Shown here one piece after another: positions 1-64,000 of a stretch of 64,000 bases of DNA (the stretch's first letter is position 1; each line of letters begins with the position of its first letter). This DNA comes from Hyaloperonospora brassicae (taxonomy: Eukaryota; Oomycota; Peronosporomycetes; Peronosporales; Peronosporaceae), in contig CANTFL010000604.1 in NCBI GenBank assembly GCA_947650285.1, positions 62,001 to 126,000 of the forward strand. Direction: 5' to 3'. A program made the position numbers and the translations under genes. The notes below the pieces were generated by a model. It did no database searches and was not told where the DNA came from. It saw only the letters and a program-made list of their open reading frames with translations.

Positions 1-1383
1 ACGCCTCAGTATTCGCCAAGGCCACTGCCGAACGAACGGACTCGTGAGTTGCAACACAGTCCGTTCGACAGTGATGATGAAGGTGATCAGAGTGGTGAGG
101 AGTATTACTCCTTACCACCGCCGACTCGTGCTTCTTCGCACGAGCGTAATGACGATGGCGCGAGCCGTCGTCATTCTGAAAGCCGTGGTACCGACAGAGG
201 TACCACTTCGACGCGTGATGAGCCGAAGCCGTGGCGTCTGCCCGAACTACTCATCAATAGCTTGTCTCACGAGACAAGCCAACACCATCGAATTCCTTTA
301 CTCGATGCGACCGAGCTTCATGGCTTGGATTCGAGCGCGAGCAACTTTCGCGCTGAAGAAGATTTTTATCTCGATGTCTTTCTTAGACATCGATGGTATA
401 ACGGCAACCAAAAGCGTGACAAGAACTCGCTTTTGGCAGCGTGGAACGCCTTCGTCCAAAATGTCAAGAATTTTGGACGAGAAGGGTGGCTTAAAAAACT
501 TGAGACGACACGCCTCAGGTTTAAAGGGCGAACGCCAACCGGTGCTAGGTACCGGTTGCATCGTTTGTCGATTGAGGCAGACATTCCTTGCCTCACTTGG
601 GTAGACCCTTGTGCGAGATGTACTGACAACTCGCAACGTGCACATAGGGACGTGTATTTACTAAGTTTGCCCTGGGGAAGGGCACACATCTCGGCTGAGA
701 TGCGTGACGCGATTGCAAACTTGCAATCCGTCTACAAGCGCCAAAAGCGAGTGTTTACCGATGGTCCCGAGAACTCATCGGATGGGTCTCGTCATATTGG
801 GGAATGAGACCGGGCACATCTATTATTAGCTGGGAGCCCCGCTCCCAGCTGTTTTACGAGGGTGGATACTCCCGCCACTGGACGAGGCAACTCGTCCTTG
901 ATCCTGAATCGTCACGGTGGTTCAAGATACGCTCCACTAGAAAGCGTCGACCACCGTGTGAGTCCACCAAAGGATGTGGTGGAGGAGGAAAGACCTCCTC
1001 TAGATCGTTCTGCTCACCATCTCGATCCTCACGAGATGGATCGCGCAATCGTTGAATTGCGCGATGATTTAGAGCACGAGCGCTACCGGCGCTACGCTTT
1101 GACTCATACCGTGCGGAAGTACCGCAAAGATCGCGAGGCTGATCGGGCGAGAGACCGCGCCGATTTCGCCACAGAGCATCTTCAGGTCGAGCGGGATGTC
1201 CGCTCTCTTTTCGGTGAGCTGGCGACAGATCGCGGGAAGATATCTCGGTTGAGCTCCGAGGTATCTTATTTACGCGACCAGATGGACCGTCTAGAGCGCG
1301 AACGCGAGAGTTTGATGGATGTTCTTGAACGTGGGGGCTATCTTCATCAAAAGAAGAAGGCTCATTCTGACAGTACGGCCTGA
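1..1383 (+). pseudogene. Antisense ORF of element 1 (conserved, unknown function; start off window)
   Basis: Frame 1 is open from base 1 to a single TGA at 805-807 and then open again to 1381-1383, about 460 codons in total, running opposite to pol. The first part has an acidic/Ser-rich start, then a domain with RHRW (about residue 130), AWNAF (150), GARY-LHRLS (180), IPCLTW (195) and a C-x2-C pair (CARC) followed by DNS. The second part, after the stop, is rich in Arg, Glu, Asp and Leu and looks like a coiled coil. Element 3, diverged here, keeps the same protein pattern and has an Arg-containing open stretch where this copy has TGA. The family is unknown to me. The part after 807 overlaps the chromodomain and linker of pol on the other strand. 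Confidence 0.6.
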
Positions 1384-2989
1384 GTCGCCCCACGTAAGAC
1401 GTAGGATGCTTGCGCATCTTACGTGGAAATTCGATCGTGTATGCATTGCCCTTGCGATGCAACACTCGAAATGGCCCAACGTATTTCGGCAGTGGTTTAC
1501 TACTGCCGACACTAGTGACTGCATGTCCAGGTAAGTTTACCGTAGACAGTAGTATTAGGTCGTTAACCTTAAATGAAAGAACATTTGCTCTTCCATTCTT
1601 GTCTGCGTTCCGTTTCTGGCGGTCCACCGCATTTGCGATGGAGTCCTGAACGAAACGGACTACCGTCTCTCGAGTCAGCAGGAAGTTCTATGCTGACTCG
1701 TTGTTTTGTCTTTCATTGCACTTCGTGCGTACTGCTAAGAGATCGCTCTCTTCTTCAACGAGGTTGTCGTTTTCCTCGCTGGAATAATCGTTGACGATGC
1801 TGAATATACCAGCAGCATCATCATCATCCGAGTCAATAATAGCGTTGCCGCCATTATTGAGGTGGTGTTCTTCATCGATGTCGACATGTCGACATCGGCA
1901 TCATACGTGACGACGTTAGCGTCGACACGTGATGAGCAAGAGCCAGAACGGTTTCCGCTCGAGCGAGTCCCTCCCCCCTTACATAAGAGTCATACTCTAG
2001 AAGGGCGGGAACACGTGGATGGTGTAAGCCATTTACGTAAAACGGTGTGTGCTGGATTGAAGCATGCACCGAATTATTGATGGCAATTCCACCATTGGAA
2101 GGAATTCGCTCCAACTCTAAAACGAGTGGACATATCCTCGAAGAATCTCTTAGAGGACACGGTTCGCACGTTCCGTCTGACCATCTGTTTTCGAATGGTC
2201 AGAAGTGGACATCTTCGATCGTGTTCCGAGAGAACGGAACACGGTTTGCCAATTTTCCGCCGTGAACCGAGGGTCACGGTCGGATACGAGTTCACGGGGA
2301 AAACCGTGGAGTCGGAAGATCGTGTCAAACAAGACACGAGCACAGCTGCGTGCCGTGATGGACTCGGGCACTGCAGCAAGATGCACTATCTTGCTGAACC
2401 GATCAATGAACACAACAATGTCATTATTCTTGTGAGCGTCTTCGGAAAATTCGAAGACGAAGTCCGTTGAAACGGACTGCCAGCAATCTTCCGGGACCGG
2501 TAGAGGCTGTAATGGTGCGCAGGATGAAGGACTAGGCTTCACCCGTTGACAAACCTCGCAAGCACGTATGTACTTGCGTACAAACAGATACTGGCGGGGC
2601 CAGTAAAGGACACGACTGACCGTGAGGTAAGTCCTTTCTCTCCCACGATTCCTCCTGTTGGGGCATCGTGACACTCATACATGATGCGTAATCGCAAATC
2701 ATTATGAGTGGGGACGACGGCACGAGGCGTGTCGCCGTCAACTGCTGTATAATATAACAGTCCGTTACGCGTTGTGTACCGATCCGATGAGGATAGGTAC
2801 AAAGCCGGCAAATCCGACAAGGATTTCCGGGATGGGTTCGCAAGATGACCCATCAAACGGAGGAGATTTGTGTCTCCTACGTATGCTTTCCGCACGTCGT
2901 CAAGTAAAGGTGACGACGGCACACTGATGGACAGTGTCGCAACAGTGGGCAAAGCCTTACTGTTGACTCGGGACGTTGGCTCGAAGTAG
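755..2989 (-). pseudogene. pol: Pol: integrase, GPF module and chromodomain, element 1
   Basis: On the minus strand the remains of the HHCC zinc-binding region lie around 2540-2700. The core has the second catalytic Asp in VSDRDPRF (about 2260) and the region of the catalytic Glu in DGQTERANRV near 2155. After a disrupted stretch the C-terminal part is open again (1627 to 854): ADKNGRANV, KYVGPFRVL (the GPY/F motif) and RRFLVERIL followed by LVQWREYPPS, which is the first half of a chromodomain. A TAA at 851-853 cuts the chromodomain, and its second half (QYDETHP) is still recognisable down to a stop at 755. Chromodomains in this position are thought to guide integration to marked chromatin. 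Compared with element 2, the core-to-GPF junction here is more frameshifted. Confidence 0.85.
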
Positions 2990-4690
2990 GGCCGGCGCGA
3001 GAGCGCATCAGCGACGACGTTTAGTCGTCCTGGTTTATAGTCCACGGAGAAGTTGTACTCCGCGAAGAAAGACAGCCACCTCGCCATTCTCTGCGATAGG
3101 TGTGGGCTGTTTACGGCCGTGCGTAGTGACGCATGGTCCGTATAGACGATGAACGGTCTATCTCCCAAGAGATAGACCCGGAACGTAGCCAGTACATATT
3201 TCATGGCAAGGAGTTCCTTGTCATGCACTGTGTAATTGCGCTCAGCTGCTTGCAGCTGACGCGTTTGATAACAGACGACGCGCTCTGCGCCGTCTGTGTC
3301 ATACTGCATCAACGATTAGCCGATTGCAAAATCGCTGGCGTCACAGACCACATGAAAAGATCTGTCCTGATCCGCAATCGCCAAGATGGGCGATATCATC
3401 AAGCTTTTCTTGATGCTTTCAAAGGAACGCTGACAGTCAGCGTTCCATGACCATTTTACATCTTTCTTGAGCAAGCAAGAAAGATGAACAGTCATCTCGG
3501 CGTAATTGCACGAGTACTTGTGCAAGTACGTCGCTAGTCCAAGGAACTTCCTTAGTCCCTTGACATCGACTGGCACTGTCCAGTCGGTGATCGCCTTGAT
3601 CTTCTAGGGATCGGGGCGTACGCCGATTTTACCCACGATGCACCCAAGAAGTGGTATTTCGCTTGCCTCGAATATACACTTCTTGAGGTTGGCATACAGC
3701 TTATGCTTGCGCATAAGTTGAAGGACTTGACGAACGTAAGTTCGGTGAACTTCAACGTCCGTCTTTCCGTCCATAGCCGGGCTATGGACGAACACATCGT
3801 CGAAGTAACTCGGTGCGAATTCTCGCACCGGTCTCAACAGATTTGTAACACATCTGTTGAAAGTAGCAGGGGCATTACTCATCCCCTGTGGCATCACTAG
3901 CCACTCCCATAACATACCGCTGGGGGTGCTCACTGCTGTGTACGGGATGTCCCGTTCACGCATGAGGATCTGATAGAATCCATCCATCAGATCCATGGGC
4001 GAAAAGATGGTACTCTGTGACATACCATCTATGATTACGTCCTTCCTCGGTATCGGCGTATGAGCCGGTACCGTTGCAGCATTCAACTTGTTGAACGCGT
4101 GCACTATCCGCCATCCTCCTTTGGCCTTTCGCACACAGAAGGTCGGAGAGCTGTGAGGGGATGTCGATTCCCTCAGATGGCCCGCTGCTAAGCGATCGGT
4201 GAAAAACTTATCGATCGCTATCACTTGTTCACGAGGCAGTGGCCACTGCTTCATGACACAATATTTCGAGCCCGGTTTGAGCTCGATCTCGTGTCGAGTG
4301 CCTTTGTCCATAGGCAACTCGCAAGGAACGGATTCAGGGAACACATCCTTGAATTCGATCAAATCTTTATAATAAGGATTTGCCTGAAGCGACTCCTAGG
4401 ATTGAGATTCATATCTCTCGATCCGAGTCTTCTCATCGATGACGCTTTCGTCCATCGATGAACTGCTGAGAACCCTCTCGGTCTCAGTAAACACCGTTGC
4501 CGACCGAATATCGGCCACATAATCGTCTTCCGCGACGAGTACACAGATCTGCTTGACTTTGCCACTACGCAGATCACGCAAGAACCGTATCGGTTCTAGC
4601 GTTGGCAACTGAGTTATCTCCGATGTTAACTTCGGAGGCACAATCAGATCAAGCGTATAAGCGCCTACGCTTGATCCGTCATTAACCCAA
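2990..4690 (-). pseudogene. pol: Pol: reverse transcriptase and RNase H, element 1
   Basis: RT landmarks on the minus strand are GGWRIVHAFNKLN, IFSPMDLMDGFYQI, LVMPQGMSNAPATF and the catalytic box SYFDDVFVH (near 3795). RNase H landmarks are VVCDASDFAIG, DKELLAMKY, YTDHASL and VADALSRRPYF. Two in-frame stops, TAG after VRPDP (about 3606) and TAA after DFAIG (about 3313), occur at identical places in elements 2 and 3. A further TAG near 4397 replaces a Trp codon that is intact in element 2. From about 4690 downwards the sequence is nearly identical to element 2, above it much less so. Confidence 0.93.
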
Positions 4691-5660
4691 GACTTTCAAC
4701 GTCCCTGGTACTATCTGGGAACTTCGTTCCACAGGTTGCTGAAGGTCTAATTCTTCATCAAGTGACTCTTGAGGAATTGATTCCTCAAGTACGTGGGGAC
4801 TTATTCCCTCGAAGTCTACTGACTGTGGATGTGCAACCACAGTCAGGGAACGATCCTCTACGGTCGACTCTTCAGTCGACCTATTTTACATGTTTCCCTT
4901 TGGGGGCAACAGGTTTCTTCTGTCTAAGATTCTGCCCGCTAGGCATGCATCCATGTCCCGGTCCACTCGACTTATTCGAGTGGTGGACCTTCGGCGCAGC
5001 CTGTACCTCTGTACAGTCGCCGGGAGCTTGCTCCACAGTGTAGTGATTAACTACCCTGTGATCTTGTGCGGTCGTGCGAACGACCGAACTGCAAGTGAGG
5101 CCATCGCACTCACTCGCAGAACATCCACACGCTTGTGGACGCTTCGTGGCGTTTGTCAGATGGCCATCTGATGAACAAGCGGCAGGCATCTTTACGGATC
5201 GATGCTGCCATCTCACCCTTGGCTCGTACCTTCTGAGCCAAGGTAATCCCAGGATGACATCAAATTTGTCATCCAGATTCAGTACGATGAAGTCATCATC
5301 GTACTGTTTGCCCTCCAACGTGTAGAGGATTCCTCCGACACGTTTCTCAACAATAATCGATGCGCCTGTTGCAAGGCGCACCGTCATCCTCGTGAGGGGG
5401 AATGTCGCGCTCAACGAACTTGAGCCTACGACCCTCTAGTGAATGGCGACGAACAAAGTTGTTCGACGCCTCACAGTCTACAAGGGCACGAAGCGACAAA
5501 TTATTTGTCGCTTCCAACATCAAGATGATGAGCGAAACGTCATCACCAGGTGCAGAGACACACAATGATTGTGTATCTGGAGCAACTTTCGTCAAGAGAT
5601 TTGCAAATTCTCTTAATGTTGCTGGACCAGTAGGGCGCTCCGCCCCTACTGATCCCGACC
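4691..5660 (-). pseudogene. Pol: retropepsin-like aspartic protease and variable linker, element 1 (family B)
   Basis: Around 5490 the minus strand encodes SLRALVDCEASNNFVRR, which aligns with the catalytic D-[ST]-G-A motif of retropepsins but has Cys in place of Ser/Thr and Glu in place of Gly. The Gly-to-Glu change should kill activity. Elements 2 and 3 have DCGAS. The second half, DDDFIVLNLDDKFDVILGLPWL, contains the ILG motif of the C-terminal half of the protease fold. A frameshift near 5400 splits the domain. A longer linker than in element 2 follows. Protein identity to element 2 is only moderate here, which marks the family B part of the mosaic. Confidence 0.8.
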
Positions 5661-5667
5661 ATTTTTT
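5624..5667 (-). promoter_or_regulatory. Predicted -1 programmed frameshift site, gag-pro, element 1
   Basis: On the minus strand the heptamer A AAA AAT (5667-5661) sits in gag phase. It is followed by a 5-nt spacer and a 12-bp stem (arms 5655-5644 and 5635-5624, one G-T pair, 8-nt loop). Slipping back one base enters the frame that continues without a stop into the protease. Heptamer, spacing and stem follow the standard -1 frameshift rules known from retroviral gag-pro junctions. The same arrangement occurs in elements 2 and 3. Confidence 0.65.
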
Positions 5668-6801
5668 GATGGTCCGTCTCGCTGTTACGGCTTCGCAACA
5701 GCGCTGGACCCACGTCCATTGTCCTTTCTGGCGAATGGACGTCCATTTCGCTCAGTACTGTTTGGTACTGGGCGTGGAGCACTACACTCATGTGCGAAGT
5801 GCCCTAAGTTCGGACAGCGATTGCACCTTATCAATCGCTTGTTGTTAGTAGATCGAGGTCTCTCGCTCTCAACATAGCAGAGGTCCATTGGTTCTGGACC
5901 TCCGATCTCTTGTTGTCTAGGTGGACGATAAGAGTTTTAGCTAGCATGAGCCTGTCTCATGCTAAAGTCTTCCTGTTCCGCGGCTGATATCGCATCTTCC
6001 AGCGTATTCAGCTCAAGGCGGAACAGGTGGCTCCTGACGGGCCCTTCTGCGAGCCCTTGCATGAACACCGTAATCAACGTGTGTTCATGGACTGGGGTTG
6101 GCAGTTATACTACTCGCGAGGAGTCGTATATGTTGAGCGTAAGCGTGCACATCACGCTTACCCTGCTTGAGTTTCAAGAGCTCAGAACGAGCCCTGAACT
6201 CAGCGCGTGGCGGCTCAAATGTTTGTCTGAGCCGGGACTTGAAGTCATGTAGCTACCTAAACACATTTGGGTCGCTAATCTCGAGTCCCAGGGACCAAGT
6301 TTTGGCACGTCATGCCAAGTGGGTTTGAGCAAATGTAAGTTTCATTTCATCATCTTCGACACGACGTGCCTTCAAGGCTCTGTCTAGTTCGACAAACCAG
6401 AGTAATAGGGAGTCTTCCGGGACTCCACTGTACTTGGAGATGTCAACTTTCATGACTTCGGGACGACGCGCATGTGACGTCCCGCCCACAGCAGCATGGA
6501 ATTGCTGCTGTCTCAACAGCTCTGTATGTTTAGCACCGCGTTCTCTCAACTGCTCGGCCTGTTCAGAGCCTTGCTGGTGAAGCAAGGCTACTTTCTCCCT
6601 TTCGGCGACAAATTCATTTTGAATGAACTTGGCTATAGCAGCAGGTTGTTGGTCTCTGTCTAGAGACTTCAACATGACGCTAATGGCAAACTCGCCTACG
6701 GTAGAACTCATTCGTTCTACCGCACTCCATTCGATGTCACTCAAATGGTTAGAACCTTCACGCGTGGCGTGAAAGTTCTCTTCATCATCCAACATGTTCA
6801 T
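5656..6801 (-). pseudogene. gag: Gag with CCHC zinc knuckle, element 1 (family B)
   Basis: The reading frame starts at an ATG whose first base is 6801, 27 nt after the primer-binding site on the minus strand. It gives LSDIEWSAVERMSSTVGE, the same motif as in elements 2 and 3, and a Gln/Glu-rich, probably coiled segment. It then gives LLLWFVELDRAL and stops at a TGA near 6310, where elements 2 and 3 have a Gly codon. The zinc knuckle CNRCPNLGHFAHEC (C-x2-C-x4-H-x4-C) is encoded near 5800. A TAA at 5685 replaces a Gln codon of the other copies. Gag packages the element RNA. This copy is only moderately similar to the other two and represents a second family. Confidence 0.88.
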
Positions 6802-6827
6802 GTTGGATGCTGTGGTCCTTGAAAGGG

Positions 6828-6843
6828 CTACAAAGTGCTACCA
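6828..6843 (-). other. Primer-binding site, element 1
   Basis: TGGTAGCACTTTGTAG follows the 5' LTR after a 2-nt gap, read on the minus strand. The first 8 bases (TGGTAGCA) are complementary to the 3' end of an initiator-methionine tRNA of the common ...UGCUACCA type. The rest does not match well, so the tRNA identity is an inference. The same 16 bases occur in elements 2 and 3. Confidence 0.6.
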
Positions 6844-6845
6844 GG

Positions 6846-7239
6846 TGTAACGGGGCACACCCTTGCGTGAACTTAACGCAAGGGCTTGGGTGCCCCGACA
6901 GACGTACACGAGGCAAACGAGGAAGCGTAGATAAGGGAAAAGTAAAACTGTTGTATTAATATAATTAAGTCTTTTGTTACTGTCTCTCTGTTTAACCTGA
7001 CTTAATTATGTTAATCTAACTGAGTATATGGTGACGTCTCGTCACCACTCATTGCGCGCGTCCTGCGGCGATTGGTGGGTTGATATCGTCAAGATGTCAA
7101 CCAATGAGCAGACCCTTTAGGTCGCTTCACCAATATCACCACTATCGGTGATATCGTTCAAAGGATATTCAACTTAATATCCTTTTTTGTCATTCTTTCT
7201 TTTAAGTGACAATTCCATGTAACGGGCTGCCCTGTTACG
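6846..7239 (-). repeat. 5' LTR of element 1 (family B type)
   Basis: The LTR ends in CCCCGTTACA next to the PBS and begins at 7239 with GCGTAACAGG, a mutated form of the TGTAACGGGG end of the other LTRs. It is about 394 bp long. Its PBS-proximal part, with a 9-bp hairpin (arms CCCTTGCGT and ACGCAAGGG), matches the 3' LTR of element 3 and not the 5' LTRs of elements 2 and 3. The conserved core CCACCAATCGC...GCGCAATGGGTGG is present, on the opposite strand, around 7043-7078. Confidence 0.8.
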
Positions 7240-10200
7240 CACCATATGCAGAATCATTTTTGCGTCAGCTACGTTTGAGACTTTCTAGAGCACAAGCAGT
7301 GGAATCGTCGTTTTCTGCAGAGCATCAGACTTCAATGTTGAATGTTACAGGTATAGGTTCGATTACCGATGCACCGTGGACGGTTTTGTCTACAATGAGT
7401 GCAGAGATCTACACCATGAAGCAGAATGGTGCAGCTGCCTTACCATCACCTTTCGATGTTTTTGGGTCAACGATGCGGCGTAAGCTGTGTCGGAAAGACT
7501 AGGTGTGGCAGTGTAGGTAGAAGTGGACGCAATATATGTTATATCGTGATTACATGATCAATGTCCTTCTGGATCAAGCCGGTTGCTCTCTGGAGTGCAG
7601 TGGAGATGATTTCGTTTACGGCTTCGTCCATTTCGATATCAATTATGGTATGGACACACACCACCGACAAATAGAGCGGTCATACTGATCGCGATCAACG
7701 CGATTTCGCCACAGATGTTAATATCTAGGGGCCAGTACCTCTCAGATGCATTCAAAGTTTCGACAATTTTACAGGTCCTATAGAGCGCGCTACACGCTCC
7801 ATTTGTGACAGAATTTTCATGTTATTGTTATCACCTCAGAATATCGAGTAGGCGTATCGTACACTTGACAAAGACGGGAGAGTGGAACCGCATATGAATC
7901 AGGTGTACAAAAAAGTCCTCCCATTGTTGTTGTGTACGCCATACCATAATTATCTCGTCCTGCGTACTATCATGTTGCGGTGTATCATCGAGTGCTCTAC
8001 GAGAAAGCGCCGATATTCTTGACATTCCGCTTACGCTTAAGATGGCAATGGAAAGATACGACTGCAGTTAGTAAATATAGATCTCTGTATTGCTCACTGT
8101 GACTGCTTATAGTGCGAATTACATATGAAAGTTCTGACTATAACAGTTCATGGACCAACGATAAATAGTAACTGCGCATCGACCTGGTAGATGAACGGTA
8201 GAAGCTCTTGATACAAGAACGAAGAAGTGCAGACACAATACGATCTTTTTATCTCGAAAATTTAACCTAAATCGAACTGAAACAATCTTTGTAAAGGTCA
8301 GGTCGCAAGCTCGCTTTGGAACCCAAATTTGTCAAAAATCAATGGCGTGTTGTCCATCATCTCCTTCCGAATAATACGCGCACTAATCGTACCGGCTTAA
8401 CCGATATTCTTTGAAAGCCTACGTATTCTAGTGTAAGCTCCGTCCTGCATATGCAATATGAGTGATGCGTCACCCATGATAACTCTTTCGTAAACATGCT
8501 GTTAGTGCCACCGCTGGTCGCTCAGTGTTTCGTAGCTTTGATGCAGACAATAAAGCCACCTTAACTTGATGAAGCAAAATAGCCCAGTCAAATATTTTGC
8601 GTCGAGTTTTGCTTATCTACCGCTTCCGCAACTAATTTTGAACAAACAACCCACAGTTTACTCGGTATTTCTGCAAACATCCTGCTGACGCTTTGCCTTT
8701 TGGCAGGAGTGCACGTCAAGAGCATTCCAAAACTAGTTCTCTTAGGAAAAAATACCGTCGATCTTGATTTCGAAATATAAAAGAGTGCTATCTTCATCAT
8801 CGATATCCTGATGAGCATCATCACGTTTGCACCACAATTCTTGGTCTGCAATACGGCGCTTCAATAATGAGACGGAGGTTATTTCCTGCTTAAGCTGTTT
8901 TCTTCTCGCAAAAGTTAAAGTGACATCTGGCAGTTAAATACGTGGATTTACAAAGTCATTCCGTAAAACGTTGCATGCGAGGTGGACCCATATATCTCAT
9001 GCGAGCGCCGCTTGAGGCAAGAGATAGATGTTAAAAGGGGTGGGCGTACCCTCAAAGTGTCTCTACGACGATAAGACGAGCACGCCTCATCGAACCATCC
9101 GTGCCATCATGATTCGATATGAACACTGTAAGCCGGGTTATGAGTGACCTCTACATGACATTACAACACCCCATCGTGAGTTGTGGTGTCAAGATAACTA
9201 CAAAGATATGGAGCAGTACAGATCTACAGTCCTCTGTTGCGATTGAAGCCGGTGTTGAAACAGTAAAAAATACCTAGCTAAAAGATCAACAAACATACGA
9301 GTCAATGAACTCAAATGATGGATGTGATATCATGCATACTCTTTCCATTCAAACGGACTTACACTACCCTTATATCGCTGGTAGTGCGTACCAGGATACA
9401 AGAAGTGAAGACGCATGCTGTAGCAAAGATACGATCGATCTTTGACAGAGGAAATTGTGCGCTTAAAGAGCCATTTGGTTTGTATAACCAAAGTAAGACT
9501 CGTCAAGGTATCCCTTGAGACAACGACGTCTCAAATCAAACGTATTTCGATAGTGACTCTCGCGTTTAACTATTTAAGGTATCATGGAAGATATAAATCA
9601 CAATTTTACAAGCTCACCGAGCAACAATTTCATAGAATCAACAGCAAAAAGTGATGATCATTCCTCCTTGACAAGGTAATTGACTCTTTCGTCTTACAAG
9701 ATCAACCTGTGATGTACTTGTTTATAAACGATAAAAATGCTGTCGAAGTAACTAAATAGAAACGATTACCCCCTACCGGAGTAAAACCTGATGAGTGGAT
9801 ATCGAAGAAATGGAGACGTGTCAAGCTAGTGGACGTAGTTCATTCTATATCGATTTGTGTAATTGGTACGTCATGCGGTACAAGTACCCATGTGCTGTGT
9901 CCTGACCACTCAAGTAAACCAAATTTACACAAGCTCCACCCGCTTTTACACGTCGCGATATTGAAATTAATAAAAACGAGCCGGTACTGGAAATTCTGTC
10001 CAGATATGGACGAGTTGTGAAAAAATCCATCTTTCGACCATAGGTCCTACATCTGTTTTCTTAACACGATACGAGGACAAAGACCTGTGTGATAAGGGTG
10101 ATGACATACGGTTCGTTCCTTCAAATGCCATCCTATACTTCGGATTGTCCTGAGTCATTTGTCGCCACGATTGGGAACATATGTACCCGAATAGATTTGC

Positions 10201-11634
10201 AGACTTTGCCTGAAGAAATGGATACGATGATATATACCTCGCATGTGCCTTTGGTCTTTTGCGTTGATTTTCTTGTTAATTTTTACATCGCTAACTGTAA
10301 TGTTCAGTAATGTTATCGACCAATATATAATACGCATTGGCACTTGTGAATGTCAAAGATGTAAAACGGCCTCATCCCGTTGCCCGTTTCACGACGGACT
10401 CAGGACCGTTCCTGCCTATGCGTTTTCAACCCATGGCTATATCAAGAAAGAACAACTTGATGTCAAGATACGCTATCGTCGGGATATTTCGCTGGTACTG
10501 TCTGCAGCATCAACGCGCTTTTTATAAAGTATTGGCAGATACAGAATCTTTTGCCGCGTTAGCATCTACCCAACGTGACCCCACCTTTTGCAATCGACTT
10601 TCTTTATTTTTAATCACTCCATCGTTGCGCGATCTACCAAATTAGGACGATATGCTGTTTATATTCACTTCTTAGGAGTCATGTATGCACATATATCAAC
10701 TTGTGTCAAAATAGTGTTCATTGCGCAACATATCTTCGTCCAGAATCGGTCACATGACCGAGGAGGTGCGCACTGAGGTAGCGGGCAATCTTGCACAACT
10801 CGCGTTGTTTTGACACTGGTATTTTGACTATATAGTAAGAAAACGGAATGTGTCAGCTACCATTTTGTGACTACCCTGTATAACCTTGACAACGCACGAT
10901 ACCGTGTAACGATTGAGTTTTATGCAATTCCTCCCATCTCAAGTTTCTACCACATCGTGTTGTTGGCGCGGTTAGACTGTATAGCTCGTAGGATAGGACT
11001 TGCAATTGCGACACAACCTATACATCGCGTTCAATTTGTAAAATACCACTTTAAAACAAAAGATGTAACCGTTTAAACGTGGTGTTTTCGTTCAGTATCA
11101 TGTAATTTGCATCATAATTGACTAGTTTGTGGACTACTTCTTCTGCAGCCTCGATTGCTACCGACGCAAAGTATGTGCACATTTGTCACAAGTATAAATC
11201 ATATAGGAGCTCCTTGAAACGCACGTTTCACAAGGTCGCAAACCCAGCGTCCTTGGTTGAACTACTAATGTCCAAGTTGTGTTCGTTTTGGCAGTGTAAA
11301 ACTACCAGCTCAACTCTTTGACCGAAAGCATCACACTTTCCATTTCTATTCGATATTCCACAATATTTTTCGCAATGCCAGTGTGTTCTGCGGTTGTCTA
11401 CACGATGACAGGATGCGGTGAAGCGATCGAGAAAGAGCGAAAGACTTTGAAACATTAAATCTGCAAGCGTGGATTACGTGTCTTTCTGTAATCGAAGGCC
11501 AATTGTGAACATGCATGAGGCGAACGTAAAGCAATGCTACTTCTATAGAAGGAGAAGGAATAGCACATGGGCTACAAGTTGTGCGATTGCATTTAACACG
11601 TACGCGTGTTCTGCAAAACAAGTACGATTATATC
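7240..11634. other. AT-rich intergenic DNA, no gene recognised
   Basis: Only short, unrelated open frames occur here, the longest about 100 codons. None shows a motif, compositional bias or start context that I can defend. The stretch separates the oppositely oriented elements 1 and 2. I see no tRNA, tandem repeat or long ORF. Confidence 0.6.
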
Positions 11635-12082
11635 TATAACGGGGTAGCCCGTTACATGAGATTGTCATTTAAAACAATCTGACAATAAAGAATATTACGT
11701 CGCATATTCTTTTAACAATATCACAGGCATGGTGATATTGTTGGGATGACTGAAGGTTCTACTCATTGTTTGATATCGTGATGATATCAACCCAACCCAC
11801 CAATCGCTACTAGACGTGCGCAATGGGTGGTGAGTAGACGTCATCATACATCTAGTTATATTAGTATAATCAAGTCAGGACAACAGAGATTCAAGGAGTT
11901 ATAGGACTTAATTATATTAATATGGTTTTACTTTTACCAAGAGACTATTCTGACTACTTAGTCTCCTTTCCTTCCTCTGTGTGTTCCCTAAAACACCTAG
12001 CAGGGCACTGTCGACCACTGTCGTCAGTGGAAGTTCACTCCGTACTGGTCAACCAGTACGTAGTCAACAGTGCCCCGTTACA
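11635..12082 (+). repeat. 5' LTR of element 2 (family A)
   Basis: It runs from TATAACGGGG (a G-to-A change in the expected TG start) to CCCCGTTACA, 448 bp. Strong internal hairpins are seen: the first 22 bases (TGTAACGGG-type arm and CCCGTTACA), an 11-bp stem at 11714-11742 (AACAATATCAC / GTGATATTGTT) and an 8-bp stem GTACTGGT/ACCAGTAC near 12042. The conserved LTR core lies at 11797-11834. Confidence 0.9.
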
Positions 12083-12084
12083 CC

Positions 12085-12100
12085 TGGTAGCACTTTGTAG
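12085..12100 (+). other. Primer-binding site, element 2
   Basis: TGGTAGCACTTTGTAG begins 2 nt after the LTR end. Eight bases match the 3' end of a typical initiator Met tRNA. It is identical to the sites in elements 1 and 3. Confidence 0.6.
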
Positions 12101-12132
12101 TCCGTCCAAGGACCACAACCCCATCGCCCTTC

Positions 12133-13253
12133 ATGAAGATGTTGGACGATGTAGACGGCGACAGCTTTTACGGAACCCGTGAAAGCTACTCCCATTTGAG
12201 TGACATCGAATGGAGTGCGATCGAACGAATGAGCTCGACCGTTGGCGAGGAAGCCATATGGGCCATGCTATCCTCAAGGGATAGGGACCAGCAACATGCC
12301 GTCATTAGCAAGTTCTTGCAACGAGAAATTAATGAGTCGCGAGCGCAGGTGACCTTGTTACAACAACAAGATCACCAGCGGACCGAAGCACTGAGACAAC
12401 AACAGTCTCAGTCCGCAGAGCCGACGCGTGAGCGTCGACGGGAGTCTCTAAACTAGAGGTCTCCAAGTATCGGGGAGTTGTGGAAGACTCCCTGTTGAGA
12501 TGGTTCGTCGAGCTGGACGATGCCATCGATGCTCGTCGCATCAACGATGAGCGAATGCAAGTCTCATTCGCTCAGTCTAACCTGGCAGGAGAAGCCAGAG
12601 CTTGGGCCCTGAACCTCAAGTTACACGACCCAAACGTGTTTGGGTCGTTAGATGTCTTCAAGACCCTGCTCAGTGAGACGTTCGAGCCGCCCAGAGCAGA
12701 GTTGAGAACACTATCTGAACTCCTCGGAATCAAGCAGGGTAAGCGTAAGGTTCACGCTTACGCTCAGCACGTACTCTACCTTGCAAGCTGCATGGTAGTG
12801 AACCCTGTGAGTGAGTTTGTGTTGATCACAATCTTCATTCAAGGGCTTTCAGACGGTCCCGTTTGGGACCACCTGTTCCGCAGAGATCTAAAGACGCTCT
12901 CAAAGGCAATCTTTGCAGCGGAGCAAGAAGATTATAGCGTGAGACAGGCTCGCGCTACGTTGACCCCACATCGTCCACAAAGACGATTAGCAGTCGGAGG
13001 TCCAGAACCAATGGACCTCTGTAATGTCGAGGGCGAGAAACCTCGCCCTGCGAATGACAAGCGAATGGTGAGATGCCATCGCTGTCATAAACTGGGACAC
13101 TATGCATATGAATGCAGTATCCCCTGCTCAGAACCTCGCGGTGCTGAGCGCAGTGTTCACCCACCAGCAAGAAGAACTGAAGGGCGAGGGTCCGTTGCTG
13201 TTGCGAAGTCGCAACGGCGTGGTGGACAATCAAAAAACGGTCGGGATCAGTAG
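12133..13253 (+). pseudogene. gag: Gag with CCHC zinc knuckle, element 2 (family A, one frameshift)
   Basis: The ATG at 12133 opens a frame with LSDIEWSAIERMSSTVGE and a Gln-rich coiled segment that ends at a TAG (12454-12456). Comparison with element 1 shows a single-base shift just before that point, after which the gag frame (12480 onward) is open: DSLLRWFVELDDAIDARR, NLAGEARAWALNLK, FEPPRAELRTLSELL, then the zinc knuckle CHRCHKLGHYAYEC near 13080. The frame ends at TAG 13251-13253, inside the frameshift hairpin. Element 3 carries the same break, so the defect predates their separation. Confidence 0.9.
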
Positions 13254-13275
13254 GGGCGGAGCGCCCTACTGATCC
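13232..13275 (+). promoter_or_regulatory. Predicted -1 programmed frameshift site, gag-pro, element 2
   Basis: The heptamer A AAA AAC (13232-13238) is in gag phase (codons TCA AAA AAC). A 5-nt spacer follows, then a perfect 12-bp stem with arms GGATCAGTAGGG (13244-13255) and CCCTACTGATCC (13264-13275) and an 8-nt loop. The gag stop codon lies within the first arm. The -1 frame equals the protease frame. The family A copies have a TAA at 13277-13279 in that frame where element 1 has a sense codon. Confidence 0.7.
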
Positions 13276-13279
13276 ATAA

Positions 13280-13680
13280 ACATCAAGAGAATTTGCAAAT
13301 CTCCTGAAGAAGGTTGCTCCCGACACACAATTTATGTGTGTCTCTGCACCTGGTGATGAGGTGTCACTTATCACTTTGAAGTTAGAAGTGACAAAAGACT
13401 TGTCACTTCGCGCCCTAGTTGACTGTGGGGCGTCGAACAATTTTGTTCGTCGCCAGTCGCTAGAGGCAGGAAGTTTTAGCTTCGTGGAGCGGGAGATCCC
13501 TCCAACGAAGATGACGGTGCGCCTAGCGACAGGCGCATCGATCACTGTGAAGAAACGTGTAGTCGGAATCCACTACACGTTAAAAGGCGAACAGTACGAT
13601 GATGATTTCATCGTGCTTGACCTAGATGACAAGTTCGACGTCATCTTAGGGTTGCCTTGGCTCAGGAAATACTAGCCAAG
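13280..13680 (+). pseudogene. Pol: retropepsin-like protease, element 2
   Basis: The motif LRALVDCGASNNFVRR near 13410 is the active-site loop of a retropepsin-type protease with Cys in the usual Ser/Thr place. DDDFIVLDLDDKFDVILGLPWL (near 13605) carries the hydrophobic-hydrophobic-Gly motif of the second half. The frame is the -1 frame relative to gag. A TAG at 13673-13675 replaces a Glu codon that is intact in element 1. It is shared with element 3. Confidence 0.85.
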
Positions 13681-15640
13681 GGTGAGTTGGCAGTATCGAT
13701 CGGTTACGATACCTGCTACTTGTTCCTCAGATAATCACCTGACGAATATCTTGGAACGCCCACACTCACGTGGGTGTACTACGAGCGAGTTCGATGGCCT
13801 CACTTTTGGTACGGTCGTTAGCACGACTGTACAAGAACACAATGTAGATGATCACTACATTGTGGAGAAAGCTCACCCAGATCCTGTAAAAGTGATTTCC
13901 CAGGAGGTAATCGAGACACTGAATGTCTTGGTTAATGATGGATCAAGCGTAGGCGCTTACACGCTTGATCTGGTTGCGCCTCCGAAGTTAACTTCGGAGA
14001 TACACTCAACTGCCGACGCTAGAACCGAAACGGTTCTTGCGTGATCTGCGTAGTGGCAAAGTCAAGCAGATCTGTGTACTCGTCCGCGGAGGACGAGTAC
14101 GTTACCGATATTCGATCGGCAACGGTGTTTACTGAGACCGAGAGGGTTCTCAGCAGTTCATCGATGGACGAAAGCGTCATCGATGAGAAGACTCGGATTG
14201 AGAGATATGAATCTCAATCCTGGGAGTCGCTTCAGGCAAATCCTTATGTATGAAGGATTTGATCGAATTCAAGGATGCGTTCCCTGAATCCGTACCTTGC
14301 GAGTTGCCTATGGACAAAGGCACTCGACACGAGATCGAGCTCAAACCGGGCTCAAAATATTGTGTCATGAAGCAGTGGCCACTGCCTCGTGAACAAGTGA
14401 TAGCGATCGATAAGTTTTTCACCGATCGCTTAGCAGCGGGCCATCTGAGGGAATCGACATCCCCTCACAGCTCTCCGACCTTCTGTGTGCGAAAGGCCAC
14501 AGGAGGATGGCGGATAGTGCACGCGTTCAACAAGTTGAATGCTGCAACGGTACCGGCTCATACGCCGATACCGAGGAAGGACGTAATCATAGATGGTATG
14601 TCACAGAGTACCATCTTTTCGCCCATGGATCTGATGGATGGATTCTATCAGATCCTCATGCGTGAACGGGACATCCCGTACACAGCAGTGAGCACCCCCA
14701 GCGGTATGCTGTGGGAGTGGCTAGTGATGCCACAGGGGATGAGTAATGCCTCTGCTACTTTCAACAGATGTGTTACAAATCTGTTGAGACCGGTGCGAGA
14801 ATTCGCACCGAGTTACTTCGACGATGTGTTCGTCCATAGCCCGGCTATGGACGGAAAGACGGACATTGAAGTTCACCGAACTTACGTTCGTCAAGTCCTT
14901 CAACTTATGCGCAAGCATAAGTTGTATGCCAACCTCAAGAAGTGTATATTCGCGGCAAGCGAAATACCACTTCTTGGGTGCATCGTGGGTAAAATCGGCG
15001 TACGCCCCGATCCCTAGAAGATCAAGGCGATCACCGACTGGACAGTGCCAGTCGATGTCAAGGGACTAAGGAAGTTCCTTGGACTAGCGACGTACTTGCA
15101 CAAGTACTCGCGCAATTACGCCGAGATGACTGTTCATCTTTCTTGCTTGCTCAAGAAAGATGTAAAATGGTCATGGAACGCTGACTGTCAGCGTTCCTTT
15201 GAAAGCATCAAGAAAAGCTTGATGATATCGCCCATCTTGGCGATTGCGGATCAGGACAGACCTTTTCATGTGGTCTGTGACGCCAGCGATTTTGCAATCG
15301 GCTAATCGTTGATGCAGTATGACACAGACGGCGCAGAGCGCGTCGTCTGTTATCAAACGCGTCAGCTGCAAGCAGCTGAGCGCAATTACACAGTGCATGA
15401 CAAGGAACTCCTTGCCATGAAATATGTACTGGCTACGTTCCGGGTCTATCTCTTGGGAGATAGACCGTTCATCGTCTATACGGACCATGCGTCACTACGC
15501 ACGGCCGTAAACAGCCCACACCTATCGCAGAGAATGGCGAGGTGGCTGTCTTTCTTCGCGGAGTACAACTTCTCCGTGGACTATAAACCAGGACGACTAA
15601 ACGTCGTCGCTGATGCGCTCTCGCGCCGGCCCTACTTCGA
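13681..15640 (+). pseudogene. pol: Pol: reverse transcriptase and RNase H, element 2
   Basis: Small insertions relative to element 3 near 14006, 14086 and 14250 break the N-terminal part. The RT core is open from 14250 to 15017, with GGWRIVHAFNKLN, MDLMDGFYQI, MPQGMSNASATF and YFDDVFVHS. TAG at 15015-15017 (after VRPDP) and TAA at 15303-15305 (after DFAIG) are shared with both other elements. RNase H residues follow: CDASDFAIG, KELLAMKY, TDHASL, VADALSRRPYF. The stretch 14761-15466 holds at least 15 perfect or near-perfect hairpins, such as arms CAACTTATGC/GCATAAGTTG at 14901-14924. Confidence 0.93.
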
Positions 15641-17870
15641 GCCAACGTCCCGAGTCAACAGTAAGGCTTTGCCCACTGTTGCGACACTGTCCATCAGTGT
15701 GCCGTCGTCACCTTTACTTGACGACGTGCGGAAAGCATACGTAGGAGACACAAATCTCCTCCGTTTGATGGGTCATCTTGCGAACCCATCCCGGAAATCC
15801 TTGTCGGATTTGCCGGCTTTGTACCTATCCTCATCGGATCGGTACACAACGCGTAACGGACTGTTATATTATACAGCAGTTGACGGCGACACGCCTCGTG
15901 TCGTCGTCCCCACTCATAATGATTTGCGATTACGCATCATGTCCGAATGTCACGATACGCCGTCTGGCGGGCATCGTGGCCGAGAAAAGACTTACCTCAC
16001 GGTCAGTCGTTGCTTTTGCTGGCCCCGCCAATATCAGTTTTTCCGCAAGTACATTATTTATTGCGAGGTCTGTCAATAGGTGAAGCCTAGTCCTTCGTCC
16101 CGTGCACCGTTACAATCTCTGCCGGTCCCGGCAGAGTGTTGGGAGTCCGTATCGATGGACCTTGTCTTCGGGTTTCCCGAATACACGAACAAGAATAATG
16201 GTATTCTTGTGTTTGTGGATCGTTTCAGCAAGATGGTACATCTAGCTGCGGTCCCAGAATCGATCAACGCCCACGGCTGTGCGCGTGTCTTCATCGACAC
16301 TGTGTTTCGACTCCACGGTTTACCCCGTGAACTCGTGTCCGACCGTGACCCTCGGTTCACGGCGGCGTTTTGGCAATCCGTGTTCCGCACATTGGGAACA
16401 CGGTTGAAGATGTCAACCTCTGAGCATCCCGAAACGGATGGTCAGACTGAACGGGCGAGCCGTGTCCTCGAAGAGATCCTTCGTGGATACGTTCACTCCT
16501 TTTCACATTGAAGTGAGTTCTTAGCGATGGTTGAGTTTGCCATCAACAATTCCGTGCATGCGTCCACAACACATACACCGTTCTACGTGAACGGCTTACG
16601 CCACCCACGTATTCCCGTCCTCATACAGAGTGACTCTGAGTCAAGGGGGGGGAGGGACTTGCTCGATCAAAAACCGTTTTGGCTCTTTCTCATCACGTAT
16701 CACCGCTCACGCCAATACGTTTGATGCCGATGTCGACGTTGTCGACATCGAGGAAATCGAGATTAGCAGTAGCGATGACGCTGCTGCTACATCAGACAAC
16801 GATGACGATGCTGGGATATTCAGCATCGTCAACGATTGTTCCAGCGAGGAAGAAGACACCCTCGTTGAAGAAGAGAGCGATCTCTTAGCAGTACGCACGA
16901 AGCGCACTGAAAGACAAAACAACGAGTCAGCAGAGAACTTCCTGCTGACTCGAGAGACGGTAGTCCGTTTCGTTCAGGACTCCATCGCAAATGCGGTGGA
17001 CCGCCAGAAACGGAACGCAGACAAGAATGGAAGAGCAAATGTTCTTTCATTTAAGGTTAACGACCTAATACTACTGTCTACGGTAAACTTACCTGGACAT
17101 GCAGTCACTAGTGTCGGCAGTAGTAAACCACTGCCGAAATACGTTGGGCCATTTCGAGTGTTGCATCGCAAGGGCAATGCATACACGATCGAATTTCCAC
17201 GTAAGATGCGCAAGCATCCTACGTCTTACGTGGGGCGACTCAGGCCGTACTGTCAGTATGAGCCTTCTTCTTTCGATGAAGATAGCCCCCACGTTCAAGA
17301 ACATCCATCAAACTATCGCGTTCGCGCTCTAGACGGTCCATCTGGTCGCGTAAATAAGATACCTCGGAGCTCAACGCGAGATATCTTCCCGCGATCTGTC
17401 GCCAGCTCACCGAAAAGAGAGCGGACATCCCGCTCGACCTGAAGATGCTCTGTGGCCGAAATCGGCGCGGTCCTTCGCACGATCAGCCTCGCGATCTTTG
17501 CGGTACTTCCGCACGGTATGAGTCAAAGCGTAGCGTCGGTAGCGCTCGTGCTCTAAATCATCGCGCAATTCAACGATTGCGCGATCCATCTCGTGAGGAT
17601 CGAGATGGTGAGCAGAACGATCTAGAGGAGGTCTTTCCTCCTCCACCACATCCTTTGGTGGACTCACACGGTGGTCGACGCTTTCTAGTGGAGCGTATCT
17701 TGAACCACCGTGACGATTCAGGATCAAGGACGAGTTGCCTCGTCCAGTGGCGGGAGTATCCACCCTCGTAAAACAGCTGGGAGCGGGGCTCCCAGCTAAT
17801 AATAGATGTGCCCGGTCTCATTCCCCAATATGACGAGACCCATCCGATGAGTTCTCGGGACCATCGGTAA
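15641..17870 (+). pseudogene. pol: Pol: integrase, acidic segment, GPF motif and chromodomain, element 2
   Basis: The zinc-binding HHCC region is visible (ECHDTPSGGHRG ... YCEVCQ, near 15945-16078) and is followed by a TAG at 16077-16079. The core has the Asp of VSDRDPRFTA and the Glu of DGQTERASRVLEE. A TGA at 16509-16511 replaces Trp. A run of seven G at about 16646 shifts the frame relative to element 3. A strongly acidic segment (around 16730-16890) precedes RQKRNADKNGRANV and KYVGPFRVL. The chromodomain (RRFLVERIL ... SCLVQWREYPPS, 17670-17770) is cut by a TAA, with remnants down to 17870. The linker between GPF and the chromodomain overlaps the antisense ORF. Confidence 0.9.
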
Positions 17871-18845
17871 ACACTCGCTTTTGGCGCTTGTAGACGGATT
17901 GCAAGTTTGCAATCGCGTCACGCATCTCAGCCGAGATGTGTGCCCTTCCCCAGGGCAAACTTAGTAAATACACGTCCCTCTGTTCACGTTGCGAGTTGTC
18001 AGCACATCTCGCACAAGGGTCTACCCAAGTGAGGCATGGAATGTCTGCCTCACTCGACAAACGATGCAACCGGTACCTGGCACCGGTTGGCAATCTCTTT
18101 TCGAATTTGAGGCGTACTGCCTCAAGCTTCTTGAGCCATCCTTCTCGTCCAAAATTCTTGACATTTTGGACGAAGGCGTTCCACGCTGCCAAAAGCGAGT
18201 TCTTGTCACGCTTTTGGTTGCCGTTATACCATCGATGCCTAAGGAAGGCACCGAGATAAAAATCTTCTTCAGCGCGAAAGTTGCTCGCGCTCGAATCCAA
18301 GCCATGAAGCTCGGTCGCATCGAATAAAGGAATTCGATGGTGTTGGCTTGTCTCGTGAGACAAGCTAATGATGAGTAGTTCGGGCAGACGCCACGGCTTC
18401 GGCTCATCACGCGTCGAAGTGGTACCTCTGTCGGTACCACGGCTTTCAGAATGACGACGGCTCTCGCCATCGTCATCACGCTCGTTCGGGGAAGCACGAG
18501 TTGATGCTGGTGAGGCATAGTATTCCTCACCATGGAGTCATCATCACTGCCGAACAGACTGTGTTGCATTTCACGAGTCCGCTAGTTCGACAGTGCACTT
18601 GACGAACGATGAGGCACCGTCGGTGATCGAGACGCCTCTGGAATGTTGCGTGATTCAGGTACGTCTGACTCGCCGGAATTGATGACCTCATTGACAAGGT
18701 CATCATGTGCACGTGGTGCGATACCGCGTGCGTCTGCAGCACCTTCTGCTGCAGACGGAGGACAAGCAGCAGACGACGAAGAGTCTGCCGCAGAGGCTGG
18801 CACAGCAGCAGGCTGTGTGGTCTTCGAATCACCTCGCATAGACAT
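17240..18845 (-). pseudogene. Antisense ORF of element 2 (conserved, unknown function)
   Basis: The first good ATG on the minus strand is at 18845. The reading order is an Ala/Ser-rich start, the motif NSGESDVPES (near 18680), a TAG near 18590 where element 1 has a Glu codon, a frameshifted stretch around 18450, and then an intact domain from 18363 to 17818. That domain carries RHRW, AWNAF, GARYRLHRLS, IPCLTW, CARC and DNS. A TGA separates the domain from a coiled-coil-like part (17763-17407) and a further shift leads to the last segment, ending at 17240. It is nearly identical to element 1. The start lies about 130 bp inside the 3' LTR, so a promoter in or next to the LTR could drive it; that is inference. 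Confidence 0.55.
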
Positions 18846-18960
18846 GTTAACTATGCGAGGCAAGGTCAGGAGTGAATGGGTCTGACCAAACAAGTGCTCC
18901 CTGTCCCACTGGTGTCCAACGGGTGGACACCAAGTTTTCGATAGTCACACGGTGACTATT

Positions 18961-18977
18961 GGAAAAGGGAAGGGTGA
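18961..18977 (+). other. Polypurine tract, element 2
   Basis: GGAAAAGGGAAGGGTGA directly precedes the TGTGACGGGG start of the 3' LTR. Position and composition are those of the plus-strand primer site of LTR elements. Confidence 0.7.
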
Positions 18978-19418
18978 TGTGACGGGGTAGCCCGTTACAT
19001 GAGATGGTCATTTAAAACAATCTGACAATAAAGAATATTACGTCGAATATTCTTTTAACAATATCACAAGACATGGTGTATTGTTGGGATGACCGAAGGG
19101 TCTACTCATTGTTTGATATCGTGATGATATCAACCCACCAATCGCTGCTAGACGCGCGCAATGGGTTGTGAGCAGACGTGATTATATATATATTATTTAT
19201 ATTAGTATAATCAAGTCAGGACAACAGAGATTCAAGGAGTTATAGGGTCAATTTGAATAATACAGTTTTACTTTTTCTACGACTAGAGTCATTCACTTTA
19301 GTCAATCTACCTTCCTCTATGTAGTTCTACTCCTAGCTGGGCACTGACTACCAATACAGTCAGTTATAGTAAACTCCGTACTGGTTGACCAGTAAGTAGC
19401 TGTCGGTGCCCCGTTACA
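18978..19418 (+). repeat. 3' LTR of element 2
   Basis: It runs from TGTGACGGGG to CCCCGTTACA, 441 bp. The first 270 bp agree well with the 5' LTR, including the core at 19136-19172. The last part has many substitutions and small indels and keeps only the CTCCGTACTGGT...ACCAGTA hairpin and the terminal inverted repeat. The LTR pair therefore does not look like the product of one reverse-transcription event. Confidence 0.88.
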
Positions 19419-19623
19419 GTCGCCGTCGCCCGATAAAATAAACGAGGCGGGGTCTGCAACAAGTCTACTGCAAGTTCAATCGTATCGGGACCTACGCGAA
19501 TAGACCTAATCTTAGCGACGGCGAATGGAAGCGAAGAACTTCTAGCAGGTTGATGATATGCCTGTTTAAGGGGCGCGGCGATGCGAAAGCTGATGGATCT
19601 TTAAATTCGGCTTCATCACCGCC

Positions 19624-20275
19624 GACCACAACCATCATCCTTCATCACATCCGGCCGGGCGTCCAACCCACAAAAATCTCTCGTACGGGCATGTTTCAGC
19701 TATAGAGAGGCTGCTTGACGCAACGGTGCCTCCTTGAAGCATCCAGAATTAGCTAAACATGACAACTGGCGTGACGGTTCTCATGAAGGAGCTGTAAAAC
19801 AGCGTCCGGCAGCTGGCCAAGAAGGAGTTGGACGGCTAGAGCCCGGTCGAAGGGCTGGTCAAAGTTGTCAGGAATGATGCCTATGAAATTAGTTTTGTTG
19901 GGACGATAATGGATGTGTTGAATATTACTTTTATTGCACACCCGGCAACAATGGAGTTGATGAGACTCAATCACGACGTGAAAGTCTCGAATTATACCTA
20001 CAAGACAAGTCAAAACCGTTTGCCTCTCCTGCACGTCGTCGGTTCCATCGCACTGCACACCACGTTCTCTGCAACCTTCGTTTTCATGAAGAACGAGAAC
20101 GAATAGTATTACATACCTGCTGCTTTGTTTTTGCACGAAAAATTTCACACCAATGCTTTGCCGAAAGTCTTCGCCGTTGATCGAAAACTTTCTCTGATCT
20201 CGACGTTGCACTATCAGTTTTCTGAGGACTCGATTCTGTTGTGCGCGTGCCATATTGTACGTACCTCGTCATAGT
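19624..20275 (+). pseudogene. Decayed MULE (Mutator-like) transposase
   Basis: One frame from 19624 can be followed with only a few stops: HNHHPSSHPAGRPTHKNLS, AIERLLDATVPP, VRQLAKKELDG, IAHPATMELMRLNHDVKV, NYTYKTSQNRLPLLHVVG, FSATFVFMKNENE, then VFAVDRKLSLISTL and CACHI. This is the order of the MULE transposase domain (H-N-H-P-S start, the D-x-T-Y-K-T strand, F-A-F-x-x-x-E, V-x-x-D-R-E-L-A-L, C-x-W-H). Catalytic positions are partly changed: an Asn replaces the first Asp before TYKT. No terminal inverted repeats were found by eye. It lies directly beside the 3' LTR of element 2. Confidence 0.78.
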
Positions 20276-21630
20276 CTGTAGCCTCAAGGTTTACAATTAC
20301 TACACGCGGTACGTGTTTGATCGTGCCTGTCTCGGCAAAAAACATCGAAAATGCGTCGTTGCCACTGCCGATGGTCAGGTCACTCAGCATCGTACCATAG
20401 GATTGGATACCGTGTTCGTGACAGTAGAGCACTTAGATGGCATAGCCCGTTTGGATAGCGCCCTGGCGAAGATGGATTGATAGAATCTCTCGCATGAATG
20501 GATTTGCCGTAAACATAGGGAGTTAGAAAGCAGTAGTCAGTAAGTATGTGTTCTACTTATTATTCTGCAATATAAAATACGAAGTCGTTTTTATCGTTTT
20601 AAGGCGGGCGGGTGTGCCCGTAGCAAAACTGAGGTTTATTCCTAGCAAAATATGGTGCGTTCCGGTCGTCGCCTATATCTTTTTTTAAATTGAACGGGGC
20701 AAATCTGATAAAGATTAGATAATGGTAGCCGCTACTTACCACTCAATTTCCTTGAGCAACCACACACCCTCCATTTTAATAAATTTTGCATATTTTTCTC
20801 GCGCTGTAATTGGCTGATTACGATTATAAAAATAATACACCGATACATTAGCGTGAAACTACAAATTTGTCTTAATGTCGACATGTAATCAGACGCTTTT
20901 TAGTTTTTACTGTATATGATTGGCTGTCCGCAAGCGCTACCATGTTTAGGTACTGCTCATTTATTTTCAGTGGGTATCCAACGTGCATCTTTTCGTCCTC
21001 AGCATTAAGATCATCATAAACTATCAAAGCAGTTACTGCTGGCGTTTAAAGAGGCTACCGACGTCCTCTTCTGTTGTGTCTTGCTTCTCCGGAGTTACTG
21101 CATTGACTTACAGGCCGAAAACATTTATCACAACTTATAAGAGCGAATGGTCCCGCTGAGTAAAATTATGTGACCAGTGTCCTGATATTGATGCCCAAAA
21201 GCACCGACATGACTCCCGCGGCCATGCTACAACGATGTATTGAAGATTTAAACGGCCGGCAGCATATCTGGATGGTCACGAATAATTTTCTACCTGTACA
21301 AGGTTTAATCTGAAAACAAGTTCTTGGATGCACTTCAATATTTCCCCAATTGATTTGAGTACCACATACAGTACCTCGTGTCGAGAAGGCTGCACCAACC
21401 ACTGGTTAAATGCATCAGAGTCATGCTGATGTAAGTGCTGTTTTAGATTTTAAAGTCGGTGTAAAAGATGATAAGCGTTCTTGTTTTTATGCGATCGAGA
21501 TCGAAGTAGTGTTTTCATTAACAATAATTGAATTCGCACAAAAGTGTAGGGTGGGTGGTAAGCAAAAGGTGAGTGATAAATAGTGACTCCCTATAATCAT
21601 ATATAAGATTAGATAATATGAAGATTACAA
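20276..21630. other. AT-rich intergenic DNA, no gene recognised
   Basis: No frame with recognisable motifs was found. The first 200 bases may hold further, unreadable remains of the MULE element. Confidence 0.5.
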
Positions 21631-21639
21631 TGAATGTTC

Positions 21640-21920
21640 CATGTAGAAAAATCACAAGAAAAAGTGCTATTCTTGCAGTGTCCTAAGGGTATGCTCATTG
21701 TTGATGTATGGATCGATACCAACATTACACTAATCGCTGCTCGACACGCGCAATGGGTGGTGAGTAGACGTCACAATTTAAGTTCTCATATAGATATAAT
21801 TAGGTTAGGGCCAATTGGCAGAGAAGATATTTTGGGACTTCAGTATATTTTACACAGTTTTACTTTTACTACTAATAAGCTCCATCGTCTTCGTAGTTTG
21901 CCTTCCTCTGTGCTGTGTAT
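21640..21920 (+). repeat. Fossil solo LTR fragment of the Gypsy family
   Basis: The stretch 21732-21771 (CTAATCGCTGCTCGACACGC then GCAATGGGTGGTGAGTAGACG) matches the conserved core of the LTRs described above. Weaker agreement continues on both sides, from GGGTATGCTCATTG (21687) to TTTTACTTTTAC and TTGCCTTCCTCTGTG (21917). Neither end is intact and no internal element sequence is adjacent, so it is an old solo LTR or LTR fragment. Confidence 0.75.
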
Positions 21921-21939
21921 GTGAGGTGACATAGAGAGA

Positions 21940-22150
21940 AGTGTTGAGGTATATTCGGTTACGCGTACGACCCACTATATCCGGCTTTTCTAGCCGCTCT
22001 CCGACGATGTGCAATCGTACCGCCCCCTGCGTGGGTATTGATCCACATACCTCTTGGTCCCGGTGCCAGTACGTTTTTACTCGGCCACCGGGGTCGGTGT
22101 GTGTTCGTGATGTGACAGGCCAGTCACAAGCTCTGTCGCCAATCATTTGT
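21940..22150 (-). repeat. tRNA-derived SINE-like relic
   Basis: On the minus strand, 22094 to 22021 resembles a tRNA: ACCCCGGTGGCCGAGTAAAA gives an A-box-like TGGCCGAGT, and GTGGATCAATACCCAC (22047-22032) gives a degenerate B box with its T-stem. The spacing of about 35-45 nt is right for an internal Pol III promoter. A non-tRNA tail continues down to about 21940. tRNA-related SINEs are known from Phytophthora. The B box is mutated, so this copy is probably silent. A degraded tRNA gene without a SINE tail is the alternative. Confidence 0.45.
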
Positions 22151-25100
22151 CAAGGTATATTCATCAGTACATAACTGCCAGTACTCCGTTGCACAAATTG
22201 CAAGCCTCAATGGTATATGCAACCGCTGCCTTGTTAATTTTCGCAGGGACTTCCATGAATTGCAGCTCGTTTTGTTTCTTGGAAAATTTGTGAAGAGTTC
22301 AAGTATTTGATACTCGTACATCTGCAGTACTCACCATTTTATAAAAGAGAACGTTCCGGATTTGGAAGAATGTCTCATTATTTACAATCATGGAGCAGAA
22401 AAAAATACAACAGCATTCCCTTTCCAATCGATCGTAGTATAGTGTAGCCGCGGTACACTGACACGTAAATTATATCATGCCTCGCATGCTGCATATCTAG
22501 TCCCGATCATGCGGACGCACATGGTTCACACCTCCTCTATCCCTCGTCAACACTCATGTTTTCAGTGATTACGATCTGCAGACTTACGTTGTACGTGTTT
22601 AAAGCACGCTGGGTACGTGCGATAATTTAAGACCACGAAAGCCTCTATGATGGCTTAGTTCGAGCTTTGGAGATCATCAAGACCGCTTATTTCATGGAAA
22701 ATGATAAAAAGTTCGATGCACATTCATCGAGCTGTCATTGCTGAGTATGCGCTTTTCGTTTTAGCCATAAGTAATGATCAATACAATGTGTTACGAGTGC
22801 AAGTACTTAATACAGCAAAGTGCGATTTCGCTCAAAAGCGGCAGATTTAGAGTATATCTGCTAATTTCTGATTATGTCCGATACAGTCATTCAGCTTATG
22901 TCTCAATGACTAGCCACCGTTTTCTTCTGCAAATACCTATTTTCTCATCCAACACGAACTGCTAAGTTTTAGGTGCGTGCTAGCAGGTGTGCAGTTCTTT
23001 ACAGACCCGTCGGCGGTCTTTATCGACACTCGGTCTCAGTATGCCACCTCGACCCGGATGGAATTTCCCATTTGCGTGTCCTTAACATCGGATGACCATG
23101 CATTTTCGGAGGTTTCCGACTGTGTCGACAGATTACTCTTTCCGAGTGAGGCTGTATGTCGGTGCCGGGGTTCCGTATGGCACTATAGATCCGCACATGT
23201 GTCGCGTTGTTTTAGACGGTTGGTTTGAATTTTGCAGGGGGGGGTAAATCCGCCATCGACATAATTGAAAGGCGCTAGGAAAGGCACCAGGACAGCCCTA
23301 ATGGGCTTAGAGTTACATACTAAGTGTTGCACTCGACTAATGTAAGATGTGATGGATCGAGATCGTACTGTTTTTCGTTTGATCGTGTGATAAGATGCTG
23401 AGAAATTGGGCAAAACATGGGTGACAGGTTAATGCTAGCATTCTTATTGAGTCCGTATATATTTTCGAAAGCTGACGAAGACATCGACGGCATTCTAAAG
23501 CCTCCTGTATTTCTGAAAAAATGTAAAACTCCGAAGATGCAATTTACACTTTCACGTACGTTGACTTTTACGCTTCTGATTTCGTCACATCAATATCAAT
23601 TCGAGCCAACAGCACCGACAAGCAACTTACATTATTGAGAGGTAAAGACGGAAGTTATAGACAATGTTATCGGTTCTTGAAGCAGGTTCGCGCCACATAT
23701 TGAGTACGCGTCTTTGTTACGTTTTTCAGAGTCATTTGCATGCTCTGGTGAAGCAAATATTATCAAATGTCGGCCGATATGCATTATGCATCATAATAGT
23801 CGTTGGTCCCATACAGTAGCAGTCGATGCCATCCAATTAGTTTCCATCCAAACTTGTCATGTATCGATTAGCTAATTGTTGGACCAAAGATGCAACTATC
23901 ACAGACCGTGGATCCGCAATAATAGTCGCTGGAACCTCAAGATATCGTTTTTTTCTTTATCTGCTGTGCAGAAGGCATGTTGGGAAGGTACTACCCTACA
24001 ATTTGTTTCGTCATCTACAATGAGCATCACACATAATGAGATGCTCCCCGATGCGATGAAATAAGTCATCATGTATAGCGAAATCCATGTAGTTATATAT
24101 ATGATTGTCTACATGAAGCATGTGTATTTACTTTTATATGTGTAGATGACACGACGAGATTTGTCGGAAACTATACATGAAACTGCCGAATATAATTGAC
24201 AGCTATTGGTATACGTCGAGCAGAAATATCGCTCAAGTTTTCGCCAAAGTCCGTGTAGGTAATCAATACGACATTGCAGCAAAAGAAAAGTTGATTTTTG
24301 CTCACAAGAAGTCGCAATGACAATGTCGTGTTATTGTAACTCAATAACATTCTAGTGCCATCCTGTTCGTATACTCTGCAGGCAGGTAATGCATGTACCG
24401 ATGCCATGCTTGCATATCATGAAGTTTGCGGATTAGAAATGTCAACCAAGAAGGGTTTGCTATGGTTATACATGTCTGAATCCGTTCGCACAGGATCCAT
24501 CATGTGGATACATTCGTGTAAGAGGCAACTATTTCGTCACGGTGATATTTCATCGTGTTCTGACACTACACCATGGTTGGAACGACCTAAGGAGCAAGCC
24601 GTGAGGTAATATGTTGCCACCTTTTGGATCAAAATCGACAATGTACAGATAGCTGTACTACTTCGGATGTGTAGATCCTAGACTCAAATTACTCCCAGAA
24701 ATTTGTGCTCACGATACATATAACAGATTGGAGATGTCTTCCTACATTGGATTGCTCAATGCACAATCCACACTGTGCGCGACTTGCGTAAACTTCTGGT
24801 GTGCATTACAATGACTGCTCATTCGGTTCCGTCGTTTCATATTGACCCCAATATTTGGCAAGTAAAAGTATCCTCGTTACGTATGTATGAACATCTCATC
24901 ATACATTAAAAGTACGCACATCTAGCTGCTGCATCGTTCCTTGGTGTAAATAGTATTCCTCTTAAAAGGCATTTAGCTTCTATCTACGTCTAAGGACTTT
25001 CAAACATCGATTCAGCGATTTATACGACGTCTGATCAACGCTTTGGCCTTCAAATTGTATTTGCACCTGGTATTTTTCTTCTTAGCCCCTTCCTTTCGTT

Positions 25101-28100
25101 TCCAGCAGTAAATATGTAGAATCATTGCACCACCGCTAAATTTCTGTGCGATTGACATTCGTATAATTGGCTCGAGTACCAAAATTCAGCGACAAGCGAT
25201 CAATTCTAAATTGTCGGCTATACTGATACATTTTTACGGGTGTGGTAGCCTTACCAACCATTCATCCACATACTTTCATCATGTTGACCGTGCTGTCAAG
25301 AATCGTTAGTATCGCGTACCCGATTCTCACATGATCCGTTTCATCGAGCGTCTATAATTGAAAGGCGGTAATAATGGGAGGAGAAGGCAACAACACTATT
25401 TCTTCACAAAAATTGCTCTTGTATTGTTACCTTTCCATCACTCGTGGATCGCATGAAAGCACGTGATCACTACGGCATGATATTGGATTTGAGCTAAGAA
25501 TACCGTTCAAATACTCACACAATCGCCACTACACTATGGCGCAAGTGACAACGCTATCTTACCTAAGTGGTCCTGGTAAGTAGTAATAAGCCGTACACAC
25601 TTTCTTTAATCGACAAGATACTAAATACGAATACATGCCATCTATACATGCGCTAAAAATTGACAAAACGATATAAATGTAGGCAGAATGTTAAGCAATC
25701 ATACACGCGCCAAGATCATCATAGCCATTCACCGTCACTTCGTTTTTTTTCATATGCCGTCCTCATTTTCTAGGCATAGCCAATAGACAGAATTCTTGTC
25801 ATACCTAATAAGACGAATCCAAATCTTTTGCGAGTCGTACGTCACTTTCATGCCGTCTAAGGCATGTTTTGGTTTCAGGGACATCGTAGACATTGTGTCG
25901 AGAAAAACAAGCTTGGGCGTGACAGAACTTTCTATCGGCACATTGGCGGAGAGTGTTACTACAGCACACTTACCATGTTGCAACGTACAATAATTGGACC
26001 GCGTGACGTCTGCTTTATAGTTTATTTGTTTGATATTAGATCGGGAGCGACGCTTACCACGTTAAATAAAACGGTTTCAGGTGCTGAATGTAGTCCTCGC
26101 AACTAATTTTAATGACTCCAATTGTCATCTTGCAGATGATTTGCACAGATCATTGATACGGTGGCATCGATAGTTTCTGTACTTGGGCCTGATCACCGAT
26201 ACAATATAAGTGTTTCTGGGTGATTTCAAACAGCCAGAGCGATTCTCTCGCTTGTATACCGAGCTCGATTACGCAAGCGGTACGCGCTGCTGTATAGTAT
26301 GTAGCGTGCTCGAATGCGATTGTAATGTTTGCATGGCGTTGTGATTCGTCATGACTGACATCGAATGTATTTAGTTCTGTACAATCCATAACACTTTTTA
26401 TCGGATAAAGCAACCGGTTGCATGGCCAAATCCTATAAGGGTCACCTATTTTACAGACAAATAGAGGCATCTCGCTTGCTCGACTTCAATATATTTAACA
26501 TCACACAAATGTGTAACATGCAATAGCTTTCTTTCACTTACTCATCCTTTCAATATTGCTGAAGGTCCCCTGTCACAAGTGATTTTTGCCGCTGTGAACC
26601 ATCGTGTCAAGCAGCAGCAACGAAGTTCTGAATCCAGAAATGTGCGTCACCGGCAATTGTAAGACTTCAGATCGCAAGATCGATACATGGCAGCTTTGCG
26701 CTCGTCAAGCAAAGCCTTCTTATAAATCGACCTGTCTATCGACGCAGTATACTGGCACGATGTAGTGCGGCATTTACGCACATAATATCGATACTCAAGA
26801 TACCACCACTCCAATTCATTAGATCGCATATATTGTGAATCTTTTGTGATATTAGCTTGACTATCGTGAGCATGCTAAGCGCTCCATTTTTTGCAACTTG
26901 CTACCATGAATTCGCACGTTTAACCACCTCATGCCAGACAACCATGCTCTGGCAGAATGTGTAGCCCAAGCTGTTTTTTATGACGTGAGACGACCGGGTC
27001 GTTGGGGCACGCCAATAAGAGCAGAACTCGTCTCGACGATGTAACGATCGGATGTCCTACACTTTCAACCGGTATGTCCTTCTCGGTACCCGTCCAGATC
27101 AAGCTAAACGGTGTAGGATGGGCTGTGTCACGTCAATGAGGCTGGCTGTACGGAAACACTTTGCTAGACGTGGAGCCTTATAAAAGCTTCATTGCTTCAA
27201 ATCACTAAATGCTTCACGAATGCACAAGAACTCGTCTTGGCATTTAAAGTACGAAGGTGTCTTCCTGAGCGCCTGCACATGTGCTATGGACCAAAGCAGA
27301 AAAATGAACGCGCGTTGGTTGCATGGGTCACATTCAGATGCCGCATAGCTACATTTCTTGATGAATACGTGCACAGTGCAGCCTACCTAACGCTTCGTAG
27401 ATGCAATATCACTTTGTCGTTTCAACAGATATCACGGACTCCGTCGAGCCGTGATTCGTCAATCGACATCTGACAATATTTTGTTGGCATTTGCGCCATG
27501 GCCGAGAGCATTGCTGGCTGTTTGATGACGGTTACCTTGCAGCTTTCCGATTTGACGAACCTTAATGACGAATCAGGTAAATTCTACCAATACAACCTCC
27601 GCGATCTGCTGTGTTTGTGAGCAAATTATAATTATTTCAGATTGGCATCTTACAAAATGAATGCATCACGCTGCTTTCTAAATAGAATGTGGCTGGGATC
27701 GCATTCCCGGCTATGGAATGGTGGTTGTGAATAGCCCTGCTGACGCTCCAGCTTCTGGTCGGTATGAATTGATATAAGGATACCGGGCTATACCGACCAG
27801 AAGCACGTACGTGTATATTAGATTAATGCTCACGGTATCACGCACTTATAGGAAGATGTGCTGCAAGTGTGTTATAAACAAGGACTTTACTGTGATTCAA
27901 CGAGTTGTAGCAAACACCAATGATAGCTTGTGAGTTGCGCTTCAAGCGACACTAAAAGAGGCAGACCATGTTTCATACTAAATTTGCGTCTCACAGTTTA
28001 CTGCAGTACAAATATGAGATGAACGAGCTGGATGTATAACGATTAGCCACGGAAGGACAGCTAACACGCGATAGTTGACGTCGTACTCGCACACATGCAT

Positions 28101-29919
28101 GCGTGGCCATATCTAGATAGGGGCTCTTTCCGCCTTATAATGAATCAAGTGCGAGTATGAGCTGCGAGTGGCAATTCGTTTGCCATGTTTTGGAAAGAGA
28201 AAAATGACCCTGATTGACATATGGTGGTACGAAGTTCAAGGTTCAAGTATGGCAAGCCTTAAACATACCAATTGTATTCATCACTATAAGCGTCCGTAGC
28301 GCATCGTCGGCAGATCGTCCACGCCCGCAAGAACCCTGGTAATTCGACTCCGCCACGAAGCTAAATTGGTAGCGTCCCAATATGTCATGCATCGTGGTAA
28401 GGACATTCTATGTGAAAATCTGTTTTCAAGAGACCGTTCACTGCTACTCTTCCCAACCGATTGTCAAAGCTTTAGTGCCTAATTACCCGCACGTGAAAGA
28501 AAGCTTATTGCGACGAGAAGAAGAACAGCAACCATGCAATTGTTACGCTCATTTTAATCTGAAAAGACAGTGATCAACGATTATGTGGTACTGATGCTCT
28601 TTTCATGGTATATGGCAAACAAATCCCGATTCAGTATGTGTCGAACGGGCGTGGCGGAAGCCTCAGTAAGCGAGATGCCACTGACGTACCTCGTCGGTAT
28701 CAAATTTTGTTATACATCTGCTTATGGGTTTGAGAACGATAGCATATAATACTGATAAAGCTCAAGCACAGCCGCTTGGATGGATGAGGGGTGAGAAGGT
28801 GAGGTGTTTATAAGTACGCGAACAACTCACTATATCCTTTCAGACCACTCGGACAGAGCAGCAGGTAACATCGTGAAGTTATATTCGTCGCAGTATCGTT
28901 GCACTGGTGCCGAGACTGCTTGCTGTCGTTAATCGTGTTGAACAGTGGAATTGGGAAATTGGTGTCCAATCCATCAACATTGCGACAAAATCCACCTAGT
29001 TGTCACGGTGCGCTCTTTGTAAAGTTCGCGATGTCTGGAGTTATGACAACATTCGCTGTCCTAAAGACTAACGTCTTGCCCATGTTGCAGATTGGGGTTG
29101 ATCTGTAAAATGTCTTATGCAAAAGACCCCAGAACTGACGACCACATATTCACGAGCCCATCGTACATCAGCATTTCGTTCGACGTTTGTGTATAAATTT
29201 GCTTGTCTCTGAATATTTCTGTTCATGCAGATTGACTATGTATCGCGAGCGAGCTTTAATTGGTCTGAGGTGTGATCAGAATGGACCGCCGTCGGGTCTG
29301 ATTTCTGTCCAACGAAAGCCGTACAACTTTTCAAGCTCCTGAATGCAATTCAAATGCTGTCGTGGTTCACCTGCAGTGGTGATAGCGCAGTGCAATCGAG
29401 CGGGTTGCTGCATGCAAAAAGGAAGACATTCAAGACCTGAGAAAAGTATCTTCCACTTGACGTCATGAGCGACAGCATAATAAAAATTGACGGTCAAGAG
29501 GGAACGAGAACAGGGCGTACATAACGATCGAAGACTGACGACTTGATTGTAGCGCCGGTGTTCTTGACATCCTGAGTCTGAAGGATCATATTGTTGTACG
29601 GCGTGTATGCAGCGCTCTCTCTCAACAATGCCAGACATTATTATTAGCACCTCGTCAATAAGTCTAATTTGTCAATGTCTTCATGATAGAAATGCCGTGT
29701 TTTTCGTACTACACACCTTAAAGGGGTTTCCACAATTATTTTGGTAGCGGATCTTGCGAAAGAAAGGAGAGCGTATGACCAATTTATCCTGTATCTGATA
29801 TGAGACCGGGCCTTGGGTGTGGTCTGCACATGTCAATTTGGTCGATTATCAAAGAGCCAATAAATGCGACGCTTTTAACCAGTGAGAGCCGGTACAAAAG
29901 GGCGTAGCCTTCTCAAATC
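22151..29919. other. Long gene-poor AT-rich region
   Basis: No frame of more than about 125 codons occurs, and none shows a motif I can name with confidence. A 77-codon frame on the minus strand (25983-25750) faintly resembles the C-terminal part of piggyBac-type transposases, but the evidence is weak. A 15-bp inverted repeat lies at 27750-27804. The rest looks like decayed repeats. Confidence 0.5.
27750..27804. repeat. 15-bp perfect inverted repeat with 25-nt spacer
   Basis: Arms GCTTCTGGTCGGTAT (27750-27764) and ATACCGACCAGAAGC (27790-27804) are exact reverse complements. The spacer contains a further nested CGGTAT/ATACCG pair using the inner arm. It could be a small MITE remnant or a cruciform-forming site. 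No coding frame surrounds it. Confidence 0.7.
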
Positions 29920-30051
29920 GTGGGTGACCCCAGCCGTCTCACGCTGCTAAAACGAGATGAAAAAAATCCGCACTGGACTAGTATCGCCATAGGAGCAGAC
30001 AATTGTCTACTACCTAAAATAGTCCGACGTAATCCGCCGAGCAATCCAGTC

Positions 30052-30534
30052 ATGGGACGGCAGCCGCTAAAGCAGGGCGGTGGGCGCAAAGCGCGCAAGA
30101 ATGTGCGTACGTCCACGACGTTCGAGACGCGGCTGGCGACGATCAAGCACTTTGAAGAGAGCGGCGACATGACGTCGACCGTCGAGCACTTCTTTCCGGC
30201 GCTATCGGTGCAGGCCAAGCGCAGCAAAAAGCGCGTCATCTACAGCTGGGTCAAGGACCGCGACAAAATCGAAAAGGCCTGCGAGTCTACGAGTTCCGCC
30301 AAGGCGCATCGGCTGCGCAAGCCGGGGCTCGGCCTCACACTGAGCTGTGAGGCCGAGAAGTGCATTGTCGTTTGGCTGCGCTCGCTACAGAAGCTGGGCG
30401 TGCCCGTGACCGGCGCCATGCTGTCGGAGCACGCCTTGGAGGTGGCCAAGGAGCTGGGGATTGACAGCACACTCTTCACGGCGTCAAGTCCTTGGCGAAA
30501 GAAGTTTCTAGAGCGACACAACCTGAGCATGTAA
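30052..30534 (+). CDS. CENPB-type HTH DNA-binding protein (transposase-derived, no DDE domain)
   Basis: The ATG at 30052 gives 160 residues, GC-rich inside an AT-rich neighbourhood. Two helix-turn-helix units are visible: TFETRLATIKHFEESGDMTS (about residues 26-45) is psq/CENPB-N-like. LSCEAEKCIVVWLRSLQ ... FTASSPWRKKFLERHNLSM (about 98-160) is the CENPB-type second HTH found in pogo/Tigger transposases. The ORF stops with TAA just where a DDE endonuclease domain would follow, and none is found downstream in any frame. A frame extends upstream to 29920 only through non-ATG codons. It may be a truncated transposase or a domesticated DNA-binding protein. The intact frame and compositional contrast favour a real or recently active gene. 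Confidence 0.62.
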   Translation: MGRQPLKQGGGRKARKNVRTSTTFETRLATIKHFEESGDMTSTVEHFFPALSVQAKRSKKRVIYSWVKDRDKIEKACESTSSAKAHRLRKPGLGLTLSCEAEKCIVVWLRSLQKLGVPVTGAMLSEHALEVAKELGIDSTLFTASSPWRKKFLERHNLSM

Positions 30535-32193
30535 ATGACAGCGGATCAGATGAGCCAGCGTCGGTACTCCGCTGCATCATCAAGACGCCCGGGTGTGGCT
30601 GTCAGCTATGTACCGACCTGCGGCGTTCCTGCTGCATGTCTTGTCGTGTAGTTGGGATCGTGAATTTAATGTATAACTATTGGAGGTACCCGTTACTGTA
30701 CCTGTTTTGTCGTCGAAATCCGACGAGCTCACGTGCTCTCCCATGTCCGTGAAACTTCCTTTACGCGGCTTACCCATGTGCTCCCCAAACAGATGCGATC
30801 GTCTAGGTGGACGACTGAGGGCGTACTGTAGCGCGATACACGCAATTCCTCTCAATTAATCGTTTTTGTACAATTTTGACGGCATCCAATCGGAAAGTCA
30901 AATCTGTCGGTACTAATCAGTGACGCTTTCAGCGTACACCGTGACGGTCCACAAGCGCTCACATGAACTACTCGCGATATCCGTACAACATCACGAACAA
31001 GCATCTCCAACATAACAAACGTTCTTTCACGCATATCTGCTCTAATATAAACGAAAAAATGATAAGGAGACGGATTCACGGCAAAATGAAGACAAAAAAA
31101 GAAACAGACTATGACGCAGTGGACAGCATCTTGGCGGAGGTGATACACGCCGACTATATCGCCATTGCTATAGCCACCGAATAGCTGGAAGTACGACAAT
31201 AAGCTGCCGAATGGGCTACGAAGTCCGCTTGTAGCAATAGAAATGAGGCCCTATAATCGATCTAAATATCTTGAAGCTTCTGTAGAATGGGATGGAGGGA
31301 CCCGAAGAATGGCTTGTATCTTTCCATCAGGTAATGTCACGCTTCCTGCCTACTCGTCAGAGTAACTGGTACCATACTAAAAGGAATCATAACAGTTCGA
31401 AATCGCAGTATCGATACGCATAAGATGTGGCCATACCTCTAGCGCGCTAAAACTCTTCCTTTCAATCCATTTTGCAAAGCGTGGCAAATTCCAAACCATT
31501 CGCACGGTACTTTCACAAGGATGCGCTCTGTCAAAACATCGTACGGATGCGAAGCGAAATGCAAGGCGTGGGTGGGCTCGGACGCTTTTCACCTCTGTGG
31601 CAATCTACATCCCGAGCAAAGGACAGGATCCAAAAGATTTGCTTGCGCGAGATTTTTTCGTGCGAAAGAAATTGTGCTCACACATCTTTATCCGAACACC
31701 GTAGGGAAGACTTTTGATGCGTGTTCGAATATTTTCGTTAGTGCGCGTGTCCGATCAGGTGATACAAACAATCCATCAGTGCGGCTTAATATACACTGAG
31801 CTCACATTGCCGACGTAGACGCACGTTGCTGACATTGACAGCGTCTAGCGCGATAAGGTGCCAATCGGGCATTATGTAGAGCAGATACATTATATGGCGA
31901 CCAAGACAAGGCTCACATGCTTGATACCGATGCCTAGATAGTTCCATTGTGGTCCTGCGACAGGGTGCTATGTATGACTGTGCATGCAAGATAAGCATTC
32001 ATGAGTTTGTTTGCGTGAATGTAAGCATCGCTTGATACAATACAAAAGCACTCTATTCATTGTAGAGTTCTAAGGCAAAGTTTCCAACATATGATGTGTC
32101 TAGTTTACCTGGATTGCAAACATACTTACTACATATACAGGACACTTTATGGAATCGTTGCCAGAGCACTGATCGCCGTGTATAAGGCCTGGA
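30535..32193. other. Intergenic, no gene recognised
   Basis: Between the HTH gene and element 3 only short frames without motifs occur, the longest about 115 codons. I see no transposon ends or RNA gene here. Confidence 0.5.
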
Positions 32194-32635
32194 TGTAACG
32201 GGGTAGCCCGTTACATGAAATTGTCATTAAGAACAATTTGACAATATAGAATATTAAGGCGGATATTCTTTTAACAATATCACAGGCATGGTGATATTGT
32301 TGAGATGACCGAAGGGTCTACTCATTGGTTGATATCGTGATGATATCAACCCACCAATCGCTACTAGACGTGCGCAATGGGTGGTGAGTAGACGTCATCA
32401 TTCAAATAGTTACATCAATGTAATTAAGTCAGGACAACCGAGATTCAAGGAGTTATATGACTTAATTATATTAATATGGTTTTACTTTTACCAAGAGACT
32501 ATTCTGACTACTTAGTCTCCTTTCCTTCCTCTGTGTTCCCTTAAAACACCGAGCAGGGTACTGTCGACCACTGTCGTCAGTTGAAGTTCACTCCGTACTG
32601 GTCAACCAGTACGTAGTCAACAGTGCCCCGTTACA
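32194..32635 (+). repeat. 5' LTR of element 3 (family A)
   Basis: It spans TGTAACGGGG to CCCCGTTACA, 442 bp. It closely matches the 5' LTR of element 2 and carries the core at 32351-32388. Confidence 0.92.
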
Positions 32636-32637
32636 CC

Positions 32638-32653
32638 TGGTAGCACTTTGTAG
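32638..32653 (+). other. Primer-binding site, element 3
   Basis: TGGTAGCACTTTGTAG lies 2 nt after the LTR, identical to the sites in the other two elements. TGGTAGCA fits an initiator Met tRNA 3' end. Confidence 0.6.
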
Positions 32654-32685
32654 TCCGTCCAAGGACCACAACCCCATCGCCCTTC

Positions 32686-33806
32686 ATGAACATGTTGGAC
32701 GATGTAGATGGCGACAGCTTTCACGGAACCCGTGAAAGCTACTCCCATTTGAGTGACATCGAATGGAGTGCGATCGAACGAATGAGCTCGACCGTTGGCG
32801 AGGAAGCCATATGGGCCATGCTATCCTCAAGGGATAGGGACCAGCAACATGCCGTCATTAGCAAGTTCTTGCAACGAGAACTTGATGAGTCGCGAGCGCA
32901 GGTGACCTTGTTACAACAACAAGATCACCAGCGGACCGAAGCACTGAGACAACAACAGTCTCAGTCCGCAGAGCCGACGCGTGAGCGTCGACGGGAGTCT
33001 CTAAACTAGAGGTCTCCAAGTATCGGGGAGTTGTGGAAGACTCCCTGTTGAGATGGTTCGTCGAGCTGGACGATGCCATCGATGCTCGTCGCATCAACGA
33101 TGAGCGAATGCAAGTCTCATTCGCTCAGTCTAACCTGGCAGGAGAAGCCAGAGCTTGGGCCCTGAACCTCAAGTTACACGACCCAAACGTGTTTGGGTCG
33201 TTAGATGTCTTCAAGACCCTGCTCAGTGAGACGTTCGAGCCGCCCAGAGCAGAGTTGAGAACACTATCTGAACTCCTCGGAATCAAGCAGGGTAAGCGTA
33301 AGGTTCACGCTTACGCTCAGCACGTACTCTACCTTGCAAGCTGCATGGTAGTGAACCCTGTGAGTGAGTTTGTGTTGATCACAATCTTCATTCAAGGGCT
33401 TTCAGACGGTCCCGTTTGGGACCACCTGTTCCGCAGAGATCTAAAGACGCTCTCAAAGGCAATCTTTGCAGCGGAGCAAGAAGATTATAGCGTGAGACAG
33501 GCTCGCGCTACGTTGACCCCACATCGTCCACAAAGACGATTAGCAGTCGGAGGTCCAGAACCAATGGACCTCTGTAATGTCGAGGGCGAGAAACCTCGCC
33601 CTGCGAATGACAAGCGAATGGTGAGATGCCATCGCTGTCATAAACTGGGACACTATGCATATGAATGCAGTATCCCCTGCTCAGAACCTCGCGGTGCTGA
33701 GCGCAGTGTTCACCCACCAGCAAGAAGAACTGAAGGGCGAGGGTCCGTTGCTGTTGCGAAGTCGCAACGGCGTGGTGGACAATCAAAAAACGGTCGGGAT
33801 CAGTAG
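32686..33806 (+). pseudogene. gag: Gag with CCHC zinc knuckle, element 3
   Basis: The ATG at 32686 is followed by the same Gag as in element 2 and the same single-base shift and TAG near 33007. The C-terminal frame (33033-33806) includes the CHRCHKLGHYAYEC knuckle near 33633 and ends at a TAG inside the frameshift hairpin. The N-terminal 107 codons differ from element 2 by only a few residues. Confidence 0.9.
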
Positions 33807-33828
33807 GGGCGGAGCGCCCTACTGATCC
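33785..33828 (+). promoter_or_regulatory. Predicted -1 programmed frameshift site, gag-pro, element 3
   Basis: The heptamer AAAAAAC (33785-33791) in gag phase, a 5-nt spacer (GGTCG) and a 12-bp perfect stem (33797-33808 with 33817-33828) repeat the arrangement of element 2. Confidence 0.7.
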
Positions 33829-33829
33829 A

Positions 33830-34234
33830 TAAACATCAAGAGAATTTGCAAATCTCCTGAAGAAGGTTGCTCCCGACACACAATTTATGTGTGTCTCTGC
33901 ACCTGGTGATGAGGTGTCACTTATCACTTTGAAGTTAGAAGTGACAAAAGACTTGTCACTTCGCGCCCTAGTTGACTGTGGGGCGTCGAACAATTTTGTT
34001 CGTCGCCAGTCGCTAGAGGCAGGAAGTTTTAGCTTCGTGGAGCGGGAGATCCCTCCAACGAAGATGACGGTGCGCCTAGCGACAGGCGCATCGATCACTG
34101 TGAAGAAACGTGTAGTCGGAATCCACTACACGTTAAAAGGCGAACAGTACGATGATGATTTCATCGTGCTTGACCTAGATGACAAGTTCGACGTCATCTT
34201 AGGGTTGCCTTGGCTCAGGAAATACTAGCCAAGG
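33830..34234 (+). pseudogene. Pol: retropepsin-like protease, element 3
   Basis: VDCGASNNFVRR and DVILGLPWL are intact. The TAG at 34226-34228 and the TAA after the frameshift hairpin are shared with element 2. The frame continues in phase into RT. Confidence 0.85.
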
Positions 34235-36190
34235 GTGAGTTGGCAGTATCGATCGGTTACGATACCTGCTACTTGTTCCTCAGATAATCACCTGAAGAAT
34301 ATCTTGGAACGCCCACACTCACGTGGGTGTACTACGATCGAGTGCGATGGCCTCACTTTTGGTACGGTCGTTAGCACGACTGTACAAGAACACAATGTAG
34401 ATGATCACTACATTGTGGAGAAAGCTCACCCAGATCCTGTAAAAGTGACTTCCCAGGAGGTAATCGAGACACTGAATGTCTTGGTTAATGATGGATCAAG
34501 CGTAGGCGCTTACACGCTTGATCTGGTTGCGCCTCCGAAGTTAAGTTCGGAGATACATCAACTGCCGACGCTAGAACCGAAACGGTTCTTGCGTGATCTG
34601 CGTAGTGGCAAAGTCAAGCAGATCTGTGTACTCGTCGCGGAGGACGAGTACGTTACCGATATTCGATCGGCAACGGTGTTTACTGAGACCGAGAGGGTTC
34701 TCAGCAGTTCATCGATGGACGAAAGCGTCATCGATGAGAAGGCTCGGATCGAGAGATATGAATCTCAATCCTGGGAGTCGCTTCAGGCAAATCCTTATTA
34801 TGAAGATTTGATCGAATTCAAGGATGCGTTCCCTGAATCCGTTCCTTGCGAGTTGCCTATGGACAAAGGCACTCGACACGAGATCGAGCTCAAACCGGGC
34901 TCGAAATATTGTGTCATGAAGCAGTGGCCACTGCCTCGTGAACAAGTGATAGCGATCGATAAGTTTTTCACCGATCGCTTAGCAGCGGGCCATCTGAGGG
35001 AATCGACATCCCCTCACAGCTCTCCGACCTTCTGTGTGCGAAAGGCCACAGGAGGATGGCGGATAGTGCACGCGTTCAACAAGTTGAATGCTGCAACAGT
35101 ACCGGGTCATACGCCGATACCGAGGAAGGACGTAATCATAGATGGTATGTCACAGAGTACCATCTTTTCGCCCATGGATCTGATGGAAGGATTCTATCAG
35201 ATCCTCATGCGTGAACGGGACATCCCGTACACAGCAGTGAGCACCCCCAGCGGTATGCTGTGGAAGTGGCTAGTGATGCCACAGGGGATGAGTAATGCCC
35301 CTGCTACTTTCAACAGATGTGTTACAAATCTGTTGAGACCGGTGCGAGAATTCGCACCGAGTTACTTCGACGATGTGTTCGTCCATAGCCCGGCTATGGA
35401 CGGAAAGACGGACATTGAAGTTCACCGAACTCACGTTCGTCAAGTCCTTCAACTTATGCGCAAGCATAAGTTGTATGCCAACCTCAAGAAGTGTATATTC
35501 GCGGCAAGCGAAATACCACTTCTTGGGTGCATCGTGGGTAAAATCGGCGTACGCCCCGATCCCTAGAAGATCAAGGCGATCACCGACTGGACAGTGCCAG
35601 TCGATGTCAAGGGACTAAGGAAGTTCCTTGGACTAGCGACGTACTTGCACAAGTACTCGCGCAATTACGCCGAGATGACTGTTCATCTTTCTTGCTTGCT
35701 CAAGAAAGATGTAAAATGGTCATGGAACGCTGACTGTCAGCGTTCCTTTGAAAGCATCAAGAAAAGCTTGATGATATCTCCCATCTTGGCGATTGCGGAT
35801 CAGGACAGATCTTTTCATGTGGTCTGTGACGCCAGCGATTTTGCAATCGGCTAATCGTTGATGCAGTATGACACAGACGGCGCAGAGCGCGTCGTCTGTT
35901 ATCAAACGCGTCAGCTGCAAGCAGCTGAGCGCAATTACACAGTGCATGACAAGGAACTCCTTGCCATGAAATATGTACTGGCTACGTTCCGGGTCTATCT
36001 CTTGGGAGATAGACCGTTCATCGTCTATACGGACCATGCGTCACTACGCACGGCCGTAAACAGCCCACACCTATCGCAGAGAATGGCGAGGTGTCTGTCT
36101 TTCTTCGCGGAGTACAACTTCTCCGTGGACTATAAACCAGGACGACTAAACGTCGTCGCTGATGCGCTCTCGCGCCGGCCCTACTTCGAG
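34235..36190 (+). pseudogene. pol: Pol: reverse transcriptase and RNase H, element 3 (best preserved copy)
   Basis: A 443-codon frame (34235-35566) covers the linker and RT, with YFDDVFVHS near 35365. After TAG (35564-35566) the same frame continues through the RT thumb and connection to TAA (35852-35854), then through RNase H (KELLAMKY, TDHASL, VADALSRRPYF) without a shift. This is the least damaged RT of the three. Since only substitutions to stops interrupt it, the damage looks like point mutation rather than frame decay. Confidence 0.94.
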
Positions 36191-38507
36191 CCAACGTCCC
36201 GAGTCAACAGTAAGGCTTTGCCCACTGTTGCGACACTGTCCATCAGTGTGCCGTCGTCACCTTTACTTGACGACGTGCGGAAAGCATACGTAGGAGACAC
36301 AAATCTCCTCCGTTTGATGGGTCATCTTGCGAACCCATCCCGGAAATCCTTGTCGGATTTGCCGGCTTTGTACCTATCCTCATCGGATCGGTACACAACG
36401 CGTAACGGACTGTTATATTATACAGCAGTTGACGGCGACACGCCTCGTGTCGTCGTCCCCACTCATAATGATTTGCGATTACGCATCATGTCCGAATGTC
36501 ACGATACGCCGTCTGGCGGGCATCGTGGCCGAGAAAAGACTTACCTCACGGTCAGTCGTTGCTTTTGCTGGCCCCGCCAATATCAGTTTTTCCGCAAGTA
36601 CATTATGTATTGCTAGGTCTGTCAACAGGTGAAGCCTAGTCCTTCGTCCCGTGCACCGTTACAATCTCTGCCGGTCCCGGCAGAGTGTTGGGAGTCCGTA
36701 TCGATGGACTTTGTCTTCGGGTTTCCCGAATACACGAACAAGAATAATGGTATTCTTGTGTTTGTGGATCGTTTCAGCAAGATGGTACATCTTGCTGCGG
36801 TCCCAGAATCGATCAACGCCCACGGCTGTGCGCGTGTCTTCATCGACACTGTGTTTCGACTCCACGGTTTACCCCGTGAACTCGTGTCCGACCGTGACCC
36901 TCGGTTCACGGCGGCGTTTTGGCAATCCGTGTTCCGCACATTGGGAACACGATTGAAGATGTCAACCTCTGAGCATCCCAAAACGGATGGTCAGACTGAA
37001 CGGGCGAACCGTGTCCTCGAAGAAATTCTTCGTGGATACGTTCACTCCTTTTCACATTGAAGTGAGTTCTTAGCGATGGTTGAGTTTGCCATCAACAATT
37101 CCGTGCATGCGTCCACAACACATACACCGTTCTACGTGAACGGCTTACGCCACCCACGTATTTCCGTCCTCATACAGAGTGACTCTGAGTCTAGGGGGGA
37201 GGGACTTGCTCGATCAAAAACCGTTTTGGCTCTTTCTCATCACGTATCACCGCTCACGCCAATACGTTTGATGCCGATGTCGACGTTGTCGACATCGAGG
37301 AAATCGAGATTAGCAGTAGCGATGACGCTGATGCTACATCAGACAACGATGACGATTCTGGGATATTCAGCATCGTCAATGATTGTTCCAGCGAGGAAGA
37401 AAGCACCCTCGTTGAAGAAGAGAGCGATCTCTTAGCAGTACGAACGAAGCGCAATGAAAGACAAAAGAACGAGTCAGCAGAGAACTTCCTGCTGACTCGA
37501 GAGACGGTAGTCCGTTTCGTTCAGGACTCCATCGCAAATGCGGTGGACCGCCAGAAACGGAACGCAGACAAGAATGGAAGAGCAAATGTTCTTTCATTTA
37601 AGGTTAACGACCTAATACTACTGTCTACGGTAAACTTACCTGGACATGCAGTCACTAGTGTCGGCAGTAGTAAACCACTGCCGAAATGCATTGGGCCATT
37701 TCTTGTGTTGCTCCGCAGGGGCAATGCATACACGATCGAATCGCCACGTAAGATGCGCAAGCATCCTACGTCTTACGTGGGGCGACTCAGGCCGTACTGT
37801 CCGTACGATACTTCTTCTTCCGATTACGATAGCCCCCGCGTTCAAGAACATCCATCAAGTTCTTGCGTTAGCGCTCCAGACGATCCGTCTGGTCGCGTAA
37901 ATAAGAGACCTCAGAACACAACTGCGAGATCTATCCGCGAGCTGTCGCCAGCTCGCCAAAGAAGGAGCGGACGTCGCGCTCGACCTGCAGCTGTGCGACT
38001 GCATACTCAGCGCGGTCCTTCGCACGGTCCGCCTCGTGCTCTTTGCGTTACTTCCGCAAAGAGTCAGTCAGAGCGTAACGTATGTCGCTCTCGTTCTCTA
38101 AATCATCGCACAATTCAACGATTGCGCGATCCATCTCGTGAGGATCGAGATGGTGAGCAGAACGATCTGGAGGAGGTCTTTCTCCTCCACCCCATCCTTT
38201 GGTGGACTCACACGGTGGTCAACGCTTTCTAGTTGAGCGTATCTTGAACCAACGTGACGATTAAGGATCAAGGACGAGCCAACGCGTCTAGTGGCGGGGG
38301 TATCCACCCTCTTGGGACGGCTAGGAGCCTCGCTCCCAGCTGATGATGGATGTGGCCGGTCTCGTCGAGCAGTACGACGAGACACACCATTTGTTGGTGG
38401 AGGGCCATCGTCGTACGAACGATTGCCGCGGTCATAATGGGAATGCAAATTTTAAATCTCTTCGCGCATCTCAGACAAGATGCGCGCCCTCCAGTAGGGC
38501 TGATTAA
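36191..38507 (+). pseudogene. pol: Pol: integrase, GPF motif and chromodomain, element 3 (A-to-B switch inside)
   Basis: HHCC region (ECHDTPSGGHRG ... C-VCQ, with TAG at 36614-36616), core Asp in VSDRDPRFTA and Glu in DGQTERANRVLEE are visible. A TGA at 37058-37060 is shared with element 2. A shift near 37230 leads to the acidic segment. The GPF-containing frame 37543-38232 reads KCIGPFLVL, and divergence from element 2 begins just before it, at about 37687. The chromodomain is broken by shifts near 38200, but YPPS and the tail QYDETHH are present around 38300-38390, and the frame ends at 38507. Confidence 0.88.
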
Positions 38508-39513
38508 GGAGGTACGCCTCCTTAGGAGCGCGGACGGAGTTGTCAACACAACTCAGACACTTCTTTCCCCACGAAAGGCACGGTATACCTGCCTCTCGAG
38601 ATAGTCGGTGTAATTTATACCTTGCACCGACATTCGAATCCTGTCTAAACTTGCTGCGAGCAGCATTAAGTTTGTCCAGCCAAGACTGTCGTCCAACAGT
38701 CAAAATGTTGGCGATAAATGCGTTTCACGCCTGCATCAACGAGTGTGGGTCTTTTTTTCTTGTTGAACTGGAACCATCGATGTCTGAAAAAGACATTGAT
38801 GTAAGAATCATGCTAAGTGCAATAATTCTCTGCACTGACATCAAGACCATGGAGCCTTGATGAGTCAAAAAGTGGGATATGACATCCACCAGTGTTATAA
38901 CCATACCACTCTCTTTGCTCTCTCAAATATGGCATCCATGGATTGAGCTCAGGAGCACATCGGATAGTATCACGATCCTGCTTCTCTTGAGTGGTGACAA
39001 TGTAACCGGCACCACTATCACGACTATGGCTACGATGACTCCGTACGGAGTCATCGACACCCACATGAGGACTAACGTCCTTTTGTTGCACGCTTTCGTC
39101 ATCCGAATACGAGAACGATCGGTTCTATCCAGGTGGCGTGTTCTCGAACTCGTCGGATGAACTGAGCAACTCGTACCGCAGCTCTTTGTCGAGACTCCCG
39201 CGAGGTACATCAGTCTTCGTTACCGCAACCTTCCGGTCGGATTTTACAGACGATTTTAAGTCGGACGGTGCGTCGGAATCGCCCGAATTGACCACGTCTA
39301 TGTCGGGCCCATGGTCCATGGGACTACCACCCGCAGCAGACTGGCGGGTGAAGGAGCTGCACGTGGATGACCACGTGCACCCGCAACTACGGGAGTTGCA
39401 GGCTTTTTGTCATCAACAGCAGGCGGATAACCACCTGTTGTTGAATCTTGTGAGTCTTGTTCTCCGGCTGCACGAATCCGTGTAGCCGCTTCAGTCGCGG
39501 CCTTGCTCGTCAT
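37800..39513 (-). pseudogene. Antisense ORF of element 3 (diverged family B version)
   Basis: From an ATG at 39513 the minus strand reads an Ala/Thr-rich start, NSGDSDAPSD (near 39290), LFDSSRLHGLD (near 38850), FRHRW (near 38780), AWNAF, SWLDKL (38690), GARYKLHRLS, IPCLSW, CLSC, DNSVRA and EMR (38460), then RVDTPAT and the coiled-coil-like tail with LQVERDVRS and LMDVLERGGY. At the DNA level this part is strongly diverged from elements 1 and 2, yet Trp, Cys, Gly and charged positions are kept. Several stops and at least two shifts break it. The position where elements 1 and 2 have TGA is open here. Confidence 0.55.
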
Positions 39514-39634
39514 GGGCTGCGAAGTGGAAATGAGAAGGAAAAGACCAACAATTGCTCCCCGTCCCCAGAGCGACACGACGGGAGTCCCTCTGTCACAACC
39601 AATCATATCATCCACTATAGTGACTGATGGGTAT

Positions 39635-39645
39635 GGAAGGGGTGA
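39635..39645 (+). other. Polypurine tract, element 3
   Basis: GGAAGGGGTGA lies directly before the TGTAACGGGG start of the 3' LTR. Confidence 0.65.
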
Positions 39646-40091
39646 TGTAACGGGGTGAGCCCGTTACATTAAAACTGGTATGAAAGTACCAATTTTTGAA
39701 TATTATCTGTTTTGATAACATTCAGTTAACATAACTCGAAATGCGTGATGTCGTCGGATTGTTATCGCCAAGGATAATATCCGTGGAGGGGTCTACTCCT
39801 CGATTGATGCACGGTGTACATCAACCAACTTAACCACCAATCGCTGCTGGACGCGCGCAATGGGTGGTGAGCAAGGGACCCACATAGGAGAAGATAGTTT
39901 AATATAGTTAGAGTAAGTCAAAAGATGATTTATGAACGTTATAACTATATTAAATAAACAGTTATAATTTTCCCTCAGGACAGAGCTTTCGGGTTCTGAA
40001 TTGCCTACCACTTTCTCGGTTGCCTTGTGTACGCTTGTCGGGCACCCGTCACCCTTGCGTTAAGTTCACGCAAGGAGTGTGCCCCGTTACA
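39646..40091 (+). repeat. 3' LTR of element 3 (family B)
   Basis: It is 446 bp, TGTAACGGGG to CCCCGTTACA. Outside the ends and the core (39834-39870) it is unlike the 5' LTR of the same element. Its last 60 bases (hairpin CCCTTGCGT/ACGCAAGG) match the 5' LTR of element 1. Confidence 0.9.
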
Positions 40092-43000
40092 TCAGACATG
40101 TGTGACTGAACAAGATACATTTTATATGCTTGTTCTTAACAATCAGCGTCACGTAAGGGCAAGCCCGTTATCAAAGCGCGTAAATAGCACTTTGTTCTCG
40201 GTTTAAAGGAAAAAAGACAAAAAGTGCTCACAAAGATGACATGGTACGGGAACTCAACAATTGCTTGCTCTACCGTGTTGACCGTCAACAATAATTCTGT
40301 GCTACAATGCATACGAAGTGTCAGTAAGAAGATGCAGCTCGCCTTTCATTAAGGTGTCATATAGCGTAGCGAGATTACCTGGCGACACTTATTAGTCATC
40401 GTCTCTTTTTCATGGTACATATACTGTTGCAGGCTCATCGCGTGAGACTAGACTGCCATAACGAGATCCAGTAGATTACGCCGTTTCCTGCAATCTGTCT
40501 GAGCAATCAAACGATGTATTCGACTTTTCGTTATTCGTATACGTCTTTATTCTCGTTGCTACGTCGATAGACTTTTCAGGTTTATTTGGCTAACGGTACA
40601 AAATCTTATTACAACATCCTCTATATTTTCTGTGTTGTTCACTCCTGTTATTTTGTTGTATCGTTGGGTGTCATTTCATTGACGTCAAATAACCTTTTGC
40701 AATAAATAAAAAGAATGATTTTGGCAAAAATAATGCTGGAACTCTATTAAATTGATTAACACTTTGGCTTTAGCGTAATAAAGAGAACGTGGAAATTGTA
40801 ACAAATTCGGCTTTTATATATAAAACCAAATATCATAGTACTTTGGAGGTACAATGAATAATAAGTACTGCCGTAAGCATCACGAATTTGCTGTTACGAA
40901 GACTTAAAGTTGTACGATCTGCAATACTCGCCATGAACGGGGCCGAAACTCTTTTTATTTTTTGTGGTTGGGGACGTCATGGTCAATTGGCTCATTTGTT
41001 CGCTAACAATCACCCCGTTGCTGATTCAATGGCACGGAAATTATAGCCACACAGTGCATAAAGAAGATGACATCTTTGTATTTTTGAGATCTAGGCTTCT
41101 CGTGTTACTCCAGTTGTAAAAAAAAACTCTTCATTTGTTGAATTTTTACATTTTTGATAAACAGTAAAGATTTAGCTGTCAAAACTATAAGAATAATGAA
41201 ACTATGATGTAACCTATGTCACCCTATTATGTGACAAAATGCTGTTGATTGGGGTGTGGAGCTTAAATACACTCAAGTACGTTTTCTTGAGTATGTCAGC
41301 ATGAATGATGATCGTACCGTTAATGCTTCAGCGGCAAAATAGTGCGACATTTTTTACAAATCGCGCTGTTTCAGAATGCAGGCCGTAAAATTTATCGATA
41401 GCTGCATGTCGTGCGAGATTAATATCAAGTATTTTAGGGGGTAGAAAGTGGAGTAGCTTGTGAAACAGCTGGGTATAAAGTAGCGTAGCTTACTCGGAAA
41501 TAATATATATATACATGCTTGGTAAAGCGGATACCGCATCGACTAAAATCTCTAGGTGAATTCCATATGGCATATTTATACCCCACAAGTCAAAAAGCTT
41601 GTAGTGATGGCCACTTATTAACAGAAAAAACACTATGTGATATGGCTGCACATCGATCGAGGTATTTAGTGTGTGGATGCCTTCAGACTACACGGGGTAC
41701 TCCGCGAGTACGCTAGGCTCGTACTCCTTGGAGAAGACGCACCCCTCATAACACTATGGGGCTTTTCAGCCTAGTGAGGACCGCACATCGATAGATCCAT
41801 TACGCTGAAAGGCATCATGCTCGATAACGGTATTTACAGGCGACAACTTTATAGTACGCACCATACATCGTTTCTCCAGACCTTGACCCGATCGTCGAGG
41901 GATCCAAGCCAGAAATTGATATCTGGAACGATATACCTTCACATATGTTACCGTGTAATAGGTACCTAGAATTTTGTCTTCGGCGAAAGGTATGTGTCAT
42001 ATCAAAACAACGCATAAATTGATACAACTAAGCGTGTCAGATTCGTAATGTCTGAGAAAATTTGACGATCATGTAAATCGATAAAATATCGCAATTTAGT
42101 ATATGATAGGCCTTGGCTCACCGTTCTTCAAACGAAACCATTTCGTGTTAGCTTTAAATAGGGTACTGAGTCTCGTGCTGTTTCCAGAATGCACTTCAAA
42201 CTCATGTCTTGATTAAATTTTCTGATGACAAGTAATAGGTCAATCTGCGGAATAGGTAAAACAGAAGCTTTGTTTGTATATATTATTTATTTAAATATCT
42301 ATGGGTGGTATCTTGTGCCTTTTAAAAGGGTGACTGACCAACAAAGTCTAAAGAATTGCTACGTTTTATTCCAACAATGCTTTCTCTAGCCGTAAATACA
42401 TATGAGAGTATAAACTAGTACATTCCTTTCCCATCTTATCTGCTGATAGATGTTTGATTTATTTGTGACGAAGCTCGTAATTAAGCTTTATGCATGCATC
42501 TACTTGCGCAGTTCCCCGAAAAGTTATTTTATTCTTAGCAAAAAAAGAAGCCGCTCAATAATACACGCACGCCTTACTACTGCAGTAGGTCTGCTTCAAA
42601 TTCTTTAAGTCTTCTAGTAAGCAGAAGTAGTGCATGTGATATATCCGTAATACCTTCAATATCATAATTTTATACTTTTTATATGAAATCCATAAATCAG
42701 GTTTTTCGCGCTGATATAGCTGAGAAATTAATTAATTAGGCCTAAGGCAATATGATCGTCTGCTGACAATGAATCCATCCTCATTGCTAACGATGCTTCT
42801 CTAAAGATCGAAATTTATATCTTAACCACTCATTTTTACGATGTTCTTATCTTGTCAACTTATTTTGCGATGTTTGACATGCTGATCTTTAACACTAATT
42901 CTTGCGATCTTAAATCGAGCATTTGGTAAGCTTATTGACTATATTTCATTTTGATCATTCACCTGATGCCCATTCTTACAAAATGATTAAGGTAGCTATT

Positions 43001-46000
43001 GTTTGTTTGTCTGCGCGCGGCCTGTCACTTGCCTTTAAAAGATGCGTAAATATTTAAACTGTCACAATATATGGAATTGCGAAGTCATTTTTCAGCATGA
43101 AAATTGCAATATCTATGTATCTAAACCATTCTTCTTACTTCATAAACTGCACTAGCTATGTATTCCTTTCGCTTTGATTTAAAAATTATGAATTTCTTTA
43201 CAACAGAATGGTATTGGGAAGTTTTGCAAGCAAATTTTTACACATATTGTACCGAAAAAAGAAGCTTTAATTGGCCTTTATTACTATCCGCCATGGACAT
43301 CAGGCTATCCATGATTATCAAATCTCAAAGTCAACGGGTCACGTTTCGTATAATTTATCATCAAATTTTACTCCACCTGGCTCCGTTTGGATGCGTCTCA
43401 TATTTTCGTGAATAGCCGGACCGATATGTACGCTACTAATGGTACACTATTCGATGTTAATCTCTATCCAAAAGATTTTGTTTGGCCTCAATGTACAAGT
43501 ATTGTGTCAGCTCAATTATATTGCTAATCTCATACGCATCTCATCATGTATACCACTATATCCGTCTCAATTGCATATATTTAAATATTTAATGCGGTAT
43601 GTTTATAGCCAATGATATGTTCCACAAACATATTTAGATTTTTATATATCGATTGCAACCTTACTTCTCCAAATTCTATCTTTCTTTTTATTTCCAATGG
43701 ACTACACAACTTCCAATTCTTAATTGTCATTGACATCTTTGTACAAATATGGTTTTACATTGCACGGAATGATCGCAGCGATAATGACGAAAACTTTCAT
43801 TTGATTGCAGGCGCAATTTAAATAGTTCACCGACGTTGGACATGCCCAATACGTATGCATTCGTATTCACGCAGATTCCCTTTCATCCTGTCCGCATCAT
43901 CTATACAGTACTGGCTCCGTTTTGCCAGGCTACATGCGACAAAAGCTATATAAAAACAAGACTGAAGGGTATATGTTGTCACGTCTATGTGCGATTCTAG
44001 CGCTTAAGGTTTGGCCACGCTTAACCATAACGGATATTTTAACGGTACATAAACATTTGTCAGCATTAGTGATATTATTGTCGTTAGTAGGATGAATCAC
44101 GTCCGCTAAAATCAAAATGCGATAATTGCAAAATTCTTTTACGTATCGTAAGTCTTTTACCTTCGATACATAATTGTTCTATTTTCACTGAATACTTCAT
44201 CGAACGTTTTACATATTTTCTACCCAAAACATAATAGCGTAAGAACATGTAGTTAATACAAGGAATAAAACTTCGCATGCCCAAGTCACATCTATCATTA
44301 TTTAATCCTACAAATGCGTTGACTCCTTCCTTGCGGAACAGCAATCGAAATGATTACAGCTCCATTACTCGTATACGTCTTGAAAGCGGCCACTTATTGT
44401 ACAAACATAGTTAAAGACTTAAGGTATCATGACCATTAAAGTAAAATTGACCTTGTCATGACTAAGCCTACTACTTTATTAAAAACTAAATGGGGTATAT
44501 TTTATTTGTAGCAGTTTTCTAATATTGGACTGCCATCCGTATGGACACAATTGGCACCTATATAGCTGCTTGTTTATAGCAACGGTATTGTATATGTACC
44601 AAATCAAATCCACAAATGCATGAGCCGCCGTTTCGCATTTATTGGACCAATAATGTACAACAAACTTTACTAATATGGATACGAAAATTTGAGATCGAAC
44701 TTGCCCGGCGATGAGATGAAATCGACAGTCATCGACATTGAATATTTCTTCGGAGTATATCGACTCATTCGGTATAATTCCAATATTGCTAATGCATACA
44801 CATACAATGTAGTGAAACAAGGTTAATGATGTTTTGCGATCAGCGTGCTCACTTTATCCTTAATTTTTAAATTCAGGTGAGGAGACCCAATCTCGATCAG
44901 TGTGCGGACCCCTCATCTCTCGCCTTTATAGTTAGAGAACGATAATAATCTATATCATTTTTTGCAAATCTCATCGGTGCTGGTTCTAGTGCTGGTCTTC
45001 GGTCTTAATATTCAGCCTTGGTAGTTGAGGCTTCATACGAAATTACTAGATAGAAGCGCGCTTCGACCTATAATTGTAAACAGCGCTGTATCTGCTATAC
45101 TTGCAAATTTAAACTGGCGAACCTATATTCTAATCATAATAATTATCCAGACGTGATGCCAGAACCTTTAACACGGCCGTGTGAATTACACATATTTAAT
45201 TTGCTTCAATATTAGAGCAGTTCTAAAGCGACTATTTTGCTACTATAATACCAGGCATAAGATAGTGATGCAAACGCTTAAGCATTTATAACACCAATTG
45301 CGCCTGCCGTGTTCTCTGGACACACTGAATGTATATAAGAAACCAATTATAGCTTCGATAGATCTCACTACCATGTTAACTACATTATGATGCGGCAAAC
45401 TTAGCATTATTTGTAGACAGCACCATTTCCAGGAGGCTAATTGACAAAACATAATGATTTACCACGCCTGATCATTGTATTAACGAATAATATAGCAACC
45501 TCAAGTAAGGCTTCTAATGAGGATAAAATGACATCTATGTCAAATAGGTCGTACGCCCTCAGATCCATTGCAAACTTACCCATCGACATTGCACTGCTTC
45601 ACAGAGATTAACATGTGATGGTAAAGCTTCATACCAGCAACACCATTGTCGCTACGTATCTTTGTTAACCGTTTGGACAGCTGCACGATTGTTTCACGAC
45701 GAGATTTACATCACGCCTTAACTTAGCTCGGGCACCCGTATCGTTTCTCTCGTCTCGTTTGAATAAATCATAGATATGAAATTAAGAGTTTCATGACTCG
45801 AGCTCATCACGTAGAGATGTTTGCGTGCTATCTGAAAGTCTGATGCATGAATAAGTCAAATAAATGCCGATCATTATGCATTGAACATGTAAGAGATTGT
45901 ACAAAACAGAGAAATGACTTCCTGAGTTACTTGCCAATTTGTTCGCTTTAAGTGTTTACTGAACAAACACTGATTATATATTTACAGTAACCGTCGCATT

Positions 46001-48550
46001 AATCGAATCTTTATCAAGCCTGTATCGCTACGAGAATTCATGTCGAGTCAATAATCTTCGAAAAGCATATTCGTAGCCTTCGTAAATTATATCAGCATAG
46101 ATATGTACACATATCTGACACCAACTATTTTGAACACTAACAACATGGATAGATCGCTTCAGTAAGAAGAACAAGCAACATAATTGGGTTGGTGACTTTT
46201 CAATCCTCTGTTAGAGATGTGTGGTGCGTCGAAGATATTCAATCTTCGAAGTGTTCATTGATGACGTTTAATCCTTTCTACGTACTTCACCGTATTGTAA
46301 ATTGAATGCAAGATAAAGCAGCGCTTGTTTGATCAATAAGGCTGAAACGTTTACGAACAGTATCACGACATTAAATATCAGATTAACACGTTTATCCGTC
46401 GATTTTAGACCATTAACAAACCTTTTTTTGCGCTTTCGGTAGATCCGCAGCATGATGTCCAAAGATTGGTACGAATTTGATGAGGAAATTAAAAAAGGTA
46501 AAAAAGATCTACCAGTATTATGATCACTAAATTCCTTTATTGCGTCACAGTGACGAGCAATTGGGGCTAATATTAAAGATCATTTATATCACACACACCA
46601 ATATTCATGTTTATGCTATGAGTCCTCGCACTCCTTTGAGTTTACAGATCATATTTCTTTACGTAAGGTGTACATTATACTACGGAATATAAGTGACGCA
46701 GATCTTGCGTCGTCACGGATCTGGCTTGTGTGTTAGGTTCCACTCCAACAAATTTAAACGCGTTGGAAGTATTACAAGCTCACAGTTCGTATCTGTGGAT
46801 ATCGCATTTGTAAATGGTAATAATTGTTCTCGATGAGAAGAAACGGATTATGATCAAAATATGTTAGTCAAAGCTGGGCTTCGCTCTCTATGCCACCTCA
46901 CATCCGCTTAGAATATGGAAATTTCGACGCAACAAGTATATTTTTGCAACTTCAGCGCGCTTCGTTTTTCAAATGGGAAAACTATCGATAATATTGATAA
47001 TGAATTAGACTATTAACCATTGCAGTCATAATCTTTTTGAACATTGTATAAAAAATTTACTTTCGAATTTTAGACTTTATATGTACGTGAAAGCTTCAGT
47101 AATTTTTCCAAATTTATGTTAAGTAATTTTGAGATTGTAATTTTGTCAACAAATTTATTTACAATTTTATGTTTTATAACTTACAACAATATATAAAAGT
47201 TGATACATTCAGACGAATGCCACACACGCGTCGGATGCAGCTCATATTTATCATATGATGGCGACAACACATACATACGTGATTAACATATGTGTGCTGA
47301 AGTAATGAGAGGGAAAGAGGTAATTTATGGTCACAGTTCGTCATTTCGATTGGCGGTAACAAAAGCTTGTAACAGCTGAATGTTCTCGTACAAGATAGTC
47401 AAAATGGTCAAACAGGCCCATTGTCCAGCTTTAATTCAAGACAGATTATGTTGAGAGAAAAACGATTATTATAAAGAAATTGATAATTCCTGATGATAAT
47501 GGAATATAGTACGAAGCAGCTTTGTTAAATTCAAGTATTTTAACCACTTAAAGATTACGAGCTCCACTACGGTACCTCAGCATGACAAAAACTTATTTCA
47601 AACATGTCACCTTAAGCAATTTCACGGTCAATGACTGTTCGATATAACAGTTAATGGCCAATATGGAAACACAAGACATCGGCCAAAAGCTTCAGTATGC
47701 CGGATGTAGCCCTGTCCACCCGACGTATCTGTTGGCGTATGAAGGCAAGGTCAAGCTGATAAAGATTGATTGAAGACTTTGACGACATCTTATGATGGTA
47801 CTATCGCCACAACTAAATGAAGGATTCCGATCAAAACAGAAGTAAAGTGCGCTCTTTGTTCCATTAGTACAAGCTATTCAATAAGTGATCGAGCACAGTT
47901 AATACCTTTCATATTAAGCAAAATCTCATATAAACTGGGATAAGTGCAATATAATACCGAAGATGGTATCGTAATCGATCCGCTTCAGATTCAAAAATTA
48001 TGTGTCTATATTTCAGTTCAATGGATCAAGTCCTCATTCAGCGGCTATGCAATATATTGGCATTACTCCAAGAATTCAACGCCACAAGCAAGCTGAACAT
48101 AGAACAGAGGTAGTTTTTTCGCGAGCGCTCGAAACGTACTCTTTCGTTATGCCGGCGGAATCCCCAGCACAGGATCAGTCGCACCCTGCCATTGCCGGCG
48201 ACGAAAGCGATAGTTCAACAGACGACAAAGAGCATTTTATTATACCAGCAAGATCGCTGCAGCACTCGACAAACTTAGCAAGGCAAAGGAACCACAATCG
48301 AAAAATATGCGCGATCACCTTGCATCTTTTTCTAGGTAATTTAGACTTTTACTCAGTGGCTATATGGTATGGTTAAACACTATCGGCTCTTGATTTTGTT
48401 GCCATAACGCGTTTACTCATTGCCTTTGATTTAATTAGAGAATTGTAAAGTCGCGCACAATTGCCACGGCAAATGGAAAAGGTCATTGTTTTCCGTGATG
48501 CTTCGTGCTTGGGCACGGGAAATCCTCGAATCCATTAAACATTTCTCGTA
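40092..48550. other. Long AT-rich gene-free region
   Basis: More than 8 kb of AT-rich DNA with short, motif-free frames, the longest about 113 codons. A somewhat GC-richer patch at about 41640-41850 may be a transposon relic, but nothing in it could be identified. Confidence 0.55.
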
Positions 48551-48559
48551 GTAAGATAG

Positions 48560-49470
48560 TGAAACACGTTAACCCCCTCAGCTTGATCAAGGACGCATAT
48601 TTGAATAATGAAGTGCGACGCTACTCATCAACAATTTCACGTTTGACCAATCGACTTCGCCAAACATGTCAATGGAGATCTCCTTTCGACTATTAATCCT
48701 GATGCCTCGATTCATTTAATTACGGTCAATTTGTGGCTGGAGGTCCTTGGATCGGATGTATTGAAGCTAGAAAGGGCATGCACGTTGATAGACACGAATG
48801 AGCGGACTTGGGCGCATATCGACAAGAATTTATGCAGCTAGAACAAAGAAAGTATAATCCTTCATGTCTAAGTTCAAAGGTCCTGAGATGGATATTTGCG
48901 GTGTAGCCAGAGGGTGAAGCGACAATCTCGTCACGCACGATGAAAGCACGTTTGCTGTGCACGACGGCAAGAAACAGTTGTGGTTTCCTGATGGATAATA
49001 TCTGCTGCACGATAGGGCGCGGGAAGATTTATTTATGTTAGCGACTTTCACACTGACGTTGGTGTATTTATGAAATATTGTTTTACACTTGTACGGCATA
49101 TGAATATTTGCACTAATTTCGCAGCTTGCATTGTAGGTGGCCGCCTCGCGTTGGTCTAAAACATGATAGCCTAGTAATCCAATGTTGCGATGAAGACTTC
49201 CAATGTTATGTATTACGGAACAAATCATGATGGTTATTGAAATGTTAAGCACCTCCATAAGTAGGTTTGGGAAGTTGCCGTTCCCATTTTCAACGCGCAT
49301 TTTTTTCTGATGTCAAGGTTCTTTTTGCCTTTGACAATGCGACTGGCGACGCAGCCTTTGCGACCGATACTCTGGTCGCCTCACGCATCAATATTGGACT
49401 TAGAGAAAATCAACCAGCTGTGCCAGATGGTTAGTTTACTGATGGAACAGTGACATGACTGAGATGTCAT
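48560..49470 (+). pseudogene. DDE_3-type (Tc1/mariner superfamily-like) transposase pseudogene
   Basis: Successive fragments in different plus-strand frames keep the order of a DDE endonuclease. GMHVDRHE-ADLGAYRQEF near 48777 corresponds to the V-D-x-H-E-R-x-D-V-V-x-Y-R motif. NLVTHDESTFAVHDGKKQLW near 48930 holds the first catalytic Asp in T-H-D-E-S-T-F. NHDGYWN and VAVPIFN lie near 49225-49290. VLFAFDNATGDAAFATDTLV near 49310 holds the second Asp in F-D-N-A-T. At least three frameshifts and several stops are present. The third catalytic residue is not recognisable. Family members are common in fungi and also known in oomycetes. The match is by motif memory only. Confidence 0.7.
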
Positions 49471-50692
49471 CTCCACTTCAACCTGGTACAACAAGTTGTC
49501 AACTAATTGAATATCATTACCCACCATACCAGAATCAGCACGTATGAACCCACGCGCATGGAACGTAGTACACAGTGAGCGATCAACTCGCATAGAGCAG
49601 CAGTAGAGCGTATTTGGAGAACGCCACGCGCTATCGCTAGCGTTCAATTCATTCTAAGTTTTACCACCCTTCATAGAGTTGCCTACCAACAAGCTCCTCT
49701 GGCCGATCGGTTCCTATTCCAGACAAGGGCCTACCAACAATTCTATCTATGATGTTTCCTGCCAACCACCCTCTCCCTAGTCAACCAAAGGAAATTAAGG
49801 CTTTTGTGTAAATAATAAATTTATAGACATTCGGATTGACGCGACAAGTGGGCTGACACCGATCGTTGCTGCGCCTGCAATGTTGTCCAAAGTCAGACTT
49901 CTGTCAAGAGCCAAAAGGGGCTTTAAATATAAAATATCACTACGGCCGGCCATCGCAACAATTTTTTCTTCAAGTTCCATTGCGAACTGAACTTTATCGA
50001 AATGTTCTGGTGGAAATTAAAACGCCGTGCTCGGAAAAGTTGCGACTACACATGCAAAGGTCTGGAGCAGGTGGTCCCGGGATCCCTGGCATCCGTCTCT
50101 CTCACTAACATCTGTTAAATGGTAGCGGAGCGTTGAAGTGAAAAACACTTGTTGGTCGAAGCAGCTCATCTTTCTTGATCATTTCTTCATTCCAACTGCC
50201 CCGTCAACCCTGATGTTCCTTTCCCATGTTTCTTTCGTGTCCATAACATACCCGTCGCATCACCTAACCTTAACACCATCCGCCGCCATGTTCGAAAGTA
50301 AATTTGGTACATGGACGTATGTCGCAAGACCTGACTGAAAAGGCCGCCAAATAAGCTGTAAACAAGTATCGGTCGCACCGTAAGGTCCCAACTTCAATTT
50401 TAATGGATGTGAACGATTTAGCTGCTCCCGAATTGGATTGCAATTGAAAAGTTTCGAAAAAATCGAAAAAATAGGATACGCAGGAATTTTAAGGGGAGCC
50501 AAATGTGGCTCGCCGCGAGCTATATTTCACAAAATTCTCCCGAGCTTTATGGTCCTAAAACTTCGCGAAAAAATTGTCAAATTAAATGCTGAGACTTCAG
50601 AAAGATCTTGATTTGTGATACAAGAAAAACGGGATGAGAAGTAGCTTAGTGACGGAAATGGGAAACATGTTACAGGTTGTGGATGGGGTACA
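49471..50692. other. Intergenic, no gene recognised
   Basis: Short frames only. It lies between the transposase relic and the left arm of the inverted duplication. Confidence 0.5.
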
Positions 50693-50953
50693 CTATACTT
50701 CCTGTACACGTTCGTCCTCAAGTACCGGGCGATCAGCGCGCAACCGTATTTTATCAACCGCTTCGTTGCCTATTTGGTTCTGACCAACGCGCTCGCGACG
50801 GTGTCGTATTACCTGGTCGAGTACCCGTCGCATTTGCTGGCGCAGCGGATCTCTCGCTTTCTCGCTGCACGAGAAAAGAGCGACGCGGCGACGTACACGA
50901 GCGTGGAGAAGACTGTCTTGAAAGAACGCGGCAGTGAGACCGAAGGGAGATAG
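50693..50953 (+). pseudogene. C-terminal fragment of the acyltransferase-3 gene
   Basis: The frame ending with TAG at 50951-50953 gives the last 80 or so residues of the acyltransferase encoded at 61700-63100, with only about three differences after the junction. It includes PYFINRFVAYLVL and LVEYPSHLLAQRI. There is no promoter or start and the upstream sequence is unrelated, so it is a gene fragment created by duplication. High identity points to a recent event or gene conversion. Confidence 0.9.
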
Positions 50954-51999
50954 ACGACGCTGCAGTATGGACTCGACCCGATGCCGCAGAGGGTTTGGGT
51001 GAGCGAAACGGTACTGAAGTGACGACCGACGGGTCCGATTTGGGCGCATTTCATCCAGGAAAGTCGCGAAGGCACAGGTTACGTAGCGAACGACTCATCT
51101 GCGAGGCCTTTGGACGAGTGCGTGTCCGAAGGTATGTGGAGCACTAGTAAGCGACGCGCGTCGACTCAGCACAGTACTGAGTTACTGTATGGCCGCACAA
51201 GTATGTACCAGGAAGAAGTTGCAGCTGCCACGATCACTATCTAAGACGTCGATCTTGAGTCGGTGCGCTACACAGCAAGCGAGAGTTTTCGCTGACCCCC
51301 GCAGAGCGACATTTGGCTGCTGCTATCGCTACACGTGACGTGGATCAATCTGTTCGATGCGCTGTTCACATGTACTGGACATTGTGAACAGACGGTCCCT
51401 GTTAGGTGCTCGAGCAACGTCCACGAGTATGCGTCCACGCGATTCATCATTCGACATACACAGGAAGATGACTGGCAGGCTGTGGCCTATCGTGCGCTCT
51501 ACTGGCAATGGGGGAGTCACCACAGGTTTGACTTGCGAGTACGACGGTAGCGCTGCGGCTGCTGGTTCTGACGCAACACAACGGCTGACTGACCTAGTGT
51601 AACTGCCTCGACTCTGATAGGACTTGGGATGATCACTTAGTTTTCGTTCGGGGGTTCCTGAGGCCGCGGGGTTGGCACTGTCAAGCTTTTTCTTCCACGA
51701 CGTCAGGCGCGAGCACATGCATACGATCGGACGTCGTGCGGCATTGTACTTCTGCCGAGAAGCAGCTGCGCGGGTGGTAGTTGTGCTTCTGTCACGCACG
51801 CGCTCGATGATGCCCAATTGCTCGATCTGTGAAGCTCCTGGGATGTGTGTTGCAGGTGGTGGGCGTGTCTCCTTCTGCACATGTTTGCGAGATGGGTCGA
51901 AGCGTCTGCCTCCGTGTCGACACTGTCTCAGCTCCGCAGTCGGTTCACACGCTGTCACCGCTCCGAACTTTCAGCACCAGCCACGTCTCGGCGTCGGCC
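50693..51999. repeat. Left arm of a 1.3-kb inverted duplication
   Basis: This stretch is the reverse complement, at high identity with a few small indels, of 60660-61960. It contains the 3' end of the acyltransferase gene plus about 1 kb of its downstream DNA. Homology starts inside a codon run (CTATACTTCCTGTACACG against ATCTACTTGCTCCACACG) and fades after CCACGTC at 51987. Confidence 0.9.
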
Positions 52000-54154
52000 A
52001 AAGTCCACGCGCTTTTCCGCTCCCGTTGTGCAGAACTTGAACATGCACCAGCATTGCAGACCGTGCGCTTGTTCTCGACTTGTGCGACAACTGAAACGCA
52101 ACGGATAGTCTCAGTATGCGCATAAGTGTTTGCGTGCTACATTTGCGCCATATCGAGAAAGGCCGCGACGTCTTGGGACCTGGAATGGCAAAGCTGCGCG
52201 ATCGCGTGCGTATCACTCGGATAGACAGACGCGGTGTTGCAATTCCTTGATCCTCCTCGATATGCACTGTATGAATAATGTGAGCATTCATCTCGCACTC
52301 GAACCCCGCCAGACCTCATCAGCTTTCTGCTACGGAATCCAAGCAAGCGCATATGCCCCTCAAGGTGCGCTGTTACCCTCGAAGCCAACGCCTTAGATGC
52401 TCTGGAAGACGCGTGACGTCACATTGACGACTCTGACATTGTCGACCGTCCAGTTCATTAGCATCGTATGCCACGAGCGCCCTCGTGGAAGTACTGACGC
52501 AGTCACTGCTTGTTCACGTCTAAGCAGAAAGAAGTCTGCTACATCCGAAAGGGACACAAAGCACTCTCAATGAAAGGCGTGTTCACAAATGTTAACGCCT
52601 CATATGATGCCGCGAAGAGAGTTTGACTTTGACGACAAGGCCCAAGAAGTTGCCCGCGGACGATCAGTTGCATGTCGTGTTGCGAAGTAGCGCTGCGCCG
52701 GTAAAAAGCCATCACGTAGGCAGCGTGTAAAGACAATCAATGATACGTATCAGATGGACGCTTCCACAAGCTCAATCTATCTGGAGAAGCTGCTTTGCTG
52801 CCGACTGTAACATGCGGAACTGACAGTTACCGCTTAGGCGCCAAACTTATTGCCCCGTTCGTCCGCGTTGCGCCAGCACTTGCAAGACGCAACGACAATG
52901 CTTCGCCCGATTGTGGACACGAACGGGAGGATCGAGCCCCTTCTGGACGCATTCCATGCCATTTTTTATCATGCTTGAATTTTTCTGTGGCAAACGCGCA
53001 ACCACGTTGTGCAAGAAGCGAGCATCGTGGTCAGATATCAGCAGGTATCGGTCATATGGACGCGCAGCTTCCAAAACTTCGCGTGGCAGTGACACGAAAG
53101 CAAGGACCGCTCTTGCGACTGCAGCTTCGGTTCAGTACGTACTGACCAGCTACGATAGAGAAGAAAAAGCGGCACTTTGACTAGACAACACGAGCGCATG
53201 TCATTTGGCAATTTCAGCTAAAGGTCGGGCGAGGATCGAGCGAAGGCCACTCACATGTTTACTCTCTACTTGTCGCCGAAGAATCTGTTCGGGAATGCCG
53301 CAACGGGTGAGCTCTGTCTAACGAGTACGGAGCGATGTTGAACCCCCACGCGCGCCACTGCAACAACGCAGCGACGAGTTTCGCGACAAACGGGTCTTCG
53401 GAAGCGGTTCAACGGAGACCGTCCTTTTTTCCTCGCACCGAGAGCCCAAAGTCTCGAGTCGCGCCAAATAGACGTCTTTTTGTACTCGATCCCGCGACTT
53501 AGCGATCGGTCATTTGGTTGTGACTCACTTCCTGTGATCCCATTCCGTCGAGCCGAAGCGCGAACGAAAAAAGGACAGACGGGTGCTGCGAAGCCGTTGC
53601 GGTGCTGCAAGGGGCGACTTTATTGTCGTCGTGTCCTGATCCAGCAGGTGTCGGTCGTAACATGCGCACAGGGCCGCTGTCGGTCGCCTATTACAGTGGT
53701 ACTCGGACCATAGAGCACCGCATGCCATGCGGGACAGCAAAGTGTTACCGACAGCGACCACAGCGCCGACACACATTTGTGTCCACCTGTCGGTCCTCGC
53801 AACGAACGCAAAAGCTGCGTCCAGTTTCCGCGCGCCAGTGCAACAAGTCAAGAGCAGTCGCTGCTCTGTCGGGGTGAACGAGACCGCGTGAGACCTCAAG
53901 CGCCATCTTCGCCCATCCTCGACGACCACTGCGCGTGAGAAGACAGCGCGACTCCATTGTCCACCAGTATCTTTTACGGCAGCGCTTCTGGCAGAGTGCC
54001 TTTTACCTCGCGCCCTGTCAGCTGGAGAGCGGACGACACGGTCAGCGCTGCCAGCTGTCCATTCTGATGGTGGGGTCCGCCCCGTCCTCTCTCGCTCCGT
54101 TCTCCTGCTCGTCTCTATATATATACATATATATGTTCGTCGTGCGCACGCCCA
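52000..54154. other. Intergenic DNA upstream of the START/FYVE gene
   Basis: GC content rises towards the gene. Open frames here (up to 134 codons) lack motifs and overlap one another on both strands. A GAC run lies at 54184-54197 and an AT microsatellite at 54116-54134 in the promoter region. Confidence 0.5.
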
Positions 54155-54170
54155 GTCACTTCACATTTGG
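54155..54170 (+). promoter_or_regulatory. Oomycete-type core promoter (Inr plus flanking element)
   Basis: GTCACTTCACATTTGG fits the oomycete 16-nt consensus GCTCATTYYNCAWTTT closely. It lies 137 nt upstream of the ATG at 54307. A short alternating AT tract precedes it. Confidence 0.55.
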
Positions 54171-54306
54171 CTGCTGGGTCACTTGACGACGACGACGATC
54201 CCACGGGCGTCTCGTGGCAGTGCGACTGCACAGTACGTCCTCCTCGTCCACATTGCATTACGCGTGGCCCGCCACCGCCGTTGCTCTTGTCCTTTTGCGG
54301 TCGGTC

Positions 54307-56052
54307 ATGCAACTGCGGTTTCCATTGCCTGCGGGGTACTTTGCCAAGTTTGACTTGTTGCCAGACGAGGTGCAGGAGCACAGGCTGCTCGCGAGCGACA
54401 TTATCCGCGAGACAAAGCGCGAGTTCGACCGGTACGTTAAGAACGGCCGCAACCGCATTGACTCGCGCGTGTGGAAGCTCGCCAAGTCCAAAGACCAGCT
54501 GCATTGCTACCGAAGACGGGGCACGGAGGGGTCCGCGCACCAACTCGGTCTGCACAGCGGGTCCGGGACGAGTCGACACGATGCGTACGCCGCCCACTCG
54601 TCACATCTCTCGTTGAGCTCTCCCAGTCCTTCGGAGCACAGCGACCTGACCTTCTCGGCGCTCTCCATGCGATCGACGAACGACGGAGAGCCGAGTCGCA
54701 AGAGCATTCAGCCGCTGGTGATCGGCTACGGCGTCGTGCACGGGACTGTGGACGACCTGGTCTACGGTCTCTACCAGTCGTCGACGGACGAGATGAAGAC
54801 GTTGGCTTCGTACCTCGGAGACGACTCGCTCATTGACTGCGCCGTGCTGAAAACGATCCGACAGACGCGGACGTCCTACCTCGGGCTCAAGTGGAAGCTG
54901 TCCCGCACCGTGGGCGGCAATCGCGACTGCTGCTACATGGAGTACGTCGGCGTGTCCGAGGACGCCAAGGGCCAGCACTTTGGCTACCACGTGCTCGAGT
55001 CCGTGCCCGTGTACAACTGCCCGCACTTCGAAGACAACTCGATCGTGCGCGCGAACGTGTCGTTCTGCTTTATCTTCCGACCCGGCAAACTCGCCGACCA
55101 GGTCGAGGTGTTCATGCAGGGCGCGTACGACTCTTCGTCCGACGTGCTCACAGCCGGCGGCGTGGGCGACTTCCGCAGCACAATGGACATGCTCTTCAAC
55201 CTCCCGTCGACAATGGTCGGCGCCGAGGCGAAGAAGATCTCGGCCATGGTGGCCAAGCAGTCGAGCGCCCTCCTGAGCGCGAGCTCGACGCGCCAGAGCA
55301 GCCACCACTGCTTCATCTGCCGCGCCAGGTGGGGGCTGCTGTCTTCGCACTCGAACTGCCAGACGTGCGGCGCCGTCATCTGCAGCAAGTGCCGCATCCG
55401 CGTGGTCACGTTCTCTCGGCGGGGGAAGATCAAGGTCGCGTGCTGCAAGATGTGCATGGTCATGGTCCGCGACCAGTCGCCGTTCGCCGGCGAGGAGCTC
55501 GAGCAGCAGCCCGCGAGGCCCAAGCAGCCGGTGGCGGGAGAAACCCGTCTGAGCCTCAGCAGCAACTGCAACAGCGTCAGCGCGAAACAACCCGATCCGA
55601 CCAACGCCTCGGTCTCCACCATGTCGCTCACGGACTCGGAGTACTCGGCGTCGTACCAGTCGTGGCACTCCAGTTCCATGTCATCGATGCCGTCGGATCG
55701 CGGCGACAGCTTTGACGGCTCGAGCAGCACCTTCAGCTCGTCGGTGCTCTCGGTGGACCGAAAGATGCCCGCGGTGCTGGAGCGCCCGCCGCCACCACGT
55801 GCCCCAGTGACGTACCAGTCGGAGCAACAGCGCCAATACGAACAGCAGCAGCTCCAGATGCAGCAATTTCTGATGCGGCAGCGCATGAAGCAGAACGTTC
55901 ACATTGCGGGCGCGCCACCGATACCGAGTCAGCGCCCACAGCCCACGACTCGGGAGGGGCTGTACAACAAAATGCTCGAGCTGCGCGTGCAAGCGGAGCG
56001 AGCCTACGACCTGACGAACCAGAACGCCAGCATGATCAACTCGCAGCGATAG
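54307..56052 (+). CDS. START-like and FYVE-like zinc-finger protein
   Basis: The ATG at 54307 (MQLRFPLPAGYF) is chosen because this N-terminus is typical of the oomycete START/FYVE family. The frame extends upstream only through non-ATG codons. The product has 581 residues: an N-terminal helical part, a START-like lipid-binding region (about 135-310, ending before STMDMLFNLP), then a cysteine-rich finger (about 335-385) with C-x2-C, N-C-x2-C-G, C-x2-C and C-x2-C pairs. The C-terminus is Ser-rich, Pro-rich and ends in a Gln-rich probable coiled coil. The canonical R-H-H-C-R-x-C-G box that binds PI3P is replaced by SHSNCQTCG, so phosphoinositide binding is doubtful. Likely a cytosolic or endomembrane lipid-signalling protein. 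No intron is seen. Confidence 0.85.
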   Translation: MQLRFPLPAGYFAKFDLLPDEVQEHRLLASDIIRETKREFDRYVKNGRNRIDSRVWKLAKSKDQLHCYRRRGTEGSAHQLGLHSGSGTSRHDAYAAHSSHLSLSSPSPSEHSDLTFSALSMRSTNDGEPSRKSIQPLVIGYGVVHGTVDDLVYGLYQSSTDEMKTLASYLGDDSLIDCAVLKTIRQTRTSYLGLKWKLSRTVGGNRDCCYMEYVGVSEDAKGQHFGYHVLESVPVYNCPHFEDNSIVRANVSFCFIFRPGKLADQVEVFMQGAYDSSSDVLTAGGVGDFRSTMDMLFNLPSTMVGAEAKKISAMVAKQSSALLSASSTRQSSHHCFICRARWGLLSSHSNCQTCGAVICSKCRIRVVTFSRRGKIKVACCKMCMVMVRDQSPFAGEELEQQPARPKQPVAGETRLSLSSNCNSVSAKQPDPTNASVSTMSLTDSEYSASYQSWHSSSMSSMPSDRGDSFDGSSSTFSSSVLSVDRKMPAVLERPPPPRAPVTYQSEQQRQYEQQQLQMQQFLMRQRMKQNVHIAGAPPIPSQRPQPTTREGLYNKMLELRVQAERAYDLTNQNASMINSQR

Positions 56053-58510
56053 CTGCGACTGAGCGACCTATGTAAATATAAAGACGACGCTAATGAAACC
56101 CGATTTACTGCAGTATCGATCAGCTGAAGAGCTCGAAGTATGACGATGGACGACGTATGTGTCGTTACCTTTTCAAGTCCATCTCGTCGAAGGCACGATG
56201 TTTGACAAGTTGTCGAGCGTCTACAAGCGCGATGGCACTTTCGATCGGTCATTAGTCAGACCATCGACGCAACGCGATTATCAGTAACGCATGTATGTAC
56301 CTATCGACGACAAGGCCGCTACGGCGGTAACTATACTGCGCTGGTGCGGTCAAACCTCCTTGCTTTGGTACGGTAATGCTTACTAATGGAGGAAGTCGTG
56401 TGCGACCCCTGAATCTGAGAGTCAGAATTCATTGTTTGTTTACTCGTCACAAGATGCTGCCCACGTTGGCCTTTGTCATGTGATTGTGTTACGCGGAACA
56501 TGCGGTACGGATCCAGCGAGCTGCCGATAATGACCATTCCCTCCCAATGTTCAACAACGTGACTGAGACTGTACACTGCTCTGTCTGACGCGGCGTACGG
56601 AGTAGTCAAACCAAAGTGATTGCGCGTCTCTCATCGCAGTGTATGGAGATCAGAACTGTACCCAATAGCGCCGATCGCGTACGCTTGATCTTGCTGTAGT
56701 GCAACTGCACCCTTCACATCCTCTTGAACTGACGTTGCAGTTGTACATTCAATCTCGTTCGGCCGAACGTGACGAGGCGGCAACATCGCCACTCGTGCTG
56801 ACGAGATACGTGGACGAAGACTTGCCTTTGACCGACTCGCGCATCTTCAAGCGCTTAAATTTGCAGGTCAGGCGCTGAGACGGCTGGCTTCGAGTGTATT
56901 GAAGATCATCAGTGCGACGGGTCAGGTAGAAGCCATCCCACCTGCCCGCCCGTCTACTGTCACCTCGTGATCTGCTTCAAGCAGGAGCGCACGCGACGAG
57001 GCAATCTGGCTACACAGTTGAAGGTCTCTTGCAGTTGGCGCAAGCTTTGCGGAGCGAGCTTGAGTAGCGATTGGTTGCACAGGGCTACGAGACCGAAAGC
57101 TTCGAGCTCCATGGACCACACCAGCGATGTGTGTGGCGAAGTGCTCTCGAACTTCAAGACGTTTTGGCTGAGATTATTCAGATCTTGGTGACCATCAACT
57201 AGTTCTGGCGGACTGCGCTCATTGGCGCAGAGCATGAAAGGAGAATATATGCGAGACATTGTCGTACAATTGTACAGAGGGCCTAAATTCTTTGAGTACT
57301 GCGTCGCTGATCGATATTGTGGCAGTCAAGAAGTTGTGACGCAGTTTGTTGCGGTGATGCAGTGCGAAGTGTCGCAGTTTGTTGCGGTGATGCAGTGCGA
57401 AGTGTCGCAGTGGAGAGGGTTGTTGATGTAAAGGCGCATCGAGCCAATCGCTGTCAAAAAAGGGCAGGTGTGAAACCATTGAGCTCTGTATAAGCAGCGT
57501 TACAAACTAGTATAGTAGCTCAAACTTGGTTTGGCAGCCAGAACTTTGTAGAGTTTACATTACGATATACTTTACGGAAGTATGACTTAACGGAGTTTGC
57601 CGGGTAATTTAACTGCTGGAGCGCAAGTGCACGAGTCGACACAAAGGCTGCTTCACGGACAATACAGAAGTTAGCTTGTCAAGTATGTTATACGAATATA
57701 TGCAATGAAAGATATAGATCCATAGAGTCCTGCATCAGGCCATATGTTGGGATGCAGTACGATTCTACGAAACACATTTGCTTCTACGTAGTGCAAACCA
57801 CCGCTTGGTCTTGAAAGCAGCAATGAATGAGTAAAAGCGTGAGTATGGTCATTACAACATGATACCTGTTATTGCTAAGGTCTGTCTGGCTAGGCAGATT
57901 GCGTGGTGTCGTGCTTGGCGACGCTCGAAGTGCATCGAAGGTAAGGAGGAACATGAATGCAGATGTCCCCGCTGCTTACGTTGCGCAAAGCTCTTTCGAA
58001 CTCGGGCTTATGTGACGAAGGTATTCCCATCATTTTTATTTATTACTCATTTTATAATACCTTACCGCAGCGCAAGCGATGTCCCCTTCGATGAGTGGCC
58101 AGTCACACTGAAAACTCAATATATAACCCGCGTCGCAAAATTACACATGCGCACAGTAAAGTATATTCTGAGTTTCCGCTGCGAAGATAAATAGAAATGC
58201 AAAATAGTTGCTCCGGCACAGCTCCAAGCTCTGCTCGCAAAGCCACACTGGTCGCTACCTCCCAATTTCTACAGTGTCCCATTGGTCATCGAAGTTAACT
58301 AACCGCGAGGACGGACGCACCCCATGTATGGCCTTTTTGCGCGGCCGCTGTCCTCCCCTTATCTTCCTTCTGATCCACAAAGCTGTTGTTCCCCCTTCTC
58401 ACCGCTCGCTCGCTCGCCCGCCAGCGCCAACACCGCCCTCCTCTTTTCCACCCATTCCCCTCTTAAGTCCGCTTTGCGCCCCCGCCCTGCCAACCGCCTC
58501 AGCCTCGTCG
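56053..58510. other. Intergenic DNA between the START/FYVE gene and gltD-like gene
   Basis: A short open stretch at about 56665-56877 (plus strand), with LVLTRYVDEDLPLTDSRIFKRL, resembles part of a START-type domain. It may be the remnant of a second START gene; no complete frame exists. A 33-bp tandem duplication lies at 57341-57410. The last 250 bases before the gltD-like gene are pyrimidine-rich. Confidence 0.4.
57341..57410. repeat. 33-bp direct tandem duplication
   Basis: The unit beginning GCAGTTTGTTGCGG occurs at 57341-57373 and again at 57374-57406, followed by the first four bases of a third copy. The copies are identical, which suggests a recent slippage or duplication. Confidence 0.85.
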
Positions 58511-58519
58511 TTCATTCTC
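58511..58519 (+). promoter_or_regulatory. Possible initiator element of the gltD-like gene
   Basis: TTCATTCTC fits the Inr half (TCATTYY) of the oomycete core promoter and lies 80-90 nt before the ATG at 58599. The flanking half is not matched. Pyrimidine-rich DNA with repeated TTTCCC lies between the two. Confidence 0.35.
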
Positions 58520-58598
58520 GAAAGTGCCGGCGCGCGCGCACTCACTTCCCGCCCCGTTCCGTCGTTTCCCTTCCGTTTCCCTTTCGTTTCCCGTTGCA

Positions 58599-59270
58599 AT
58601 GCAATCCGCCGCCGTCGTCCGTCACCGTCGGCCGCTCTCGGCGCTGTTCGCCGCCACGCGCCGCGCCGCCTCGTCGGCCGCCGCCCCCGCGTCGACGTTT
58701 GCCAAGCGCGACGGCTCGCAGGGCCCCATCGACAGCGCGCGCGCGTTCATCGAGTTCAAGCGCGAGGCCGACCCGTACCGCGACGTGGCCGAGCGCGTGC
58801 ACGACTGGAACGAGATCAACGCGGGGCGCCGCGACCCCACGGAGCGCAAGATCCAGGCCGCGCGCTGCATGGACTGCGGCACGCCCTTCTGCCAGACCAA
58901 CACGGGCTGCCCCGTGAACAACCTTATCCCCGAGTGGAACGCGCTCGTGTTCCGCGACGAGTGGCACGAGGCGAGCGACCGCCTGCACAAGACGAACAAC
59001 TTCCCCGAGTTCACGGGCCGCGTGTGCCCCGCGCCGTGCGAAGCCGCGTGCGTCGCGGGCCTCGTGGACGACCCCGTCACGATCAAGAACACGGAGTACG
59101 CAATCGTCGACCGCGCGTTCGAAGAGGGCTGGATCGTGCCCCGTCTGCCGCGGCGCAACGGCCTGCGCGTGGCGGTCGTGGGCTCGGGCCCGGCCGGGCT
59201 CGCGGCGGCCGACCAGCTCAACCAGAAGGGGTACCACGTGACGGTCTACGAGCGCGAAGACCGCGTGGGC

Positions 59271-59305
<35 letters not shown>

Positions 59306-60233
59306 TGACAAGAAGACGGTCGAGCGGCGCGTTCAGCTGCTGCAGGACGAGGGCATTGCGTTCGTCACGAACGCCGACATTGGCGGCAGCTCGAGCCGCT
59401 CGGTGCAGCAGCTCCAGGCCGAGAACGACGCGGTCGTGCTGGCGCTCGGCTCGACGGTGCCGCGAGACGTGGACATTCCGGGACGGGACCTCAAGGGCGT
59501 GTATTTTGCGATGGAGTTTTTGACCAAGAACCAAAAGCGATTGATGCTCACGGTGGACGGGAAGCTCCAGAGCGGCTGGGACCGGGACTTTGTCACTGCA
59601 GAAGGCAAAGACGTGGTGGTCATTGGTGGCGGGGACACGGGCACGGACTGCATTGCCACGTCCATGCGGCAGCGGTGCAAGTCGGTGGTGAACTTGGAGC
59701 ACAATCCGGAACCCCCGGCGCAACGAGCGCCAGAGAACCCGTGGCCTCAGTATCCGCGAGTCTATGGTGTGGATTACGGTCATGCTGAGGTACGCTCGGT
59801 ATTCGGAGAAGATCCGCGCAAGTACGCTCGTGTCACGAAGGCGTTCAAGGGCAACGACGCGGGTGAGATCACGCACGTGGTGGCTGTGCGTGGCCACAAG
59901 GACCGCAAGACCAATGTGATCACGGAGATTCCTGGCACCGAGGAAGAGATTCCGTGCGACCTTGTGCTGTTCGCCATGGGGTTTGTGCACCCGGAGCAGA
60001 AGATTGCCGAGTCGCTTGGTCTAGAGGTGGACCAGCGCCACAACATTCGGGCTGCGTACGGGGACTACCAGACGTCGGTGGAGGGCGTGTTTGCTGCTGG
60101 CGACTGTCGACGCGGCCAGTCTCTGGTCGTGTGGGCGATCAATGAGGGCCGTGGCGTTGCAGACGCAGTGGAGAAGTACTTTTTGCAGGAGGGTTTCCAC
60201 CCAGAGGTGTCCCAGAGCCAGCGCTTTGGATGA
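58599..60233 (+). CDS. gltD: Glutamate synthase small subunit (NADPH-GOGAT beta chain), probably mitochondrial
   Basis: The ATG at 58599 gives 544 residues. The first 28 or so are rich in Arg, Ala and Ser without acidic residues, a likely mitochondrial presequence. The Fe-S N-domain follows with [18 protein letters not shown] (Cys about 89, 92, 97, 103) and [12 protein letters not shown]. Then come the FAD dinucleotide fold ([14 protein letters not shown], about 190), [13 protein letters not shown], the NADPH fold ([13 protein letters not shown], about 338) and the C-terminal FAD motif [12 protein letters not shown] (about 495). The beta chain passes NADPH electrons to the large subunit, which makes glutamate from glutamine and 2-oxoglutarate. 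The large subunit is not in this window. The length fits bacterial GltD (about 470) plus leader. A GTG-started extension to 58524 is rejected. Confidence 0.95.
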
Positions 60234-60659
60234 ATGCTGCAAAGCCGCTTCGGTATCACGTGTACTGGTAGACAGACAACCGCGTGAACGTGCCGCGGTA
60301 GATGGCTCGGCACGGAAGGCGTGGCTCGGCTGTATAGCGAGGGCCTGGAAGTAACTCGGAAGCTCGAAAGGTGGACTGGTCGTGCTAGTAGAGGACGGAT
60401 AATTATTGTAATAGCAGAGGCGGATGTGGAAATATGACTGCGGAGCGTTTGCCTGAAGATTCACCGTGATACGGACACAAAGACTTTTGCGTATACTGTG
60501 CGGCAATCTGACTGGTGCTGTTGCCCCGCTCCTGAGCTCCCAACGGATCTGCCGTCAAGCAGCACCGACTGCGCCACTCGGAGACGAACACGAATGTGTG
60601 CCAAATGATACGCGTTAAGGCCTCACACAACACTACCGAACGTTTGAAGTTAAGCGGCC
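60234..60659. other. Intergenic DNA downstream of the gltD-like gene
   Basis: No gene or clear terminator is recognised. It ends where the right arm of the inverted duplication begins. Confidence 0.5.
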
Positions 60660-61960
60660 AGCGTAACGACGTGGCGGATGCTGAAAGGCCGGAGCGGTGA
60701 CAGCGTGTGAACCGACTGCGGAGCTGAGACAGTGTCGACACGGAGACGGACGCTTCGACCCATCTTGCAAACGCGTGCAAACTAGACACGTCCACCACTT
60801 GCAACACACATCCCAGGAGCTTCACAGATCGAGCAGTTGGGCATCATCGAGCGCGTGCGTGACAGAAGCACAACTACCACCCGCGCAGCTGCTTCTCGGC
60901 AGAAGTACAATGCCGCACGACGTCCGATCGTATGCATGTGCTCGCGCCTGACGTCGCGGAAGAAAAAGCTTGACAGTGCCAACCCCGCGGCCTCAGGAAC
61001 CCCCGAACGAAAACTAAGTGATCATCCCAAGTCCTATCAGAGTCGAGGCAGTTACACTAGGTCAGTCAGCCGTTGTGTTGCGTCAGAACCAGCAGCCGCA
61101 GCGCTACCGTCGTACTCGCAAGTCGGACCTGCGCTGACTCCCCCATCGCCAGTAGAGCGCATGACACGCCACAGCCTGCCAGTCGTTCTCCTGTGTATGT
61201 CAAATGACAGATCACGTGGACATGCACGTGGACGCTGCTTCGAGCACCTGACAAGAACCGTCTGTTCGCAACGTCCAGTACATGTGAACAGCGCATCGAA
61301 CAGATTGATCCACGTCACGTGTAGCGATAGCAGCACACAAATGTCGCTCTGCGGGGGTCAGCGAAAACTCTCGCTTGCTGTGTAGCGCACCGACTCAAGA
61401 TCGACGTCTTAGAGAGTGATCGTGGCAGCTGCAACTTCTTCCTGGTACATACTTGTGCGGCCATACAGTAACTCAGTACTGTGCTGAGTCGACGCGCGTC
61501 GCTTACTAGTGCTCCACATACCTTCGGACACGCACTCGTCCAAAGGCCTCGCAGATGAGTCGTTCGCTACGTAACCTGTGCCTTCGCGACTTTCCTGGAT
61601 GAAATGCGCCCAAATCGGACCCGTCGGTCGTCACTTCAGTACCGTTTCGCTCACCCAAACCCTCTGCGGCATCGGGTCGAGTCCATACTGCAGCGTCGTC
61701 TATCTCCCTTCGGTCTCACTGCCGCGTTCTTTCGAGACAGTCTTCTCCACGCTCGTGTACGTCGCCGCGTCGCTCTTTTCTCGTGCAGCGAGAAAGCGAG
61801 AGATCCGCTGCGCCAGCAAATGCGACGGGTACTCGACCAGGTAATACGACACCGTCGCGAGCGCGTTGGTCAGAACCAAATAGGCGACGAAGCGGTTGAT
61901 AAAATACGGTTGCGCGCTGATCACCTGGTACTTGAGGACAAACGTGTGGAGCAAGTAGAT
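60660..61960. repeat. Right arm of the 1.3-kb inverted duplication
   Basis: It is the reverse complement of 50693-51999. It comprises the 3' end of the acyltransferase gene and about 1 kb of downstream DNA, and is presumably the parent copy because the complete gene is here. A frame of up to 183 codons on the plus strand (60837-61385) is shifted by indels in the left arm and is not called as a gene. Confidence 0.9.
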
Positions 61961-63100
61961 CGAGAAGCTGATTTTGCCCCAGAAGCGAAAGACGTTCCAC
62001 TCGAACATGGCGGATACACACGACGGCAGCATCATCTCAATCACAATGATCACAGCCATGAAGACGCTGGAAAACGGAAACCCCTTCGGTGGCGCGGCTG
62101 GATTCGCAACGACCCAGTCGAAGAGCAGACCCCGGAAACAAACGCTCAGCATGAGCAAAATGATGAGGCCCTCCACGACACGAATGAGCAGTTTGTGCCA
62201 CCACAGCAGCTGGAAGCTCGTCTTTTGTATCCGGGTGTCCAGCTTCACATAGGCAACGGCGGCCAGCGACCCCATGACGAAGGTATGCATGTGGGGACGA
62301 AGAGGCATGTGGCTCTGTCGTTCGTAGGTATAGCCTTCGTAGACGATCCAAACCATTGCCGGCACGGCCCCAACCAGCCAGAAGCGACGCATGGCGATCG
62401 TGGCCAGCACGAAGACTGGGATAATAAAGTAGTAGGCGATCTCCAGCGGCAGCGTCCATAAGACGTGAAAGCGCTGGTCAGAGTCGAACGTCAGCATCTT
62501 GAACAGATTTACGTGGGTGCTCTTCGAGACATAGAAGCAGCGACTTTGGTAGCGGTATGGCAGGAGCCAAATCACAGTGGCCACCAGTGCAAACAGTGGG
62601 TACACGCGGAAGAACCGCTTTTGAAAGTAGTCGAGTATCGCGATGGCCCACGTCCGGACCGACGCGCGCTGCGCGATCAGCTTGAGGCTCTTCTTCATGA
62701 ACAGCCACGTCAAGAGGAACGACGAAAGGATGAAGAAGGCGTCGACCGCGACCGACCCGAGGTGCAGCGAGGGGTAGAACCTGCCCGAGTGCTGGACCAC
62801 CACCAACATGGCCGCAAGTCCGCGAATGCCGTCAAGGAACAGCACTTTGGTCGGCGGCGGCGGTGGCGGCGGCGGCGGCGGTGACTGCGTCTCGCCCGTC
62901 CGCTGTTTCACGTTGTTCAGGTCGCTGCGCTCGTCCTCGGAGATCGCCGGGTCCCTCGAGTCAGCCGACAACGTCGTTGAAGTCGCTTCGTCCGCCGTCT
63001 GCAGCTCGTGCACCTGCAGTCGCACGGCCGCGATCGGACTCAGCGCGTCCGCTTCGGCCGACGCGTCTGCTTCGTCCGGTCGAGAGCGCTGCCACGTCAT
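61700..63100 (-). CDS. Acyltransferase-3 family multi-pass membrane protein
   Basis: The ATG (complement of 63098-63100) gives 466 residues. The first 75 or so are polar and acidic and end in a run of ten Pro encoded by GGC/GGT-type repeats (62852-62883 on the plus strand). LFLDGIRGLAAMLVVVQHSG opens the membrane domain, as in the OafA/NRF-6 acyltransferase-3 family. KRFFRVYPLF, HVLWTLPLEIAYYF and FWGKISFSIYLLHTF are further family landmarks, with about ten hydrophobic segments in all. The short tail is charged. Such proteins move acyl groups onto sugars or lipids across membranes; the substrate here is unknown. The N-terminal NRF domain of animal homologues is absent. The frame extends upstream of the ATG only through non-ATG codons. 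The 3' end is duplicated at 50693. Confidence 0.88.
   Translation of the reverse strand: MTWQRSRPDEADASAEADALSPIAAVRLQVHELQTADEATSTTLSADSRDPAISEDERSDLNNVKQRTGETQSPPPPPPPPPPTKVLFLDGIRGLAAMLVVVQHSGRFYPSLHLGSVAVDAFFILSSFLLTWLFMKKSLKLIAQRASVRTWAIAILDYFQKRFFRVYPLFALVATVIWLLPYRYQSRCFYVSKSTHVNLFKMLTFDSDQRFHVLWTLPLEIAYYFIIPVFVLATIAMRRFWLVGAVPAMVWIVYEGYTYERQSHMPLRPHMHTFVMGSLAAVAYVKLDTRIQKTSFQLLWWHKLLIRVVEGLIILLMLSVCFRGLLFDWVVANPAAPPKGFPFSSVFMAVIIVIEMMLPSCVSAMFEWNVFRFWGKISFSIYLLHTFVLKYQVISAQPYFINRFVAYLVLTNALATVSYYLVEYPSHLLAQRISRFLAAREKSDAATYTSVEKTVSKERGSETEGR
62852..62883. repeat. GGC/GGT trinucleotide run coding for polyproline
   Basis: Ten consecutive triplets of GGC or GGT on the plus strand encode the Pro run of the acyltransferase on the minus strand. 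Such runs vary in length by slippage. Confidence 0.85.
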
Positions 63101-63104
63101 TGAC

Positions 63105-63124
63105 GCGTCAAAAGTGATAATGAC
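63105..63124 (-). promoter_or_regulatory. Possible core promoter of the acyltransferase gene
   Basis: On the minus strand GTCATTATCACTTTTG lies just upstream of the ATG and resembles the oomycete Inr plus flanking element with two or three mismatches. It supports the ATG at 63100 over any upstream start. Confidence 0.35.
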
Positions 63125-64000
63125 AGCGCGAGAGGACTGTACACACACAGGACGGCCGGCACGAAAGCCAGTGCCGCGACGGTCGCCTGTAGTTGTGTAG
63201 CTTTGGGGCGGCAAGTGCGACGCTGTGATTGGCCACTTCAGCCGCTCAGACGATCGACGTCAGGACGTTGTGGCACAGCGCCACATCGCAACTTCCGAGC
63301 AAATTCTCGACACGTGGCCGTACGAGAGGCAACGAGCGTACCTAAATCCCACATGCAACACGCTATAAAAGGCCGAGTGCCGTGGGATAATGGGAGACGC
63401 GTGTGCTCACTAAACGTGTGCCCGTGGGGACGGGTTAAACATTTCCAACTGAAAGACTACCTGTCCCCAAGTCTGTCCCCAACTACACAAAGACATATAA
63501 TCAGTTATTTTTCGGTCGTAATTTGTGCTCGTCTTGACAGATGGCAAAACGACAGCGGAGCATAGCACCGAGTTCTACGCTAAGAGAAGCTCAAAGAACA
63601 CAAATAAGCTTATAGGAAAACCACGACCCTGCCCGGGTCCCCGCCGTTTCGAGAGGATGCGAACGAGCCCATAAAGCCGACCCTTACATGCAATGTGTCA
63701 CCTCTAGCCGCAATTGCATTCCTATGAATGTACTCGGACCTACGTAAACGAAAGTATCGGAATAAGGTAGGACCGTGATCCGCCTACGGCATACAAATTG
63801 AGGCTCTGACAAGTAGCTAATTATTTCTTCTGCAACTTCAGGGCGATATGTAAAAGTTGACGAGCTGTCCTGCGACTGAGCACACTTTCTGGCAGAACAA
63901 GATGTAAATGGTATTGGTTTTGCATACTAGTGCGTCACCTATGTCGTTGATGTACAGGGGTCAGTGGACAACGCCAGGATCTAGAAGGAGCTCACAAGAC
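63125..64000. other. Intergenic DNA at the right edge
   Basis: One 120-codon frame (63203-63565) has no motif and no ATG context. Nothing else is recognised. Confidence 0.5.

Follow-up and report, generated by a model that had tools for sequence, protein, structure and literature searches.

Dense short perfect hairpins in a Ty3/Gypsy retroelement family of Hyaloperonospora brassicae: a possible role in self-folding of both strands

Oomycete Ty3/Gypsy elements (Metaviridae) carry long terminal repeats (LTRs), a gag zinc knuckle, protease, reverse transcriptase (RT), RNase H and integrase. The family described here has the same parts and differs in that its DNA is saturated with short perfect hairpins. 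A literature search of titles and abstracts, with subscription journals and preprints outside its scope, returned no description of hairpin-saturated retroelements. Many inverted repeats occur in foldback elements, MITEs and the palindromes scattered through some mitochondrial and bacterial genomes, where they are largely copies of one palindrome, whereas the hairpins listed here differ in sequence and lie in coding DNA too. Quasipalindrome template-switch mutations would also create short-looped inverted repeats with perfect arms, but the one-arm changes and frequent propagated swaps expected of them were not found in this family. The genome-scale ordered RNA structure (GORS) of persistent RNA viruses is structure throughout the coding sequence beyond codon-shuffle controls. 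Folding beyond codon-preserving shuffles is likewise seen here, but the stems are short and perfect, show no clear preference for G-U and are closely similar between the strands, and the element is integrated as DNA. According to two reports, templates of Qbeta replicase need strong structure throughout against duplex formation, and this structure is said there to keep the template from pairing with its product (PMC6913131, PMC5362092). The likeness is that local structure is dense along the entire replicon; the difference is that Qbeta is an RNA replicon with an RNA replicase and no DNA stage, and duplex avoidance in our element is a proposed effect.

The window, a stretch of 64,000 nucleotides analysed in full, holds three elements of this family:

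1..7239, minus strand: element 1, same family as element 2; 5' LTR at about 6846-7239, 3' LTR beyond the window (match at C360:61382-61640); 57 hairpins with arms of at least 8 bp
11635..19418, plus strand: element 2, a decayed copy of a Ty3/Gypsy LTR retroelement; 62 hairpins with arms of at least 8 bp and loops of 2-15 nt
11635..12082, plus strand: 5' LTR of element 2, ending in ...CCCCGTTACA; hairpins at 11687-11712, 11714-11742, 11770-11790 and 12041-12060
12480..13253, plus strand: gag fragment (Retrotrans_gag, zinc knuckle), hairpins inside
14250..15017, plus strand: reverse transcriptase fragment (RVT_1), hairpins inside
14831..14853, no strand: hairpin, the first example of the first-pass annotation; 11-bp arms, loop of 1 once pairing is extended inward
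14901..14924, no strand: hairpin, 10-bp arms, loop of 4
15135..15162, no strand: hairpin, 11-bp arms, loop of 6
15175..15197, no strand: hairpin, 11-bp arms, loop of 1 once pairing is extended inward
15309..16079, plus strand: RNase H and integrase zinc-binding fragment, hairpins inside
15443..15466, no strand: hairpin, 10-bp arms, loop of 4
16630..17442, plus strand: fragment read as the C-terminal portion of pol (SH3_Tf2-1 match), hairpins inside
17821..18537, minus strand: antisense open stretch of 239 codons, taken as the remnant of an antisense frame
18978..19418, plus strand: 3' LTR of element 2
32194..40091, plus strand: element 3, same family as element 2; LTRs at 32194-32635 and 39646-40091; 51 hairpins with arms of at least 8 bp

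The limits first drawn for element 2 coincide with its LTR ends. The family shows the Ty3/Gypsy gene order, gag followed by a protease-RT-RNase H-integrase pol (RVP_2, RVT_1, RT_RNaseH, Integrase_H2C2 and rve in the pol of copy L023; gag seen in L075), and two LTRs ending in TG...CA. As exceptions, the 5' LTR of element 2 starts with TA and that of element 1 with CG. Two bases past the LTR, at the primer-site position, stands TGGTAGCAC..., without a tRNA match, and GGGGGGGG precedes the 3' LTR, at the place of the purine tract. The open stretch at 17821-18537 is taken as a remnant because the same region forms a 468-codon antisense frame, with homologues, in the young C41 copy.

Perfect hairpins (loop 2-15 nt) were counted for arms of at least 6, 8 and 10 bp and compared with the mean of 20 dinucleotide shuffles. 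Element 2 contains 137, 62 and 23 against 22.5, 1.35 and 0.05. Element 1, counted over 1-7343 and thus with about 100 nt of flank, has 136, 57 and 17 (shuffles 21, 1.2 and 0.1), and element 3, counted over 32192-39900 with its last 191 nt left out, 129, 51 and 21 (22.6, 1.25 and 0.1). A short perfect hairpin occurs about every 55 bases in this family, in control regions and genes alike. Outside the elements, 7344-11634 gave 17, 1 and 0 (shuffles 14.8, 1.2 and 0) and 19419-32191 gave 46, 3 and 1 (40, 2.4 and 0.15). The region 39901-64000, which includes the end of element 3, gave 103, 6 and 0 (71, 5.7 and 0.5); here the shortest class is somewhat above shuffle and arms of at least 8 bp are at shuffle level. 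Three host open reading frames in the window lie near their codon shuffles (arm at least 7: 3 against 3.4, 1 against 2.5 and 3 against 1.7).

The excess over chance described in the first-pass annotation is therefore real and stronger than claimed there (62 against 1.4-1.8 in element 2, arm at least 8), and its absence from host genes is borne out by the three frames and, for arms of at least 8 bp, by the rest of the window. All five inverted repeats quoted in it are perfect and lie at the coordinates given above; its tally of 15 in 14761-15466 became 17, 13 or 8 on recount with arms of at least 6 (loop 2-15), 7 or 8 bp.

Copies elsewhere in the same 100.6-Mb genome make the pattern clearer, since young copies have twice the hairpin density of the window elements. 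The codon-shuffle control proposed at the outset was run on open frames: the 1339-codon pol of L023 contains 59 hairpins with arms of at least 8 bp, compared with 1.6 in 100 codon shuffles (maximum 5), and 77 with arms of at least 7 bp, compared with 4.8-5.1. Chance, base composition and codon use are ruled out as the cause by the dinucleotide and codon shuffles, and assembly error by the recurrence of the same hairpins on separate contigs, where some of the copies carry long open frames. In C41, hairpins occur from the beginning of one LTR to the end of the other, and the flanks (1438 and 878 nt) contain none with arms of at least 8 bp. Hairpins of this class (loop up to 16) span 20-29 nt in 102/111 cases. 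Density is only slightly higher in the antisense frame (17.1/kb) than in pol (14.7/kb). Arm length rises as the GC content of the stem falls (rho -0.24, p 0.004), and outer stem pairs are GC-richer than mid-stem pairs (0.64 against 0.52), which points to physical stability.

The feature is not a property of all retroelements in this genome, an idea rejected on the basis of other RT loci. All 30 loci of an RVT_1 search (L031-L060), most of them presumably LINE-like to judge by the length of the match and their long frames, had 0-2.1 hairpins per kb with arms of at least 7 bp (0.7-1.0 in shuffles of other loci), and 4/5 Copia loci were near shuffle level. In the fifth, L073, much of the count reflects a single TGACGTCA-type word that is repeated close to one end. 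Two related Gypsy loci, L061 and L064, show the feature more weakly. L063 and L067, whose hairpins are nearly identical, have a weak excess (6 and 7 against 2.4), and the other tested loci a weak one or none.

Variation among copies was then related to the stems. Shared and private variants and polarised alleles were counted in 21/31 copies; those left out as old, mosaic or partial were L001-L004, L006, L011, L012, L014, L022 and L068, five of which served as outgroup. Variants common to at least two of the 21 copies number 30.7 per 1000 nt in stems, 89.8 in loops and 57.8 in spacers, i.e. they are three times rarer in stems than in loops, and private variants 70.8, 100 and 80.6. For polarised derived alleles (270 sites without polarity left out), the rate ratio for loss of a stem was 0.37-0.46 among shared and 0.93-1.06 among private alleles. 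This depletion among shared and not private alleles suggests that the constraint acts in the lineage that replicates rather than on DNA already resident. With 4-6 shared stem gains, gain rates are too few to separate selection from mutational shelter of paired bases. These counts, taken from mosaic copies, indicate that Watson-Crick hairpins of about 25 nt are apparently kept by purifying selection, alike in both strands, and we infer that it acts on the replicating lineage. Should selection be the cause, it would maintain hundreds of base pairs per element alongside the protein code, and we know of no retrotransposon with a secondary constraint so dense.

Strand symmetry was assessed from mismatch types, with copies beyond the 21 also included, and from predicted folding. 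Relative to expectation, mismatches over 31 copies stand at 0.43 (G-U), 0.47 (A-C) and 0.42 (others). Among shared variants of the 21-copy set, A-C reached 20 against 30.9 expected and G-U 11 against 30.8, together 31 against 61.7, and transversion mismatches 11 against 31.5. A-C was milder than G-U, relative to expectation, in 14/20 comparison rows and G-U in 6/20. Window stems contain 28 of each, and pairs just outside stems 30 G-U and 21 A-C; young copies have 12 G-U and 16 A-C by a strict stem definition and 32 and 24 by a looser one. Overall, stems do not tolerate G-U better than A-C. Sense and antisense are predicted to fold above shuffles alike in windows of up to 70 nt, and sense exceeds antisense at 100 nt (2.44 against 2.24 SD over shuffles) and 200 nt (4.17 against 3.05). 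The pol frame is predicted to fold more strongly than codon shuffles at all window lengths tried.

Our preferred reading, to which we give a probability of roughly 0.36, is that the hairpins, spread throughout the element and under purifying selection in both strands, serve strand self-folding against the double-stranded RNA that feeds host silencing, on the model of Qbeta. Each strand, sense and antisense, would fold onto itself and would not anneal to its complement; less sense-antisense double-stranded RNA would form, and the element would escape host RNA silencing (RDR/Dicer). The mechanism would be a both-strand version of small-RNA-linked selection, which the first-pass annotation had offered beside a DNA-level function. 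Several observations are consistent with it. The similar depletion of G-U and A-C and the alike folding of both strands are as expected if both must fold, and strong local structure is predicted throughout both, as in Qbeta templates. The 468-codon antisense frame with homologues makes antisense transcription plausible. The host probably encodes Argonaute, RDR and Dicer-like proteins, judging from domain matches (3 Piwi, 1 RDR, 6 RNase III, with 2 loci carrying paired domains). In Phytophthora, 25-26-nt small RNAs come mainly from transposable elements, according to one report (PMC3804510).

Other results speak against silencing escape. LINE-like and most Copia loci lack the feature, though they would face the same silencing; sense folds above antisense at 100-200 nt, and the antisense frame is only slightly denser than pol. 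Folding of both RNA strands predicts that G-U and A-C are each milder than transversions, which holds in the 21-copy set and not in most diverged-copy comparisons. Private synonymous variants also fall below opportunity in stems (29 in stems and 83 outside, opportunity ratio 0.52), and this counts against the preferred reading as well. Self-folding of single siRNAs alone would be a weak effect, because the share of 25-mers that fold below -5 kcal/mol is only 32%, compared with 17% in codon shuffles. A wider claim is tentative and on the whole doubtful: that a transposon lineage recoded its whole genome, control regions and proteins included, as one strand-symmetric hairpin of about 25 nt after another. 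This RNA-phage-like architecture in a DNA-integrating retroelement would shield it in general from duplex formation and RNA silencing. If the constraint on the hairpins is selection, the family would be an example from nature of how RNA silencing (or cDNA folding) can shape a mobile element, and with hairpin-rich and hairpin-free LTR families in one genome the siRNA-yield prediction is directly testable.

A serious rival, though we hold it to be unlikely, is a function at the DNA level, in which hairpins were selected to fold the single-stranded cDNA of reverse transcription and thereby to protect it, compact it or help the second strand to be made. Mismatch type hardly matters over the 31 copies, as expected of DNA stems where G-T helps little; sense-strand A-C, which is minus-strand G-T, is the mildest type in the 21-copy set, and the hairpins of C41 fill the reverse-transcribed unit from LTR to LTR. 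Yet the A-C excess is slight over all 31 copies, G-U is milder in the six rows mentioned, and LTR-Copia elements also pass through cDNA while four of five lack the feature.

Less probable are the two causes that the first-pass annotation, right about chance, host genes and codon shuffles, had put forward among others. Template switching by the element's own RT would copy one arm from the other and so make and perfect inverted repeats (quasipalindrome correction), and it agrees with Watson-Crick stems that treat mismatch types alike and with a feature confined to some RT lineages. Differences are, however, equal on both arms (343 against 355, summed over 11 partly reciprocal comparisons), and one-arm clustering was below control windows in 9/11 comparisons. 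Compensated swaps at pairs free on both sides numbered 0 in 21 copies (2 further at pairs free on one side only) and 14 in 31 copies, against 9.8 and 60.6 expected from arms that template each other; two independent hits predict 12.9 in the 31 copies. New variants were without clear excess of stem gains, in few cases. In element 2, one-base insertions lengthen stems at 14076-14100 and 14237-14261; we gave them no weight as signs of switching, the element being decayed and the gain 1-3 bp.

Equally improbable is ordinary selection for structure of the genomic RNA in its sense strand, as in GORS viruses. Pol folding beyond codon shuffles at every window, the lead of sense over antisense at 100-200 nt, the existence of compensatory pairs, and the G-U majorities under the looser definition and outside window stems would fit it. 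Against this, stems do not favour G-U, which does no harm in sense RNA (28 G-U against 28 A-C, 12 against 16 and 11 against 20), A-C is the milder in most rows, the antisense strand is predicted to fold nearly as well, and the 20 sense tetraloops include 2 GNRA and 0 UNCG.

Very improbable is a mutational shelter without function, in which pairing lowers the mutation rate of bases during a single-stranded stage and paired states accumulate. It needs no selected function, accords with variation highest in loops and lowest in stems, and is compatible with the few polarised gains. A time-averaged toy model on random DNA, however, gave 2.8 (arm at least 7) and 0.3 (arm at least 9) hairpins per kb at the measured factor of 0.4, and 14.4 and 3.1 at 0.1, below the observed 18.6 and 10.1. 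Outside stems, transitions show no strand-specific bias (C>T 30, A>G 36, G>A 35, T>C 31).

DNA of relatives in other species was sought in viral_contigs and genome_contigs and none was found; at the protein level, the family pol shares 89% identity with a protein from Peronospora effusa across residues 500-1100. The hairpin span of 20-29 nt is close to the 25-26 nt given for Phytophthora small RNAs in the report cited above (PMC3804510).

Three related Ty3/Gypsy elements lie in the window:

11635-19418, + strand: element 2, a Ty3/Gypsy element
32194-40091, + strand: element 3, a Ty3/Gypsy element related to element 2
1-7239, - strand: element 1, a Ty3/Gypsy element related to elements 2 and 3, running from about 7239 past the window's start

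All three are decayed, with broken reading frames, and like other family copies (L011, L012, L022) they are recombinant mosaics: mid-pol is about 99% alike, gag of element 1 is about 55-85% alike to that of elements 2 and 3 (200-column bins), and the steps in identity are sharp. A further LTR-like fragment of the family, 63-78% alike to LTR copies, lies outside the elements at 21728-21809. The window also carries an inverted duplication (50696-51413 / 61240-61957, 98% complementary) that extends at 51433-51987 / 60668-61221.

The first-pass annotation described element 2 as saturated with short perfect hairpins, coding regions included, and the host genes as free of this. Its five quoted hairpins proved exact, and for arms of at least 8 bp and loops of 2-15 nt, elements 1, 2 and 3 contain 57, 62 and 51 hairpins, respectively, against 1.2-1.4 in shuffled sequences, while the stretches between and after them are at shuffle level. 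The excess also withstood codon shuffling: the 1339-codon frame of a family copy with open pol (L023), encoding protease, RT, RNase H and integrase, holds 59 hairpins with arms of at least 8 bp versus a mean of 1.6 in 100 shuffles (SD 1.1, maximum 5). In three host ORFs the observed/codon-shuffle ratio (arm of at least 7 bp) was about 0.4-1.8, as the annotation had anticipated.

A search of the 100.6-Mb genome with the RT region gave 40 scored matches among 2318 candidates. Hairpin density (arm of at least 8 bp) reached 13.4-14.0 per kb in young copies (L005, L019, L021-L029), some only 0.1% apart, compared with 6.6-7.2 in the window copies. In one young copy (the C41 copy, examined as three pieces), hairpins start at the 5' LTR and stop at the 3' LTR, and the flanks (1438 and 878 nt) contain none with an arm of at least 8 bp. 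Densities per kb were 17.9 in the LTR, 13.3 in the gag part, 14.7 in pol and 17.1 in the antisense-frame region. Within 7590 nt of this copy lie 111 hairpins (arm of at least 8 bp, loop up to 16 nt) where about 1.7 are expected, and 135 non-overlapping ones with arms of at least 7 bp, one per 56 nt. The span is 20-29 nt in 102 of the 111, its mean staying at 23-26 nt across arm lengths of 8 to 12 bp; loops peak at 4-6 nt, with a small second excess at 21-25 nt (5 versus 0.3 expected, arm of at least 8 bp), and a single arm exceeds 12 bp. Stems are longer where GC is low (rho -0.24, p 0.004) and richer in GC at their outermost pairs (0.64) than mid-stem (0.52), while overall GC barely differs between stems (0.545) and the rest (0.513).

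Hairpin saturation is a property of a lineage, neither of the genome nor of LTR elements at large, since observed/codon-shuffle ratios (arm of at least 7 bp) differ among loci of the same genome: 13-15 in the family itself (L023, L012, L004), 7.5 and 4.6 in related Gypsy loci (L061 and L064, 68% alike), 2.5-2.9 in L063 and L067, 0.4-1.6 in three further RVT_1 loci, 0.4-0.5 in four Copia loci with 2.6 in a fifth (L073), and 0.3-2.3 in seven LINE-like loci. Titles and abstracts of the literature searched yielded no description of hairpin-saturated retroelements. Near one end of the fifth Copia locus (L073:66-142), overlapping inverted repeats of the TGACGTCA type are clustered. On parts of contigs C882 and C865, Copia RT matches recur every 2.7-2.9 kb in a single orientation, a spacing suggestive of tandem arrays.

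In a set of 21 copies, shared variants (present in at least two) occur at 30.7 per 1000 nt in stems, 89.8 in loops and 57.8 in spacers; for private variants the values are 70.8, 100 and 80.6. Synonymous variants number 26 in stems versus 115 outside if shared (ratio 0.23) and 29 versus 83 if private (0.35), against an opportunity of 0.52. Because the polarised rate of stem loss relative to neutral is reduced among shared variants (0.37-0.46) but not private ones (about 1), constraint on stems is suggested to act during element replication and not on resident DNA. The codon register that pairs third positions with each other is scarce (12, versus 31 and 31 in the other registers), as expected if stems are made from synonymous sites.

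A folded sense RNA should tolerate G-U pairs but not A-C. Inside stems, G-U and A-C mismatches number 28 and 28 in the window, 12 and 16 in young copies, and 10 and 20 (11 and 20 in another count) among shared variants; in 31 copies, observed/expected values are 54/125.9 and 67/142, and across 20 comparison rows the milder mismatch is G-U in 6 and A-C in 14. In windows of up to 70 nt, sense and antisense folding exceed shuffles alike, and in those of 100 and 200 nt the excess is larger for sense (two shuffles served as antisense control). As G-U is not favoured over A-C and both strands fold much alike, the constraint is Watson-Crick and near strand-symmetric. Compatible with this are a folding in which both RNA strands take part and, as the main rival, folding of the cDNA. 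Ordinary selection on sense-RNA structure, one cause proposed in the annotation, is disfavoured by these counts and this symmetry; a looser stem definition in young copies gives 32 G-U versus 24 A-C, which makes it slightly more likely, yet we still consider it improbable as the main cause.

Template switching by the RT, another proposed cause, would copy one arm from the other, and the evidence speaks against it. In diverged copies, hairpin differences fall equally on 5' and 3' arms, and for 9 of 11 comparisons, some of them reciprocal, one-arm clustering is weaker than in control windows; the other two involve only 3 and 4 hairpins. Where both members of a pair are free to change, a class that includes DNA beyond the pol frame with a possible other coding role, propagation between arms predicts 9.8 swaps in 21 copies and 60.6 in 31, against 0 and 14 seen; two independent hits, computed from measured rates, predict 12.9. 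Two more swaps in the 21 copies lie at pairs free on one side. A mutation shelter, in which hairpins build up as paired bases mutate less often, is likewise spoken against by a toy model (random DNA, stem changes accepted at a set factor), which at factors 0.4 and 0.1 gave 2.8 and 14.4 hairpins per kb versus 18.6 observed (arm of at least 7 bp), and 0.3 and 3.1 versus 10.1 (at least 9 bp). Under the strongest of the selection-like rules (loss 0.1, gain 3.6), the model gave 29 and 7.9, closer for long arms with too many short ones; judging by these simulations, stems of 8-11 bp seem to be preferred in reality.

The mechanism we prefer, inferred from these patterns, is escape from duplex formation: each strand would fold locally into hairpins, so that sense RNA and antisense RNA, the latter from a host RDR or the element's own antisense gene, would be kept from annealing and Dicer would receive less double-stranded RNA. 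Domain matches place Piwi, RDR and RNase III domains in the host genome. In the cited passages, 25-26-nt small RNAs of Phytophthora stem mainly from transposable elements (PMC3804510), and Qbeta replicase is described as requiring RNA templates with strong structure throughout, for a reason like that proposed here for the element (PMC6913131, PMC5362092). Two Argonaute matches with identical scores and opposite orientation lie 7 kb apart on contig C871 (95352-96221, -; 103461-104330, +).

Between pol and the 3' LTR, a young copy carries a 468-codon frame antisense to the element (L074:1390-2793, +); open antisense stretches lie in element 2 (17821-18581, -). The product of the 468-codon frame has no Pfam match and 16 protein matches; an organism is named for two of these, Peronospora matthiolae in both cases, and identity to a protein of that species is 40%. 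Protein identities make a Peronospora-like oomycete the likely host: among the best 120 of 3749 matches, Pol residues 500-1100 share 89% identity with a protein of Peronospora effusa and 78% with a P. matthiolae protein.
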